Positions 1-49,931 of a stretch of 49,931 nucleotides of DNA are shown piece after piece. Under the pieces are notes generated by a model. It was given only the letters and a program-made list of their open reading frames with translations, searched no databases and was not told the DNA's origin. The position numbers were made by a program, and so were the translations under genes. How positions within the stretch are numbered: position 1 is the first letter of the stretch; each line of letters opens with the position of its first letter. This DNA comes from an uncultured Gammaproteobacteria bacterium (GTDB lineage Bacteria > Pseudomonadota > Gammaproteobacteria > CAKMZV01), in contig CAKMZV010000016.1 in the NCBI GenBank assembly GCA_929200535.1, forward strand, positions 1-49,931, written 5' to 3'.

Positions 1-19
1 CGAACCGAGCAACCACCCT

Positions 20-50
20 GCCACTTCGTGGCACCCCTCCACGGGAGGGG
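20..50. repeat. two adjacent GC-rich stem-loops
   Basis: GCCAC-TTC-GTGGC (20-32) is followed directly by CCCCTC-CACGG-GAGGGG (34-50). Both stems are perfect. The run after them is AT-rich but has no clean U tract, so this could be a terminator for a gene left of the window or an intergenic repeat of the kind also seen at the right end of the window. Confidence 0.5.
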
Positions 51-121
51 AATTATTCGTTCCTTTTTATGGAGTATGAGGTGAGTATGGCAGAAAAAAG
101 GAATGGCAGGAAATAGCATAA

Positions 122-138
122 TTTTATGCAAATGTCTC
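122..138. repeat. decayed right end of the GAGACC fold-back element
   Basis: TTTTATGCAAATGTCTC differs by one base (T for G) from the right end TTTTATGCAAAGGTCTC of the fold-back elements found intact at 2887-3045 and elsewhere. No left end is seen nearby, so this is a solo remnant. Confidence 0.55.
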
Positions 139-145
139 ATATTTT

Positions 146-182
146 GTAACAATAACGTAACAAATATGTTACAATGTTGTTA
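146..182 (+). promoter_or_regulatory. promoter with repeated GTAACA motifs, candidate operator
   Basis: GTAACA occurs at 146-151 and 157-162, eleven bases apart (one helical turn), and inverted as TGTTAC at 167-172. The last two form the interrupted palindrome GTAACA-AATA-TGTTAC. A good -10 box, TACAAT (170-175), overlaps the inverted copy, so a protein bound here would cover the promoter. It lies 61 bases before the ribbon-helix-helix-like gene at 243. Autoregulation by that product is inference. Confidence 0.45.
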
Positions 183-242
183 TGTGTTTGTGTACTTAAT
201 GGGTATGCCATTTAATTTTTTCTTAGGATTGTTGATATTTAA

Positions 243-458
243 ATGACTGAAAAATCAGCTAATAATAAAGTTCATCGAGTTTCCATCTCATTAAATGATG
301 GGGAGTTTTTGATGCTGAAATCATTGTGTAATAAGGGTTATTTAGGTCAAAATAAGCCTACGACATTAGCAGCCAAAATTCTTGTTGATCATATGCTGTA
401 TGAGTCGGCAAAAATAAGAGAGCGATTAGAGGCTTCAATCGAGTTGATGAAATCATAA
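243..458 (+). CDS. small ribbon-helix-helix-like protein in the mraZ position
   Basis: 71 residues. The pattern fits a ribbon-helix-helix DNA-binding fold: a short beta strand around residues 10-17 (KVHRVSISL), a first helix around 19-32, a turn, and a second helix from about 40 (TTLAAKILVDHML) running into a charged tail. No enzyme motif is present. It sits 36 bases before rsmH on the same strand, the place normally held by mraZ in gammaproteobacterial dcw clusters, but it does not look like MraZ, which is about twice as long with two AbrB-like repeats. The upstream GTAACA repeats could be its operator. The fold call comes from pattern only; function is not known. No strong ribosome binding site is visible. 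Confidence 0.6.
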   Translation: MTEKSANNKVHRVSISLNDGEFLMLKSLCNKGYLGQNKPTTLAAKILVDHMLYESAKIRERLEASIELMKS

Positions 459-494
459 GGTAGGGCTTGAAAAAGTACTTCTTTATTTTTTAGT

Positions 495-1427
495 ATGGCG
501 GAGTATGAGGGTTGTCATCAATCTGTTTTATTGCGTTCTTCGGTTGAATCATTAGTCTTACATCCCGATGGTGTTTATGTTGATGGCACTTATGGTAGGG
601 GAGGGCATAGTAAGGCGATTTTAAATCAACTTTCGGCTAAGGCAAAATTGCTGGTTTTCGATCAGGATATAGAGGCGATAGAAGCAGCGAAGAGGGCACA
701 GCTTGAGGATGAAAGGATTTTGGTGTTTCATTGTAATTTCCGCAGGATGAAGGAGGAAATTGAGAGGTATGGTGTTTTGGGTGAGGTCAATGGGTTGCTG
801 TTAGATATTGGCGTGTCTTCACCTCAGTTGGATACCCCAGAAAGGGGCTTTAGTATTCAACATTTAGGGCCTCTTGATATGAGAATGAATAATCAGCAAG
901 GGGTAACAGCTTTGCAATGGTTAAAGGAAAGTAGGGTGGAGGAAATTCGCCAAGCTTTAAAGAGTTTTGCTGATGTGCGGTATGCTGGAAAATGGGCTCG
1001 CTTAATTCAGGAAAGGGTGTTGGATGGTACAGTGAAAAGCACTTATGATTTGGCTGGTTTAGTTGAACAAAATATGCCAAAAAAAATACAGTTGCAAATG
1101 AATGTCCATCCAGCAACAAAGATATTTCAGGCGATCCGAATTGCGGTTAATAAGGAGATTGAGGCATTAGAGGAATGCTTGCGTAGTGCAGGCGAGATTC
1201 TTTGCCAAGGTGGTAGGTTAGTGGTTATTAGTTTTCATTCAGTAGAGCATCGTTTATTGAGAAAATTTGCACGTGGTGATAGTCAAAATCTGCCACGCAA
1301 TTTGCCAGCAATGATGTCTAATGATTGGGAAATAGTCCAATTATTAGGTTATCCAGAGGATAGCGAAGTACAAAGTAATAGGAGGGCTAGAAGCGCACGT
1401 TTAACGGTTTTACAGAAGTTAGGATAG
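495..1427 (+). CDS. rsmH: 16S rRNA (cytosine-1402-N4)-methyltransferase
   Basis: 310 residues, the usual length for RsmH (MraW), which uses S-adenosylmethionine to methylate N4 of C1402 in 16S rRNA. Landmarks include the N-terminal HQSVLL, the SAM-binding loop DGTYGRGGHS near residue 31, the motif LDIGVSSPQLD near 103, ERGFS, GPLDMRM, HPATKIFQAIRI near 205 and the C-terminal ISFHSVEHR. The segment after the insertion domain (SFADVRYAGKWARLI) departs from the common YGEERFAKRIA form, but the core residues are intact. It is the first canonical dcw gene in the window and lies 26 bases before the FtsZ-like gene, probably in one operon. No clear ribosome binding site is visible. Confidence 0.95.
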   Translation: MAEYEGCHQSVLLRSSVESLVLHPDGVYVDGTYGRGGHSKAILNQLSAKAKLLVFDQDIEAIEAAKRAQLEDERILVFHCNFRRMKEEIERYGVLGEVNGLLLDIGVSSPQLDTPERGFSIQHLGPLDMRMNNQQGVTALQWLKESRVEEIRQALKSFADVRYAGKWARLIQERVLDGTVKSTYDLAGLVEQNMPKKIQLQMNVHPATKIFQAIRIAVNKEIEALEECLRSAGEILCQGGRLVVISFHSVEHRLLRKFARGDSQNLPRNLPAMMSNDWEIVQLLGYPEDSEVQSNRRARSARLTVLQKLG

Positions 1428-1453
1428 GTTTAAATTTATAAGGAGAGGTAGAT

Positions 1454-2887
1454 ATGATTGTTGACACATTGAAAAATGGAGAACCTTTTGAAATCATTTC
1501 AGCAAGTATTGATTTTGAGAGAGAGTTTAGTCAGGATATCCAACAAGGTGGTTCTTTAGCAATAAAGAAAAATGACGAAAATGATGAGGCGAGATTATTA
1601 AATATGAATAGTGATGATGGTGTAGATAATATCCAAGAGTCTAATGTTGAGTATTTAGATTCAGAGGAGCAATCTTTAAAAATACCCAAGTCAGCTAAGG
1701 GTCATTTTGATTGTCTTGTGATTGGGATAGGAAATAATGGGTGTCAAAATATTGATTATATTGCCCAAAAAAGCGATAGCTATTCGTTAGTTAAGATAAA
1801 TTCTGAAGGTGGTAGTGGCGATTCATCTTCTCTTTATGTTCCAATTGATGAGGGAAAATTAGACTTAGCAAGCGAGGATAGTAGTGAAATATTAGATTAT
1901 CTTGATAGTCAGTTAGAGGAGGCTATTAATTCTTCTAATATAGTGATTGTGATGTCTTCTTTAATAGATGAAATTAGTGAGGTAACGCCATTAGTGGCTA
2001 AGCTATTAAAGAAGAAGGCAAAATCTAATTTGGTTATTCTTTTTAAGCCAACTAATCAAATTAAAAGCGATGTGGATAAATCTCAGTTTATCTTAGAGAA
2101 AATTGAAAAAGAGCAAAAACCAGATGATGCGATTAAAAATTCTTTGGTGATTATTTCTCAAGAAAAAGCCAATAATTGTTATGATACAATGACTGCTTTA
2201 TGGGATGGGTTGTATAGTACAGCTTATGATGTGACTAAATGCTTTGATACATTTTTAAATCCTCAGAATAGTGCTAAAATCAGTTTGTCAAAATTGTGCA
2301 AGATGCTTGATTGTGGGGGCCCGATTTTTTATGGTCGAATCACAATCGATGATATTGATAATGAAGGTAGTGAGGGGGCTTCTTTAGATAGCTTACCAGA
2401 GGAACTTAGTGTGCAATCTTTTGTCGATGAGGCTGATTTGCTATCTGCAAGAAATGTGGTGGCAGTTGTTAAAAGTTGTAAAGATTTTAGTACACGAGCC
2501 AATAGTCAGTTCAGAGAGCAGATTGGAAAAATAGCTAATTCAAATTATGATCAATCGTATCAGCATCAAGTAGTACATTTAAGCCATTTGCTTGATAACG
2601 AAATTGAAGAGGGGAAAATGGAGGTTACTTTTTTGGCAACAGGAATAACCAATGCCGAGAAAGAGAGCTCTAAAGAATCTGTGGTTCAAAAGGAGGCTGA
2701 GCAGGAGGTGCCTTCTCTAAAACCCAGTTCGGCATCTTCTGCGGTTACAAAGTTAGCGACAGTTCCTAAGCCTGCTAAAAAACAGGATACTTCTACTACT
2801 AAAAAAGCGGATCTTTCATTATTTAGCAGACCTCCGAGTCACAAGGAGGAAGAGCCAATTGCGTTTTTGGAACGACAACATAATTAG
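1454..2887 (+). CDS. degenerate FtsZ paralogue without GTPase motifs
   Basis: 477 residues behind a strong AAGGAGAGG site. Residues 1-83 are an acidic, low-complexity extension. Residues about 84-400 follow FtsZ from end to end: CLVIGIGNNGCQNIDYI (87-103) sits at the G-box strand and helix, NIVIVMSS (162-169) precedes the T4 position, TPLVAKLL and VILFKPTNQI match the next helix and strand, NSLVIIS matches DSLITIP, LLSARNVVAVVKSCKDF matches LSGARGVLVNITAGFDL, and EVTFLATGIT matches RVTVVATGIG. The G-rich loop is GNNGC rather than GGGGG. The tubulin signature GGGTGTG is replaced by residues 168-176, and the T7 catalytic loop (NVDFADV) by KISLSKL (275-281). After a linker, the protein ends in EPIAFLERQHN, close to the FtsZ tail IPAFLRKQ that binds FtsA and ZipA. 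I infer a non-hydrolysing FtsZ-like division protein. It lies between rsmH and ftsL, where no gene normally sits. Confidence 0.8.
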   Translation: MIVDTLKNGEPFEIISASIDFEREFSQDIQQGGSLAIKKNDENDEARLLNMNSDDGVDNIQESNVEYLDSEEQSLKIPKSAKGHFDCLVIGIGNNGCQNIDYIAQKSDSYSLVKINSEGGSGDSSSLYVPIDEGKLDLASEDSSEILDYLDSQLEEAINSSNIVIVMSSLIDEISEVTPLVAKLLKKKAKSNLVILFKPTNQIKSDVDKSQFILEKIEKEQKPDDAIKNSLVIISQEKANNCYDTMTALWDGLYSTAYDVTKCFDTFLNPQNSAKISLSKLCKMLDCGGPIFYGRITIDDIDNEGSEGASLDSLPEELSVQSFVDEADLLSARNVVAVVKSCKDFSTRANSQFREQIGKIANSNYDQSYQHQVVHLSHLLDNEIEEGKMEVTFLATGITNAEKESSKESVVQKEAEQEVPSLKPSSASSAVTKLATVPKPAKKQDTSTTKKADLSLFSRPPSHKEEEPIAFLERQHN

Positions 2888-3045
2888 AGACCTTTGCACA
2901 AAAGATATGACAAGTAAAAAAGCAAAAAATCGCCCTGATTATCGTTGTGAAATTTGCGAAGACGGACGTATTAGCTTCATTTCACGCCTCAATCAGAACG
3001 ATTTTTTATCTTTTTTCTTTTGCCATACTTTTATGCAAAGGTCTC
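2887..3045. mobile_element. fold-back MITE-like element, copy A
   Basis: 159 bp. Ends are GAGACCTTTGCA and TGCAAAGGTCTC. The two arms remain complementary along most of their length, down to GTGAAAT/ATTTCAC near the centre, so the whole element folds into one long hairpin. It is flanked by a perfect 5-bp duplication AATTA (2882-2886 and 3046-3050). The G at 2887 is the last base of the stop codon (TAG) of the FtsZ-like gene; without the insertion the codon reads TAA. It carries no transposase. The ends resemble those of IS5-group elements such as neisserial IS1106, so mobilisation by such a transposase is likely (inference). Confidence 0.85.
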
Positions 3046-3075
3046 AATTAATATTTGTTTTAACTGGAGATTAGT

Positions 3076-3354
3076 ATTGATATTCGTTGGTTTGCCTGGT
3101 TTATTGCTTTAGCATTATTTGTAGGTAATTGCTTTTGGATTATTGATCAGGCATATAGTTATCGTAAAAGTGTTTCTCAATTATCGAAAGTAAATGAAAT
3201 TTTAGATAATGCTAAAAGTGCTAATTCAGAGGCGCGTGTAAATTTAGCACAGCAGCAATCTCTACAGAAAATCGAGCAAGTGAGCCAAGAGCTTAATTTG
3301 GCGTTTCCTAAAAAAATAAAAACATTTCAATTGCCTGCTGAGGCATCTCGGTAA
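3076..3354 (+). CDS. ftsL: cell division protein FtsL, non-standard start codon
   Basis: About 92 residues: a short N-terminus (IDIRW), one hydrophobic membrane segment (residues about 6-20, FAWFIALALFVGNCFWII), then a periplasmic coiled-coil-like region rich in E, Q, S, N and A ending LPAEASR. Size, topology and position directly before ftsI fit FtsL, the bitopic partner of FtsB and FtsQ. The frame has a stop (TAA) at 3061-3063 and no ATG, GTG or TTG before the membrane segment. The best start is ATT at 3076, six bases after GGAG (3066-3069); ATT 3070 and CTG 3064 are alternatives. The fold-back element ends 30 bases upstream. The gene is easily missed because of its start. Confidence 0.75.
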   Translation: MDIRWFAWFIALALFVGNCFWIIDQAYSYRKSVSQLSKVNEILDNAKSANSEARVNLAQQQSLQKIEQVSQELNLAFPKKIKTFQLPAEASR

Positions 3355-3401
3355 TCATAATCATATAGAGCTCTATTGCAATGTTGATGGGATTTTAATG
3401 T

Positions 3402-5186
3402 ATGTCTGTTATTTCTCAAATTAAAGTAGTATGGCGCAATGTGGTTGTTCTTATATTGTTGTTTACAGGTCTTTGTGTATTGGCGGCTCAGGCTGTATTC
3501 AATTCACAGAATGTTTATCTTAAAAAAAAATCTAAAAATGTTACTGCTCGACATTTAACATTGTCAGCTCCAAGAGGTACTATTTTTGATAGTCAAGGCA
3601 ATATTATAGCTATTGATGTGCTTTTTTATCAGTATCTGATTGACGGTAGAAGACTTAACGAGAAGTGGAAAAATTTATATGAAAAGTCTGCCGGAAAATT
3701 TAATTCTGCCAGTTATTTGAATAAAAATATAGTTAAAGATGAGGTGCTTAAATTATCAAAGGTATTAGGTGTTTCTTACGATAAGTTTAATCGGCTTTTG
3801 GTTAAGGCGACTTCTAAAAGACGGACTCTTTTTATTAGTAAAAAAGTGACTCTTGAGGAGCATCTTAATTTTCAAGAAATAGGCTCAAAAGTATCTAAAA
3901 AATTGATTTCTTCTTTGTATGAATCAATCACAAGTAAAGGGTATTATCGTCGGCGCTATCCGCATAAAAATGTTTTTTCAGAGTTGGTTGGGCATATGCC
4001 AATTAGCAAAGAAAGAGAGCCTTTTGATGGTGTGGAGAGAGCTTTAGATAATACGTTAAGGGGCAAGAATGGTGGGCTTTCGTATCTTAAAAATCTTAAA
4101 GGGGATTTTGTCGAGTTAAAACAAGGTGTCGAGCTTCCTAAAGCGGGGAAGGATGTGCAGTTGACGGTTGATTATCAATTGCAGTATATCTTAAATAAGG
4201 AGTTATATAAGCAGTTACATATTCATCGGGCAAAAAGCGCTTCGGCATTATTAGTTGAGGTTAAGACTGGAGAAATCAAGGCACTGGTTTCACAACCTAA
4301 CTATAATCCAAACAATACGCTTGAAAGAACAGCGTATCGCACTCGTTTGCGACCTTTATTGGATTATATTGAACCAGGCTCGGTGCAAAAGTCTTTGTTG
4401 GTGGCAGCAGGTTTAGAAAGTGCAATTTTGAGTGAGGATTCCACAGTACGTATTACCAGAAAAAGTAAATTCAAGTGGCGTAGTACTCCTTTTATTGAAG
4501 AAAGAGCACTTGGGGTAAGGACTGTTTCTGAAGTGATGAAGTATTCTTTAAATAGTGGAATTATTAAGTTCGCAGAAAATATCCCGAGAGAACATTTTTG
4601 GGCACTGTATAACAGATTAGGGTATGGCGCAAAGCATAATATTTTTACTGGTGAGCGCGGTATTTCTTCATTGCCCCATCATAATAGTTGGATAGATAGT
4701 GATTACTATACGCGCACTTATGGTTATTCCGAAAAAATAAATATTTTTAATATTATTTCATTTTATGTGGCTATTGCTAATAATGGTATATTGCCGCCTT
4801 TGCATCTTTTACCTCAAGAAGAGGATAAGATTATTAGAAAATCACGGCGTATTGTTAGCACCCAAACAGCGATAGTTATGAAAAAAATATTACATCAGGT
4901 GACTACCAGTAATGGTACAGGAAGAAAAGCTCAAATTAGGGGTATTAAGGTTGCCGGAAAAACAGGTACCGCAAGAAAAGGAGCGGTATTGCAGTTAAAA
5001 TATAGGGCTTTATTTGTCGGTTTTGCACCTTTGGAAAATCCGCGTTATGCTTTGGCGATTATCGTTGAGAATCCGAGGCGAAATGAGGAGTTTTATTCTG
5101 GTGGGACAGTGGCAGCTCCACTTTTTTCAACGGTGATGAAGCAAATTTTGCATTTGGATTTATCACAAAATGTGGCATCGAATTAA
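3402..5186 (+). CDS. ftsI: peptidoglycan D,D-transpeptidase FtsI (PBP3)
   Basis: 594 residues, close to the E. coli length. Septal class B penicillin-binding protein that cross-links peptidoglycan with FtsW. An N-terminal membrane anchor (about residues 12-32) is followed by a non-catalytic domain beginning LSAPRGTIFD, then the transpeptidase domain. The active site has SVQK with nucleophile Ser327, SLN (382-384) and KTGT (520-523). The nucleophile context EPGSVQK differs from the usual EPGSTFK, and SLNSG replaces the common SSNVG, so the active site is intact but diverged. An ATG at 3398 is out of frame and closes within nine codons; 3402 is the start. Confidence 0.93.
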   Translation: MSVISQIKVVWRNVVVLILLFTGLCVLAAQAVFNSQNVYLKKKSKNVTARHLTLSAPRGTIFDSQGNIIAIDVLFYQYLIDGRRLNEKWKNLYEKSAGKFNSASYLNKNIVKDEVLKLSKVLGVSYDKFNRLLVKATSKRRTLFISKKVTLEEHLNFQEIGSKVSKKLISSLYESITSKGYYRRRYPHKNVFSELVGHMPISKEREPFDGVERALDNTLRGKNGGLSYLKNLKGDFVELKQGVELPKAGKDVQLTVDYQLQYILNKELYKQLHIHRAKSASALLVEVKTGEIKALVSQPNYNPNNTLERTAYRTRLRPLLDYIEPGSVQKSLLVAAGLESAILSEDSTVRITRKSKFKWRSTPFIEERALGVRTVSEVMKYSLNSGIIKFAENIPREHFWALYNRLGYGAKHNIFTGERGISSLPHHNSWIDSDYYTRTYGYSEKINIFNIISFYVAIANNGILPPLHLLPQEEDKIIRKSRRIVSTQTAIVMKKILHQVTTSNGTGRKAQIRGIKVAGKTGTARKGAVLQLKYRALFVGFAPLENPRYALAIIVENPRRNEEFYSGGTVAAPLFSTVMKQILHLDLSQNVASN

Positions 5187-5197
5187 AATTTTTCACA

Positions 5198-6745
5198 ATG
5201 TATGAGTTGCTTTCTTTCTTAAAGGAAAATAAAGTTGATTATGTTTTTTCTTCAAAGCGTGTGGATTCTATTGTTTTTAGCGATTTCTGCTTAGACGGGC
5301 GTAGTGCAAAACAAAATAATGTTTTTATTGTAACGGAGAAAAATACCTTATTTATCAATCAGGCAGTTAATAATGGTTGTGTTGCTGTTATTGTTGATGT
5401 GAATAACGAGGTTTCAACGATTGATAGTTCTGTGCCAATAATTCAAATTGATGGTCTTGAGAAGAATTATTTTTTATTGTTGCGTAGTTTTTATCAATTG
5501 CATTCTTTACATCCTAAAATTATTGGGATTACAGGGACAAACGGCAAAACTTCGACAGCGCATTTTTTAGCCCAATTACTGAGCCAAGCAAATTATAGAG
5601 TTGGTATTCTTGGGACCTTGGGTAATGGTATTTACGATAGTAATCACCATTCTCTTGATGTTTCTGAATTAACAACTTTAGATACGATTCGTTTATATCA
5701 GCATTTATCTGAGTTTAATCAGCAAGCGGTGGATTATATTGTGTTAGAAGTTTCTTCTCATGGTATTCAGCAGAATCGTATTGCAGGCTTAATTTTTGAT
5801 GCAGTTTGCTTTACCAATCTTAGTCGGGAGCATCTTGATTATCATACGGATATGGAGCAGTATTTTGATTGTAAAATGCGTTTATTTAGTGAGTATGTTG
5901 ATGCAAATAGTCGGTATATTGTAAATATCACTGATACTTACGGTAAGAGGTTGTTTGTTTCCCTTGAGGAAAACTCAGCTATTGAGAAAAGTGCTATTTT
6001 TTCTTATCAATATCAAGATTACACAACGGTAAAAGCAGATAGTCAATGTTTAACACTGTATCGAGAAGATAGTCATACAACCTTAGATTATCAAGGAAAA
6101 TCTTATCCCATACCAAAGCTCTTAGGTATTTGTACGGATATAGAATATCAAAATCTTTTATGTGCTTTTACAGTGCTTTTAGCAATGGGAATAGAGATTG
6201 GACAGATAATTCAAAGTAGTCTTGGAGTGAGTTCTATTGAAGGAAGGGTGCAAACAGTCTCTTCTCTACAAGATGATATAACAGTGATTGTGGATTATGC
6301 GCATACAAGTGATGCTTTATTGAACATTCTTAGTAATTTAAAAAATCAAAAATCATCTTGTGCACAGTTATTATGTGTTTTTGGCTGTGGTGGTAATCGT
6401 GATGTTGGGAAAAGGCAATTAATGGGAGAGGTGGCAGCGAAGTTATGCGATAAAGTTTATATAACAGATGATAATCCAAGAGATGAAGAGGCGGCGTTAA
6501 TTCGTCAGCAAATTATTGAAGGTGTTGAAAAATACAGCTCGGTATATGAGGAAATAGCTGATCGTTCTCATGCAATCTCCATAGCAATAGAAAATGCCCC
6601 TGCGGATGCAGTTGTATTAATTGCCGGTAAAGGGCATGAAAAATATCAATTAAACAAAGGGATAAAAACACCATTTGATGATGTTTTAGAGGCAAAAAAT
6701 GCTTTGCAGAAAAGAACAGCAAAGGGAAAGATGGGTGTTTTATGA
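5198..6745 (+). CDS. murE: UDP-MurNAc-L-Ala-D-Glu:meso-DAP ligase
   Basis: 515 residues. Adds the third amino acid to the peptidoglycan stem peptide in the cytoplasm. The Mur-ligase P-loop is GITGTNGKTS with Lys117. The carbamylated-lysine region is CKMRLF, and DNPR (425-428) is the signature of enzymes that take meso-diaminopimelate rather than lysine. The end carries the IAGKGHE motif. It lies 11 bases after ftsI and its last four bases overlap the murF start (ATGA), a sign of translational coupling. No clear ribosome binding site. Confidence 0.95.
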   Translation: MYELLSFLKENKVDYVFSSKRVDSIVFSDFCLDGRSAKQNNVFIVTEKNTLFINQAVNNGCVAVIVDVNNEVSTIDSSVPIIQIDGLEKNYFLLLRSFYQLHSLHPKIIGITGTNGKTSTAHFLAQLLSQANYRVGILGTLGNGIYDSNHHSLDVSELTTLDTIRLYQHLSEFNQQAVDYIVLEVSSHGIQQNRIAGLIFDAVCFTNLSREHLDYHTDMEQYFDCKMRLFSEYVDANSRYIVNITDTYGKRLFVSLEENSAIEKSAIFSYQYQDYTTVKADSQCLTLYREDSHTTLDYQGKSYPIPKLLGICTDIEYQNLLCAFTVLLAMGIEIGQIIQSSLGVSSIEGRVQTVSSLQDDITVIVDYAHTSDALLNILSNLKNQKSSCAQLLCVFGCGGNRDVGKRQLMGEVAAKLCDKVYITDDNPRDEEAALIRQQIIEGVEKYSSVYEEIADRSHAISIAIENAPADAVVLIAGKGHEKYQLNKGIKTPFDDVLEAKNALQKRTAKGKMGVL

Positions 6746-8166
6746 GAGAAAAAAAACTGCTTTTGCAAGATGCTTTTGAGGTGCTTGAAACTCAGCAAGA
6801 TAAAAATTTTGCAGGAAAAAAAAGTTTTTTTGGCGTCAAAATTGATAGTCGCCAAATTGTGGAGGGCGATATTTTTGTAGCGATTAGAGGTGAGCGAGTG
6901 GATGGTCATAAATTGCTGCAAGAAGCTATTAGGAATGGTGCCGTTGCTATTGTGGTGGAGCTCTCATCTGGTGTGGATGAAAATCAATATGATGTGCCGA
7001 TTATTGCTGTGCCATCGACAAAAAAAGCTTTTGGGCAATTAGCTGGTTTATGGCGTAAGGAGTTATTTCGAGGTAAGGTAATTGCTCTCACTGGGAGCAA
7101 TGGGAAAACAACCATTAAAAATATGATTGCCAAAATCTTACAGGTGAAATATAAAGCGCAAGGTACAAAGGGAAATTATAATAATGAATTTGGTTTACCA
7201 ATAACGATTTTTGAGCTTTCTCTTGACTGTGATTATTGGGTGTTGGAAATGGGGGCGAGACATTCGGGGGATATTAGTTATTTATGTGATATTGCAATGC
7301 CGAATATAACGCTAATTAGCAATATTGGTAATGCCCATATTGGTGAGTTTGGAGGTCGTGAAAAACAAGTACAGGCAAAATCAGCAATTTTGCGATATGG
7401 TGAGCTTTCTCTCGTAGATGTGGATTCTCCTTTTTATGAGGTTTTTCTAAAAACAGGGTTACAAAATAAGAATAAAAAATGGAGTCGAATGGGTCGAAAA
7501 AAATCTCATAATTTGAAAAGTGCGGATATTGATTTGAGTTGGAATTATATTGCTGGAAAAACAATTTTCAGCACTCCCAAAGGGCAGTTCGGTTTACAAT
7601 TAAATTGTCTTGGAGAACATAATGCACATAATGCATCTTGGGCATTTCTTGTCGCATATCATTGTGGTTTAAGTGGTGAAGATATTATTCTTGGTTTAGA
7701 GAATGTGTATCCTGAAGAGGGACGTTTGCAGCTCATAAAAATAGGCAAATATACAGTGATTAATGATAGTTATAATGCTAGCCCAGAGTCGGTAGAGGCA
7801 ATGCTTGCAGCAACTAATCATTTATCAGGCAAAAAAATTGTGGTCTGGGGTGATATGGCTGAATTGGGTGATCGTGATACAATGAATCAATGCCATAGGC
7901 AGATGGCTGAAAAGTTTGACTCTTATGCAATAGATTGGGTTTTGACGTATGGTGATTTTGCACACTCTACAAAATTATATGGAGAAAAAACATCGACTTA
8001 TACAAAATATCAGCATTCACAGCACTTAGAGCAAATAGCGGTGTTAATAAAAGAGATAACCCAACAATGGTTGAGCATTTCTCACGCTCAGGATTCAATC
8101 TATGTTTATCTCAAGGCATCAAATAAAATGCAATTGTCACAACTTATACCACTAATTAAGGAATAA
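6742..8166 (+). CDS. murF: UDP-MurNAc-tripeptide:D-Ala-D-Ala ligase
   Basis: 474 residues. Completes the UDP-MurNAc-pentapeptide by adding D-Ala-D-Ala. P-loop ALTGSNGKTT with Lys122; GNYNNEFGLPITI replaces the usual GNLNNxIGxP; GEHNAHNA, NDSYNASPESV and WGDMAELG follow in family order. The start overlaps the murE stop by four bases and mraY follows after two bases, so murE-murF-mraY are tightly coupled. Confidence 0.95.
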   Translation: MREKKLLLQDAFEVLETQQDKNFAGKKSFFGVKIDSRQIVEGDIFVAIRGERVDGHKLLQEAIRNGAVAIVVELSSGVDENQYDVPIIAVPSTKKAFGQLAGLWRKELFRGKVIALTGSNGKTTIKNMIAKILQVKYKAQGTKGNYNNEFGLPITIFELSLDCDYWVLEMGARHSGDISYLCDIAMPNITLISNIGNAHIGEFGGREKQVQAKSAILRYGELSLVDVDSPFYEVFLKTGLQNKNKKWSRMGRKKSHNLKSADIDLSWNYIAGKTIFSTPKGQFGLQLNCLGEHNAHNASWAFLVAYHCGLSGEDIILGLENVYPEEGRLQLIKIGKYTVINDSYNASPESVEAMLAATNHLSGKKIVVWGDMAELGDRDTMNQCHRQMAEKFDSYAIDWVLTYGDFAHSTKLYGEKTSTYTKYQHSQHLEQIAVLIKEITQQWLSISHAQDSIYVYLKASNKMQLSQLIPLIKE

Positions 8167-8168
8167 AA

Positions 8169-9251
8169 ATGCTATATCATTTTAGTCAATGGATTGCCGA
8201 ATATAACAATGATTTTTCTGTTTTTCAATATATTACATTGAGAGCTATTCTCGCTACTATTAGTGCCTTAATTATTTCTTGGGTATTAGGACCTTGGACG
8301 ATTGCTAAGCTGGTGAATTTACGTTTTAAACAGGCAATTCGTGAGGATGGTCCTCAAGCACATCTGAAAAAAACAGGCACGCCAACAATGGGGGGCGTGT
8401 TAATTATTAGTGCAATTGCAATCTCTTCCCTACTTTGGGCTGATTTGTCGAACCCTTATTATTGGGTAGCATTGGGAGTTACGATTGGTTTTTCTTTGGT
8501 CGGATTTGTTGATGATTTTTTAAAGATAAAGCATAATAACTCAAAGGGTATTTCTGTGATGCAGAAATATTTTTCCTTATCTCTGATTGCAATTATTGCC
8601 GCTACTTTGCTTTACTCTATGGCTGATGGAGCAGAAAAAACAGATTTATTAATTCCTTACGGTAAAGATTTAATTATTCCGATTGGTATATTATTTATTC
8701 CGTTGGCTTATTTTGTGATGCTTGGAGCGAGTAATGGTGTTAACCTTACTGATGGTCTTGATGGTTTAGCCATATTACCAACAGCGATGATTGCGAGTGC
8801 TTTGGCAATATTTGCTTATGTGAGTGGGCATTTTCATTTTGCGGAATATTTGCGCTTACCTTTTATCGCAGGCAATGGAGAAATTGCTATTTTTTGTTGT
8901 TCTATTGTTGGTGCGGGGTTAGGCTTTTTATGGTTTAATGCGTATCCAGCCCAATTATTTATGGGTGATGTGGGGGCTTTGGGTTTAGGAGGTGCATTGG
9001 GAATTGTTGCGATTATTGTGCGTCAAGAACTTGTTTTTTTTATTATGGCGGGCATCTTTGTGATTGAAACGCTTTCTGTGATGCTTCAAGTGGGAAGTTA
9101 TAAATTGCGTGGTAAACGCCTCTTCTTAATGGCACCTATTCATCATCATTTTGAATTGAAGGGCTGGGCAGAACCTAAAATTATTGTGCGTTTTTGGATT
9201 ATTACGCTTATCTTAGTTTTAGTTGGTTTAGCGAGTCTGAAGATTCGCTGA
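8169..9251 (+). CDS. mraY: phospho-N-acetylmuramoyl-pentapeptide transferase
   Basis: 360 residues, the family length, highly hydrophobic with about ten membrane helices. Transfers phospho-MurNAc-pentapeptide to undecaprenyl phosphate to form lipid I. Recognisable segments are KKTGTPTMGG near residue 75, the Mg-binding FVDDFLK near 115, NLTDGLDGLA near 198, NAYPAQLFMGDVGAL near 257, and the histidine motif MAPIHHHFELKG near 322. It is the last dcw gene present; murD, which usually follows, is replaced by an xdhC-like gene 24 bases on. Confidence 0.96.
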   Translation: MLYHFSQWIAEYNNDFSVFQYITLRAILATISALIISWVLGPWTIAKLVNLRFKQAIREDGPQAHLKKTGTPTMGGVLIISAIAISSLLWADLSNPYYWVALGVTIGFSLVGFVDDFLKIKHNNSKGISVMQKYFSLSLIAIIAATLLYSMADGAEKTDLLIPYGKDLIIPIGILFIPLAYFVMLGASNGVNLTDGLDGLAILPTAMIASALAIFAYVSGHFHFAEYLRLPFIAGNGEIAIFCCSIVGAGLGFLWFNAYPAQLFMGDVGALGLGGALGIVAIIVRQELVFFIMAGIFVIETLSVMLQVGSYKLRGKRLFLMAPIHHHFELKGWAEPKIIVRFWIITLILVLVGLASLKIR

Positions 9252-9275
9252 TAGAGAGACTTTTAAGTAAATAAA

Positions 9276-10376
9276 ATGATTGGCTGGATTAGCAAAGCAC
9301 AGCAACTCATTGAAGATAATGCTCCTTTTGTTGTTATTACAGTATTGCAAACAATAGGTTCAACTCCTTGTGATTGTGGTGATAAACTGATCTATATAGG
9401 TTCTAAAAACTCAAATTCCGCTGATTCCTTGTATGGGAGCATTGGTGGTGGGATGGTTGAGTATCGTGCTTGTGAATATGCTCAAAATTTACTTGAGCAA
9501 AAAAATGAAGAGGTTGCTCCTTATGTAATGCACTTAGATAGTAATACCTTAAGTGCTCACAGTGGGCAGTGCTGTGGTGGGAAGGTTCAATTATTTTTTG
9601 AATTATTTTCAGGGAATGATTGTTGTATGCAATGGCTTAATGAATTATCCTTGTGCTATCAGCAGCAAAAAGATGCTTTGATTTTGAGTGTGCAAACACA
9701 ACAGGGTTTTTATAAACGGGTTTATGCTCAAGATGGTTTTATAGAAATACAAAAATTTCTCGCTTCTTTACAGAATAGCCCTTCTCTTTCAGCGGTGTTT
9801 GAAAAATGGGGTTTGCAAAAAGAGTCATTTTCAACTTCCTCGGGTTATAATGCTTACTATTATCAAGAGCAAGAGATTAAAATAGTTATTGAAAAAGTTG
9901 CTTTTAGTCAAGTGCGTACGGTGATGCTGTTTGGTTGTGGGCACATTTCACGTGCGTTGGTTGCTATTATTAGTCAATTGCCTGTTAGAATTTATTGGGT
10001 GGATGATCGCCCACAGGAGTTTGAGGTTTTTATGCAACAATACGTTGATAAGGAACTCCCTAATAATGTGACTATTTTATGCCAAGATTTTTTATCAGTA
10101 GAAATTCCTGCTGATGCCTATTGTTTGGTGATTACTTATAGCCATCATTGGGATTATCAGGTTTGTAAACATATTTTATCTACCTCAAGTCCATGTTATG
10201 TTGGGCTTATTGGCTCTAAATCGAAGGATAAACGTTTTAGAAGTTTTTTACAAAAAGAAGAAAATATAAAATCTTTAGATAAATTTAGTTGCCCAATAGG
10301 GGAGGTTTATCAATCACATAAGTCTCCTACTGCTGTAGCCATCTCTATTGCAAATCATTTATTAAAAAAATTATGA
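9276..10376 (+). CDS. XdhC-family protein (molybdenum cofactor handling for xanthine dehydrogenase)
   Basis: 366 residues. The N-terminal XdhC/CoxI domain has VVITVLQTIGSTPCD and SIGGGMVEYRA, with HSGQCCGG further on. The C-terminal half is a Rossmann-like domain with MLFGCGHISRALV near residue 213, YWVDDRPQEF and LIGSKSKDKR. In known systems XdhC binds sulfurated molybdenum cofactor and delivers it to XdhB. The structural genes xdhA and xdhB are not in the window, so the target enzyme is unknown. The gene overlaps the next ABC ATPase by four bases; such pairs occur in purine utilisation loci. Confidence 0.8.
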   Translation: MIGWISKAQQLIEDNAPFVVITVLQTIGSTPCDCGDKLIYIGSKNSNSADSLYGSIGGGMVEYRACEYAQNLLEQKNEEVAPYVMHLDSNTLSAHSGQCCGGKVQLFFELFSGNDCCMQWLNELSLCYQQQKDALILSVQTQQGFYKRVYAQDGFIEIQKFLASLQNSPSLSAVFEKWGLQKESFSTSSGYNAYYYQEQEIKIVIEKVAFSQVRTVMLFGCGHISRALVAIISQLPVRIYWVDDRPQEFEVFMQQYVDKELPNNVTILCQDFLSVEIPADAYCLVITYSHHWDYQVCKHILSTSSPCYVGLIGSKSKDKRFRSFLQKEENIKSLDKFSCPIGEVYQSHKSPTAVAISIANHLLKKL

Positions 10377-11908
10377 AAACCCCGCTTTTAGAACTAAAGA
10401 ATATTACCAAAGCATACGGTAATCTAATAGCCAATAAAGATATTAATCTATCCATCCAGCCAAATAGCATACATGCTTTGCTTGGTGAAAATGGGGCTGG
10501 CAAAAGTACCTTAGTCAATACCGTTTATGGGATTGTTTCTCCCGATAGTGGGGAGATTTATTGGCAAGGTAAAAAGGTAGAGATTAACTCCCCAATTATT
10601 GCACGTAATTTAGGAGTTGGTATTGTATTTCAACATTTTGCGTTATTTCCCTCGCTTAGTATATTAGAAAATATTGCACTGGGCATCGGCTATACGGATA
10701 AGTTAAGTACTTTGCAAAAAGAAGTTGAAGAGATTATGGCAAAGTATAGAGTGCAAATAACTAATCTACAACGACCGATAGGGCACTTATCTGCCGGAGA
10801 GAAACAACGTGTGGAAATTGTGCGTTGTTTGATGCAGAAACCTAAGTTATTGATTTTAGATGAGCCAACGTCTGTGCTAACTCCATTAGAAACGGCAAAT
10901 TTATTTGAAACTTTAGAGGTGTTGAGGAAGAGTGGCTGTGCCATTTTATTTATTGGGCATAAGCTTAATGAGATAAAAGCAGTTTGTGAGACTGCCACGA
11001 TTATAAGAAAAGGTGAGTGGGTAGGGGATTATCAATTATCACAAGTTCGTACCGATGAAATTGCTGAGTTAATGGTTGGTAATACCCTGCCAGCAGTGAG
11101 CAATCGAAAGCCTACCAAGAACCCTAAAGTGATTTTTCAGTTTAATCATAATGGTAATATTGACTTTGAGGCTACTGCTTCCTACAGTGAAAATTTACAA
11201 TTAAAAAGCGGTACCATCACCGGTCTGGCTGGCATTGCTGGGAATGGACAAGATCAGTTAATGTCGTACCTTTCTGGTGAAACCTCGGGCAATAAAGAGA
11301 GCATCGAGTATTATGATTTTTCTTTGCAAGAATTAACATCAGAATCAGCAACAGCAGTTAGTGAATTTATTGGGCATCTTGGCATTGTCGTGCGTAATAA
11401 AAAGGGTGTTTTATATGTGCCAACCGAGCGTTTAGGGCGTTCTTCTCTAACTCAAATGAATCTTATTGAAAACGCTTTTTTGGGTATTGCTGATAAATCT
11501 CAAGTCTGTCAAGGTGGTCTGATAGATTACAAAAAAGTGAAACAATTTAGCGAGGATATTATTCAAGAATATGATGTACAACCACCCAGAAGTGAGGCTC
11601 TTGCAAGTAGTTTTTCAGGGGGTAATTTACAAAAATACATAGTTGGTAGAGCGATTTTACAAAATCCTAAAGTGCTGCTTATATCAAATCCCACTTGGGG
11701 GGTTGATATTAGTGCAGCAACCTTTATCCGTAATCGCCTTATTGAATTGCGTGATTTAGGAATGGCAATTTTTGTTGCCTCAGAAGATCTTGATGAGATG
11801 TTTGCCATTTGTGATGAAATTGCTGTCATTAAGCAAGGTAAACTCAGCAAAGCAGAAAAAGTTGAAGAGCTAACCATTGAAAAAGTGGGTATGATGATGA
11901 TGGCATAG
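10373..11908 (+). CDS. ABC transporter ATPase, nucleoside/sugar type with two ATPase domains
   Basis: 511 residues with two fused nucleotide-binding domains, as in RbsA and the nucleoside importers YufO/NupA. Domain 1 has Walker A LLGENGAGKST near residue 37, signature LSAGEKQR near 144 and Walker B LLILDEPTSVL. Domain 2 has the degenerate Walker A AGIAGNGQDQL typical of this class, and the signature FSGGNLQK. Coupling to the xdhC-like gene suggests uptake of purines or nucleosides (inference). The permease and lipoprotein genes that usually accompany such ATPases are absent here; a fold-back element begins one base after the stop codon. Confidence 0.85.
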   Translation: MKTPLLELKNITKAYGNLIANKDINLSIQPNSIHALLGENGAGKSTLVNTVYGIVSPDSGEIYWQGKKVEINSPIIARNLGVGIVFQHFALFPSLSILENIALGIGYTDKLSTLQKEVEEIMAKYRVQITNLQRPIGHLSAGEKQRVEIVRCLMQKPKLLILDEPTSVLTPLETANLFETLEVLRKSGCAILFIGHKLNEIKAVCETATIIRKGEWVGDYQLSQVRTDEIAELMVGNTLPAVSNRKPTKNPKVIFQFNHNGNIDFEATASYSENLQLKSGTITGLAGIAGNGQDQLMSYLSGETSGNKESIEYYDFSLQELTSESATAVSEFIGHLGIVVRNKKGVLYVPTERLGRSSLTQMNLIENAFLGIADKSQVCQGGLIDYKKVKQFSEDIIQEYDVQPPRSEALASSFSGGNLQKYIVGRAILQNPKVLLISNPTWGVDISAATFIRNRLIELRDLGMAIFVASEDLDEMFAICDEIAVIKQGKLSKAEKVEELTIEKVGMMMMA

Positions 11909-11909
11909 A

Positions 11910-12069
11910 GAGCCCTTTGCACAAAAGAATATGACAAGTAAAAAAGCAAAAAACCGCTCTGATTGTCGTTGTGAAATTTGCGAAGACGGACGTATTAGCT
12001 TCATTTCACGCCTCAATCAGAACGATTTTTTATCTTTTTTCTTTTGCCATACTTTTATGCAAAGGTCTC
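11910..12069. mobile_element. fold-back MITE-like element, copy B
   Basis: 160 bp, same family as copy A, left end GAGCCCTTTGCA (one change), right end TGCAAAGGTCTC. Flanks ATAGA and AGAGA match at four of five positions, consistent with an aged 5-bp duplication. It starts one base after the stop codon of the ABC ATPase and ends just before the ribosome binding site of ung, so it fills the whole gap between them. Confidence 0.8.
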
Positions 12070-12082
12070 AGAGAGGGCGTTT

Positions 12083-12781
12083 ATGACAACTCCTCAGTCA
12101 CCTCAAATCCAATTACCACCCGGTTGGTTGTTGGTATTACAAGAGCAATTTTCAATGCCTTATATGCAACAGCTTAAAGCATTTTTGGTGCAAAGAAAAA
12201 AGCAAGGTGCGATTATTTTTCCTCCCAGTAGCCAATGGTTTAATGCCTTAAATTTAACCGATTTTAACGATGTTAAAGTGGTTATTCTTGGACAAGATCC
12301 TTACCACGGTGCAGGGCAAGCCCATGGTTTGAGTTTTTCAGTGCAAAGTCCAACACTTCCACCTCCCTCATTAAATAATATTTTCAAAGAGTTGCAAAAT
12401 GATCTCGAGCTGCCCTTAAATGCCCCTAAGCAAAATACCGATTTAAGCCGCTGGGCAAAGCAAGGGGTGTTGTTGCTTAATTCAGTGCTTACTGTTGAGC
12501 AGAGCCAGCCTGCCAGTCACGCCAATCAAGGGTGGGAAAAATTTACCGATGAAATAATCCATCTATTAAACCAAAAGCGTGAACACCTCGTGTTTATTCT
12601 ATGGGGTAGTTATGCCCAAAAAAAAGGCAACTTAATTGATCCCAAGCGACATTTGATTATCCGCTCAGCACATCCATCTCCGCTATCATCACACCGCGGC
12701 TTTTTCGGTAGCAAACCTTTCTCACGCACTAATCACTATCTAAGCCAACACCAACAAACAATCATTGATTGGACGGTTTGA
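12083..12781 (+). CDS. ung: uracil-DNA glycosylase, family 1
   Basis: 232 residues. Removes uracil from DNA to start base excision repair. The catalytic motif GQDPYHG holds Asp72, and the second motif HPSPLSSHRGF holds His197; LNSVLTV and LWGSYAQ lie between. I chose ATG 12083 because GAGAGGG lies just before it. The longer frame from 12044 begins inside the fold-back element and adds 13 unrelated residues. It ends three bases from the convergent mipA-like gene. Confidence 0.95.
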   Translation: MTTPQSPQIQLPPGWLLVLQEQFSMPYMQQLKAFLVQRKKQGAIIFPPSSQWFNALNLTDFNDVKVVILGQDPYHGAGQAHGLSFSVQSPTLPPPSLNNIFKELQNDLELPLNAPKQNTDLSRWAKQGVLLLNSVLTVEQSQPASHANQGWEKFTDEIIHLLNQKREHLVFILWGSYAQKKGNLIDPKRHLIIRSAHPSPLSSHRGFFGSKPFSRTNHYLSQHQQTIIDWTV

Positions 12782-12783
12782 GA

Positions 12784-13674
12784 CTATCGAGAAACTGTTT
12801 TTTTGCTGCTGTAGAAGTAATAGGCTAAGCCGGTGGCGATGGTGTCGTGTGAGTTGGTGATGTGGAGGGGGCTTGCGGTGTTGGCGCTGTGGCTGTAGTT
12901 TAGTCTTCTGATGGAGAGGAAAAAAAGGATTGAGTTGTTGTAATTAAATTTGTGTTGATAGCTTAGGCGAATACGATAGGAGCGAGATATTTCTCCAGCT
13001 TGGGCATTGTAGGCAGGACGTCCGTCAATGGCATCTGATTTATTAACTTGATAATAAGCCTTATTGATGGTTTTATCACCGTATCGCATTGTAACACTAC
13101 CTATGATGTTAAAATCATTTTCCCCAACCCTTGCACCTAATGGGTTTAGAGAGAGAGAAATTTCTGGGTGCATTTCATAGCCTTGATAGTCAAAATCATT
13201 TACCCCTAAGTTGAATAGTAGAGGCAGTTTTAATTCAAAATTCTTAAAGGGTTGGTAGCTGATTTGGGTGCCTGTTTTAAATATGGCAGGAAGCGCATCC
13301 ATCCCACGGCGATGAAAATTATCTTCAGTGATGATTTTTTTATTGGGGTTATTGGAGTTGTTGGGAAAATCTTCTGCGGAGCGATTGTTTTTTCCTACTG
13401 GAGGGCTAAATCCAAAGGCAATACCAAAACTTAATTGATCGTTAATGGGGATGCTGATTGTACGTCGATTGATCGTGACGTCTTTAAAACGGTAAACAAA
13501 AACAGGCGCTGGAGAAGTTAGTTGATATATATGATTGGAGGCAGGATAATGTGGTACGGATCCGGAAAAGATGCCAATGCCGAGTTGCCATTTGGGTAAT
13601 AAGATGGTGTCGGTATCAGCGTGGCTATTTTGTATGAGAGACAGGGAAATTAGTAGAATGTATAGAAATCTCAT
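12784..13674 (-). CDS. MipA/OmpV family outer-membrane protein
   Basis: 296 residues with a signal peptide (MRFLYILLISLSLIQNSHA, cut near residue 19). The mature part looks like a beta barrel with alternating hydrophobic strands. Early features of the family are WQLGIGIFSGSVPHYPAS and the paired YRFKDV strand; it ends in LHITNSHDTIATGLAYYF, a typical aromatic-terminated last strand, then a short tail. In E. coli MipA scaffolds murein synthesis enzymes; OmpV relatives are porin-like. The role here cannot be set from sequence. It lies 17 bases after ruvB on the same strand. Confidence 0.7.
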   Translation of the reverse strand: MRFLYILLISLSLIQNSHADTDTILLPKWQLGIGIFSGSVPHYPASNHIYQLTSPAPVFVYRFKDVTINRRTISIPINDQLSFGIAFGFSPPVGKNNRSAEDFPNNSNNPNKKIITEDNFHRRGMDALPAIFKTGTQISYQPFKNFELKLPLLFNLGVNDFDYQGYEMHPEISLSLNPLGARVGENDFNIIGSVTMRYGDKTINKAYYQVNKSDAIDGRPAYNAQAGEISRSYRIRLSYQHKFNYNNSILFFLSIRRLNYSHSANTASPLHITNSHDTIATGLAYYFYSSKKTVSR

Positions 13675-13691
13675 TTTATAGAGGCAGTTCG

Positions 13692-14723
13692 TTATAGTAA
13701 TTGATTTTGGGAAGAGTTGTTGGTTTTTCCCATTGATAACCCAAAGTGTTTATAGGCGTTTTGGGTGGCTGTGCGTCCCCGAGGGGTGCGATTAATCATC
13801 CCTAATTGAATTAAGAAAGGTTCTATGACCTCTTCTAAGGTGCCTTTATCTTCGCCGATTGCCGAGGCAATCGTTTCAATGCCAACAGGTCCCCCTTGAA
13901 ATTTTTCAATAATTGTTAGGATAAAATGCGTATCAAGACTATCTAATCCTTGCTGATCTACTTCTAAAGTTTGCAGTGAAGATTGGGCTATTTGTTGATC
14001 AACAATGCCGTCAGATTGGACTTCTGCAAAGTCTCGCACACGGCGTAAAAGTCGGTTAGCTATTCGAGGAGTGCCGCGAGACCTTTGGGCAATTTCTCTT
14101 GCTCCATTTGGGTCAATCGGAATGTGTAGTAAGCCAGCAGAGCGAGTAATAATTTGTGATAGCTCTTCCACGGAGTAGTATTCTAAGCGGTTTACAATAC
14201 CAAATCGGTCTCTTAAAGGGGCAGTTAATAAACCAGCACGAGTCGTTGCTCCGACTAAGGTAAAGGGTGCAACATCGATTTTTACAGATTGTGCAGCAGG
14301 ACCTTCACCAATCATAATATCAAGGTGAAAATCTTCCATTGCTGGATAGAGCACTTCTTCCATTACTGGGCTCATCCGATGAATTTCATCGATAAATAGG
14401 ACATCTCCAGGTTCTAAGCGTGTCATAATAGCAGCTAAATCACCAGGCTTTTCAATGATGGGTCCAGAGGTGCTGTGAAGTTGGGATTGCATTTCATGGG
14501 CAACAATCATTGCTAAAGTGGTTTTCCCTAAACCTGGTGGTCCATATAAAAGAACGTGGTCTAAAACTTCAGCTCTACCCTTGGCTGCTTGTAAAAAAAC
14601 GCTTATTTGATTGCGTGCTTTTTGTTGTCCAATATATTCATTTAAATTTTTTGGACGAATAGATTTATCAATATCCTTTTCTTCAATCGGTAGAGGATTT
14701 ATATTTTCATTGCGCTCTTTCAT
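13692..14723 (-). CDS. ruvB: Holliday junction branch-migration ATPase RuvB
   Basis: 343 residues, standard length. AAA+ motor that drives branch migration with RuvA. Present are the N-terminal [12 protein letters not shown], Walker [12 protein letters not shown] near residue 61, Walker [10 protein letters not shown] near 108, sensor 1 VGATTRAG, the arginine-finger region RDRFG and the C-terminal winged helix ending with RTPRGR. ruvA and ruvC are not adjacent: upstream is a fold-back element and then the divergent trpD. Confidence 0.96.
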
Positions 14724-14755
14724 TTATTCAATAAATTCTGTTATAGAGGTAGTCT

Positions 14756-14982
14756 GAGACCTTTGCATAAAAGTATGGCAAGTAAAAAAGCAAAAAACCG
14801 CTCTGATTGTCGTTGTGAAATTTGCGAAGACGGACGTATTAGCTTCATTTCACGCCTCAATCAGAACGATTTTTTATCTTTTTTCTTTTACCTGCAAGCA
14901 GTTCAAACACTGTTACTCTAAGGCTCGTAAACTCGCCAAGAGTAAAAACGTTTTTTGTGCCATACTTTTATGCAAAGGTCTC
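14756..14982. mobile_element. fold-back MITE-like element, copy C (long form)
   Basis: 227 bp, ends GAGACCTTTGCA and TGCAAAGGTCTC. Same core as copies A and B, plus about 69 extra bases in the right arm (from the ACCTGCAAGCAG run near 14891 to TTTTTTGT near 14958), also present in copy D. The flanks AGTCT and ATCTT do not match well, so the duplication has decayed or was never 5 bp here. It lies in the divergent ruvB/trpD promoter region. Confidence 0.8.
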
Positions 14983-15032
14983 ATCTTATAATTGTAAAGC
15001 GTATGTTCTTATAAATTAAAACAAAGAGTCCA

Positions 15033-16061
15033 GTGATTACATTAAAAAATTTATTAAATTCTATTTTGGAGGGTAATGATTTATCATCGCAAGAGATGAG
15101 TCATTTAATGAGTACCATAATGCAAGGCGAAGCAACCGATGCACAAATTGCGGCATTTTTGGTGGCTTTGCGTGCTAAAGGAGAGAGTTTTCAGGAAATT
15201 GTGGAAGCTGCCAAAGTGATGCGTTCATTATCCACCCCAGTAGTGGTTGAAAATCAGGAGGCTTTAGTGGATACAGTTGGTTGTGGAGATGGTTCTTCGA
15301 CCATCAATGTTTCAACCTGTTGTGCTTTTGTTTGTGCAACTGCTGGAGTGCCAGTGGCCAAGCATGGTAATCGCTCCAACACTTCTGCATCAGGTTCTTC
15401 AGATGTGCTATCTGCTGCTGGAGTGAATTTAGATCTTAATGCTGAGCAAGTGGCTCAATGTATTAAAGAATGTGGTGTTGGCTTTTTATTTGCCCCTAAT
15501 CATCATAGTGCTATGCGTTATGCGATAAATGCTCGCAAGGAAATGGGAATCCGCACCTTATTTAATTTATTAGGTCCGTTGACTAATCCAGCTGGGGTAA
15601 AAAATCAAGTAATTGGGGTTTTTGCGTATCAATGGTTGGAGAAAATTGCACAGGCTTTACAGATGCTTGGTAGCCATCATGCAATGGTGGTGCATTCGCA
15701 AGATAAACTGGATGAAATTTCTACTGCAGCCATCACCGATGTAGTGGAGTTAAAGGATAATAAGATACATCATTGGACGATTGATCCTAAAGATTTTTCT
15801 TGTGCTCAGGCAAATTTAGAGAGTATAGTTATTGATAGTCCTGAGGAAAGTTTATCTATATTGCGTGGTGTAATGGCAGGCGATAAAGGGGCAGCAAGTG
15901 ATATTATCATATTAAATGCGGCGGCGGCACTTTATGTTGGTGGAAAGGTTGCAAGTTATGCGGATGGAGTAGCCTTTGCTCGTGAGGTTATTTATTCAGG
16001 GAATGTCTTGCAAAAATTCGATGAGTTTGTGCAATATACGCAGTCTTTTAAACAAGATTAA
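15033..16061 (+). CDS. trpD: anthranilate phosphoribosyltransferase
   Basis: 342 residues, GTG start. Second step of tryptophan synthesis: anthranilate plus PRPP gives phosphoribosylanthranilate. The PRPP-binding loop reads VGCGDGSSTINVST; the family form VGTGGDG has one more glycine, so the loop is one residue shorter. The second motif is KHGNRSNTSASGSSDVL, with Ala where Lys is common (SKSGS). Also present are NPAGVKNQVIGV and the DELD-like LDEISTA. The rest of the protein is collinear with TrpD. trpC follows after three bases; trpE and trpG are not in the window. Confidence 0.9.
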   Translation: MITLKNLLNSILEGNDLSSQEMSHLMSTIMQGEATDAQIAAFLVALRAKGESFQEIVEAAKVMRSLSTPVVVENQEALVDTVGCGDGSSTINVSTCCAFVCATAGVPVAKHGNRSNTSASGSSDVLSAAGVNLDLNAEQVAQCIKECGVGFLFAPNHHSAMRYAINARKEMGIRTLFNLLGPLTNPAGVKNQVIGVFAYQWLEKIAQALQMLGSHHAMVVHSQDKLDEISTAAITDVVELKDNKIHHWTIDPKDFSCAQANLESIVIDSPEESLSILRGVMAGDKGAASDIIILNAAAALYVGGKVASYADGVAFAREVIYSGNVLQKFDEFVQYTQSFKQD

Positions 16062-16064
16062 AAA

Positions 16065-16871
16065 ATGAATTCAATTTTACATACAATTGCAGAGCATAAA
16101 AAAATAGAAGTACTGAACCTTAAAAAAGTTTTTTCATTAAATGCTTTTGAGGAACTAATTAGTGAGCAGGGGGATTGTCGTGGCTTTGCTGATGCTGTTG
16201 AAGAACGGGTGAAAGCAAAGAGTGCGGCGGTGATTGCTGAGTGTAAAAAAGCCTCTCCAAGTAAAGGGGTGATCAAAGAAAACTATAGCCCAAAAAGTAT
16301 TGCGATTGAATATGAAGAAGCTGGGGCGTGTTGCATATCAGTGCTAACGGATGAATCTTTTTTTCAAGGAAAGATAGAGGATTTACAGGAAGTGAAAGCA
16401 CATTGTCTGTTGCCGGTTATTCGTAAGGATTTTGTGGTAGATGCAGCACAAATTTATCATTCGCGTGCAATGGGTGCTGATTGTATCTTATTAATTATGG
16501 CAATGTTGGGAAAGCAACAGTTTAATGAGTTATATATGTGTGCTAAAGAATTAGGGGTTGATATATTAATAGAAACGCATACTTTATCTGAGATAGATAT
16601 TGCACAAGCGTATAAACCTCGTCTTTTAGGTATCAATAATCGAGATTTGAAAACCTTTGAGGTTGATTTGCAAATAACTTTTGAGGCAATGCCTTATATT
16701 CCTCCTGAAATTATAGTGGTGACTGAGAGTGGTATCAAGACACAGCAAGATGTTCGAAAAATGTACAGCAACGGGGTTTATTCTTTTTTAGTAGGAGAGG
16801 CTTTTATGAGCCAGCCTTCACCAGGTAAAGAATTAAGACAACTATTTGGCGATTTGTCGTTAGCGAGCTAA
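16065..16871 (+). CDS. trpC: indole-3-glycerol-phosphate synthase
   Basis: 268 residues, a stand-alone TrpC with no TrpF fusion. Closes the indole ring in tryptophan synthesis. TIM-barrel landmarks: AVIAECKKASPSKG near residue 54 with the catalytic Lys, ISVLTDESFFQG near 91, VIRKDFVVD near 114, GADCILLI, LIETH, LLGINNRDLKTFEVD near 185 and VTESGI near 215. It is coupled to trpD and converges on dsbB with a 12-base overlap of 3' ends. Confidence 0.95.
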   Translation: MNSILHTIAEHKKIEVLNLKKVFSLNAFEELISEQGDCRGFADAVEERVKAKSAAVIAECKKASPSKGVIKENYSPKSIAIEYEEAGACCISVLTDESFFQGKIEDLQEVKAHCLLPVIRKDFVVDAAQIYHSRAMGADCILLIMAMLGKQQFNELYMCAKELGVDILIETHTLSEIDIAQAYKPRLLGINNRDLKTFEVDLQITFEAMPYIPPEIIVVTESGIKTQQDVRKMYSNGVYSFLVGEAFMSQPSPGKELRQLFGDLSLAS

Positions 16872-17354
16872 ACGTTTTTTAACCGACATCAGGAATGTGA
16901 AAAATAAAATTGCTGATCCAATAAGAAAGTTGATGCAGATAAACCAAACCCATTGAGGCATTGTAAATCCAAGCATCTTCCAGCTATCATCAATGCAATC
17001 TCCAGGTCCTTCCAAGAGCCAAGGGATTAGCTTATCTAACCGCCCCAAGAAACCAAAATTAGGACGGAATGGGCAAAAATCACTGACTGTTCCATCCATA
17101 ACGCCAATATGTGTATTCGCCTCTGATAATCCTAAAAAAGCACACACAAAAACAATGATTAATCCGACCGGGCGTAACCAATAGTGGCTTAGGGAGATAA
17201 CACCTCCCAAGAGTACACCAATTAAGGCTAAACGCTGGTAAATGCAACGAACACATGGTTCAAAACCGTTAATATGTTGAGAATACAGTGCATAGCAGAG
17301 TAATAAAAAAGCGAGGAGTGTTCCCAGCCATAAAAAATTTTTTTGATTTAACAT
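16860..17354 (-). CDS. dsbB: disulfide bond formation protein B
   Basis: 164 residues with four membrane helices. Reoxidises DsbA and passes electrons to quinone. Both redox pairs are present: CVRC at residues 34-37 in the first periplasmic loop, and Cys94 (SDFCPF) with Cys120 (GPGDC) in the second. The FGFLGRLDKLIPWLL segment between the second pair is typical. It ends within trpC on the opposite strand. Confidence 0.93.
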   Translation of the reverse strand: MLNQKNFLWLGTLLAFLLLCYALYSQHINGFEPCVRCIYQRLALIGVLLGGVISLSHYWLRPVGLIIVFVCAFLGLSEANTHIGVMDGTVSDFCPFRPNFGFLGRLDKLIPWLLEGPGDCIDDSWKMLGFTMPQWVWFICINFLIGSAILFFTFLMSVKKRLAR

Positions 17355-17433
17355 AGTTTGAATATTTTGTCTTTTATTTTAAGAGTGTATAATTTTTCGT
17401 AATATTTTCATTATTTATATTTATACACTAAAT

Positions 17434-17675
17434 GAGACCTTTGCACAAAAGATATGACAAGTGAAAAAGTAAAAAATTGCCCTGATTGTCGTTGTGAAAC
17501 TTGCGAAGACGGACGTATTAGTACTGAACTTGCTTCAGTATTCCACGCCTCAATCAGAGCGGTTTTTTATCTTTTTCCTTTTACCTGCAAGCAGTTCAAA
17601 CACTGTTACTCTAAGGCTCGCAAACTCGCCAAGAGTAAAAACGTTTTTTGTGTCATACTTCTATGCAAAGGTCTC
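17434..17675. mobile_element. fold-back MITE-like element, copy D (long form)
   Basis: 242 bp, ends GAGACCTTTGCA and TGCAAAGGTCTC, flanked by a perfect 5-bp duplication TAAAT (17429-17433 and 17676-17680). It has the same extra 69-base right-arm block as copy C, plus an extra small palindrome at the loop (TACTGAA-CTTGC-TTCAGTA, near 17521-17539). It occupies most of the dsbB/dioxygenase gap and its right end lies ten bases before the next ribosome binding site. Confidence 0.85.
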
Positions 17676-17697
17676 TAAATATACAAAAGGAGCAACA

Positions 17698-18819
17698 ATG
17701 TCTGGTATTAATATTAATTCGGTAAATCTTAATGATAAAAGTCTAAGTATAAGCTATTCCAATGGAAAAATTATTGATTACAATTATTTTTGGCTAAGAG
17801 ATAATTGTCCAAGTGCCTTTCACCCACAAACCAAAGAAAGAAATTTTGACCTGCTTAGTATTAATGATAATATTCGAGCACTTGAATTTGAAATCACTCA
17901 AGATTCTCTCAAAATTAAATGGTCAGAACAAGACCATCTATCAGAATATGACGTAAATTGGTTAAAAAATAATGCCTATAATGAGCATTATTCTAATTTC
18001 TTAATGATGCCTGAGGAAAAGTTATGGGATAGCACTTATCAGCCAGCTATTTTTAATTATGAGAAAGTTAAAGATTTAGATAGTGAACTTTATCAATGGT
18101 TGCAATATATGTGTCATTATGGGTTGAGTATTATCGATAATATGCCAAGTAATGATGTCGCTATGGAGGAAATTGCCCATCGTATAGGCCATCTTAGAGA
18201 AACAAATTTTGGGATTGTTTTTAATGTGCAATCTAAGCCAAACCCGAATAATCAAGCATACACTTCAGAACGCCTACCTTTACACACTGATTTACCCAAT
18301 CAAGAAACGCCTCCAGGTTATCAATTTTTGCACTGTTTACACAATGAAGCGGATGGTGGTGAATCGACTTTTGTGGATGGTTTTGCTGCCGCAAGACAAT
18401 TAGAAAAAGATAATAAACGCTATTTTGATTTATTGGTTAATTATAAAATCCCCTTTCGTTTCCACGATGAGAAATGCGATATAAGGGAGATGCGACCAGT
18501 AATCTCAGTGGTTGATGGTGAGGTTAATGAAATTATCTTTAATGCACATATTGCTTCTACGTTCAACCTGCCAGCGGATATTATGTATGAGTATTATCTT
18601 GCGTATCGTGCCTTTATCAGAATTTTAAATAGCCCTCAATATCTCATTAAATTTAAACTTGAAGGTGGGCAAATGGTGGTTTTTGATAACCGTCGTGTAT
18701 TACACGGTAGAGAGTCATTCAACCCACAAACCGGTAAAAGACATTTGCGTGGCTGCTATGTTGATCGCACTGAGTTTAAGAGTAAATACAGAAAATTAAA
18801 GCAGAGTTTAGCGGTATAG
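17698..18819 (+). CDS. gamma-butyrobetaine hydroxylase-like Fe(II)/2-oxoglutarate dioxygenase
   Basis: 373 residues, matching gamma-butyrobetaine dioxygenases (about 380). The N-terminal domain begins with a strand-rich region and WLRDNCPSAFHPQTKER. In the characterised enzymes this region binds zinc with Cys-x-Cys-x2-Cys; here only the first Cys remains and the third position is His. The C-terminal TauD-like domain has the iron ligands His-Thr-Asp (LPLHTDLPN, near residue 198) and the distal His in RRVLHGRESF, with Arg further on. The substrate is probably a trimethylammonium or related amine (inference from family and neighbours). Start chosen at 17698, behind AAAAGGAG; the longer frame from 17494 runs through the fold-back element. 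Confidence 0.75.
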   Translation: MSGININSVNLNDKSLSISYSNGKIIDYNYFWLRDNCPSAFHPQTKERNFDLLSINDNIRALEFEITQDSLKIKWSEQDHLSEYDVNWLKNNAYNEHYSNFLMMPEEKLWDSTYQPAIFNYEKVKDLDSELYQWLQYMCHYGLSIIDNMPSNDVAMEEIAHRIGHLRETNFGIVFNVQSKPNPNNQAYTSERLPLHTDLPNQETPPGYQFLHCLHNEADGGESTFVDGFAAARQLEKDNKRYFDLLVNYKIPFRFHDEKCDIREMRPVISVVDGEVNEIIFNAHIASTFNLPADIMYEYYLAYRAFIRILNSPQYLIKFKLEGGQMVVFDNRRVLHGRESFNPQTGKRHLRGCYVDRTEFKSKYRKLKQSLAV

Positions 18820-18822
18820 TTC

Positions 18823-18844
18823 GAGACTTTTATGCAAAGGTCTC
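18823..18844. repeat. 22-bp remnant of the fold-back element with both ends
   Basis: The sequence consists of a shortened left end fused to a complete right end (GAGAC-TTTTATGCAAAGGTCTC). Flanks AGTTC (18818-18822) and AGTTT (18845-18849) match at four of five positions, as expected for a 5-bp duplication. This looks like a copy that lost its interior by deletion. It lies between the convergent dioxygenase and LysE-type genes. Confidence 0.7.
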
Positions 18845-18848
18845 AGTT

Positions 18849-19472
18849 TTAACCAAAAGCAAGCCATACGGCAACAAATGCCATTAGGGTGCCTGAGATG
18901 CGATTGAGTATTTTGACATTCTTCTCTTTGCCGATGATTTTGCTGATAAAGTGCCCGCCATAGCAATATAAGTTTAGGCTTAAAAATTCGATAATAAGAA
19001 TGCCGGATATGAGAATGATTAGTTGGGGGACTAATGCTTGTTCGGGGCTAAGAAAGGGCGGGAGTAGGGCAATAAAAAATGCCCAACCTTTGGGGTTGAT
19101 AATCGCAGTAATAAGACCTTGGGAGGCTAATTGATAATTTGTCTTACGGGTGTTTTGTTGAGTTTTTTCATCAGTAGGAATGGAGAGCGAGCCTTTGGAT
19201 AGCCAGAGTTGAATAGATAAGTAAAGTAAATAAAGTCCGCCAAGGTATTTTAATGCAATAAATACTGAGTGATATTCTAACATTAAGGTTCCAGCGCCCA
19301 ATCCGCAAACAAAAACAACGATAGCTACTCCAATCAATTCACCGAGCATCATCCATAAAGTACGTAGATGACCCACGGTCATTCCCATGGTAAGTGATAG
19401 AATCATACACATACCTGGGGTAATTGAAACCATTGTAAAGGTGATTAAGAATAATCCAAAGGAGGGAATCAT
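18849..19472 (-). CDS. LysE/RhtB family amino-acid exporter
   Basis: 207 residues, about six membrane helices. The N-terminus (FGLFLITFTMVSITPGMCM) holds the family motif around TPGP, here TPGM, and LKYLGGLYLLYLSIQLW follows near residue 75. Members export amino acids such as homoserine, threonine, lysine or leucine, or related small amines. The substrate cannot be told from sequence. It is divergent from the amine cluster that starts at 19761, so export of a pathway by-product is possible but unproven. Confidence 0.8.
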   Translation of the reverse strand: MIPSFGLFLITFTMVSITPGMCMILSLTMGMTVGHLRTLWMMLGELIGVAIVVFVCGLGAGTLMLEYHSVFIALKYLGGLYLLYLSIQLWLSKGSLSIPTDEKTQQNTRKTNYQLASQGLITAIINPKGWAFFIALLPPFLSPEQALVPQLIILISGILIIEFLSLNLYCYGGHFISKIIGKEKNVKILNRISGTLMAFVAVWLAFG

Positions 19473-19493
19473 AATGTTATTTTTTTATTTCTA

Positions 19494-19507
19494 TTATGCA
19501 AAGGTCT
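19494..19507. repeat. solo right end of the fold-back element
   Basis: The run TATGCAAAGGTCTT is the right end with the last C changed. No left end lies near. It sits just upstream of the LysE-type gene, in its promoter region. Confidence 0.5.
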
Positions 19508-19563
19508 TAATTATAGGTCTTAAGATGATTTTTATGATATATGATACCAATACTTGAATTTTT

Positions 19564-19579
19564 GTAAAGGTTGCTTTAC
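19564..19579. promoter_or_regulatory. candidate operator palindrome before gmaS
   Basis: GTAAAG-GTTG-CTTTAC is a perfect 6-bp inverted repeat in the 288-base divergent gap between the LysE-type gene and the amine operon. No regulator gene lies beside it, so the binding protein is unknown. The rest of the gap is AT-rich with fold-back remnants and no clear sigma-70 boxes. Confidence 0.3.
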
Positions 19580-19671
19580 TTAAAAAAATATCAAAATTTG
19601 TTATTTTTTTACCCCCTTTATGAGTTGGCTTAATGTAAAATTTATCATCCGTGTGGGTTTAAATTTATTAT

Positions 19672-19690
19672 GAGATTATGCAAAGGTCTC
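19672..19690. repeat. minimal fold-back remnant
   Basis: GAGATTATGCAAAGGTCTC joins a truncated left end to the full right end, like the 22-bp remnant at 18823. The flanks ATTAT and ATACT match at three of five positions. It lies 70 bases before gmaS. Confidence 0.5.
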
Positions 19691-19760
19691 ATACTTGGAG
19701 TTTGCAAAATTAGTTTGTCGTCATTGATAGAATTTTCTTGTTAAAGACTAAAAAATTATT

Positions 19761-21077
19761 ATGATTAATTTACGTAAAGTAGCTGAGGAAAAGGGTATTA
19801 AATACTTTTTAATCAGTTTTGTTGATCTTTTTGGTGTGTTGCGTGCTAAGATGGTTCCGGCAGAGGCGATTGAGGGCATGCAGAAAGATGGAGCTGGCTT
19901 TGCAGGCTTTGCTTCGTGGTTAGATATGACTCCAGCACACCCTGATATGTTTGGTGTGCCTGATCCAGATAGCTTAATTCAATTACCGTGGAAACCTGAA
20001 ATTGGTTGGTTGTGTAGTGACTTATGGATGGACGGTAAAGAAGTTGAAGCCTCTCCTCGAGTTGCTCTAAAAAGACAAATTGCTAAACTCAATAAAATGG
20101 GCTATCGTCCTAAAGCTGGGGTAGAATGTGAGTTCTTTCTTATCAATCCTGAGGGTAACGCACTTTCTGATTTGGATGATAAGCAAAAAAAACCTTGCTA
20201 TGATCAACAAGCATTAATGCGTCGTTACGAAGTGATTCGTGATATTTGTGATTCAATGCTTGAGCTGGGTTGGAAGCCTTATCAAAATGATCATGAAGAT
20301 GGTAATGGTCAATTTGAAATGAATTGGGATTATGATGATGTTTTAAAAACCGCTGATCGCCATACTTTTTTCAAATATATGACTCGTTCTATTGCAGAAA
20401 ATTATGGCATTCGTGCAACTTTTATGCCGAAGCCTTTTGCACATCTTACTGGTAATGGTTGTCATTCGCATATTTCATTATGGGATCATCCTACAGGTAA
20501 GAAGAATATCTTTAATAGTGATAGGGATTCTCGTAATCTTGGTTTATCCGAAATAGCGTATAATTTTCTTGGTGGAATTATGGAAAATGCACAGGCTTTA
20601 TGTGCTATTTTCAATCCTTCAGTTAATAGCTATAAGCGTATAGGTGCTGGTTCTGCAACCTCTTCTGGGGCGAGTTGGTCACCTTCAACCGTCACTTATA
20701 GTGGTAATAACCGTACTCATTTAGTTCGTGTTCCAGATAATGGACGCTTTGAACTTCGTCTTATGGATGGGGCAACCAATCCTTACTTATCGCAAGCTGG
20801 CATTTTAGCCGCTGGTGCTTATGGTATTACCAATAAGTGCGACCCAGGCGAGCCGATTAATATCAATATGTATGAGGACGCTTACGATGCCAAGCCGCAT
20901 GAAATTTTGCCGAAAAATTTGCTGGATGCTTTGCGTTTATTAGATAAAAGTAAAATTCTTAGGGAAGCGATGGGCGATGATTTAATCAGTGCAATTATTA
21001 AATTGCGCACCAAAGAATGGGATGATTATTCTTCCAAAATATCTCAATGGGAGTTAGATAATACGATAGATTGTTGA
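19761..21077 (+). CDS. gmaS: glutamate-methylamine ligase (gamma-glutamylmethylamide synthetase)
   Basis: 438 residues, glutamine-synthetase fold of the GlnT/GmaS type. Ligates methylamine to glutamate with ATP. Metal and substrate motifs: Glu122 and Glu124 in GVECEFF, HEDGNGQFEMNW, GNGCHSHISLW, NPSVNSYKRIG and the C-terminal GRFELRLMDGATNPY. The N-terminus (KGIKYFLISFVDLFGVLRAKMVP) fits characterised methylamine ligases better than ordinary GlnA. A SoxB-like gene lies 36 bases downstream and the mgs/mgd genes follow, which supports the GmaS call. Ordinary GlnT activity cannot be ruled out without assay. Confidence 0.75.
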   Translation: MINLRKVAEEKGIKYFLISFVDLFGVLRAKMVPAEAIEGMQKDGAGFAGFASWLDMTPAHPDMFGVPDPDSLIQLPWKPEIGWLCSDLWMDGKEVEASPRVALKRQIAKLNKMGYRPKAGVECEFFLINPEGNALSDLDDKQKKPCYDQQALMRRYEVIRDICDSMLELGWKPYQNDHEDGNGQFEMNWDYDDVLKTADRHTFFKYMTRSIAENYGIRATFMPKPFAHLTGNGCHSHISLWDHPTGKKNIFNSDRDSRNLGLSEIAYNFLGGIMENAQALCAIFNPSVNSYKRIGAGSATSSGASWSPSTVTYSGNNRTHLVRVPDNGRFELRLMDGATNPYLSQAGILAAGAYGITNKCDPGEPININMYEDAYDAKPHEILPKNLLDALRLLDKSKILREAMGDDLISAIIKLRTKEWDDYSSKISQWELDNTIDC

Positions 21078-21113
21078 TGATAGCTAAGTAAATAAAAATA
21101 CACACTAATAATT

Positions 21114-22361
21114 ATGCCTTTTAATTTATTGAAGTATGGTTTTGGGGACAAATACTATGCTGCCGAAGAACATTTTACGCCTCGTGAAACAAAGCTAAAG
21201 TCCTCTTATGATGTGGTTATTATTGGTGGTGGTGGGCATGCTGCGGCAATTGCCTATTATTTAACTAAAGAGCATGGTATTAATGATATTGCCATTTTAG
21301 AAAAAGGTTATCTTGGTGGTGGCAATACAGCACGTAATACAGCCGTGTTGCGGGCAAATTATCTTACTGAAGAGGGAATTACGTTTTATCGTGATTCTAT
21401 GAGGCTTTATCATAACCTCAGTGACGAATTTGGCTACAATATTTTATGGGAAAATCGTGGACAGCTTACACTTGCCCATAGTGATGGGGCAATTCGCAGT
21501 TTTCGTTGGCGTGCTGAGATGAATAAAGAATTTGGCGTTCAATCAGAAGTGATTGACCTCAAAGAAATTAAAGAGTTAGTTCCTTTACTAAGAGTTTCAG
21601 ATGATGTGCGTTTTCCAATTCTTGCCGGGTTATGGCATAAGGATGGTGGTACTGCACGCCATGATGCTGTGGTTTGGGGGTTTGCCAAGGGAGCATGCGA
21701 GCGAGGAGCTGAAATTCATCAGCTTACCGAGGTGACTGGTCTTGATGTTGAGGGTGATAAGGTGGTTTCGGTAAAGACTAATCGTGGTGATATTAAGTGC
21801 GGTAAAGTTATTCAGGCGGTTGCCGGAAACAGCTCAGATGTTGCGAGAATGGCTGGAATTGATTTACCTATTCATACTTTTCCATTACAGGCAATGGTCA
21901 CCCAGCCCTATAAACCGCTGATTTCTCCATTAGTAAGCTCGCCTCATTTACACGTTTATATTCAACAAACTTCACGTGGAGAAATGGTGATTGGTGGTGG
22001 TTCTGATCCATATCCTCTCTATAGTACAAGAAGTAGCTTAGAGCTTAAAGAGGCATTAAGTGCAGCGACTATCGAATTATTTCCTTTCTTCAAGGAATTA
22101 AATATCCTCAGACAATGGGCTGGAATTACGGATATGACTCCAGACTATAGCCCGATTATGGGGCGTTCTCCTCTTTCAAATTACTATCTGGATGCTGGTT
22201 GGGGAACTTGGGGCTTTAAGGCAACGCCGATTAGTGGGAAAACAATGGCTGAATTAATTGCTACTGATAAGGTTCCTGATTTAATGGCTCCTTTTGCCTT
22301 AAGTCGTTTTGATGATTTTACTCAGGTTAGTGAGGCAGGTGCAACAGCTGCGAGCCACTAA
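21114..22361 (+). CDS. mgdA: N-methylglutamate dehydrogenase subunit A (sarcosine oxidase beta-like)
   Basis: 415 residues, the length of heterotetrameric sarcosine oxidase beta subunits. The N-terminus FGDKYYAAEEHF and the FAD-binding VVIIGGGGHAAAIAYYL near residue 34 are characteristic; GGNTARNTAVLRANYLT near 68 is the flavin-contact region, and the C-terminus has GWGTWGFKATPISG. In the N-methylglutamate pathway this subunit oxidises N-methylglutamate to glutamate. Unusually it is separated from the other three subunits (29089-33033) by six genes. A sarcosine substrate is the main alternative. Confidence 0.78.
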   Translation: MPFNLLKYGFGDKYYAAEEHFTPRETKLKSSYDVVIIGGGGHAAAIAYYLTKEHGINDIAILEKGYLGGGNTARNTAVLRANYLTEEGITFYRDSMRLYHNLSDEFGYNILWENRGQLTLAHSDGAIRSFRWRAEMNKEFGVQSEVIDLKEIKELVPLLRVSDDVRFPILAGLWHKDGGTARHDAVVWGFAKGACERGAEIHQLTEVTGLDVEGDKVVSVKTNRGDIKCGKVIQAVAGNSSDVARMAGIDLPIHTFPLQAMVTQPYKPLISPLVSSPHLHVYIQQTSRGEMVIGGGSDPYPLYSTRSSLELKEALSAATIELFPFFKELNILRQWAGITDMTPDYSPIMGRSPLSNYYLDAGWGTWGFKATPISGKTMAELIATDKVPDLMAPFALSRFDDFTQVSEAGATAASH

Positions 22362-22408
22362 GGGAGTAGCATAAATCATTTTTAATATAATTAAATTATT
22401 TTACTATT

Positions 22409-23743
22409 ATGACACAAAACTCTTCTCTTCCAAAATCGGCTGATTATGTGATTATCGGTGCAGGAATGCATGGCTTATCAACAGCGTATCATTTGGCGTG
22501 TTTGCAACCAAATAAATCAATTGTTATTATTGATAAAGGGGAATTAAATGAAGGAGCCACCAGTATAGCCTGTGGAGTAGTAAGAAATAATTATTATCAG
22601 CCTGCGATGCGTAAGCTGATGGCACATTCAGTAGATGTTTGGGAACAACACCAAAAAGAATTGCATTATCATCCAGTGGGTTATATGCAAATTAGTATGG
22701 AGGCAATGCACGAAGACGTTGCTTCAATTTATGAGCAACAAAAAGCAATTGGGTATGAGTCTGTGTTTATTGAAGGCGAAAAAGACAGCCGTGACTATAT
22801 GCTTAATTTGTTTGATGATTGGCAGGCTCCAAATATCACCTCTGTGTTACACGAAAAAAGAGGTGGGTTTTCACACAATACCTTAGCCGTTACAGGGCTT
22901 GCTAAAATGGCAACTGATAAGGGTGTGATTATTGTTACTCAAGCAGAAGTTACTGAATTAGAAAAATCAAATACAAGTAATGCTATTAGCAAAGTGCACA
23001 CGGTTAAAGGGGCTATTGAATGTGAGCAATTGATTATTGCTCCAGGACCTTGGGTAAGAACATTTTGGAAAATGTTAGACTTACCAGATTATATTGATCT
23101 TCTCGGTGCGGATGGCAAACTTCATAATACCAGAATGTGGCACTACTGGATGTTGCAAGAAGGTGTGCTTGAGGTGGATCCATCAATGTTAGTGACGAAT
23201 GATGGCAAAGTGCCGCCGGTTCTTCACGTGGATTCGGATGCCCCTCTTCACTCTGACTCAACTGGTAAGCTGTTGATGGAAGAGCCTTGGGGAATTTATT
23301 ACAAGCCTGATGCGCATTTTGGCGGTATTCAAGGTGGCTTTGCACCGTATCCTTTAACAGAAGACTTGGATGATGTTTCTGTTGATCCTTATGGTCATAA
23401 ATCAAAAAAATATCTTGTGACACGTGAGTTTATTGATGTTTGGTGTTCAGCATTAGCAGCTTGCCAAAAGCGTTTTGAAGGGTTGACTCCAAAATATAAG
23501 GATGTACCTTCTGGTGGTTTAGGTTGCTTAACTCCAGATAGCTTCCCGGTATTTGATGTATTTAGTGAAAATGCGTATGTTATTGCAGATGCTAATCATG
23601 GGTATAAAATGCTCGGAGTTGGCAAATTAGTAGCAGAAGATTTATGTGGAAAATCCAGTGATTTATTGGAACCTTTCCGCTTTAGTCGCTATGCAGAGGG
23701 GAAATTACATCCTCTTAGCAATAGTCCTTTCCCTTGGAGCTAA
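22409..23743 (+). CDS. FAD-dependent oxidoreductase, D-amino-acid oxidase family
   Basis: 444 residues. FAD-binding YVIIGAGMHGLSTAYHLA near residue 14, then GELNEGATSIACGVVRNNY in the position where SoxB-like proteins contact flavin, and a C-terminal YVIADANHGYKMLGVG that closes the FAD site. It is a diverged paralogue of the SoxB-like protein just upstream, not a duplicate. Placed next to a second GS-like ligase, it resembles the PuuA/PuuB arrangement where a gamma-glutamylated amine is oxidised by a DAO-family flavoprotein. That substrate class is inference. Confidence 0.7.
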   Translation: MTQNSSLPKSADYVIIGAGMHGLSTAYHLACLQPNKSIVIIDKGELNEGATSIACGVVRNNYYQPAMRKLMAHSVDVWEQHQKELHYHPVGYMQISMEAMHEDVASIYEQQKAIGYESVFIEGEKDSRDYMLNLFDDWQAPNITSVLHEKRGGFSHNTLAVTGLAKMATDKGVIIVTQAEVTELEKSNTSNAISKVHTVKGAIECEQLIIAPGPWVRTFWKMLDLPDYIDLLGADGKLHNTRMWHYWMLQEGVLEVDPSMLVTNDGKVPPVLHVDSDAPLHSDSTGKLLMEEPWGIYYKPDAHFGGIQGGFAPYPLTEDLDDVSVDPYGHKSKKYLVTREFIDVWCSALAACQKRFEGLTPKYKDVPSGGLGCLTPDSFPVFDVFSENAYVIADANHGYKMLGVGKLVAEDLCGKSSDLLEPFRFSRYAEGKLHPLSNSPFPWS

Positions 23744-23797
23744 GTTTTAGCTTTAATTGAATTTTTTTAATTTTTAAATATAACTAAGGAGATTATA

Positions 23798-25264
23798 ATG
23801 ACTGATTTAGATAGACATGTTAATCAAGACGGACGTGCTGATTTAGTCAAGCAGGTTCGTTCTAAAATCAAAGAATTAGGAATTACTTACATTTACTTCC
23901 AATTCATTTCGGTGACAGGCAGAATTGTTGGTAAAGGAATTCCTGCTGATCATTGGGAAAGAGTGGCTAATAAAGGCTTCCAGTTGGTTTATGGTTCTAC
24001 AGCAAACTTGTATGTTGATCGCCATGGTGATTATATTGGTTATGGACCAGAAGCCTCTGAGCTTATTGGTATTCCAGATCCTGAAACATTTTGTCAACTT
24101 CCTTGGGATAAGCGTATTGCTCGTGTTTTTTGTACTTGCTTTAGAAATCGTGAGGAAAAAAATAATCCAGGTGCACATTTGACTTCTGATTGTCGTGGTA
24201 ACTTACGTATGCATCACGAAGAGCTAAAAGCCAAGCATGGTTTGTCTTTACGTGTGGGTACTGAGCCTGAAATGATGTGGCTAAAACGTGATGAAAATGG
24301 CAAACTTGCTGGCATCACTAAGCCTAACTGTTATCACGTTGACCAATTTGAAGAATTACGCCCAACAGTAATGAAAGTAATCGAATACTCACAAGCAATG
24401 GGTTTGGATATGATTCAAGGGGATCACGAAGATGCTCCAGGGCAATTAGAACTTAACTGGAACTTTGACGATGTATTACGTAATGCGGATCGTCTTAGCA
24501 CATATCGTCAAATTTGTGCCCAAGTGGCACGTGAGCATGGCTTAGTAGCTTGCTTTATGACCAAGCCATTTGTTGGCGTATCTGCTTCAGGTTGCCACCA
24601 CAATATGTCCCTTTGGAAAGGTGGTGAGGATAAGTTAAACAGAATGCATCATGATGTATTGCCTGGAATGGATGAGGTTTTCTCTTATGTTAACGGTGGT
24701 GAAAACACCTTTATGCCAGATCCTAAAATTGATGCTTATAAACCAGCACCAACAGGTTTATATTCAATTGGTGGCGTAATGAAAAACATTCGAGCATTAA
24801 CGGCATTAGGCTCTCCTACGGTGAACTCTTATCGTCGCCTTTGGGATACTGGCTTTTGGGCTCCTATTTTTGCTGACTGGGGTTATCAAAACCGTACTTG
24901 TGGTTTGAGAATTTCTGCTCCAGGTCGTTTTGAGTATCGTTCAGTCGATTCAATGGTGAATCCATATATGATGGGCAGTGCTTTGATTAAATCTTTTGAC
25001 GATGGTATCAGCAATAAGCTGGATCCGGGTGAGCCAGAAGAGCGTAACATTTACGAAGCAATGGCAGAAGGAAAAGATGTTGAAAGATTGCCAATGTCTC
25101 TCGGGGAAGCCTTAGAGGCTCTTGAGCAAAATGAAACCATAAAATCAGCTATGCCTGATGAAATGTATAAAGTTTTCTCTCATTACAAACGTAATGAGTG
25201 GGAATTATTTAACCATACGGTTACAGATTGGGATTTGGAAACTTATTGGGACTACCTTCCATAA
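23798..25264 (+). CDS. second glutamine-synthetase-like gamma-glutamyl ligase (GlnT type)
   Basis: 488 residues behind a strong site (AAGGAG). GS-fold motifs are all present: TEPEMMW with the Glu pair near residue 160, HEDAPGQLELNW near 210, SGCHHNMSLW near 267, SPTVNSYRRLW near 343 and the C-terminal GRFEYRSVDSMVNPYMMG. It is longer than the GmaS upstream and clearly a different subgroup (no ELRLMDGATNPY). The substrate amine is unknown. With the preceding FAD oxidoreductase it may form its own ligation/oxidation branch. A strong terminator follows 23 bases after the stop. Confidence 0.72.
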   Translation: MTDLDRHVNQDGRADLVKQVRSKIKELGITYIYFQFISVTGRIVGKGIPADHWERVANKGFQLVYGSTANLYVDRHGDYIGYGPEASELIGIPDPETFCQLPWDKRIARVFCTCFRNREEKNNPGAHLTSDCRGNLRMHHEELKAKHGLSLRVGTEPEMMWLKRDENGKLAGITKPNCYHVDQFEELRPTVMKVIEYSQAMGLDMIQGDHEDAPGQLELNWNFDDVLRNADRLSTYRQICAQVAREHGLVACFMTKPFVGVSASGCHHNMSLWKGGEDKLNRMHHDVLPGMDEVFSYVNGGENTFMPDPKIDAYKPAPTGLYSIGGVMKNIRALTALGSPTVNSYRRLWDTGFWAPIFADWGYQNRTCGLRISAPGRFEYRSVDSMVNPYMMGSALIKSFDDGISNKLDPGEPEERNIYEAMAEGKDVERLPMSLGEALEALEQNETIKSAMPDEMYKVFSHYKRNEWELFNHTVTDWDLETYWDYLP

Positions 25265-25287
25265 CTTGTAACGTATAAGCTAAGCTT

Positions 25288-25339
25288 GCCTGAGGGTTTA
25301 GGTTGCCTCTATGGTAGCCTCGTTCCCTCAGGCTTTTTT
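25288..25339 (+). terminator. Rho-independent terminator after the second GS-like gene
   Basis: GCCTGAGGG (25288-25296) pairs perfectly with CCCTCAGGC (25325-25333), followed by six T. The loop folds further (AGGTTGCC against GGTAGCCT with wobble pairs), so the full hairpin is long. It separates the gmaS block from mgsABC; partial read-through is possible. Confidence 0.85.
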
Positions 25340-25381
25340 GACCTATAAAACCATAAAAAATTGTAATAAAGGAGAACGTTT

Positions 25382-26323
25382 ATGTGCGGAATAGCAGGTC
25401 TTATTCATAAAAATAAAAAGGGAGCAGACGTAGGCAGTCAAATGTCTTCAATGCTTCAGGCGCTAAAGCATCGTGGTCCAGATTCAACTGGCTTTGCTGT
25501 CTATAGTGATGGACAAAAAGATAACCACTATGTTGTGCGTTTAAAGGTGGCTGAGCAGGCTGATTTGGAAAAAGGATTTGACATTCACCAAATCGTTAAA
25601 GATAGAACCGAGGCAGCCAAAGGAAGATTGGAACAAAGTGGTGCCAAAATTGTTGCTGAAGAGAATCCGACTGAGTATGCAGGTCGTTATACTATCAATT
25701 ATGATGGTGATATGAAAGTATTAGCGGATTATCTTGAGGATTTAGAAGGGGTTGAGGTTTTATCTATTGGTCGTAGTTTAGAGTTGATTAAAGACCTTGG
25801 TGATGCTGAAGTTGTATCAGAGACTTACGGGCTAAAATCTTTCAAAGGAACTCACGCTATTGGGCATACTCGTATGGCAACCGAATCTGATGTTGATATT
25901 CGTTCGGCTCATCCTTATTGGGCATATCCTTTTAGTGATATATCCGTTGTGCACAATGGTCAGCTAACTAATTACTGGACTAATCGTCGTGACTTAGAGC
26001 GTCGTGGGCATCGTTTTTCATCGAACTGTGATTCGGAACTTATTGCCGTTTATTTGGCAGATCGTATCGAGAAAGGTGATGATTTGGAATCAGCGATGAA
26101 GTCTTCAGTTGAGTATCTTGATGGTGTGTTTACGTATATTGTTGCCACCAAAGATATGCTTGGAATGGCAAAGGATACTATGGCAGCTAAGCCAATGGTT
26201 TTGTTTGAAAGTGATGATCTTATTGCGATGGCATCGGAAGAAATTTCTATTCGCCAGATATTTGATCATGATGTAGATACATTTGACCCTTATGATGGAG
26301 AAGTAAAAGTATGGAAAAACTAA
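25382..26323 (+). CDS. mgsA: N-methylglutamate synthase subunit A (class II glutamine amidotransferase domain, GlxB)
   Basis: 313 residues behind AAAGGAG. The N-terminal nucleophile is Cys2 in MCGIAGLIHK. ALKHRGPDSTGFAVY near residue 30, GHTRMATESDVDIRSAHPYW near 160 and VVHNGQLTNYW near 188 are the class II amidotransferase elements, with an insertion of roughly 100 residues between the first two, typical of GlxB. It corresponds to the glutaminase domain of glutamate synthase. In the pathway it removes the methylamino group from gamma-glutamylmethylamide. It overlaps mgsB by 13 bases. Confidence 0.85.
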   Translation: MCGIAGLIHKNKKGADVGSQMSSMLQALKHRGPDSTGFAVYSDGQKDNHYVVRLKVAEQADLEKGFDIHQIVKDRTEAAKGRLEQSGAKIVAEENPTEYAGRYTINYDGDMKVLADYLEDLEGVEVLSIGRSLELIKDLGDAEVVSETYGLKSFKGTHAIGHTRMATESDVDIRSAHPYWAYPFSDISVVHNGQLTNYWTNRRDLERRGHRFSSNCDSELIAVYLADRIEKGDDLESAMKSSVEYLDGVFTYIVATKDMLGMAKDTMAAKPMVLFESDDLIAMASEEISIRQIFDHDVDTFDPYDGEVKVWKN

Positions 26324-27156
26324 GCACACAAAATAAATCCCATGAAATGGGATTGCACTCGGAAAAACTTTCGGGACGCACACAACAACGTTTCTTTTCT
26401 GCAGAAGAATCAGAAAACTTTGTTTATCCGTTTTCTTTTGAAGTTGACTATGATAAAAGTGGCACGATTGATGCCGAAAATTTATCCAGCAAAGAAGTCA
26501 ATATTGAAATTAGAAAATTGATGGAAAAAGGTGTTGGTGATATTACGATTAAAAATCCTAAATCACGACACGGACTTGGCGTTGGTATTCTTAATCGCTT
26601 AAAGCTAACATTTGAAGGAAGCCTTGGTTACTTTGGGTGTGGTTTAATTGATGGACCAAACATTCATATCAAAGGTCGAGTGGGTTGGTCTTGCGGTGAG
26701 AATATGATGGCTGGAAGCGTTTTAATTGAGAAAAATGCGGGCTCTACTTTTGGCGCGGCTATTCGTGGTGGTGATTTAATCTGCAGAGGTGATGTGGGTG
26801 CCAGAACGGGTATTGACCAAAAAGGCGGCACCATTATTGTCGGCGGTAGAACGGGAGCTTTCTCAGGTTTTATGATGCAACGTGGTCGAATGATTATTTG
26901 TGGAGATGCAGGCATTAACCTCGGTGATTCAATGTATGATGGCACGATTTACGTTGGTGGCAACATTGAAAGTTTAGGTGTTGATGCGGTTGAAGAGCCA
27001 ATGAGTGAGTTAGATGCAAGCTGGCTAAAATCAAAATTAGATTTATATGGCATTCCTACCAAAAATGGCGTCGAGAATATGAAGAAAATAGTTTCAGGAA
27101 AGCAGTTATGGAACTATGATAATCTTGAGCCAAGTGAGAAGAAATTAGTTCTCTAA
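26311..27156 (+). CDS. mgsB: N-methylglutamate synthase subunit B (GltB C-terminal GXGXG domain, GlxC)
   Basis: 281 residues. From about residue 110 on it has the GXGXG beta-helix repeats of the glutamate synthase C-terminal domain: GRVGWSCGENMMAG, GAAIRGGDLICRGDVGARTG, GGTIIVGGRTGAFSG, GRMIICGDAGINLGDS and GTIYVGG. This domain is structural, between amidotransferase and synthase sites. The start lies inside the mgsA end, so translation is coupled. Order A-B-C matches known mgs loci. Confidence 0.85.
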   Translation: MEKLSTQNKSHEMGLHSEKLSGRTQQRFFSAEESENFVYPFSFEVDYDKSGTIDAENLSSKEVNIEIRKLMEKGVGDITIKNPKSRHGLGVGILNRLKLTFEGSLGYFGCGLIDGPNIHIKGRVGWSCGENMMAGSVLIEKNAGSTFGAAIRGGDLICRGDVGARTGIDQKGGTIIVGGRTGAFSGFMMQRGRMIICGDAGINLGDSMYDGTIYVGGNIESLGVDAVEEPMSELDASWLKSKLDLYGIPTKNGVENMKKIVSGKQLWNYDNLEPSEKKLVL

Positions 27157-27223
27157 CTCGTACTTGGTATTGCAAAAATCAGAAAAATAATTCATTTAAT
27201 CATTTATACAGAAGGAGAAAAAA

Positions 27224-28561
27224 ATGAGTACAAATGACGACAAATATCGCTTAGGAAGCAGTTTTATGTTCCCTAAGGAAGTCATGAATGACATCCATGT
27301 TAAGTCAGAATTAGGGCGTTATCGTATGCGTGCGTGGTCTCTTTTCAAAAAGATACCAACTTGGGATGACTTAACTTTTATGCCAGGTACATTGACACGT
27401 TTTGTAATTGAAGGGTATCGTGAAAAATGCGAAACCAAAACAATTATTGGACCAAACTGTAAAAATCCATTAGAGTTGGATATTCCTATTTACATCACAG
27501 GAATGAGTTTTGGTGCGTTAAGCTATGAAGCCAAAACGGCATTAGCTCGTGGTGCTACGATGGCTGGTACAGCAACTTGCTCAGGTGAAGGTGGTATGAT
27601 TCCTGATGAAAGACGCTATTCCAGCAAATGGTTTTACCAATGTATTCAGTCACGTTATGGTTTTAATCCAAACCATTTACGTCTTGCTGATGCGGTTGAG
27701 TTTTTTATTGGACAAGGCTGTAAGGTGGGTCTTGGTGGGCATTTGATGGGTCAAAAAGTAACCGATCAAATTGCTGAAATGCGTTCACTTCCTGCAGGTA
27801 TTGATCAACGTTCACCAGCACGTCATCCAGACTGGTTAGGACCTGATGATCTTGCCTTGAAAATTGAAGAAATTCGTGAAGCGACTGATGGGCAAATTCC
27901 AATCCAATTGAAACTTGGTGCAGCTCGTGTTTATGATGATGTAAGAATGGCAGCCAAAACTGGACCAGACAGCATTTACATAGATGGTATGGAAGGCGGT
28001 ACTGGTGCAGGTCCTCACTTGGCAACAGAAGAAACAGGTGTTCCTGGGATTGCAGCTATTCGTCAGGCACGTCAGGCATTAGATGATGTTGGTAAATCAG
28101 GTGAGATTTCTTTAGTTTATGCAGGTGGTATTCGTAATGGTGGTGACGTTGCTAAAGCCGTTGCCCTTGGTGCTGATGCTGTTGCTATCGGGCATTCTGC
28201 AATGATTGCTCTTAACTGTAATAAGGATATTCCCGGTGCGGATTTTGAAAAAGAAATGGGCGTTAAAGCTGGAGATTGTTATCATTGTCATACAGGGCGT
28301 TGCCCCGTTGGTGTTGCAACTCAAGACCCAGTTTTACGCAAACGTCTTGATCCAGATGAAGCGGCTGAGCGTGTTTATAATTTCTTACACTGTCTTGCGA
28401 TTGAATGTCAGATGATGGCACGTGCTTGTGGCAAAACTAATGTACATTCATTAGAACCCGAAGATCTTGCGGCTCTTACTATGGAAGCGTCAGCGATGGC
28501 ACAAGTGCCTTTAGCTGGTAGCCAACATACAGTAGGTCGTCCTGATATGACTCGCTTCTAA
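27224..28561 (+). CDS. mgsC: N-methylglutamate synthase subunit C (FMN/Fe-S synthase domain, GlxD)
   Basis: 445 residues behind GAAGGAG. It matches the FMN-binding barrel of glutamate synthase: ITGMSFGALSYEAKTALARGA near residue 92, IPIQLKLGAARVY, YIDGMEGGTGAGP near 247, VYAGGIRNGGDVAKAVALGADAVAIG near 300, and the iron-sulfur motif Cys352-x2-Cys355-x4-Cys360 (GDCYHCHTGRCPVGV). It joins the methylamino group to 2-oxoglutarate to make N-methylglutamate. Confidence 0.88.
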   Translation: MSTNDDKYRLGSSFMFPKEVMNDIHVKSELGRYRMRAWSLFKKIPTWDDLTFMPGTLTRFVIEGYREKCETKTIIGPNCKNPLELDIPIYITGMSFGALSYEAKTALARGATMAGTATCSGEGGMIPDERRYSSKWFYQCIQSRYGFNPNHLRLADAVEFFIGQGCKVGLGGHLMGQKVTDQIAEMRSLPAGIDQRSPARHPDWLGPDDLALKIEEIREATDGQIPIQLKLGAARVYDDVRMAAKTGPDSIYIDGMEGGTGAGPHLATEETGVPGIAAIRQARQALDDVGKSGEISLVYAGGIRNGGDVAKAVALGADAVAIGHSAMIALNCNKDIPGADFEKEMGVKAGDCYHCHTGRCPVGVATQDPVLRKRLDPDEAAERVYNFLHCLAIECQMMARACGKTNVHSLEPEDLAALTMEASAMAQVPLAGSQHTVGRPDMTRF

Positions 28562-28580
28562 TTCTAAGGAAATAAAGAAT

Positions 28581-28615
28581 ATCATCCAAGCGTAAATATA
28601 AATAGCTTGGATGAT
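28581..28615 (+). other. intergenic stem-loop after mgsC
   Basis: ATCATCCAAGC (28581-28591) pairs perfectly over 11 bases with GCTTGGATGAT (28605-28615). No T run follows, so it may act in mRNA processing or stability, or as a weak terminator, between mgsC and the unknown 127-residue gene. Confidence 0.65.
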
Positions 28616-28646
28616 AAATTGACAAAAAATTTATTAAGGAGTTACT

Positions 28647-29030
28647 ATGTCAAAAAATATTGATCATTTTATTAATACCGATGGATTAGATTCCAGTCGT
28701 GAAAAAGAAATTGGGCAACATATTGGTTATCGCTACGATGTAAACTTGGTGCCTGACCTTAAATACCTTACGCCATTTTTGAAAAAATATATGGAGATTA
28801 TGGGATGGTCTGATTTGAACTGGTTAGAAGATGTTCATATGGGCTATGAAGAAAATCGTCCAGCAGTATTTGATCGCAATATTAACGGTTGGGTAAGTGT
28901 TCCTGAAGATATGAATTTGCCGGATAGTCAGCAAGAACGTGATATGATTGCACGTGAATTGCTGATTAAATTTCAAATGTCTGAGAAACATCCTTTGGTG
29001 GACTTGAACAAAGCTTATCGTCGTTTTTAA
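28647..29030 (+). CDS. unknown 127-residue protein in the mgs/mgd operon
   Basis: Not recognised. 127 residues behind a good AAGGAG site. It is acidic, soluble, and has no signal peptide or membrane segment. It is rich in aromatic residues in the middle (YLTPFLKKYMEIMGWSDLNW, about residues 40-59), with conserved-looking GWVSVPEDMNLP near 87 and a helical, charged C-terminus ending NKAYRRF. It has no cysteine. It sits between mgsC and the SoxD-like subunit, each side with its own stem-loop, so it is likely a partner or assembly protein for MgsABC or MgdABCD (inference from position only). Confidence 0.75.
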   Translation: MSKNIDHFINTDGLDSSREKEIGQHIGYRYDVNLVPDLKYLTPFLKKYMEIMGWSDLNWLEDVHMGYEENRPAVFDRNINGWVSVPEDMNLPDSQQERDMIARELLIKFQMSEKHPLVDLNKAYRRF

Positions 29031-29036
29031 TTAATC

Positions 29037-29064
29037 GGTTGCCTCTATTGATTTAGAGGCAGCC
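29037..29064 (+). other. intergenic stem-loop before mgdB
   Basis: GGTTGCCTCTA (29037-29047) pairs with TAGAGGCAGCC (29054-29064) over 11 positions with one G-U pair. The left arm plus next base, GGTTGCCTCTAT, also occurs inside the terminator at 25288-25339, so the two structures share a sequence block. Confidence 0.65.
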
Positions 29065-29088
29065 TATAATTTTTGGAGAATTTTACCA

Positions 29089-29367
29089 ATGAAACTAATG
29101 CCATGCCCTTTAAATGGTCTTCGTAATATTTCAGAATTTTCTTACGGAGGTGAGGTGGAAGATATGCCAGATCTCAAAACAGCTACCTCGCAAGAATGGG
29201 CGAAGTATATTTTTTATGATGAAAATCCAAGGGGTATGGTTAAGGAATGGTGGTGTCATACGGCTACCAGCTATTGGTTTATTGCTGAAAGAAATACTGT
29301 AACAGATGAAATTACAGCTACTTATGATCCTTCAAAGGTTTATTCAAAAAGAGTTGATTTTGAATAG
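29089..29367 (+). CDS. mgdB: N-methylglutamate dehydrogenase subunit B (sarcosine oxidase delta-like)
   Basis: 92 residues, the family size. SEFSYGG near residue 15, EWAKYIFYDENPRG near 35 and WFIAERNTVTDEI near 63 follow SoxD. In bacterial SoxD a zinc is held by Cys6, Cys9, His59 and Cys63 (corynebacterial numbering). Here Cys6 and the His (WWCHTATS) remain, but the second Cys is Asn (CPLN) and the last is Ser, so the classical zinc site is incomplete. This may be a subfamily trait. It lies 37 bases before mgdC. Confidence 0.8.
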   Translation: MKLMPCPLNGLRNISEFSYGGEVEDMPDLKTATSQEWAKYIFYDENPRGMVKEWWCHTATSYWFIAERNTVTDEITATYDPSKVYSKRVDFE

Positions 29368-29404
29368 TTTTTAACCAGCATAATATTTTGTATTTATAAC
29401 ATCT

Positions 29405-32305
29405 ATGAGCGATAACTTTTCTTATCCCAATTTACTTGTTGATCAAAGTAAAAAAGTTACCTTTAACTTTGAGGGAGAATCTTTTACAGGCTATGCCGGA
29501 GACAATGTTGCTACGGCACTTTGGCGTAATAATCAAAAAATAATTTCTCGTTCTTTTAAGTATCATCGTCCGAGAGGAATCTTTAGCCTAACAGGGCATG
29601 ATGCTAATACATTGGTGCAATTGCCTGAGGAAGGAAATGTACCAGCGGATCTTTTACCTATTACCGATGGATTAACCGTTAAAGGGCAACATTATAGCGG
29701 TAGCTTGAAGAATGATTATTTTTCAATTTTTGGGAAATTTTCTAAATTCTTGCCCGTTGGTTTTTACTATAAAGCGTTTTATAAAAATAACAGCTGGGAT
29801 AAAATTTGGGGTGGTTTCTTTAGAAAATTTACTGGTCTTGGAATAATCAACCCTAAGAATGAAGGAGGCTACTACGATAAGAAATACCTTTTTTATGATG
29901 TGGTTATTATCGGCTCTGGATTAGCGGGTTTGCAGTCGGCACTTGAGTCAGCAAAATCAAGTAAAGCACAAGTATTGATTATCGAGCAAGAATCTTGCTT
30001 GGGAGGCTCGCTTAATTTTTCTCGTTTGGATGTTGAGGGTAAAAAAGCTCAAGAATATCGTGATAAGTTAGTGGCAGAAGTTGAGAAAACAGACAATATT
30101 ACGATAATGCTTAATAGCATTTGTAATGCCGCTTATAGCGATAATTGGTTGTCAGTTATTCAGGATAAAAGGGCGTTTAAATTACGTGCTAAACAGCTTA
30201 TTTTATGCCCCGGGAATTATGAACAAGCCTTAGTTTTCCATAACAATGATTTGCCTGGTGTGATGCTTAGTACCGCGGCACAACGGTTATTGAAACTCTA
30301 TGGCGTAAAACCTGGTGAAAAAGCGGTTATTGCAACGGCTCATGACGATGGTTATCTTGTTGCTTTAGATTTACACGAAGCTGGAGTTGCAGTACAACGC
30401 ATTGTTGATTTACGACAAAATGTGAGTGACAACTCTTATCTTGAGGCAGTTAAAAAGCTGGGTATTGAGGTATCTCAAAAATCAACAATTTATGCGGCTA
30501 ATTCTGCAAATAAAGTGCTTGCAAGTGTACAAATGGGCAAAATCAGCACTACTGGAGAATGTGCATCGGATACCGAAACTATTGATTGCGATTTGCTTTG
30601 CTTGAGTGGCGGCTATATGCCAGCTTATCAGCTTGCCTGCCAAATTGGGGCAGCCTTAGATTTTTCTGAAGAGGACAATAAATTCATTGTTAAAAAATTG
30701 CCGAAAAACTGTTACACTGTTGGTACTGGGGATGGCGTTGAATTACCTTCTTTGATTGAAAACAAGGCTAAAATTGTTGCTCATCAGGCTCTTTCTGAGC
30801 TTGGTTTGGCTGAAGGAACTGCACCCAAACCAAGCACTGAAAAAGAAAAAATCAATGAATTTGCTTACCCTATTTTTGCTCATCCAAAGAGCAAGGAATT
30901 TGTCGATTTTGATGAAGATTTGCAAGTTGCTGATATTATCAATGCTGTGCGTGAAGGTTATACCGATATTCAATTAGTTAAGCGTTTTTCTACACTTGGT
31001 ATGGGTCCCTCTCAAGGTCGCTTCTGTGCTTTTATGAGTAGTATTTTGGTTTCTAATTACGATAAATCACGGACTATTGGGGATGTTGGGGTTACCACCG
31101 CTCGCCCTCCATATGCTGCAGAAAAAATTGGACATCATGCCGGCAGAAGTTTTTTCCCAGAACGTCATAGTAATATGCATCATTGCCATACAGATGCTGG
31201 GGCACAATTCCTGATTGCTGGTCCGTGGATGAGACCAGCCTATTATGGAGCCAAAGGAAGTATGTTAGAGTGCGTTGCCAAAGAAAGCCTTAATGTACAT
31301 AATAATGTTGGTGTTGTCGATGTATCGACACTGGGTGGGTTAGAAATTCGTGGTCCAGATGCGGCAGAATTTATCAATCGGATGTACACTTGGAATTTCC
31401 TCAAACAACCAGTCGGTCGTGCACGTTATGCATTATTAACGAATGAATCTGGGGTTGTGATTGATGATGGTGTTGCCTGTCGATTTTCTGAGCAGAATTA
31501 TTATGTAACTGCCACCACTGGAGGGGTTGATCGTGTTTATCTACAGTTTCTTAAATGGAATGCTCAATGGCGTCTTAAGGTTGATATAGCAAATGTCACT
31601 TCCGCTTGGTGTGGAGTTAATATTGCAGGTCCTAATTCACGTAAAGTTTTACAGAAAATTTGTCAAGATGTTGATTTATCTGTTGAAGGCTTCCCTTATA
31701 TGGGAGTGAGAGAGGGAACGGTTGCGGGCATACCAGCGCGTTTAATTCGTGTTGGCTTTGTCGGAGAACTTGGTTATGAAGTTCACGTGCCACAACACTA
31801 TGGTGAATATCTATGGGAGAGCATTATGGAGGCGGGCAAAGAATTTAATATTGCTCCGTTTGGTATTGAAGCTCAACGTCTTCTTCGTCTGCAAAAAGGA
31901 CATATTATTATTAGCCAAGACACCGATGCTACCACCTATCCTGAGGAAGTACATATGTCATGGGCAGTGGGTAAGAAAAAACCATTTTTTGTTGGTCAGA
32001 AAGCGATTCAGATTGTTGATGAGAAAAAACCAGTTCGTAAATTGATTGGTTTTGAGGTCTCTTCCTCACAAACCGTGCCTAAAGAAAGTCATCTGTGTTT
32101 TAATGGTGATCAACTTATTGGTAGAATCACCTCCTGTGCGGCATCCGCAAAACTACAAAAAACAATTGGCTTGGCGTATGTTGATCCTGATTTTAGCGAG
32201 CCAGGGGCAACGCTTCAAATTCGTTGTGATAATAAAGAAATGGTTTTGGCAAAAGTCGTCAATTTACCTTTTTATGATCCAGAAAATGCTCGCCAAGAAC
32301 TATAG
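29405..32305 (+). CDS. mgdC: N-methylglutamate dehydrogenase subunit C (sarcosine oxidase alpha-like)
   Basis: 966 residues, the length of SoxA/MgdC. Residues 1-100 form the N-terminal fold with SFKYHRPRGIFSL; a dinucleotide-binding domain has YDVVIIGSGLAGLQSAL (GSG near 170-172); the C-terminal 370 residues are a GcvT-like tetrahydrofolate domain with VVDVSTLGGLEIRGPDAAEF, RVGFVGELGYEVHVP and APFGIEAQRLLRLQKG. In the heterotetramer the imine or formaldehyde made at subunit A travels to this folate site to give methylene-tetrahydrofolate. No clear ribosome binding site is visible. Confidence 0.85.
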   Translation: MSDNFSYPNLLVDQSKKVTFNFEGESFTGYAGDNVATALWRNNQKIISRSFKYHRPRGIFSLTGHDANTLVQLPEEGNVPADLLPITDGLTVKGQHYSGSLKNDYFSIFGKFSKFLPVGFYYKAFYKNNSWDKIWGGFFRKFTGLGIINPKNEGGYYDKKYLFYDVVIIGSGLAGLQSALESAKSSKAQVLIIEQESCLGGSLNFSRLDVEGKKAQEYRDKLVAEVEKTDNITIMLNSICNAAYSDNWLSVIQDKRAFKLRAKQLILCPGNYEQALVFHNNDLPGVMLSTAAQRLLKLYGVKPGEKAVIATAHDDGYLVALDLHEAGVAVQRIVDLRQNVSDNSYLEAVKKLGIEVSQKSTIYAANSANKVLASVQMGKISTTGECASDTETIDCDLLCLSGGYMPAYQLACQIGAALDFSEEDNKFIVKKLPKNCYTVGTGDGVELPSLIENKAKIVAHQALSELGLAEGTAPKPSTEKEKINEFAYPIFAHPKSKEFVDFDEDLQVADIINAVREGYTDIQLVKRFSTLGMGPSQGRFCAFMSSILVSNYDKSRTIGDVGVTTARPPYAAEKIGHHAGRSFFPERHSNMHHCHTDAGAQFLIAGPWMRPAYYGAKGSMLECVAKESLNVHNNVGVVDVSTLGGLEIRGPDAAEFINRMYTWNFLKQPVGRARYALLTNESGVVIDDGVACRFSEQNYYVTATTGGVDRVYLQFLKWNAQWRLKVDIANVTSAWCGVNIAGPNSRKVLQKICQDVDLSVEGFPYMGVREGTVAGIPARLIRVGFVGELGYEVHVPQHYGEYLWESIMEAGKEFNIAPFGIEAQRLLRLQKGHIIISQDTDATTYPEEVHMSWAVGKKKPFFVGQKAIQIVDEKKPVRKLIGFEVSSSQTVPKESHLCFNGDQLIGRITSCAASAKLQKTIGLAYVDPDFSEPGATLQIRCDNKEMVLAKVVNLPFYDPENARQEL

Positions 32306-32343
32306 GCTTTAAAATATTAAATATAAAAAACAATTTGCTTAAT

Positions 32344-33033
32344 ATGACTACCGCAAATCAAACTAACTATCGTGCAGCCCTTTATCGTACACACCAGCAG
32401 GGTGGTGCTAATTTTATTCCTTTTGGTGAGGGAGTCATTGTGAGTGATTATGGGGACAGCAATAAAGAAAAAGAACAGGTTAAAAAACTATCACTTGCTG
32501 ATTTAACTTCAGTAGATCGTATTGGTTTTAAAGGGGCTGATACCCCTGATTGGTTAGAGAAACAAAAAGTAGAGCTTCCATCACAGCCCAATAAGGCGGT
32601 TCAACTTGCGGATGGTTCAATCGTAGCTCGCTTATCATCGAATGAGTTTTTTGTGTTGGGAGATTTAAAAAATCAAGCACAAACGTGTGCAAACCTTAGA
32701 AAAAACTGGGAATTTAAGGAAGATTATTTATGTTATTTGCTTCATCGTAATCATAGCCACACGCATTTTGTGCTTAGTGGTGAATATGCTGAGGAAGTAA
32801 TGCCGAAGATATGTGGTGTTAATCTTAAGGCTCCTGATTTTGATTTTCTTGATGTTGCACAAACCTCTGTTGCTCGCCTTAGTGCAGTTGTTGTTAAAAA
32901 TAAGCTGAGTGATGGCACTACCGCATTCCATATTTTATTTGATAGCTCTATGGCTGAATATATGTGGATGTGTTTAGAGGATGCCATTGCAGAGTTTGAG
33001 GGGCAACCAGTAGGTATTCAAGCATTAGAATAA
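32344..33033 (+). CDS. mgdD: N-methylglutamate dehydrogenase subunit D (sarcosine oxidase gamma-like)
   Basis: 229 residues from ATG 32344; a TTG three codons earlier is in frame but has no support. SoxG is a weakly conserved GcvT-fold relative. Visible elements are LADLTSVDRIGFKGADTPDWL near residue 58, ARLSSNEFFVLG near 98, and the C-terminal FDSSMAEYMWMCLEDAIAEF. Assignment rests on this pattern plus position directly after the alpha-like subunit (38 bases). Confidence 0.78.
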   Translation: MTTANQTNYRAALYRTHQQGGANFIPFGEGVIVSDYGDSNKEKEQVKKLSLADLTSVDRIGFKGADTPDWLEKQKVELPSQPNKAVQLADGSIVARLSSNEFFVLGDLKNQAQTCANLRKNWEFKEDYLCYLLHRNHSHTHFVLSGEYAEEVMPKICGVNLKAPDFDFLDVAQTSVARLSAVVVKNKLSDGTTAFHILFDSSMAEYMWMCLEDAIAEFEGQPVGIQALE

Positions 33034-33088
33034 GGCAATCTAAAAAAAATGGCTTTTTAAAACTTCTCAAGATACGATTATTTTTGTT

Positions 33089-35431
33089 ATGCTAAATTTT
33101 CAGAATGAAGTTCCGATGTTTGCTGACTCCCAAACAGTTGGAGATACGCAAGAATTATACTATCTTAATAGTGAAGCATTACAGCTTGAGCTTGATGCTG
33201 GTGAACGAGTTGAAATATGCGATATAGAAGGGGATCAGCGCTGTGGCGTATTGCTTTTTGATGTCAAAAGTAAAAAACCCTCTAATTCTTCCGTGCTTAC
33301 CGACTGTCAGTCAGTAAAAGTTTCTCTATCTGATTTTCAAGATGAGGATTTTTTTGAACAGCTACAATCTATACTTAAAAAAAATCAGTTAGATGCAGAT
33401 AATTTGGAGATGGTAGAGTTATCTTCAGTAGGGGGAGTTGCTGGTAAAACTGCCTTATTTGAGGTGAAGCAGCAGGGCATTGGTATCGTTTTGGTTTTTG
33501 GTTCTTCAATGTGTGTTGAAAAACAAAACTCTCCGACAGATATTCGTTTGATGGTACGTCGGAATTTTGAGAAAACCGATGGTAAAGAGCAAACATTCCC
33601 GTTACCCACTCCTTTAGCAGAGCCCATTCAAGAAATTCGGGTGAAAAACTCAACTGCCGAATCATATACGGTCAAAAAAGGAGAGTATATTCAAATTATT
33701 GATGTTGAAGGTCATCAGTGTTCAGATTTTCAATGTTTCTCAGTCAGCGACTTAGAAAAAGGTGAGAGCTTAGGGATTGATCCAACAGTCACAAGGTCAA
33801 TTATGGGATCAAGTTACCCAGCACCTGGGGTACATGATAAATATTACAATCTTGACTCCGTTCCTTTAGTAGAAATTGTGCGTGATACAGTATGGCGTCA
33901 TGATACCTTTGGCTTAGCTTGTAATAGTAAATATTATGAGGATGTGGGTTTTCCGGGACATCCTAATTGCACTGATAACTTTAATAAAGCGTTAGGAGAG
34001 TATGATGTCAAGCCTCGTTTAAATTGGGTCGCAGTTAATTTCTTTTTTAATACCAATATTGAAGAATGCCATAGCCTCTCCTCAGATGTTTCTTGGTCTC
34101 GCCCGGGAGATTATGTCTTACTCAGAGCATTGAGTGATTTAGTTTGCGTCTCCTCTGCGTGTCCTGATGATGTTAGCCCTGCTAATGATTTTAAACCAAC
34201 CGATATTCACGTGCGTATATATGGCAAGGAAAATGAATTTTCCCAAGCCTGCACATTAAGACCAACCCCAACATTTAAGCCACTTATGACTAAAGAAACT
34301 GGATTTCATGCGTGTACTTCAAAACTCACTCGTAATTTTATTGATTACAATGGTTATTGGTTAGCCTCAGATTATAGAGAATATGGTGCGATTAATGAGT
34401 ATTGGGCATGCCGTGAAGGCGTTATTGCGGTGGATTTATCACCACTAAGAAAATTTGAAATTTATGGTCAAGATGCCGAAATTTTAATGCAATATGCACT
34501 TACTCGCAATGTGCGTAAACTGGCTGTCGGGCAAGTGGTTTATTCAGCAATATGCTACGAAAATGGTGGAATGATTGATGATGGTACTTTATTTCGTATG
34601 GGAGATAATAATTTCCGTTGGATTTGTGGCACGGATTATTGTGGTGTTTGGTTGCGCGAACTTGCAGAAAAAATGAACTTAGATGCTTGGGTAAAATCTT
34701 CTACTGATCAATTACATAATTTTTCAGTACAAGGTCCTAAAAGTCGTGAGCTATTAAAGAAAATTATTTGGACTTCCAAGACCTGTCCAACGATGGATGA
34801 ATTAGGATGGTTCCGCTTTACAAATGCTCGATTACATGAAGAAAAAGGCTTACCTATTGTCATTTCTCGCACAGGTTATACTGGCGAGTTAGGGTATGAG
34901 CTTTTTGTGCATCCCTCAAGAGGTGAAGAGCTTTGGCAAGAGGTGTTTAAAGCAGGTGAAGAATTTGGTATAGCCCCATTGGGTTTAGATGCCTTGGATA
35001 TGGTTAGAATTGAAGCAGGTTTGGTATTTGCTGGCTATGAATTTTGCGATCAAACAGATCCTTTTGAAGCAGGTATCGGATTTACCGTTCCTCTAAAAAG
35101 CAAAGAGGATGATTTTTCTGGACGAGAATCTATAGCAAGACGTAAAGAAAACCCAGTCAATAAATTAGTTGGTTTAGAATTAGAAGGTAATGAAGTTGCA
35201 GCTCATGGAGATGATGTTTATATAGGTATGCAAAAAGTTGGCGTGATTACCAGTGCCACTCGTTCACCAATTTTAAAGAAAAATATTGCATTTTGTAAAA
35301 TGTCAGTACAAGCCACGGAGTTAGGGACACAAGTAGAAGTGGGGAAATTAGATGGTCATCAAAAACGATTACCAGCTAAAGTCATTGCATTCCCGTTTTA
35401 CGACCCTGAAAAATTAAGAGTGCGTTCATAA
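33089..35431 (+). CDS. DUF1989-GcvT fusion protein
   Basis: 780 residues. The first half (about 10-400) has two DUF1989-like stretches, as in urea-carboxylase-associated proteins: GERVEICDIEGDQRCGVLLF near 38 and GEYIQIIDVEGHQCSDFQCF near 200, then FGLACNSKYYEDVGFPGHPNC near 273. The second half (about 410-780) is a GcvT/aminomethyltransferase domain with GVIAVDLSPLRKFEIYGQDA, SRTGYTGELGYELFV and APLGLDALDMVRIEAGLVF. The GcvT part suggests folate-dependent transfer of an aminomethyl or methyl group; the DUF1989 role is not established. It closes the mgs/mgd block and is followed by the betaine transporter. Confidence 0.75.
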   Translation: MLNFQNEVPMFADSQTVGDTQELYYLNSEALQLELDAGERVEICDIEGDQRCGVLLFDVKSKKPSNSSVLTDCQSVKVSLSDFQDEDFFEQLQSILKKNQLDADNLEMVELSSVGGVAGKTALFEVKQQGIGIVLVFGSSMCVEKQNSPTDIRLMVRRNFEKTDGKEQTFPLPTPLAEPIQEIRVKNSTAESYTVKKGEYIQIIDVEGHQCSDFQCFSVSDLEKGESLGIDPTVTRSIMGSSYPAPGVHDKYYNLDSVPLVEIVRDTVWRHDTFGLACNSKYYEDVGFPGHPNCTDNFNKALGEYDVKPRLNWVAVNFFFNTNIEECHSLSSDVSWSRPGDYVLLRALSDLVCVSSACPDDVSPANDFKPTDIHVRIYGKENEFSQACTLRPTPTFKPLMTKETGFHACTSKLTRNFIDYNGYWLASDYREYGAINEYWACREGVIAVDLSPLRKFEIYGQDAEILMQYALTRNVRKLAVGQVVYSAICYENGGMIDDGTLFRMGDNNFRWICGTDYCGVWLRELAEKMNLDAWVKSSTDQLHNFSVQGPKSRELLKKIIWTSKTCPTMDELGWFRFTNARLHEEKGLPIVISRTGYTGELGYELFVHPSRGEELWQEVFKAGEEFGIAPLGLDALDMVRIEAGLVFAGYEFCDQTDPFEAGIGFTVPLKSKEDDFSGRESIARRKENPVNKLVGLELEGNEVAAHGDDVYIGMQKVGVITSATRSPILKKNIAFCKMSVQATELGTQVEVGKLDGHQKRLPAKVIAFPFYDPEKLRVRS

Positions 35432-35730
35432 GTCCAACAATGACCATTGGATTGACATTCTTAAAGAGTATATTTTATTAAACTTTTTAGCAGGAAAGTC
35501 AAAATATTTTAAATTTCTGATACAATGTTATCTATTATTATACATTTACGCTTAAACAAAATGGGTTGAGCTATTACAGGTTTAGTATAAACAATTTTTG
35601 TTAATTTAAGAAAATTGTTTGTATTTTTGAGTGTTATCCGAAAGGGTGATGTTTTTAGTTAAAATTTTCCTATTTAGTGGGTTAATTTTAGAATTATTTC
35701 TAACTTTTATATTAATTAAAGGAGAGGTAT
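35432..35730 (+). promoter_or_regulatory. promoter region of proX
   Basis: 299-base gap without a credible gene. TTGACA at 35453-35458 is a consensus -35 with a poor -10 about 17 bases on (TTATTA). TACAAT at 35521-35526 is a good -10 with a weak -35. Either could start the proXVW transcript. A strong AAGGAGAGG site lies just before the proX ATG. No terminator is seen after the preceding gene. Confidence 0.4.
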
Positions 35731-36684
35731 ATGAAGTTTTTATCAAGAAAATTATTTGTTACGTTATTAGGAGCGTTCTTTTTAAGCGCAAGCCATTTGG
35801 CACTTGCAAAGGACTCTAAAGAACCAATTGTTATACCTACACATAATTGGTCTAGCCAAATTGTGATGGCGTATGTTATTGGTGGTATTTTTGAAAGCAT
35901 GGGAAATCGTGTTGATTATAAGTCAGCTGACTCACAAGCAGTTTATGAGTCTGTTCGTACTGGAGACATTACACTTTCTCACGAAGTATGGCAATCAGCA
36001 TTTGGTAAATCATTCTATAATGCGATGGAAAAAGGCGGATTAATTGACGTCGGTAATCACGAAGCCTTAACCTTGGAAGATCTTGGTGTTCCTAAGCATG
36101 TGATTGATGCTAACCTTTGCCCAGGATTACCTGATTGGGAAGCGTTAAAACAACAAAAATGTGTTGATGCATTCAAAACAGCAGATTCTGGCAATAAAGG
36201 TCGTATTCTTGAAGGCCCTCAAACATGGCATGGTGATTTGATTCCTAATCGTATCAAAGCATTAGGTCTTGCTGATAAGTATGTTGTTAAATTTGCGGGT
36301 AGTGCAGATGCTTTATGGGCAGAATTAGCTTCAGCTAAAAAAGATGGTCGTGGTATCCTTATGTTTAACTGGACGCCAAACTTTACGGATGCTGATGGTT
36401 TCTCCTTCATCAAATTCCCTCCATATTACGATGGTTGCCGTATTGCTGATGGTGGTGATGAAGCTTGTGGTTCTCCTGATGGTTGGTTGAAAAAAGCTGC
36501 ATACTATAAAATGCCAAGAAAATGGCCAGCAGCTTATACAACTTTCTCTAAGCTATCTTTTAACACAACTCAAATTGGTCAAATGGCTGCTCTTGTAGAC
36601 ATTGATAAAATGAGTCACAAAGATGCTGCTAAAAAATGGTTAGCAGACAATAAAAAAGTATGGCAACCATGGACTAAGAAATAA
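35731..36684 (+). CDS. proX: glycine betaine/proline-type ABC transporter substrate-binding protein
   Basis: 317 residues. Signal peptide about residues 1-26, cut after LALA. The mature part is an OpuAC/ProX domain: IVIPTHNWSSQIVMAYVIGGIFESMG near 32, SHEVWQSAFG near 85, LEGPQTWHGDLIPNRIKALGL near 163, and ILMFNWTPNFTDADGFSFIKFPPY near 209 with the aromatic residues used for quaternary-amine binding. Pairs of Cys (near 122/135 and 230/240) could form disulfides in the periplasm. The ligand could be betaine, choline, carnitine or a similar compound. Confidence 0.85.
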   Translation: MKFLSRKLFVTLLGAFFLSASHLALAKDSKEPIVIPTHNWSSQIVMAYVIGGIFESMGNRVDYKSADSQAVYESVRTGDITLSHEVWQSAFGKSFYNAMEKGGLIDVGNHEALTLEDLGVPKHVIDANLCPGLPDWEALKQQKCVDAFKTADSGNKGRILEGPQTWHGDLIPNRIKALGLADKYVVKFAGSADALWAELASAKKDGRGILMFNWTPNFTDADGFSFIKFPPYYDGCRIADGGDEACGSPDGWLKKAAYYKMPRKWPAAYTTFSKLSFNTTQIGQMAALVDIDKMSHKDAAKKWLADNKKVWQPWTKK

Positions 36685-36711
36685 TTTTTTTTCTTAGTTT
36701 ATATGCTTTAT

Positions 36712-36744
36712 AACCCTCGTATCTAAATTTTTAGTGCGAGGGTT
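36712..36744 (+). terminator. stem-loop after proX
   Basis: AACCCTCG (36712-36719) pairs perfectly with CGAGGGTT (36737-36744), followed by a T-rich stretch TGTTGTTTT. It probably attenuates transcription so that the binding protein is made in excess of ProV and ProW. Confidence 0.75.
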
Positions 36745-36893
36745 TGTTGTTTTACCAAATAGCCAATAATAAAATGGACAAAACAAAAGTACTTCATAAT
36801 AGTAGTTTTATTTTGTGTATTTTGAACCCTCTTTAACGTTTTAATTTATTATCTCAACGTTAAGTATTTATAATCGAATTAGTTTTCAATACA

Positions 36894-37964
36894 ATGTCTA
36901 ACGAAAATCAACCTGTTATCAAGTGCGAAGCTGTTTATAAGATTTTTGGTGATGAGGCAAAAAAAATTATTGATGCACAGAGCTCAGATGTTGTTAACAT
37001 TGAAGAGCTCAACCAAGCGGGATGCATTGTAGGTGTAAATAATGCTAGCTTTGAAGTTCATAAAGGCGAGATGCTGGTTGTGATGGGTTTATCAGGGTCT
37101 GGTAAATCCACATTACTTAGGTGTATTTCTCGCTTAACTGATGTCACTTGTGGCAAAGTGCTAATTGATGGCGAGGACCTTCTTGCTATGAATGAAAAGG
37201 AGTTGATTGAATTGAGGCGCAGTAAGATGGGAATGGTTTTCCAAAGCTTTGCCTTACTTCCTCATAAGACTGTATTAGAAAACATCGCCTTTCCATTGCA
37301 GGTAAAAGGAGTCAATATTCAAGATAGCATTAAGCGTGCCCAAGAAATGATTGAATTAGTTAGTCTGCAAGGACGTGAACACAGTTTCCCAAGGCAACTT
37401 TCTGGTGGACAGCAACAACGCGTTGGTATCGCAAGATCGCTTGCCGTTGAGCCAGATATATGGTTTCTTGATGAGCCATTTTCAGCATTGGATCCGCTTA
37501 TTAGAAAGGAAATGCAGGATGAATTTTTGCGTATTCAAGCTGTCCTTAAAAAGACCATTTTATTCGTAACGCACGATTTTGACGAAGCATTAAGATTAGC
37601 AGATCGTATTGCCATTATGAAAGAAGGGGTGATTGAACAACTCGATACTCCTGCCAATATTGTTTTAAACCCAGCGACCCCTTATGTGCGCAAATTCACT
37701 CAAGAAGTACCACGTGAAAAAGTGCTTAGGGTTGAATCAGTTATGGAGGAAGTTGGCAAATTAAAAGCAAGTGAATTGAGTACATTAAGAGTTTCTAAAG
37801 ATGCCATTATTGAGACAATAGCCGAAGCTGTATTGAGTGAGTCTAAACCTGTTCCAGTAATTGATGATACGGATAAAATGATAGGTATTCTTAATTGCTC
37901 AACCATTATTCATATGCTTTTTGGTGATAAAAGTGCTGAAAACACACTATCAAAAACTTCCTAA
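36894..37964 (+). CDS. proV: glycine betaine/proline-type ABC transporter ATPase
   Basis: 356 residues. Walker A GLSGSGKST near residue 65, Q-loop MVFQSFALLPHKTVLENIAF near 112, signature LSGGQQQRVGIARSLA near 165, Walker B WFLDEPFSALDPL near 192, and the H-loop FVTHDFDEALRLADR. A C-terminal CBS-like segment with VSKDAIIETIAEAVL and PVPVIDDTDKMIGIL may sense ionic strength as in OpuA/ProV. It is six bases from proW. Confidence 0.92.
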   Translation: MSNENQPVIKCEAVYKIFGDEAKKIIDAQSSDVVNIEELNQAGCIVGVNNASFEVHKGEMLVVMGLSGSGKSTLLRCISRLTDVTCGKVLIDGEDLLAMNEKELIELRRSKMGMVFQSFALLPHKTVLENIAFPLQVKGVNIQDSIKRAQEMIELVSLQGREHSFPRQLSGGQQQRVGIARSLAVEPDIWFLDEPFSALDPLIRKEMQDEFLRIQAVLKKTILFVTHDFDEALRLADRIAIMKEGVIEQLDTPANIVLNPATPYVRKFTQEVPREKVLRVESVMEEVGKLKASELSTLRVSKDAIIETIAEAVLSESKPVPVIDDTDKMIGILNCSTIIHMLFGDKSAENTLSKTS

Positions 37965-37970
37965 GAAACA

Positions 37971-40058
37971 ATGCAAATTAAAACTATCACAGAAAATACC
38001 AAGTTAGTTCAGGTTATTGGATTGTTTATTGTTTTTTTTGCACTTTATGTTCTCATAGAGCCTTCTGCCGATAATATTCTTTGGCGTATTCCTGAAATAT
38101 CGTTTGGTGAGGGATCTTTTTCTTTTTGGGCTGTACCAGCGATTATCAATGACTCGATAGATTATATGATGTTTGAATGGATGCCCGTTCAAATTTATGA
38201 TTCTGAAATTGAAGATTATGATACCTCTACCTTATTAAAAGAAGTAACACGAGGTTTTTCAGGCTTCATTGAATTTTTGATTAATCTTATTCGTGAACTT
38301 ATTCTTGGTGGAGTTAAGACGATTGTTGCTTTCACTAGTTGGGATTTTATTAGTGACAATGAGTGGGCTAATTGGCCTGCACTACCTTGGACAGTAGTTT
38401 TAGCAGGGGCATTTATTATAGGCTATGCCCTTGGAGGGAAAGGTTTAGCTTTCTTTGCAGGCATTTCAACCGCCTACACTGCCATATTTGGGCAATGGGA
38501 GCCAGCGATGGAAACCCTTTCTTTTGTTCTTATTGCAGCACCTCTATCATTTATTTTTGGACTGGTACTGGGGATTCTTGCTTATAAAAACCGTACGATT
38601 GAGATTTTATTAAACCCATTGTTAAATGTTGCTCAAACGATGCCGCATTTTTCTTATTTAGTGCCTATTGTTGTGTTATTTGGTATTGGCGATCAGGCTG
38701 GTGCAATTGCGACCATTATTTTTGCTACTCCTCCTATGGTTCGCTTAACCTTATTAGGGTTAAAGAAAATATCCCCTGAGATTGTTGAGGCTGGAATGAT
38801 GAGTGGTTGTACTAATCGCCAATTGCTTTTTAAGGTGCTAATTCCAAGTGCAAGACGTGATATTTTAATTGGCGTTAATCAGGTTATTATGCAGTGTTTA
38901 GCGATGGCAGTTATTGCGTCTTTTATTGGGGCCAAAGGATTGGGTTTTAATTTATTAGTTGCCTTGAATCAGCTTAGGATTGGGCAAGCATTAGAATTGG
39001 GTATCTCTATTGTACTAATAGCTGTTGTTCTTGATAAATTATCTTTGGCTTGGGCAAACAAACAAGTTGATTACTTTGCTGATTTAACCTTTTGGCAAAA
39101 ACATAGATATGGATTGATGTTTTTAGTAAGCCTTGTTGTTGGCTCATTTTTTGCTTATATCGGGACATTAATTTTTAATGATATTAACTATTTATACCTA
39201 ATTCCACATAGTAAAGGAATAACAACAGCACCTGTATGGCAAGCTGGAATTGATTGGGTGGTAGAGAACTGGTATCATTCTTTACAAACCTTTAATCATT
39301 TTATGATTAAAGATATCCTAATTCCAATGAAAGAGGCATATCTTGGTATGCCGGTCGTTGCTACCTTTACGTTAATGATGGGGATTGGCTACATTATTGG
39401 AGGGATTCGTTCGGCTTTAGTCGTTGGTGGGTTTTTATTATTTATTTCACTCACAGAATGGTGGGATAGAGCGTTGATTACCGCTTATATGACCACCTTT
39501 GGAGTTATTATCTCAACTATCATTGGGGCAACTGTTGGTATCCTCTGTGCACAAAATGCTAAGGCAAGTCGATTCATTTTAATTGTTTGCGATACTTTCC
39601 AAACATTTCCCTCTTTTATTTACCTTATTCCAGTTATTATGCTTTTTGGGGTAACAGATACTTCGGTACTTTTGGCAGTCATTGTTTATGCAACTATTCC
39701 GGCAACTCGTTATACTGTTGAGGGATTACGCAATGTGCCAGTTGCTTTGCAAGAAGCTGGTTCAATGTCAGGAGTCAATCGTTGGCAACGACTCACCAAG
39801 ATAGAAATCCCTTTAGCCTTTCCACATATTATGCTGGGAGTCAATCAAACAGTTATGTTTTCTTTGGTAATGGTGATTTTTGGAGCATTTATTGGTACTG
39901 ATGATTTAGGGCAACTTATTCTCAAAGCTCTATCTGATGAAAAAGGTATTGGTAACGGTTTGATTTTAGGATTTTGTGTTGCTTTTATAGGTTTAGCAGT
40001 GGACCACTTAATCAGTAAATGGTCACATGATCGTAAGCAAGCTTTAGGAATTAATTAA
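37971..40058 (+). CDS. proW: glycine betaine/proline-type ABC permease with two fused permease domains
   Basis: 695 residues, about twice a normal ProW. Two MetI-type permease domains each carry the cytoplasmic EAA loop: EAGMMSGCTNRQLLFKVLIP near residue 280 and EAGSMSGVNRWQRLTKIEIP near 600. They are joined by a linker with extra membrane helices and a loop near 400-470. The fused form would replace the usual homodimer. The operon order proX-proV-proW and the short proV-proW gap support one transporter. Confidence 0.88.
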   Translation: MQIKTITENTKLVQVIGLFIVFFALYVLIEPSADNILWRIPEISFGEGSFSFWAVPAIINDSIDYMMFEWMPVQIYDSEIEDYDTSTLLKEVTRGFSGFIEFLINLIRELILGGVKTIVAFTSWDFISDNEWANWPALPWTVVLAGAFIIGYALGGKGLAFFAGISTAYTAIFGQWEPAMETLSFVLIAAPLSFIFGLVLGILAYKNRTIEILLNPLLNVAQTMPHFSYLVPIVVLFGIGDQAGAIATIIFATPPMVRLTLLGLKKISPEIVEAGMMSGCTNRQLLFKVLIPSARRDILIGVNQVIMQCLAMAVIASFIGAKGLGFNLLVALNQLRIGQALELGISIVLIAVVLDKLSLAWANKQVDYFADLTFWQKHRYGLMFLVSLVVGSFFAYIGTLIFNDINYLYLIPHSKGITTAPVWQAGIDWVVENWYHSLQTFNHFMIKDILIPMKEAYLGMPVVATFTLMMGIGYIIGGIRSALVVGGFLLFISLTEWWDRALITAYMTTFGVIISTIIGATVGILCAQNAKASRFILIVCDTFQTFPSFIYLIPVIMLFGVTDTSVLLAVIVYATIPATRYTVEGLRNVPVALQEAGSMSGVNRWQRLTKIEIPLAFPHIMLGVNQTVMFSLVMVIFGAFIGTDDLGQLILKALSDEKGIGNGLILGFCVAFIGLAVDHLISKWSHDRKQALGIN

Positions 40059-40114
40059 CACTTTCTTCGCTTTATTTTTGCCTAAAAAATCTCTTTTGGG
40101 TAAGTAATTTTCCC

Positions 40115-41263
40115 TTATAGATTGAGTTGTTTAATCCACTTAGTGGCCAACTCATCCCATGAATTAATGTTGTAATTCATCGTGTCTTTTTTCTTATCGT
40201 AATTTCCAGCGTTGTCCAATGCTTTTTGGATACTTTCTGAATCACTCGGAGTGTAGTAAAAGGTGTTTTTCCGTTCCGTTTTTAAAAAATCTGGAGCAAT
40301 AATAGCTAATCCAAAGTAAGTGTATTGTATCATTTTGAGAGTGTCAGTAAAAAATTCAGCACCTACGGAGTATTTAAGAGGCTGCAAGCCAACGTTAGCG
40401 TGTTTTAGATATGGGATAGTTTTTTCAAAAGGTATTTCTCCATAATGGGTAACATTATCTCCTGGTATTTTTTCTAATGGTCCTATGATATGAAACTGCC
40501 ACTCAGGTTTTAACTTGACTGCTGTGCACAGAAAATCATAATCGACATATCCAATTCCTACAAAAACTGCATTGATAACACTTCTCGTAGCATAAGGAGA
40601 AGTTATTGGTGAATCAAATAATTGTCGATTAACACAATGATAATCTAATTGCAACGCACAAGTTGGTTCTAATTCCCTAATCCGTGCAAAAAGTACCGAA
40701 GAAGGCACGCTAACCAAATCAAAAATTTTTAAGTTTTGCTGCTCATATTTTTTTGTCGAAGGATGTACGCGGATTAGGCGCAAATCATCGGATATTCGGT
40801 AAATCAGTTTAGCTTTAGGGTTTATTTTGATAAAAGTGTCTAATAGCTCCAATGATGGTGAACTTTCAAACACAAAAGCATTTGCTTGTGCAATAAAATC
40901 ACGGCTTTTACCAAGGCGAGAATGTAGCAATGAACAAACAGGGGTAAGTAAGAAATTAATAATCGAGCCAAATAATTTGCCAATTTTTGACTTTCCAAAA
41001 GCTTTGCTAAAATCAACTTTATGCAATAAAGTGAAATGTATAAATGAAAATAATTTTGGTTTTTTCTCAATCAATTGTTGGCGTTCTCGCCAAACTGGAA
41101 AGCGAAAACGATTATCACGGTTTAAGACGGAGATAAAACTAATTGGGCTAGTGAAAAAAAGCACCTCCCATTGCTGTTTATGGAAAGCATCTGCCATCCA
41201 AAAAAAACCTGTTTTTCTATGTTGTTCCAAATAATGAGGAGTTATAAAAACAATTTTAGACAT
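40115..41263 (-). CDS. glycosyltransferase, GumK-like
   Basis: 382 residues. It begins KIVFITPHYLEQHRKTGFFWMADAF, like GumK-type glucuronosyltransferases, followed by LFFTSPISFISVLN. Near residue 155 comes YRISDDLRLIRVHP, and the GT-B C-terminal domain has NAVFVGIGYVDYDFL, FHIIGPLEK and PYLKHANVGLQPLKYS. The neighbour at 41976 makes a nucleotide-linked uronic acid, so a sugar-acid donor for surface polysaccharide is plausible. The acceptor is unknown. It stands alone on the minus strand with no polymerase or flippase gene nearby. Confidence 0.65.
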   Translation of the reverse strand: MSKIVFITPHYLEQHRKTGFFWMADAFHKQQWEVLFFTSPISFISVLNRDNRFRFPVWRERQQLIEKKPKLFSFIHFTLLHKVDFSKAFGKSKIGKLFGSIINFLLTPVCSLLHSRLGKSRDFIAQANAFVFESSPSLELLDTFIKINPKAKLIYRISDDLRLIRVHPSTKKYEQQNLKIFDLVSVPSSVLFARIRELEPTCALQLDYHCVNRQLFDSPITSPYATRSVINAVFVGIGYVDYDFLCTAVKLKPEWQFHIIGPLEKIPGDNVTHYGEIPFEKTIPYLKHANVGLQPLKYSVGAEFFTDTLKMIQYTYFGLAIIAPDFLKTERKNTFYYTPSDSESIQKALDNAGNYDKKKDTMNYNINSWDELATKWIKQLNL

Positions 41264-41423
41264 TGAGGTGAAGAGTTGAAATTCAGTTAAGGATACAGAT
41301 TATTTAGAGCATATGCAAAAAATATTTACAAACATAAAATCATTATTTTAATTTTAACATCAAAATTCCAAGTGGATAATCATCGCCAAAATTTGGACAT
41401 AGAAATAATTTCAACTATACAAT

Positions 41424-41582
41424 GAGACCTTTGCACAAAAGATATGACAAATGAAAAAGTAAAAAATTGCCCTGATTTTCGTTGTGAAACTTGCGAAGAC
41501 GGACGTATTGGCTGCGTTCCACGCCTCAATCAGAACAATTTTTTATCTTTTCCCTTTTGCCATACTTTTATGCAAAGGTCTC
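41424..41582. mobile_element. fold-back MITE-like element, copy E
   Basis: 159 bp, ends GAGACCTTTGCA and TGCAAAGGTCTC, flanked by a perfect 5-bp duplication ACAAT (41419-41423 and 41583-41587). Same core as copy A with scattered substitutions in both arms. It lies in the divergent gap between the glycosyltransferase and the sugar dehydrogenase. Confidence 0.85.
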
Positions 41583-41587
41583 ACAAT

Positions 41588-41975
41588 GTATTTGCTGAAA
41601 AGCACAGTCCAATAGTAATGAAACTAAACAATACACCAATTTATTTCATCAATTCCCAAACACAAGCCTTCTATTCCCAGAACCATCAACTTCACTCCTA
41701 TCAAAAGTATATTTTCATTCAAAAAACAAGCTATAATTGTGGTAGCGATATCCATTATATCATCGGCTCTACGTACAATTATTCTACTACTAACCTGCTC
41801 AAGTAAACAAATAAGTAACGTATAAAATTTGAATTCACGAAAAAATTTTTTATCGATGATAGCCCCAATAAAATATTGCTTTTTTCTATATTCTATAGAT
41901 AACCTCTAATAAAAGTTGTCAAGTTTATGCTTGATTCGAAACACATAATAACTCTAAAAAGCTAAAGTAAATAAT
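41588..41975. other. gene-free AT-rich gap before tviB
   Basis: No convincing gene here. A frame that enters from the fold-back element and stops at 41806 has no family features and no ribosome binding site. TTGTCA at 41915 is a possible -35, but no well-spaced -10 is seen. The tviB promoter must lie in this stretch. Confidence 0.4.
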
Positions 41976-43271
41976 ATGAATTTAAGCGAGGCTAAGATTG
42001 CAGTGGTGGGGTTGGGTTATGTTGGTCTTCCTCTTGCCGTTGAATTTGGAAAAATTCTCCCAGTGCTTGGTTTTGATATCAACAAACAAAGGATTATTGA
42101 ACTGAGGGGCGGAGAAGACGTTACGTTAGAAATCTCCACAGAAGAGCTTAAAGAAGCCTCGTTTCTATCTTTTAGCAATGATTCTTGTGATTTACAACAA
42201 TATAAAATTTTCATCATTACCGTTCCAACCCCTATTGATGAGGTAAATCGTCCCAACCTTGAACCCCTTAAAAAGGCAACAAAAATGGTTGCACAAGTAC
42301 TTAAATCAGAGGATATCGTCATTTATGAATCGACTGTTTACCCCGGGTGCACGGAAGAAGTTTGTGTCCCCATACTCGAAAAAAATTCTGGACTAACTTA
42401 TAATAAAGATTTTTTCTGCGGCTATAGTCCAGAAAGAATTAATCCAGGCGATAAAGTCAATACCATCACAAAAATCACAAAAATTACCAGTGGCTCAACA
42501 CCTGAAATAGGGCATTTAATAGACAATTTATATCAAAGTATCATTACCGCAGGAACCTACTTAGCAACAAGCATCAAAGTTGCCGAAGCTGCTAAAGTTA
42601 TCGAGAATACACAGCGAGATTTGAATATTGCCTTAGTCAATGAGCTTTCCGTTATTTTTGAACGATTAGATATAGATACTCTTGATGTCCTTAATGCGGC
42701 AGAAAGCAAATGGAATTTTTTACCTTTCAGACCTGGTATAGTAGGTGGGCATTGTATCGGAGTTGATCCTTATTATCTGACTCACAAAGCCGAGCAAGTA
42801 GGCTATCATCCTGAAATTATTCTTGCTGGTCGAAGGATAAATGATACAATGGCATTCTATTTGGTACAAAAATTTATCCAAAAAATGATAAAAAACAAGA
42901 TAAATGTTTCCAATAGCACAGTAGGAATTTTAGGAATTACTTTTAAAGAAAATTGCCCGGATATTCGAAATAGCAAAGTGATTGACATTATTTCAGAATT
43001 ACAAAAATGGAATGTGAAAACCATCGTATGTGATCCTTGGGCAGATCCTGAAGAGGTTCAAAAAAATCATAATATTGAACTTAGTGATATTGATAAGAAA
43101 AATCCAGTTGATTCACTGATTGTTGCCGTTGGGCATAAAGAATTTAGAGCCTATACCCCTGAACATCTAAAAACTCTCTGCAAAAACTCTGCACCTGTTA
43201 TAGCAGATGTTAAATCACTCTACAATAAATACCAACTGTCCAAACAAGGATTTGACGTTTTTCGTCTATAA
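41976..43271 (+). CDS. tviB: nucleotide-sugar dehydrogenase, TviB/WbpO-like (UDP-HexNAc 6-dehydrogenase)
   Basis: 431 residues. NAD-binding VVGLGYVGLPLAVEFGK near residue 10, VPTPIDEVNRPNLEPL near 80, ESTVYPGCTEEVCVPIL near 117, AEAAKVIENTQRDLNIALVNE near 203, catalytic Cys260 in GGHCIGVDPYYLT, and ITFKENCPDIRNSKVIDI near 324. The match to Vi-antigen TviB runs the whole length. It oxidises UDP-GlcNAc/UDP-GalNAc to the uronic acid for surface polysaccharide. TviC-type epimerase and the rest of such a locus are not present. Confidence 0.85.
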   Translation: MNLSEAKIAVVGLGYVGLPLAVEFGKILPVLGFDINKQRIIELRGGEDVTLEISTEELKEASFLSFSNDSCDLQQYKIFIITVPTPIDEVNRPNLEPLKKATKMVAQVLKSEDIVIYESTVYPGCTEEVCVPILEKNSGLTYNKDFFCGYSPERINPGDKVNTITKITKITSGSTPEIGHLIDNLYQSIITAGTYLATSIKVAEAAKVIENTQRDLNIALVNELSVIFERLDIDTLDVLNAAESKWNFLPFRPGIVGGHCIGVDPYYLTHKAEQVGYHPEIILAGRRINDTMAFYLVQKFIQKMIKNKINVSNSTVGILGITFKENCPDIRNSKVIDIISELQKWNVKTIVCDPWADPEEVQKNHNIELSDIDKKNPVDSLIVAVGHKEFRAYTPEHLKTLCKNSAPVIADVKSLYNKYQLSKQGFDVFRL

Positions 43272-43340
43272 CAATCCAAAAAAAGCGAATGAAAAAAACA
43301 TACAGGGAATAGGGTGTGAATGCTGAGGGAAAATTTTTTT

Positions 43341-43359
43341 GCATTTTGCAAACGGTCTC
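43341..43359. repeat. solo end of a second GAGACCG element family
   Basis: Read on the minus strand this is GAGACCGTTTGCAAAATGC, one base different from GAGACCGTTGCAAAATGC at 49453-49470. It resembles IS5-group ends but differs from the GAGACCTTTGCA fold-back family. It sits 27 bases before the aldehyde dehydrogenase start. Confidence 0.45.
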
Positions 43360-43386
43360 TTGATAAAATGACTTAATAACCAAAAA

Positions 43387-44802
43387 ATGATTAAATATCA
43401 ACAATTTTACATTAATGGTCAATGGGTTAATTCCATTAGTAATGAGACATTAGATGTCATTAATCCAGCAACAGAAAACGTTATTGCGAATATTGCTATT
43501 GGTTCAGAAGAAGATGTTGAAAATGCGGTCAAAGCAGCCAATAATGCATTTAATAGCTATTCTTTCTCTTCGCTTGAAGAGCGTATAGTGCTTTTACAGC
43601 GTATTGTTTCGACAATGAAAGAACGCTCTGATGATCTTGCAGATGCAATGACCAAAGAAATGGGTGCCCCTTATTTGTTTTCTCGTGAAGAACAGGTGGC
43701 TTCAGGCATAGATCATTGTGAGGTGATGATTGAAACGCTTAAGAATTTTAGTTTTACACAACAACGTGGAAATGCTCAAGTGCATCTTGAGCCGATAGGT
43801 GTCTGTGGCTTAATTACGCCTTGGAATTGGCCACTTAATCAAATTGCGTGTAAAGTTTTTCCAGCGTTGGCTGCTGGTTGTACAATGGTGTTAAAGCCCA
43901 GTGAAATTGCGCCATTAAGTGCATTAATTTTTGCTGAGATTATGGATGCGTCTGGTGTGCCAAAAGGGGTTTTTAACCTTATTAATGGTACAGGGGAGGG
44001 CGTAGGTAACGCACTTTCTACCCACAAGGATGTCCAAATGATGTCAATTACAGGCTCTACTCGTGCTGGTATTGCAGTGGCAAAAGCAAGTGCGGATACA
44101 GTTAAGCGGGTGCATCAAGAACTTGGGGGGAATTGTCCTAATCTTATTCTTAAAGATGCACCATTGTCTTCAGCAATTGAAAATGGTTTGCGTAGTGTTT
44201 TTTCCAATAGCGGACAAACTTGTGACTCACCCGCACGGATGTTAATTCCTGCTATTTTAATGGCACAAGCAATTGTCATTGCCAAAAATGTTTGTGCTCA
44301 AATTCGTGTTGGTGACCCTGAAGATAAACATACTGAAGTAGGTCCTTTGGTCAGTGCTGAGCACTTTACTAAGGTGCAAGCCTTAATACAATCTGCGATT
44401 GAAGAGGGCGCTACTGTGGTAGCTGGTGGTGCTGGTAAACCTGCACATTTATCTAAGGGTTATTTTTGTCAACCAACAGTGCTTGTGGCAAAACCTAATT
44501 CTGCCATTGTTAAACAGGAAATTTTTGGTCCCGTGGTTGTTATGGTTCCTTATGAAGATGAACACCAAGCGATTACGATGGCGAATGATACCGAATATGG
44601 GTTAGCTGGTTACGTGCAAAGTGCAGATCAACGCAATGCTCAAAAAATTGCAAAACAATTACGTTGTGGTACCGTACAAATCAACTACCCTGAGTATAAT
44701 AGCCGAGTGCCCTTTGGTGGGTATAAACAATCGGGGAATGGCAGGGAGTATGCCGATTTTGGATTGATGGATTTTTTAGAATATAAATCAATTATTGGGT
44801 AA
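43387..44802 (+). CDS. NAD(P)-dependent aldehyde dehydrogenase
   Basis: 471 residues. Complete ALDH superfamily pattern: ITPWNWPLNQIACKVFPALA near residue 140, KPSEIAPLSA, GTGEGVG and TGSTRAG of the cofactor site, general base Glu245 (HQELGG), catalytic Cys279 (GQTCDSPARM), and EIFGPVVVMVPY near 379. It ends PFGGYKQSGNGREYADFGL. The substrate is unclear. A role after amine oxidation (PuuC- or BetB-like) is possible given the amine island 3 kb away, but it is not in that operon. Confidence 0.88.
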   Translation: MIKYQQFYINGQWVNSISNETLDVINPATENVIANIAIGSEEDVENAVKAANNAFNSYSFSSLEERIVLLQRIVSTMKERSDDLADAMTKEMGAPYLFSREEQVASGIDHCEVMIETLKNFSFTQQRGNAQVHLEPIGVCGLITPWNWPLNQIACKVFPALAAGCTMVLKPSEIAPLSALIFAEIMDASGVPKGVFNLINGTGEGVGNALSTHKDVQMMSITGSTRAGIAVAKASADTVKRVHQELGGNCPNLILKDAPLSSAIENGLRSVFSNSGQTCDSPARMLIPAILMAQAIVIAKNVCAQIRVGDPEDKHTEVGPLVSAEHFTKVQALIQSAIEEGATVVAGGAGKPAHLSKGYFCQPTVLVAKPNSAIVKQEIFGPVVVMVPYEDEHQAITMANDTEYGLAGYVQSADQRNAQKIAKQLRCGTVQINYPEYNSRVPFGGYKQSGNGREYADFGLMDFLEYKSIIG

Positions 44803-44804
44803 TT

Positions 44805-44815
44805 GAGACCTTTTA
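44805..44815. repeat. solo left end of the fold-back element
   Basis: GAGACCTTTTA starts two bases after the aldehyde dehydrogenase stop codon. It matches the first nine bases of the fold-back left end; no right end follows. Weak on its own. Confidence 0.35.
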
Positions 44816-44824
44816 TAGGCTAAG

Positions 44825-45919
44825 TTATTTGGTACGATAATAGACAAAGCACCCATAAAAGAAAAGTAAGCAAGGTAAAATTGCTGCGGCTATTGAATGG
44901 GGAATGGCAAGATAAGAATTACTATTTCGGGCTAATTCAGTAAAAATAAAATACATTACTCCGATTAGTACCCCAATAAAAATTTTATCTCCAAGTTTCT
45001 GCACTCTTGGGGTTCCAAGCATAGTTGGCATTGTGATTAAAATTAGCCCAATAATGCTAAGAGGCATCAGCACTCGCTCCCAAAAAGAAAAAATAAATTT
45101 TCCTGCACCACCGCCATCAATATGATTTTTAGTAATGTAATCAGCATAACTTAGTAATTGTGAGAGAACCATTTGATTAGGTTCTAAAATACTATAAGAA
45201 AAAGTATCAAAAGTTAGATTAAGTTTAAAATCTTTATTTTTGATGGTATTGCGTTCAATACGTATGTGTTGCAAGCCTTGGGGAAGTGCTTGATTTTTAT
45301 AATGATATTTTGTATGTGTTATTTTTTGTAAAGATAGCGTGTTGTTTTGCCACTCTCCTTGAGCGGCATAATATTGATTAAGTAATTGACCTTGAGGATT
45401 TACTTGCCGAATAGTTACTCCAAAAACTTTTGAATCTTGGGTAGAAACAATATTGATAAAAAAATCTTCTGAACGAACCCACTCTCCTGTGATAGAAACA
45501 GTTGTATTTTCATTAGATTGTACAGGGGAGAGAATTTTTTTTGATTGATTTACAGCAAGTGGAAAGGCATATTCCATCAAAGTTCCCCAAATTAAAAATA
45601 TAAAAAAAGTCCCTTTTAAGACCATTAAAACTAAACTCCTAAATGGGTAGCCAAGTGCTTGTAATGCGACAATTTCTCTTTTGGACACCATACCTCCAAA
45701 GGCAAATAAAAAAGCCATCAATAAGATAGTGGGCAAGAAACCGTAAAAAAAAGCAAAGGTGCCTAAGCTAACGCCGAGCAAATAATCCCCTACGGGAAGA
45801 TTATTATCCAAATTTTCCAATAAACCGACCAGAAAAAACAGCGCATAAAAAACGACCCCGACAAGCAACGAAGAGAAAATAAATTTTTTACTGAAATATA
45901 AATCAATTTTAGAAAACAT
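44825..45919 (-). CDS. lptG: LPS export permease LptG
   Basis: 364 residues with six membrane helices, three before and three after a periplasmic beta-rich domain (about residues 125-250). With LptF and LptB it extracts LPS from the inner membrane. FGGMVSKREIVALQALGYPFR near 73 is the coupling-helix region; KLGDKIFIGVLIGVMYFIF near 308 marks LptG. It is 127 bases from lptF, with a large stem-loop between. Confidence 0.85.
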   Translation of the reverse strand: MFSKIDLYFSKKFIFSSLLVGVVFYALFFLVGLLENLDNNLPVGDYLLGVSLGTFAFFYGFLPTILLMAFLFAFGGMVSKREIVALQALGYPFRSLVLMVLKGTFFIFLIWGTLMEYAFPLAVNQSKKILSPVQSNENTTVSITGEWVRSEDFFINIVSTQDSKVFGVTIRQVNPQGQLLNQYYAAQGEWQNNTLSLQKITHTKYHYKNQALPQGLQHIRIERNTIKNKDFKLNLTFDTFSYSILEPNQMVLSQLLSYADYITKNHIDGGGAGKFIFSFWERVLMPLSIIGLILITMPTMLGTPRVQKLGDKIFIGVLIGVMYFIFTELARNSNSYLAIPHSIAAAILPCLLFFYGCFVYYRTK

Positions 45920-45991
45920 AAAAACTATGAATGTTTACGCTGGGTTACCTCTATTAAAGATGGGGCGATGGAAAAAAGATGAAAAATTTTT

Positions 45992-46054
45992 CCCAATGAG
46001 ATGGAAAAAGTGAGTAATAGCCATTCTATTGTCACTTTTTCCAACGCTATTGGG
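45992..46054 (-). terminator. large stem-loop at the lptF/lptG junction
   Basis: TGGAAAAAGTGA (46002-46013) pairs perfectly with TCACTTTTTCCA (46032-46043). An outer stem CCCAAT/ATTGGG (45992-45997, 46049-46054) and an inner AATAG/CTATT extend it. On the minus strand it is followed by AAAAATTTTT. The structure overlaps the last codons of lptF, so it may terminate or attenuate transcription into lptG. Confidence 0.6.
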
Positions 46055-47165
46055 GAGAATTTTTCGCTTTTTTACACGGGTCATATTTAGTAGATGTAAC
46101 CCGCAATAAACGATTTTCACTAAGCAACCACATTCCATAAAGTAATATCGCAAAAAACACATAAAGCCCGCCATAGCCAAACTCTGGAGACCATACTCCA
46201 GTTTCTGTATTTTGACGTACTAAAATCAGCAATTTGCTATAAACAAGAAAAATCACCAAGGCTGGAAGAATATTAATTAAGGGGCTTTTTCGTGGGCGAT
46301 AGCGCACGATAAACACTGCCAGCAAACAAAATAATAAAGCACTAATCACATACGATAAACGCCAAAAGAATTCCGCTATATGCTTGCTACTGCCATTTTG
46401 TAATAAATCAACAGTGCCAAGCATTCGAATAGAACGATTAAGATTTTGATTAACCGATTTTAGCAGATATTCAGAAAGGGAAAAATCTAAAGATTTTGCA
46501 TAAGTGATTGAAGAAGTTGAGGCAGAAGGCAGGTAAATCATCACATCATACAAACGCAACCAACGAGCGCCATTTTTGCTATAATCTTGCCCACTTTTTG
46601 CGGTAATAAACAGCTCTTGATTATTAATATTTGATTGAATAACCGCCCCCTTAAATTGACCATCTGGCAAGCTCTCACTAACGTATAACATAATATCTCT
46701 ACCATAAGTCTTTAAGGTGCGATCGCTAAATTTTAAATTAATTTCTGCTTTCGCTTGCTCACCAAGATGGCGCGTTTTTTCAAAACCCTGTGGCATTAGA
46801 AAAAAAGCAAGATAGCTGATAATCACCAAAAAAGGCAAAACAAAGAGAATCACATTTTTTAAAAACCACGCCTTACTGAGCCCTACTGCCATCATAATCA
46901 CACTTTCTTGTGAATTATTTAGGGAACTTAAATTAACAATAATGCCAATATATAAAGAAATACCGATGAGTAAGAGAATGAGCTCTGGAGATTGGGCAAG
47001 GAGAATTTTAGGTAAATAATGGATGGGCAAATCGTGCTGTTTAAAATCATAAGTAAGCTGCCCTAATGTGCTGGCAAAAAACAATACAAATAATACCAAA
47101 AAAATCGGCAACACCAAAGCCAATTGGCGTTTCCAAAGATAAACATCTAATTTTCCGTAGAGCAT
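46047..47165 (-). CDS. lptF: LPS export permease LptF
   Basis: 372 residues with the same topology as LptG: membrane helices at about 15-35, 55-75 and 100-120, a periplasmic domain, then three helices from about 270. The N-terminus (LDVYLWKRQLALVLPIFLVLF) and NSQESVIMMAVGLSKAWFL near 85 fit LptF. It ends in a charged tail (CKKAKNSPQ) encoded inside the junction stem-loop. It lies 12 bases after lptB. Confidence 0.85.
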   Translation of the reverse strand: MLYGKLDVYLWKRQLALVLPIFLVLFVLFFASTLGQLTYDFKQHDLPIHYLPKILLAQSPELILLLIGISLYIGIIVNLSSLNNSQESVIMMAVGLSKAWFLKNVILFVLPFLVIISYLAFFLMPQGFEKTRHLGEQAKAEINLKFSDRTLKTYGRDIMLYVSESLPDGQFKGAVIQSNINNQELFITAKSGQDYSKNGARWLRLYDVMIYLPSASTSSITYAKSLDFSLSEYLLKSVNQNLNRSIRMLGTVDLLQNGSSKHIAEFFWRLSYVISALLFCLLAVFIVRYRPRKSPLINILPALVIFLVYSKLLILVRQNTETGVWSPEFGYGGLYVFFAILLYGMWLLSENRLLRVTSTKYDPCKKAKNSPQ

Positions 47166-47177
47166 AACTTAGGCGTA

Positions 47178-47906
47178 TCAGCGTGTAATAACAAAATCCT
47201 CACCGAGATAGGCTTGTTTAACCTCCTCCACCTGCACCACTTCTTCGGGAGTGCCGGAAGCTAAAATTTTACCTGAATAAATAATATAAACAGAATCACA
47301 AATACTTAATGTTTCGTGTACGTTATGATCGGTGATAACCACGCCAATTCCTTTTTTAGCAAGATTGGCAACAACGGTTTTTGTATCATTTATCGAAATT
47401 GGATCCACCCCAGCAAAAGGCTCATCAAGCAAAATAAACTTAGGATCTGCTGCCAAGGCTCGAGCAATTTCAACTCGTCGGCGCTCCCCGCCTGATAGCT
47501 GAAAACCAAGTGATTTGCGAATATGGTCTAAGCTAAATTCCTGTATTAGTTGCTGCAAACGTTTATCGTTATTATGGCACTGTGGATTAATCTCTAAAAT
47601 ACTCATAATATTATCCTCAACACTTAATTTTGTGAAGATAGATGCCTCCTGTGGCAAATAGCCAATTCCCAGACGGGCACGCCGATGAATAGGCAAAGCC
47701 GTAATATCAGTACCATCAATCGAGACGCTCCCCTTATCCGGGCTTACCAAACCGCTAATCATATAAAAAAGCGTGGTCTTACCAGCCCCATTAGGTCCTA
47801 ACAACCCAACAACCTTTCCCGAAGAAATTTCCAAAGAAATATCTTTTATAACCTCTTTTTTACGATACGATTTGGCAATATTACTTGCTCTCAATTGATT
47901 TTTCAT
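47178..47906 (-). CDS. lptB: LPS export ATPase LptB
   Basis: 242 residues. Walker [15 protein letters not shown] near residue 34, Q-loop [10 protein letters not shown] near 81, signature [16 protein letters not shown] near 138, Walker [16 protein letters not shown] near 159, and His in [14 protein letters not shown]. Powers the LptB2FG exporter from the cytoplasm. It is seven bases after lptC; the usual lptA is not between them. Confidence 0.95.
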
Positions 47907-47913
47907 AATTTTA

Positions 47914-48486
47914 TTATTTCTCTGTACTATCCAATTTAAAGATAGAGTTTACTCTACCCAATAACTCAATTGATTGAGAATCTAAATCAAGTTTCATTTT
48001 TTTTGCGGTAATAACTCCCTGTGATGATTGGATTTTCATTGGTTGATTTGAGGTTAATAATTTTTTATCTATGTTATAACGAGCATCTCCAGTGGTGATA
48101 TTGACTGTGCTACTATTTTCATAATAACTAATCTTAATCGGTTTTTTTAGACGGGCATAATTTTTTTTGCTTTCATATAAAACGCCATTAGCATTAAGCT
48201 GGTTTTGTATCGTATGTATGCTTGATAATTGCTGTTGATACGCTCTTAGATTTTCCGCATAATATTCGTCAAGATTAACAAAATAGCTTAGGGTACTAAT
48301 TTGGGCAAAAGTAACTTTATCGGTCAACTGTACAAAGGAAATACCGTGTGCTGAAAAAATAATTTCTTTGGGTTGCTCCGCTGTTGCTGGAGATGGTTCA
48401 CTATTAAAAACCCATTTACTTATAGCCCCAATCAAAGCGACAAATAAAAAGGCAATTAATAAAAAAATCGTTTTTTTATTTTTCAC
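47914..48486 (-). CDS. lptC: LptC-like LPS transport protein
   Basis: 190 residues. One N-terminal membrane helix (about 7-25) anchors a periplasmic domain. The second half ([20 protein letters not shown], then [21 protein letters not shown]) has the strand pattern of the LptC/LptA jellyroll. Similarity is weak and the middle carries a helical insertion ([19 protein letters not shown]). The call rests mainly on position before lptB and on topology. Confidence 0.65.
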
Positions 48487-48489
48487 TTT

Positions 48490-49371
48490 TTAAGTAATAG
48501 GATTATTATCGATAAGGCGTACATCTTGCAAATATACGGCTGCAAATAAACGTGCGTTTAGCTTTGCATTTGGTGATTCTACAAGCTGCAAATCATCATT
48601 GTCACGCACCTCAAAATAATCAATTGAAAAATATTTTTCTAAGTGTTTTTTTGCCTCCTTTAAAATAATTTGCCATTGCTCTTTTGATTGGCAACTTACT
48701 AGTCTTTGAACCGTTTCCTTCATACAATTAGGTAATTGTGTAGCAAACTCTAATTGCTCGGCATCAAAATAATTATTTCTTGAGCTTAACGCTAATTTTT
48801 TGGCATTACGTTTGGTGGGAGAAGAGAGAATTTTTATTGTTGGGAACAGCTTTGCGGTTATTTTTTGAAGGATAAGAAGTTGCTGATAATCCTTTTCACC
48901 AAAACAGGCACAATAAGGTTGCACCAATTCAAACAACCGACATACCACCTTAACCACCCCATCAAAAAAATGCGGACGACTCACCCCACAAAGCACCTTT
49001 GATAAGGGCTCTACATCAGGATAGTTTTGCAAGTTATAAATAGATAGAGCAGCATTCGATGGATAAATCTCCTCATTTTTTGGGATAAAGATAGCAGAAC
49101 AAGCCGTATTTGCCAAAAGGGCAATATCCTTTTCAAGTGTACGCGGATAAGAAGCAAAATCTTCTTGCGGAGAAAACTGTGCAGGATTCACAAAAATACT
49201 CACCATCACTTTATCGCAATGTGCAGCGACGGTTTCCACCAAAGACAAATGCCCACTATGCAAATTACCCATAGTTGGCACCAAGCCAATCCGGCAATCT
49301 TTATATTGATTCTGATACTGCTGTAATTGCTCTAAGCTACTAAGATTTTGAATATTATGTGAGGGCGTCAT
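48490..49371 (-). CDS. panC: pantothenate synthetase
   Basis: 293 residues. Joins pantoate and beta-alanine with ATP. Nucleotidyltransferase motif MGNLHSGHLSLVE near residue 34, VSIFVNPAQFSPQEDFASYPRT near 58, HFFDGVVKVVCRLF near 133, FGEKDYQQLLIL near 156 and LALSSRNNY (the KMSKS-like loop) near 193. It lies three bases before lptC on the same strand, an unusual neighbour for panC. panB is not in the window. Confidence 0.92.
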   Translation of the reverse strand: MTPSHNIQNLSSLEQLQQYQNQYKDCRIGLVPTMGNLHSGHLSLVETVAAHCDKVMVSIFVNPAQFSPQEDFASYPRTLEKDIALLANTACSAIFIPKNEEIYPSNAALSIYNLQNYPDVEPLSKVLCGVSRPHFFDGVVKVVCRLFELVQPYCACFGEKDYQQLLILQKITAKLFPTIKILSSPTKRNAKKLALSSRNNYFDAEQLEFATQLPNCMKETVQRLVSCQSKEQWQIILKEAKKHLEKYFSIDYFEVRDNDDLQLVESPNAKLNARLFAAVYLQDVRLIDNNPIT

Positions 49372-49452
49372 TATAAAACAAGCACGGAGGCAAAACCACT
49401 GAAAAATTATCTAAACTAAGAGTTAATTTTACCCTGATAAGATACTTATTTC

Positions 49453-49470
49453 GAGACCGTTGCAAAATGC
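49453..49470. repeat. solo end of the GAGACCG element family
   Basis: GAGACCGTTGCAAAATGC, near-identical to the inverted copy at 43341-43359. It is followed by an A/G-rich run ending in a TTTTTT stretch; no partner end is seen. Confidence 0.45.
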
Positions 49471-49640
49471 AAGCAAGCGAAAGAAAAAAGAGAAAAATTT
49501 TTTCTCGGAATGCTTAAGATGTAGTAATTTACTGTCATTCCTCTTTCTGCCATCCTGAAGCCTTTTCCTGTCATTCTGAGGCTTGCCCTCAGAATCTCTT
49601 GCACGGAGTATTACTCATTCCCACGTAGGAGCACAAACAA

Positions 49641-49667
49641 GCTCCCTCTCCCTCAGGGAGAGGGAGC
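49641..49667. repeat. perfect 12-bp palindrome, GC-rich
   Basis: GCTCCCTCTCCC-TCA-GGGAGAGGGAGC. It is part of a patch of dispersed intergenic repeats that also contains the 'cattctgag' type sequence near 49575. Confidence 0.6.
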
Positions 49668-49687
49668 CAGCGTCCTCCCTTTTACTC

Positions 49688-49711
49688 GTTCCCACGCAGG
49701 AGCGTGGGAAC
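49688..49711. repeat. GTTCCCACGC palindromic repeat
   Basis: GTTCCCACGC-AGGA-GCGTGGGAAC, a perfect 10-bp inverted repeat. A decayed copy lies at about 49618-49640. Repeats of this form are widespread in bacterial intergenic regions. Confidence 0.6.
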
Positions 49712-49743
49712 CATTAACCATTGACAATTAACAATTAACCATT
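49709..49743. repeat. imperfect 7-bp tandem repeat (AACCATT)
   Basis: Five heptamers: AACCATT, AACCATT, GACAATT, AACAATT, AACCATT. The first overlaps the end of the preceding palindrome by three bases. Confidence 0.7.
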
Positions 49744-49779
49744 ATTTTGTGGATTTTTTCTTTTTTTACTTAAATATGC

Positions 49780-49785
49780 TATAAT
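49780..49785 (+). promoter_or_regulatory. extended -10 promoter near the right edge
   Basis: TATAAT preceded by TGC (TGCTATAAT) is a consensus extended -10. No strong -35 is seen in the T-rich stretch upstream, which such promoters do not need. It points right, toward the possible ORF at 49883. Confidence 0.55.
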
Positions 49786-49882
49786 GACTTTAATTAATTT
49801 GTATTTATTTGGCATAAAAAACGCCATTTTGCCGTTGTTTTTTCCTCGGACTACTATTTTAATTTTTGAACCCTATCAAACT

Positions 49883-49931
49883 ATGCGTATATGTGCCTAT
49901 TTTCTAAAATCACCCCCCCCCCCCCCCCCCC
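49883..49931 (+). CDS. possible start of an ORF running into a 19-base C tract (partial)
   Basis: ATG 49883 opens a frame reading MRICAYFLKS and then enters an unbroken run of 19 C (49913-49931) in the proline frame, where the window ends. About 100 bases upstream is an extended -10 promoter. Such tracts inside a 5' coding region are a hallmark of phase-variable genes, but no ribosome binding site is visible and the tract may simply be where an assembly stopped. Confidence 0.25.
   Translation, partial: MRICAYFLKSPPPPPP

Follow-up and report, generated by a model that had tools for sequence, protein, structure and literature searches.

A poly-C tract at a contig end and a candidate phase-variable Fn3/Lcl_C lipoprotein gene in an uncultured gammaproteobacterium

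Does a contig that breaks off inside a run of cytosines end in an artefact, or at the beginning of a switchable gene, and what kind of gene would follow? This question is raised by the right edge of the window analysed here, a DNA stretch of 49,931 nt. As the window spans the entire contig G000:C16 (C16 below) of a draft genome of 1.97 Mb in 50 contigs, its right edge is the contig end.

Promoter, leader and start codons at the right edge of C16

The features of this edge are compiled in Table 1. An earlier note had described an extended -10 promoter, an ATG frame at 49883 and, from codon 11 of this frame, a run of 19 C reaching the window end. The promoter element is present, beginning a few bases upstream of the segment covered by that note, and the coordinates and counts given for the ATG and the C run proved correct. 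The promoter motif is kept across the nine aligned paralogous upstream regions; in the case of contig C26, the aligned stretch starts 3' of the extended -10, which was read from separate sequence.

Table 1. Features upstream of and at the right edge of contig C16
Feature	Position	Strand	Basis or remark
panC (Pantoate_ligase)	48490-49371	minus	domain match
Extended -10 promoter element TGCTATAAT	49777-49785	+	sequence; TGnTA(T/C)AAT in nine paralogous upstream regions
Conserved 5' leader common to paralogous loci	49793-49882 (extent inferred)	+	leader alignments
First ATG, phase 0, MRICAYFLKS then poly-proline	49883-49931	+	open up to contig end
Second ATG, phase 1, MCLFSKIT then poly-proline	49891-49931	+	start and frame homologous to intact C8 and C26 lipoproteins
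TAA shutting the third phase right before the tract	49905-49907	+	frame reading
Poly-C tract of 19 C or more, ended by the contig border	49913-49931	+	codon 11 onward of ATG 49883

The promoter is followed by a leader of about 90 nt. A structured leader RNA was ruled out, as no Rfam family matched the region 49372-49931 at its gathering score and the leader did not fold better than shuffled sequences (z -0.89). Absence of a Shine-Dalgarno sequence was likewise dismissed as a special feature, because, of 36 gene starts examined in the window, no more than 9 carry such a motif.

Ten codons (ATG CGT ATA TGT GCC TAT TTT CTA AAA TCA) lead from the first ATG to the tract. Phases 0 and 1 each have an ATG of their own and run into the tract without a stop; phase 2 is closed. 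Both open phases read the tract as poly-proline. The frame of ATG 49883, put forward in the earlier note, is indeed open into the tract, but the start homologous to those of the intact paralogs is the second ATG. From this homology, ATG 49891 is the likely start of the C16 gene and ATG 49883 belongs to another frame.

The cytosine run and the contig borders

In a simple base-composition model, about 5e-8 runs of at least 19 C are expected in 1.97 Mb, and the longest other C/G run within the window comprises 6 nt. Runs of at least 12 C occur at two places genome-wide, namely at the end of C16 and in contig C21, where 27 C are followed by 30 nt up to the contig end. The two tracts occupy the same homologous site in their paralogous 5' regions, which share 76% identity. 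C16 thus carries a long uninterrupted repeat, far beyond chance, in a 5' coding region, as is typical of homopolymer-driven phase-variable genes, and within this one assembly the tract lengths of the two paralogs are 27 (C21) versus at least 19 (C16).

Sequencing or assembly might nevertheless have produced the run artificially, for instance as a homopolymer tail of low quality or by chimeric extension. Runs of at least 15 C are present in 43 of 369 genomes of the class (own genome included), and of 29 tract loci in other genomes, 14 (counted by eye) have a contig end within 150 nt. C/G runs at draft contig ends are therefore not rare, and a run in such a place carries little weight on its own. 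The tracts of C16 and C21 also lie at or near contig ends, and the final 30 nt of C21 match nothing. Against an artefact stands the occurrence of the run at the same homologous base in two contigs with diverged flanks, a site that is C-rich in the paralogs C8 and C26 as well. Moreover, the C21 tract is internal to its contig, and dark-cycle artefacts of two-colour sequencing yield G, not C, on the outward strand. We consider an artefact improbable. The shared homologous position in C16 and C21, a strong point drawn from sequence comparison, is the main argument for a genuine tract.

Positions were tabulated for 23 poly-C loci of other genomes of the class. Eleven of the 29 loci were viewed by eye together with their flanking frames, and none resembled the start of an Fn3/Lcl_C gene. 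The string formed by the pre-tract sequence and the tract had no match in viral contigs.

The contig borders were compared by measuring, for 98 of them (excluding the two borders of C50, which consist of N), the longest border string recurring among the border stretches examined. The recurring string measured exactly 55 nt at 45 of the 98 borders, which was the mode; the assembly therefore appears to have used 55-mers (k=55). For contigs C27 and C4, the terminal 55-mer was found inside C16, 42 and 61 nt from its end, so that both loci share the path of C16 before the tract. The final 55-mer of C16 consists of 36 nt plus 19 C, and that of C21 of 25 C plus 30 nt. These ends are consistent with, without proving, a point where a 19-C copy would part from longer copies in C16 and a point where a 25-C copy would join in C21. 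They fit tract lengths differing among copies or cells, and coverage loss could also end a contig. An assembly break at a variable homopolymer had already been suspected from the sequence, and C16 does end where a 55-mer graph would branch over tract length. Three further contigs (C31, C46, C30) stop short of the site by 11-18 nt and share no 55-mer among the borders examined. If the tract is read as unstable, this helps to explain why numerous contigs of the genome stop where they do.

Ends of the GAGACCTTTGCA type adjoin several leaders and sit at many contig borders, for example at L010, L015 and L215. We presume that they resemble the ends of insertion sequences.

Paralogous loci behind the shared leader

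Promoter and leader were detected at ten places, on C16, C21, C27, C30, C31, C4, C46, C3, C8 and C26, with C3 containing the leader's beginning only. In eight of the ten cases the contig breaks off at the tract site or close to it; C8 and C26 continue through it. C16 ends inside the tract and C21 30 nt beyond. Judged by eye against the paralogs, C31 stops about 11, C46 about 13, C30 about 18, C27 about 24 and C4 about 43 nt before the site; C3 ends farther upstream than C4, and both stop before the ATG. The two loci that assembled through lack a long tract and have a short C-rich sequence at its site (CTCCCCTCCCTC in C8 and CTCTTCCCCC in C26). Among 36 genomes searched for leader homologues (own included), the own genome alone matched, and it is the sole member of its GTDB order in the set searched.

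The genes of C8 and C26 behind this leader encode lipoprotein-type products with a signal peptide, Fn3 repeats and a C-terminal Lcl_C domain. Both proteins carry a lipobox-like LVACGG. The C8 product measures 588 aa (signal peptide FLLIAVFLPLLVACGG) and that of C26 1364 aa within the stretch examined. At an E value of 1e-10 the C8 protein had matches in 68 of the 369 class genomes including the own one, mostly to its C-terminal part; among solved structures it matched Fn3-type ones only. C16 has its promoter, leader and start region in common with this Fn3/Lcl_C lipoprotein family. Continuation of C16 into a gene of the same type is predicted from the paralogs; the window itself is free of Lcl_C sequence.

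As an alternative, the tract may be real and unstable and the gene behind it decayed or of another kind than an Fn3/Lcl_C lipoprotein, promoter, leader and tract forming a start cassette that moves or recombines and is placed before different genes. The sequence following the C21 tract speaks for such a cassette. In none of the phases do its 30 nt show likeness to the signal peptide of C8 or C26, and their GC content (17 of 30, counted by eye) exceeds the 37.6% of the window. With up to 3 mismatches allowed they had no other match in the own genome, nor were matches found in viral contigs (exact 25-mer), phages or plasmids at the settings used. C21 would lead either into another kind of gene or into a chimeric end, and its post-tract nucleotides, taken as sequence, count against the lipoprotein-family reading. 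Furthermore, repeats surround the region upstream of the leader (192 genome matches for 49600-49912; among the matches listed, most are to the small repeats), and other lipoproteins of this genome have the signal peptide in common without the leader. On the other side, both leader loci that were assembled through are Fn3/Lcl_C lipoprotein genes, and orphan 5' and 3' halves are about balanced. Lcl_C matched 25 times genome-wide, many of the matches lying at contig starts. Sorting by eye gave nine inward-reading orphan 3' halves of this gene type (C5_s, C6_e, C13_s, C14_s, C18_s, C21_s, C24_s, C30_e and C47_e), and on the 5' side eight orphans of the leader type and another three (C15_s, C25_s and C26_s) whose promoters differ. 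Five further short Lcl_C ends probably belong to a neighbouring small Lcl_C gene. Taken together, we regard a cassette leading into some other gene at C16 as rather unlikely and keep to the Fn3/Lcl_C lipoprotein family as the expected continuation.

A related signal peptide and Fn3-like repeats were also seen in lipoprotein-type genes at L177, L178, L168, L161 and L205 (contigs C25, C26, C15, C7 and C30, respectively); their upstream regions differ from those of the leader loci and are devoid of a long tract. A second lipoprotein-type group (L208, L209, L215, L221 and L222 on C5, C6, C13, C20 and C22) has the related signal peptide LKILIIALCLPLIVACG. Some of its members enter Gly-Asp or Gly-Ser-Asp repeats, and C5 ends within one.

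A candidate two-of-three switch

From these data we think it probable, with some reservation, that the right edge of C16 is the start of a phase-variable Fn3/Lcl_C (DUF1566, adhesin-like) outer-surface lipoprotein gene, one of a paralogous family. The earlier proposal of a phase-variable surface gene is thereby retained in part: homology supports a real tract at the 5' end of a lipoprotein-family coding region, but start and frame had to be corrected. Surface location, variation in tract length and the resulting expression are predicted for C16 from this family and from the tract itself.

The poly-C tract would fall where the signal peptide's n-region is encoded, and slipped-strand mispairing would alter the number of C and thereby shift the downstream frame. 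With two out-of-frame ATGs leading into the tract uninterrupted, and a stop in the third phase, two of three tract lengths would permit translation of the downstream gene. The two productive lengths would use different starts, perhaps at different levels, and the third would be off.

This layout recurs in C21, partly through different ATGs. Phase 0 has an ATG there too (MRIYTYFLKS); in place of the second ATG, which is lost, another ATG upstream (MLNYAYIHLFSKIT) serves the same phase, so that in both loci two of the three phases are open with an ATG. The first ATG is kept in all six tract-bearing or truncated loci reaching the site (C16, C21, C27, C30, C31 and C46) and is absent from both tract-less genes, C8 and C26. 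As the loci are few and related, this distribution is suggestive only.

The tract might also code for a proline stretch of roughly fixed or of indifferent length, with no switch attached. Poly-proline in both open phases agrees with this. A pure CCC run of 19-27 nt ahead of the expected hydrophobic core would, however, be an unstable way of encoding proline, and one phase is stopped. We judge such a stretch very improbable and maintain the switch as our reading.

Several loci with the same promoter, leader and tract would allow cells to display changing subsets of the proteins. Extending this, up to eight loci may share a start cassette of promoter, leader and poly-C tract in which two of three lengths are productive owing to the conserved pair of out-of-frame ATGs. 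Large Fn3/Lcl_C lipoproteins would then be displayed in changing combinations and be on most of the time, the cassette possibly having been recombined onto different bodies. We offer this extension tentatively and hold it to be possible rather than probable.

The family of C16, as a lipoprotein family switched by a homopolymer, is probably a further member of an already known type. C16 resembles the intragenic poly-C/poly-G contingency loci of Neisseria, Campylobacter and Helicobacter in that a surface-type gene has a long G/C homopolymer near the 5' end of its coding region. Unlike these, its tract is found in an unplaced lineage, among paralogous lipoprotein genes that have their leader in common, and is known here from one assembly. 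For N. meningitidis, the accessible part of PMC5084427 names G/C homopolymers as the commonest repeats among strong phase-variation candidates, describes tracts of at least 8 nt as mostly variable and records multiple ATGs around 19 of 55 strong tracts, a trait that C16 parallels with more than one ATG around its tract. Alternative starts are not treated in the accessible part of a study on H. influenzae repeats (PMC2651432). The proposed two-of-three-on layout would be unusual.

Concerning the predicted product, C8 and C26 end in an Lcl_C/DUF1566 (PF07603) domain like Legionella Lcl, for which the accessible part of PMC11162425 reports recognition of glycosaminoglycans. In place of the collagen-like region of Lcl, C8 and C26 have Fn3 repeats and a lipoprotein-type signal. 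The same type of C-terminal domain is found in the DUF1566 variable proteins of diversity-generating retroelements; in one study of human microbiomes, annotated proteins varied by retroelements carried DUF1566 more often than any other domain (PMC4159848, accessible part). No reverse transcriptase of this type was detected in the draft genome. Its single RVT_1 match is fused to Cas1, so that retroelement-type variation is not indicated and, within the limits of a draft assembly, a diversity-generating retroelement was rejected. The RT-Cas1 protein comprises 986 aa and is located at G000:C18 29264-29884 (L290 370-3327, minus strand); presumably, its N-terminal part may be Cas6-like.

Should the proposed switch hold true, a phase-variable surface repertoire would exist in a lineage for which the set searched contains no other genome of the same order, and homopolymer switching would be tied to the Lcl_C/DUF1566 class. 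Among the matches listed, the literature searched held no link of homopolymer switching or phase variation to DUF1566.

Upstream of the locus, panC has relatives at 80 loci, with named genera at 38-44% identity. Between panC and the extended -10 lie about 400 nt rich in genome-wide repeats. Positions 49500-49740 are dense in small repeats, with hairpins such as TCCCTCTCCCTCAGGGAGAGGGA and TTCCCACGCAGGAGCGTGGGAA and with ATTAACCATTGACAATTAAC units. Farther away in the window, a cluster at 17494-36684 encodes sarcosine-oxidase-like, aminomethyltransferase-domain, gamma-butyrobetaine-dioxygenase-like and ProX-like proteins, which suggests the use of methylated amines.
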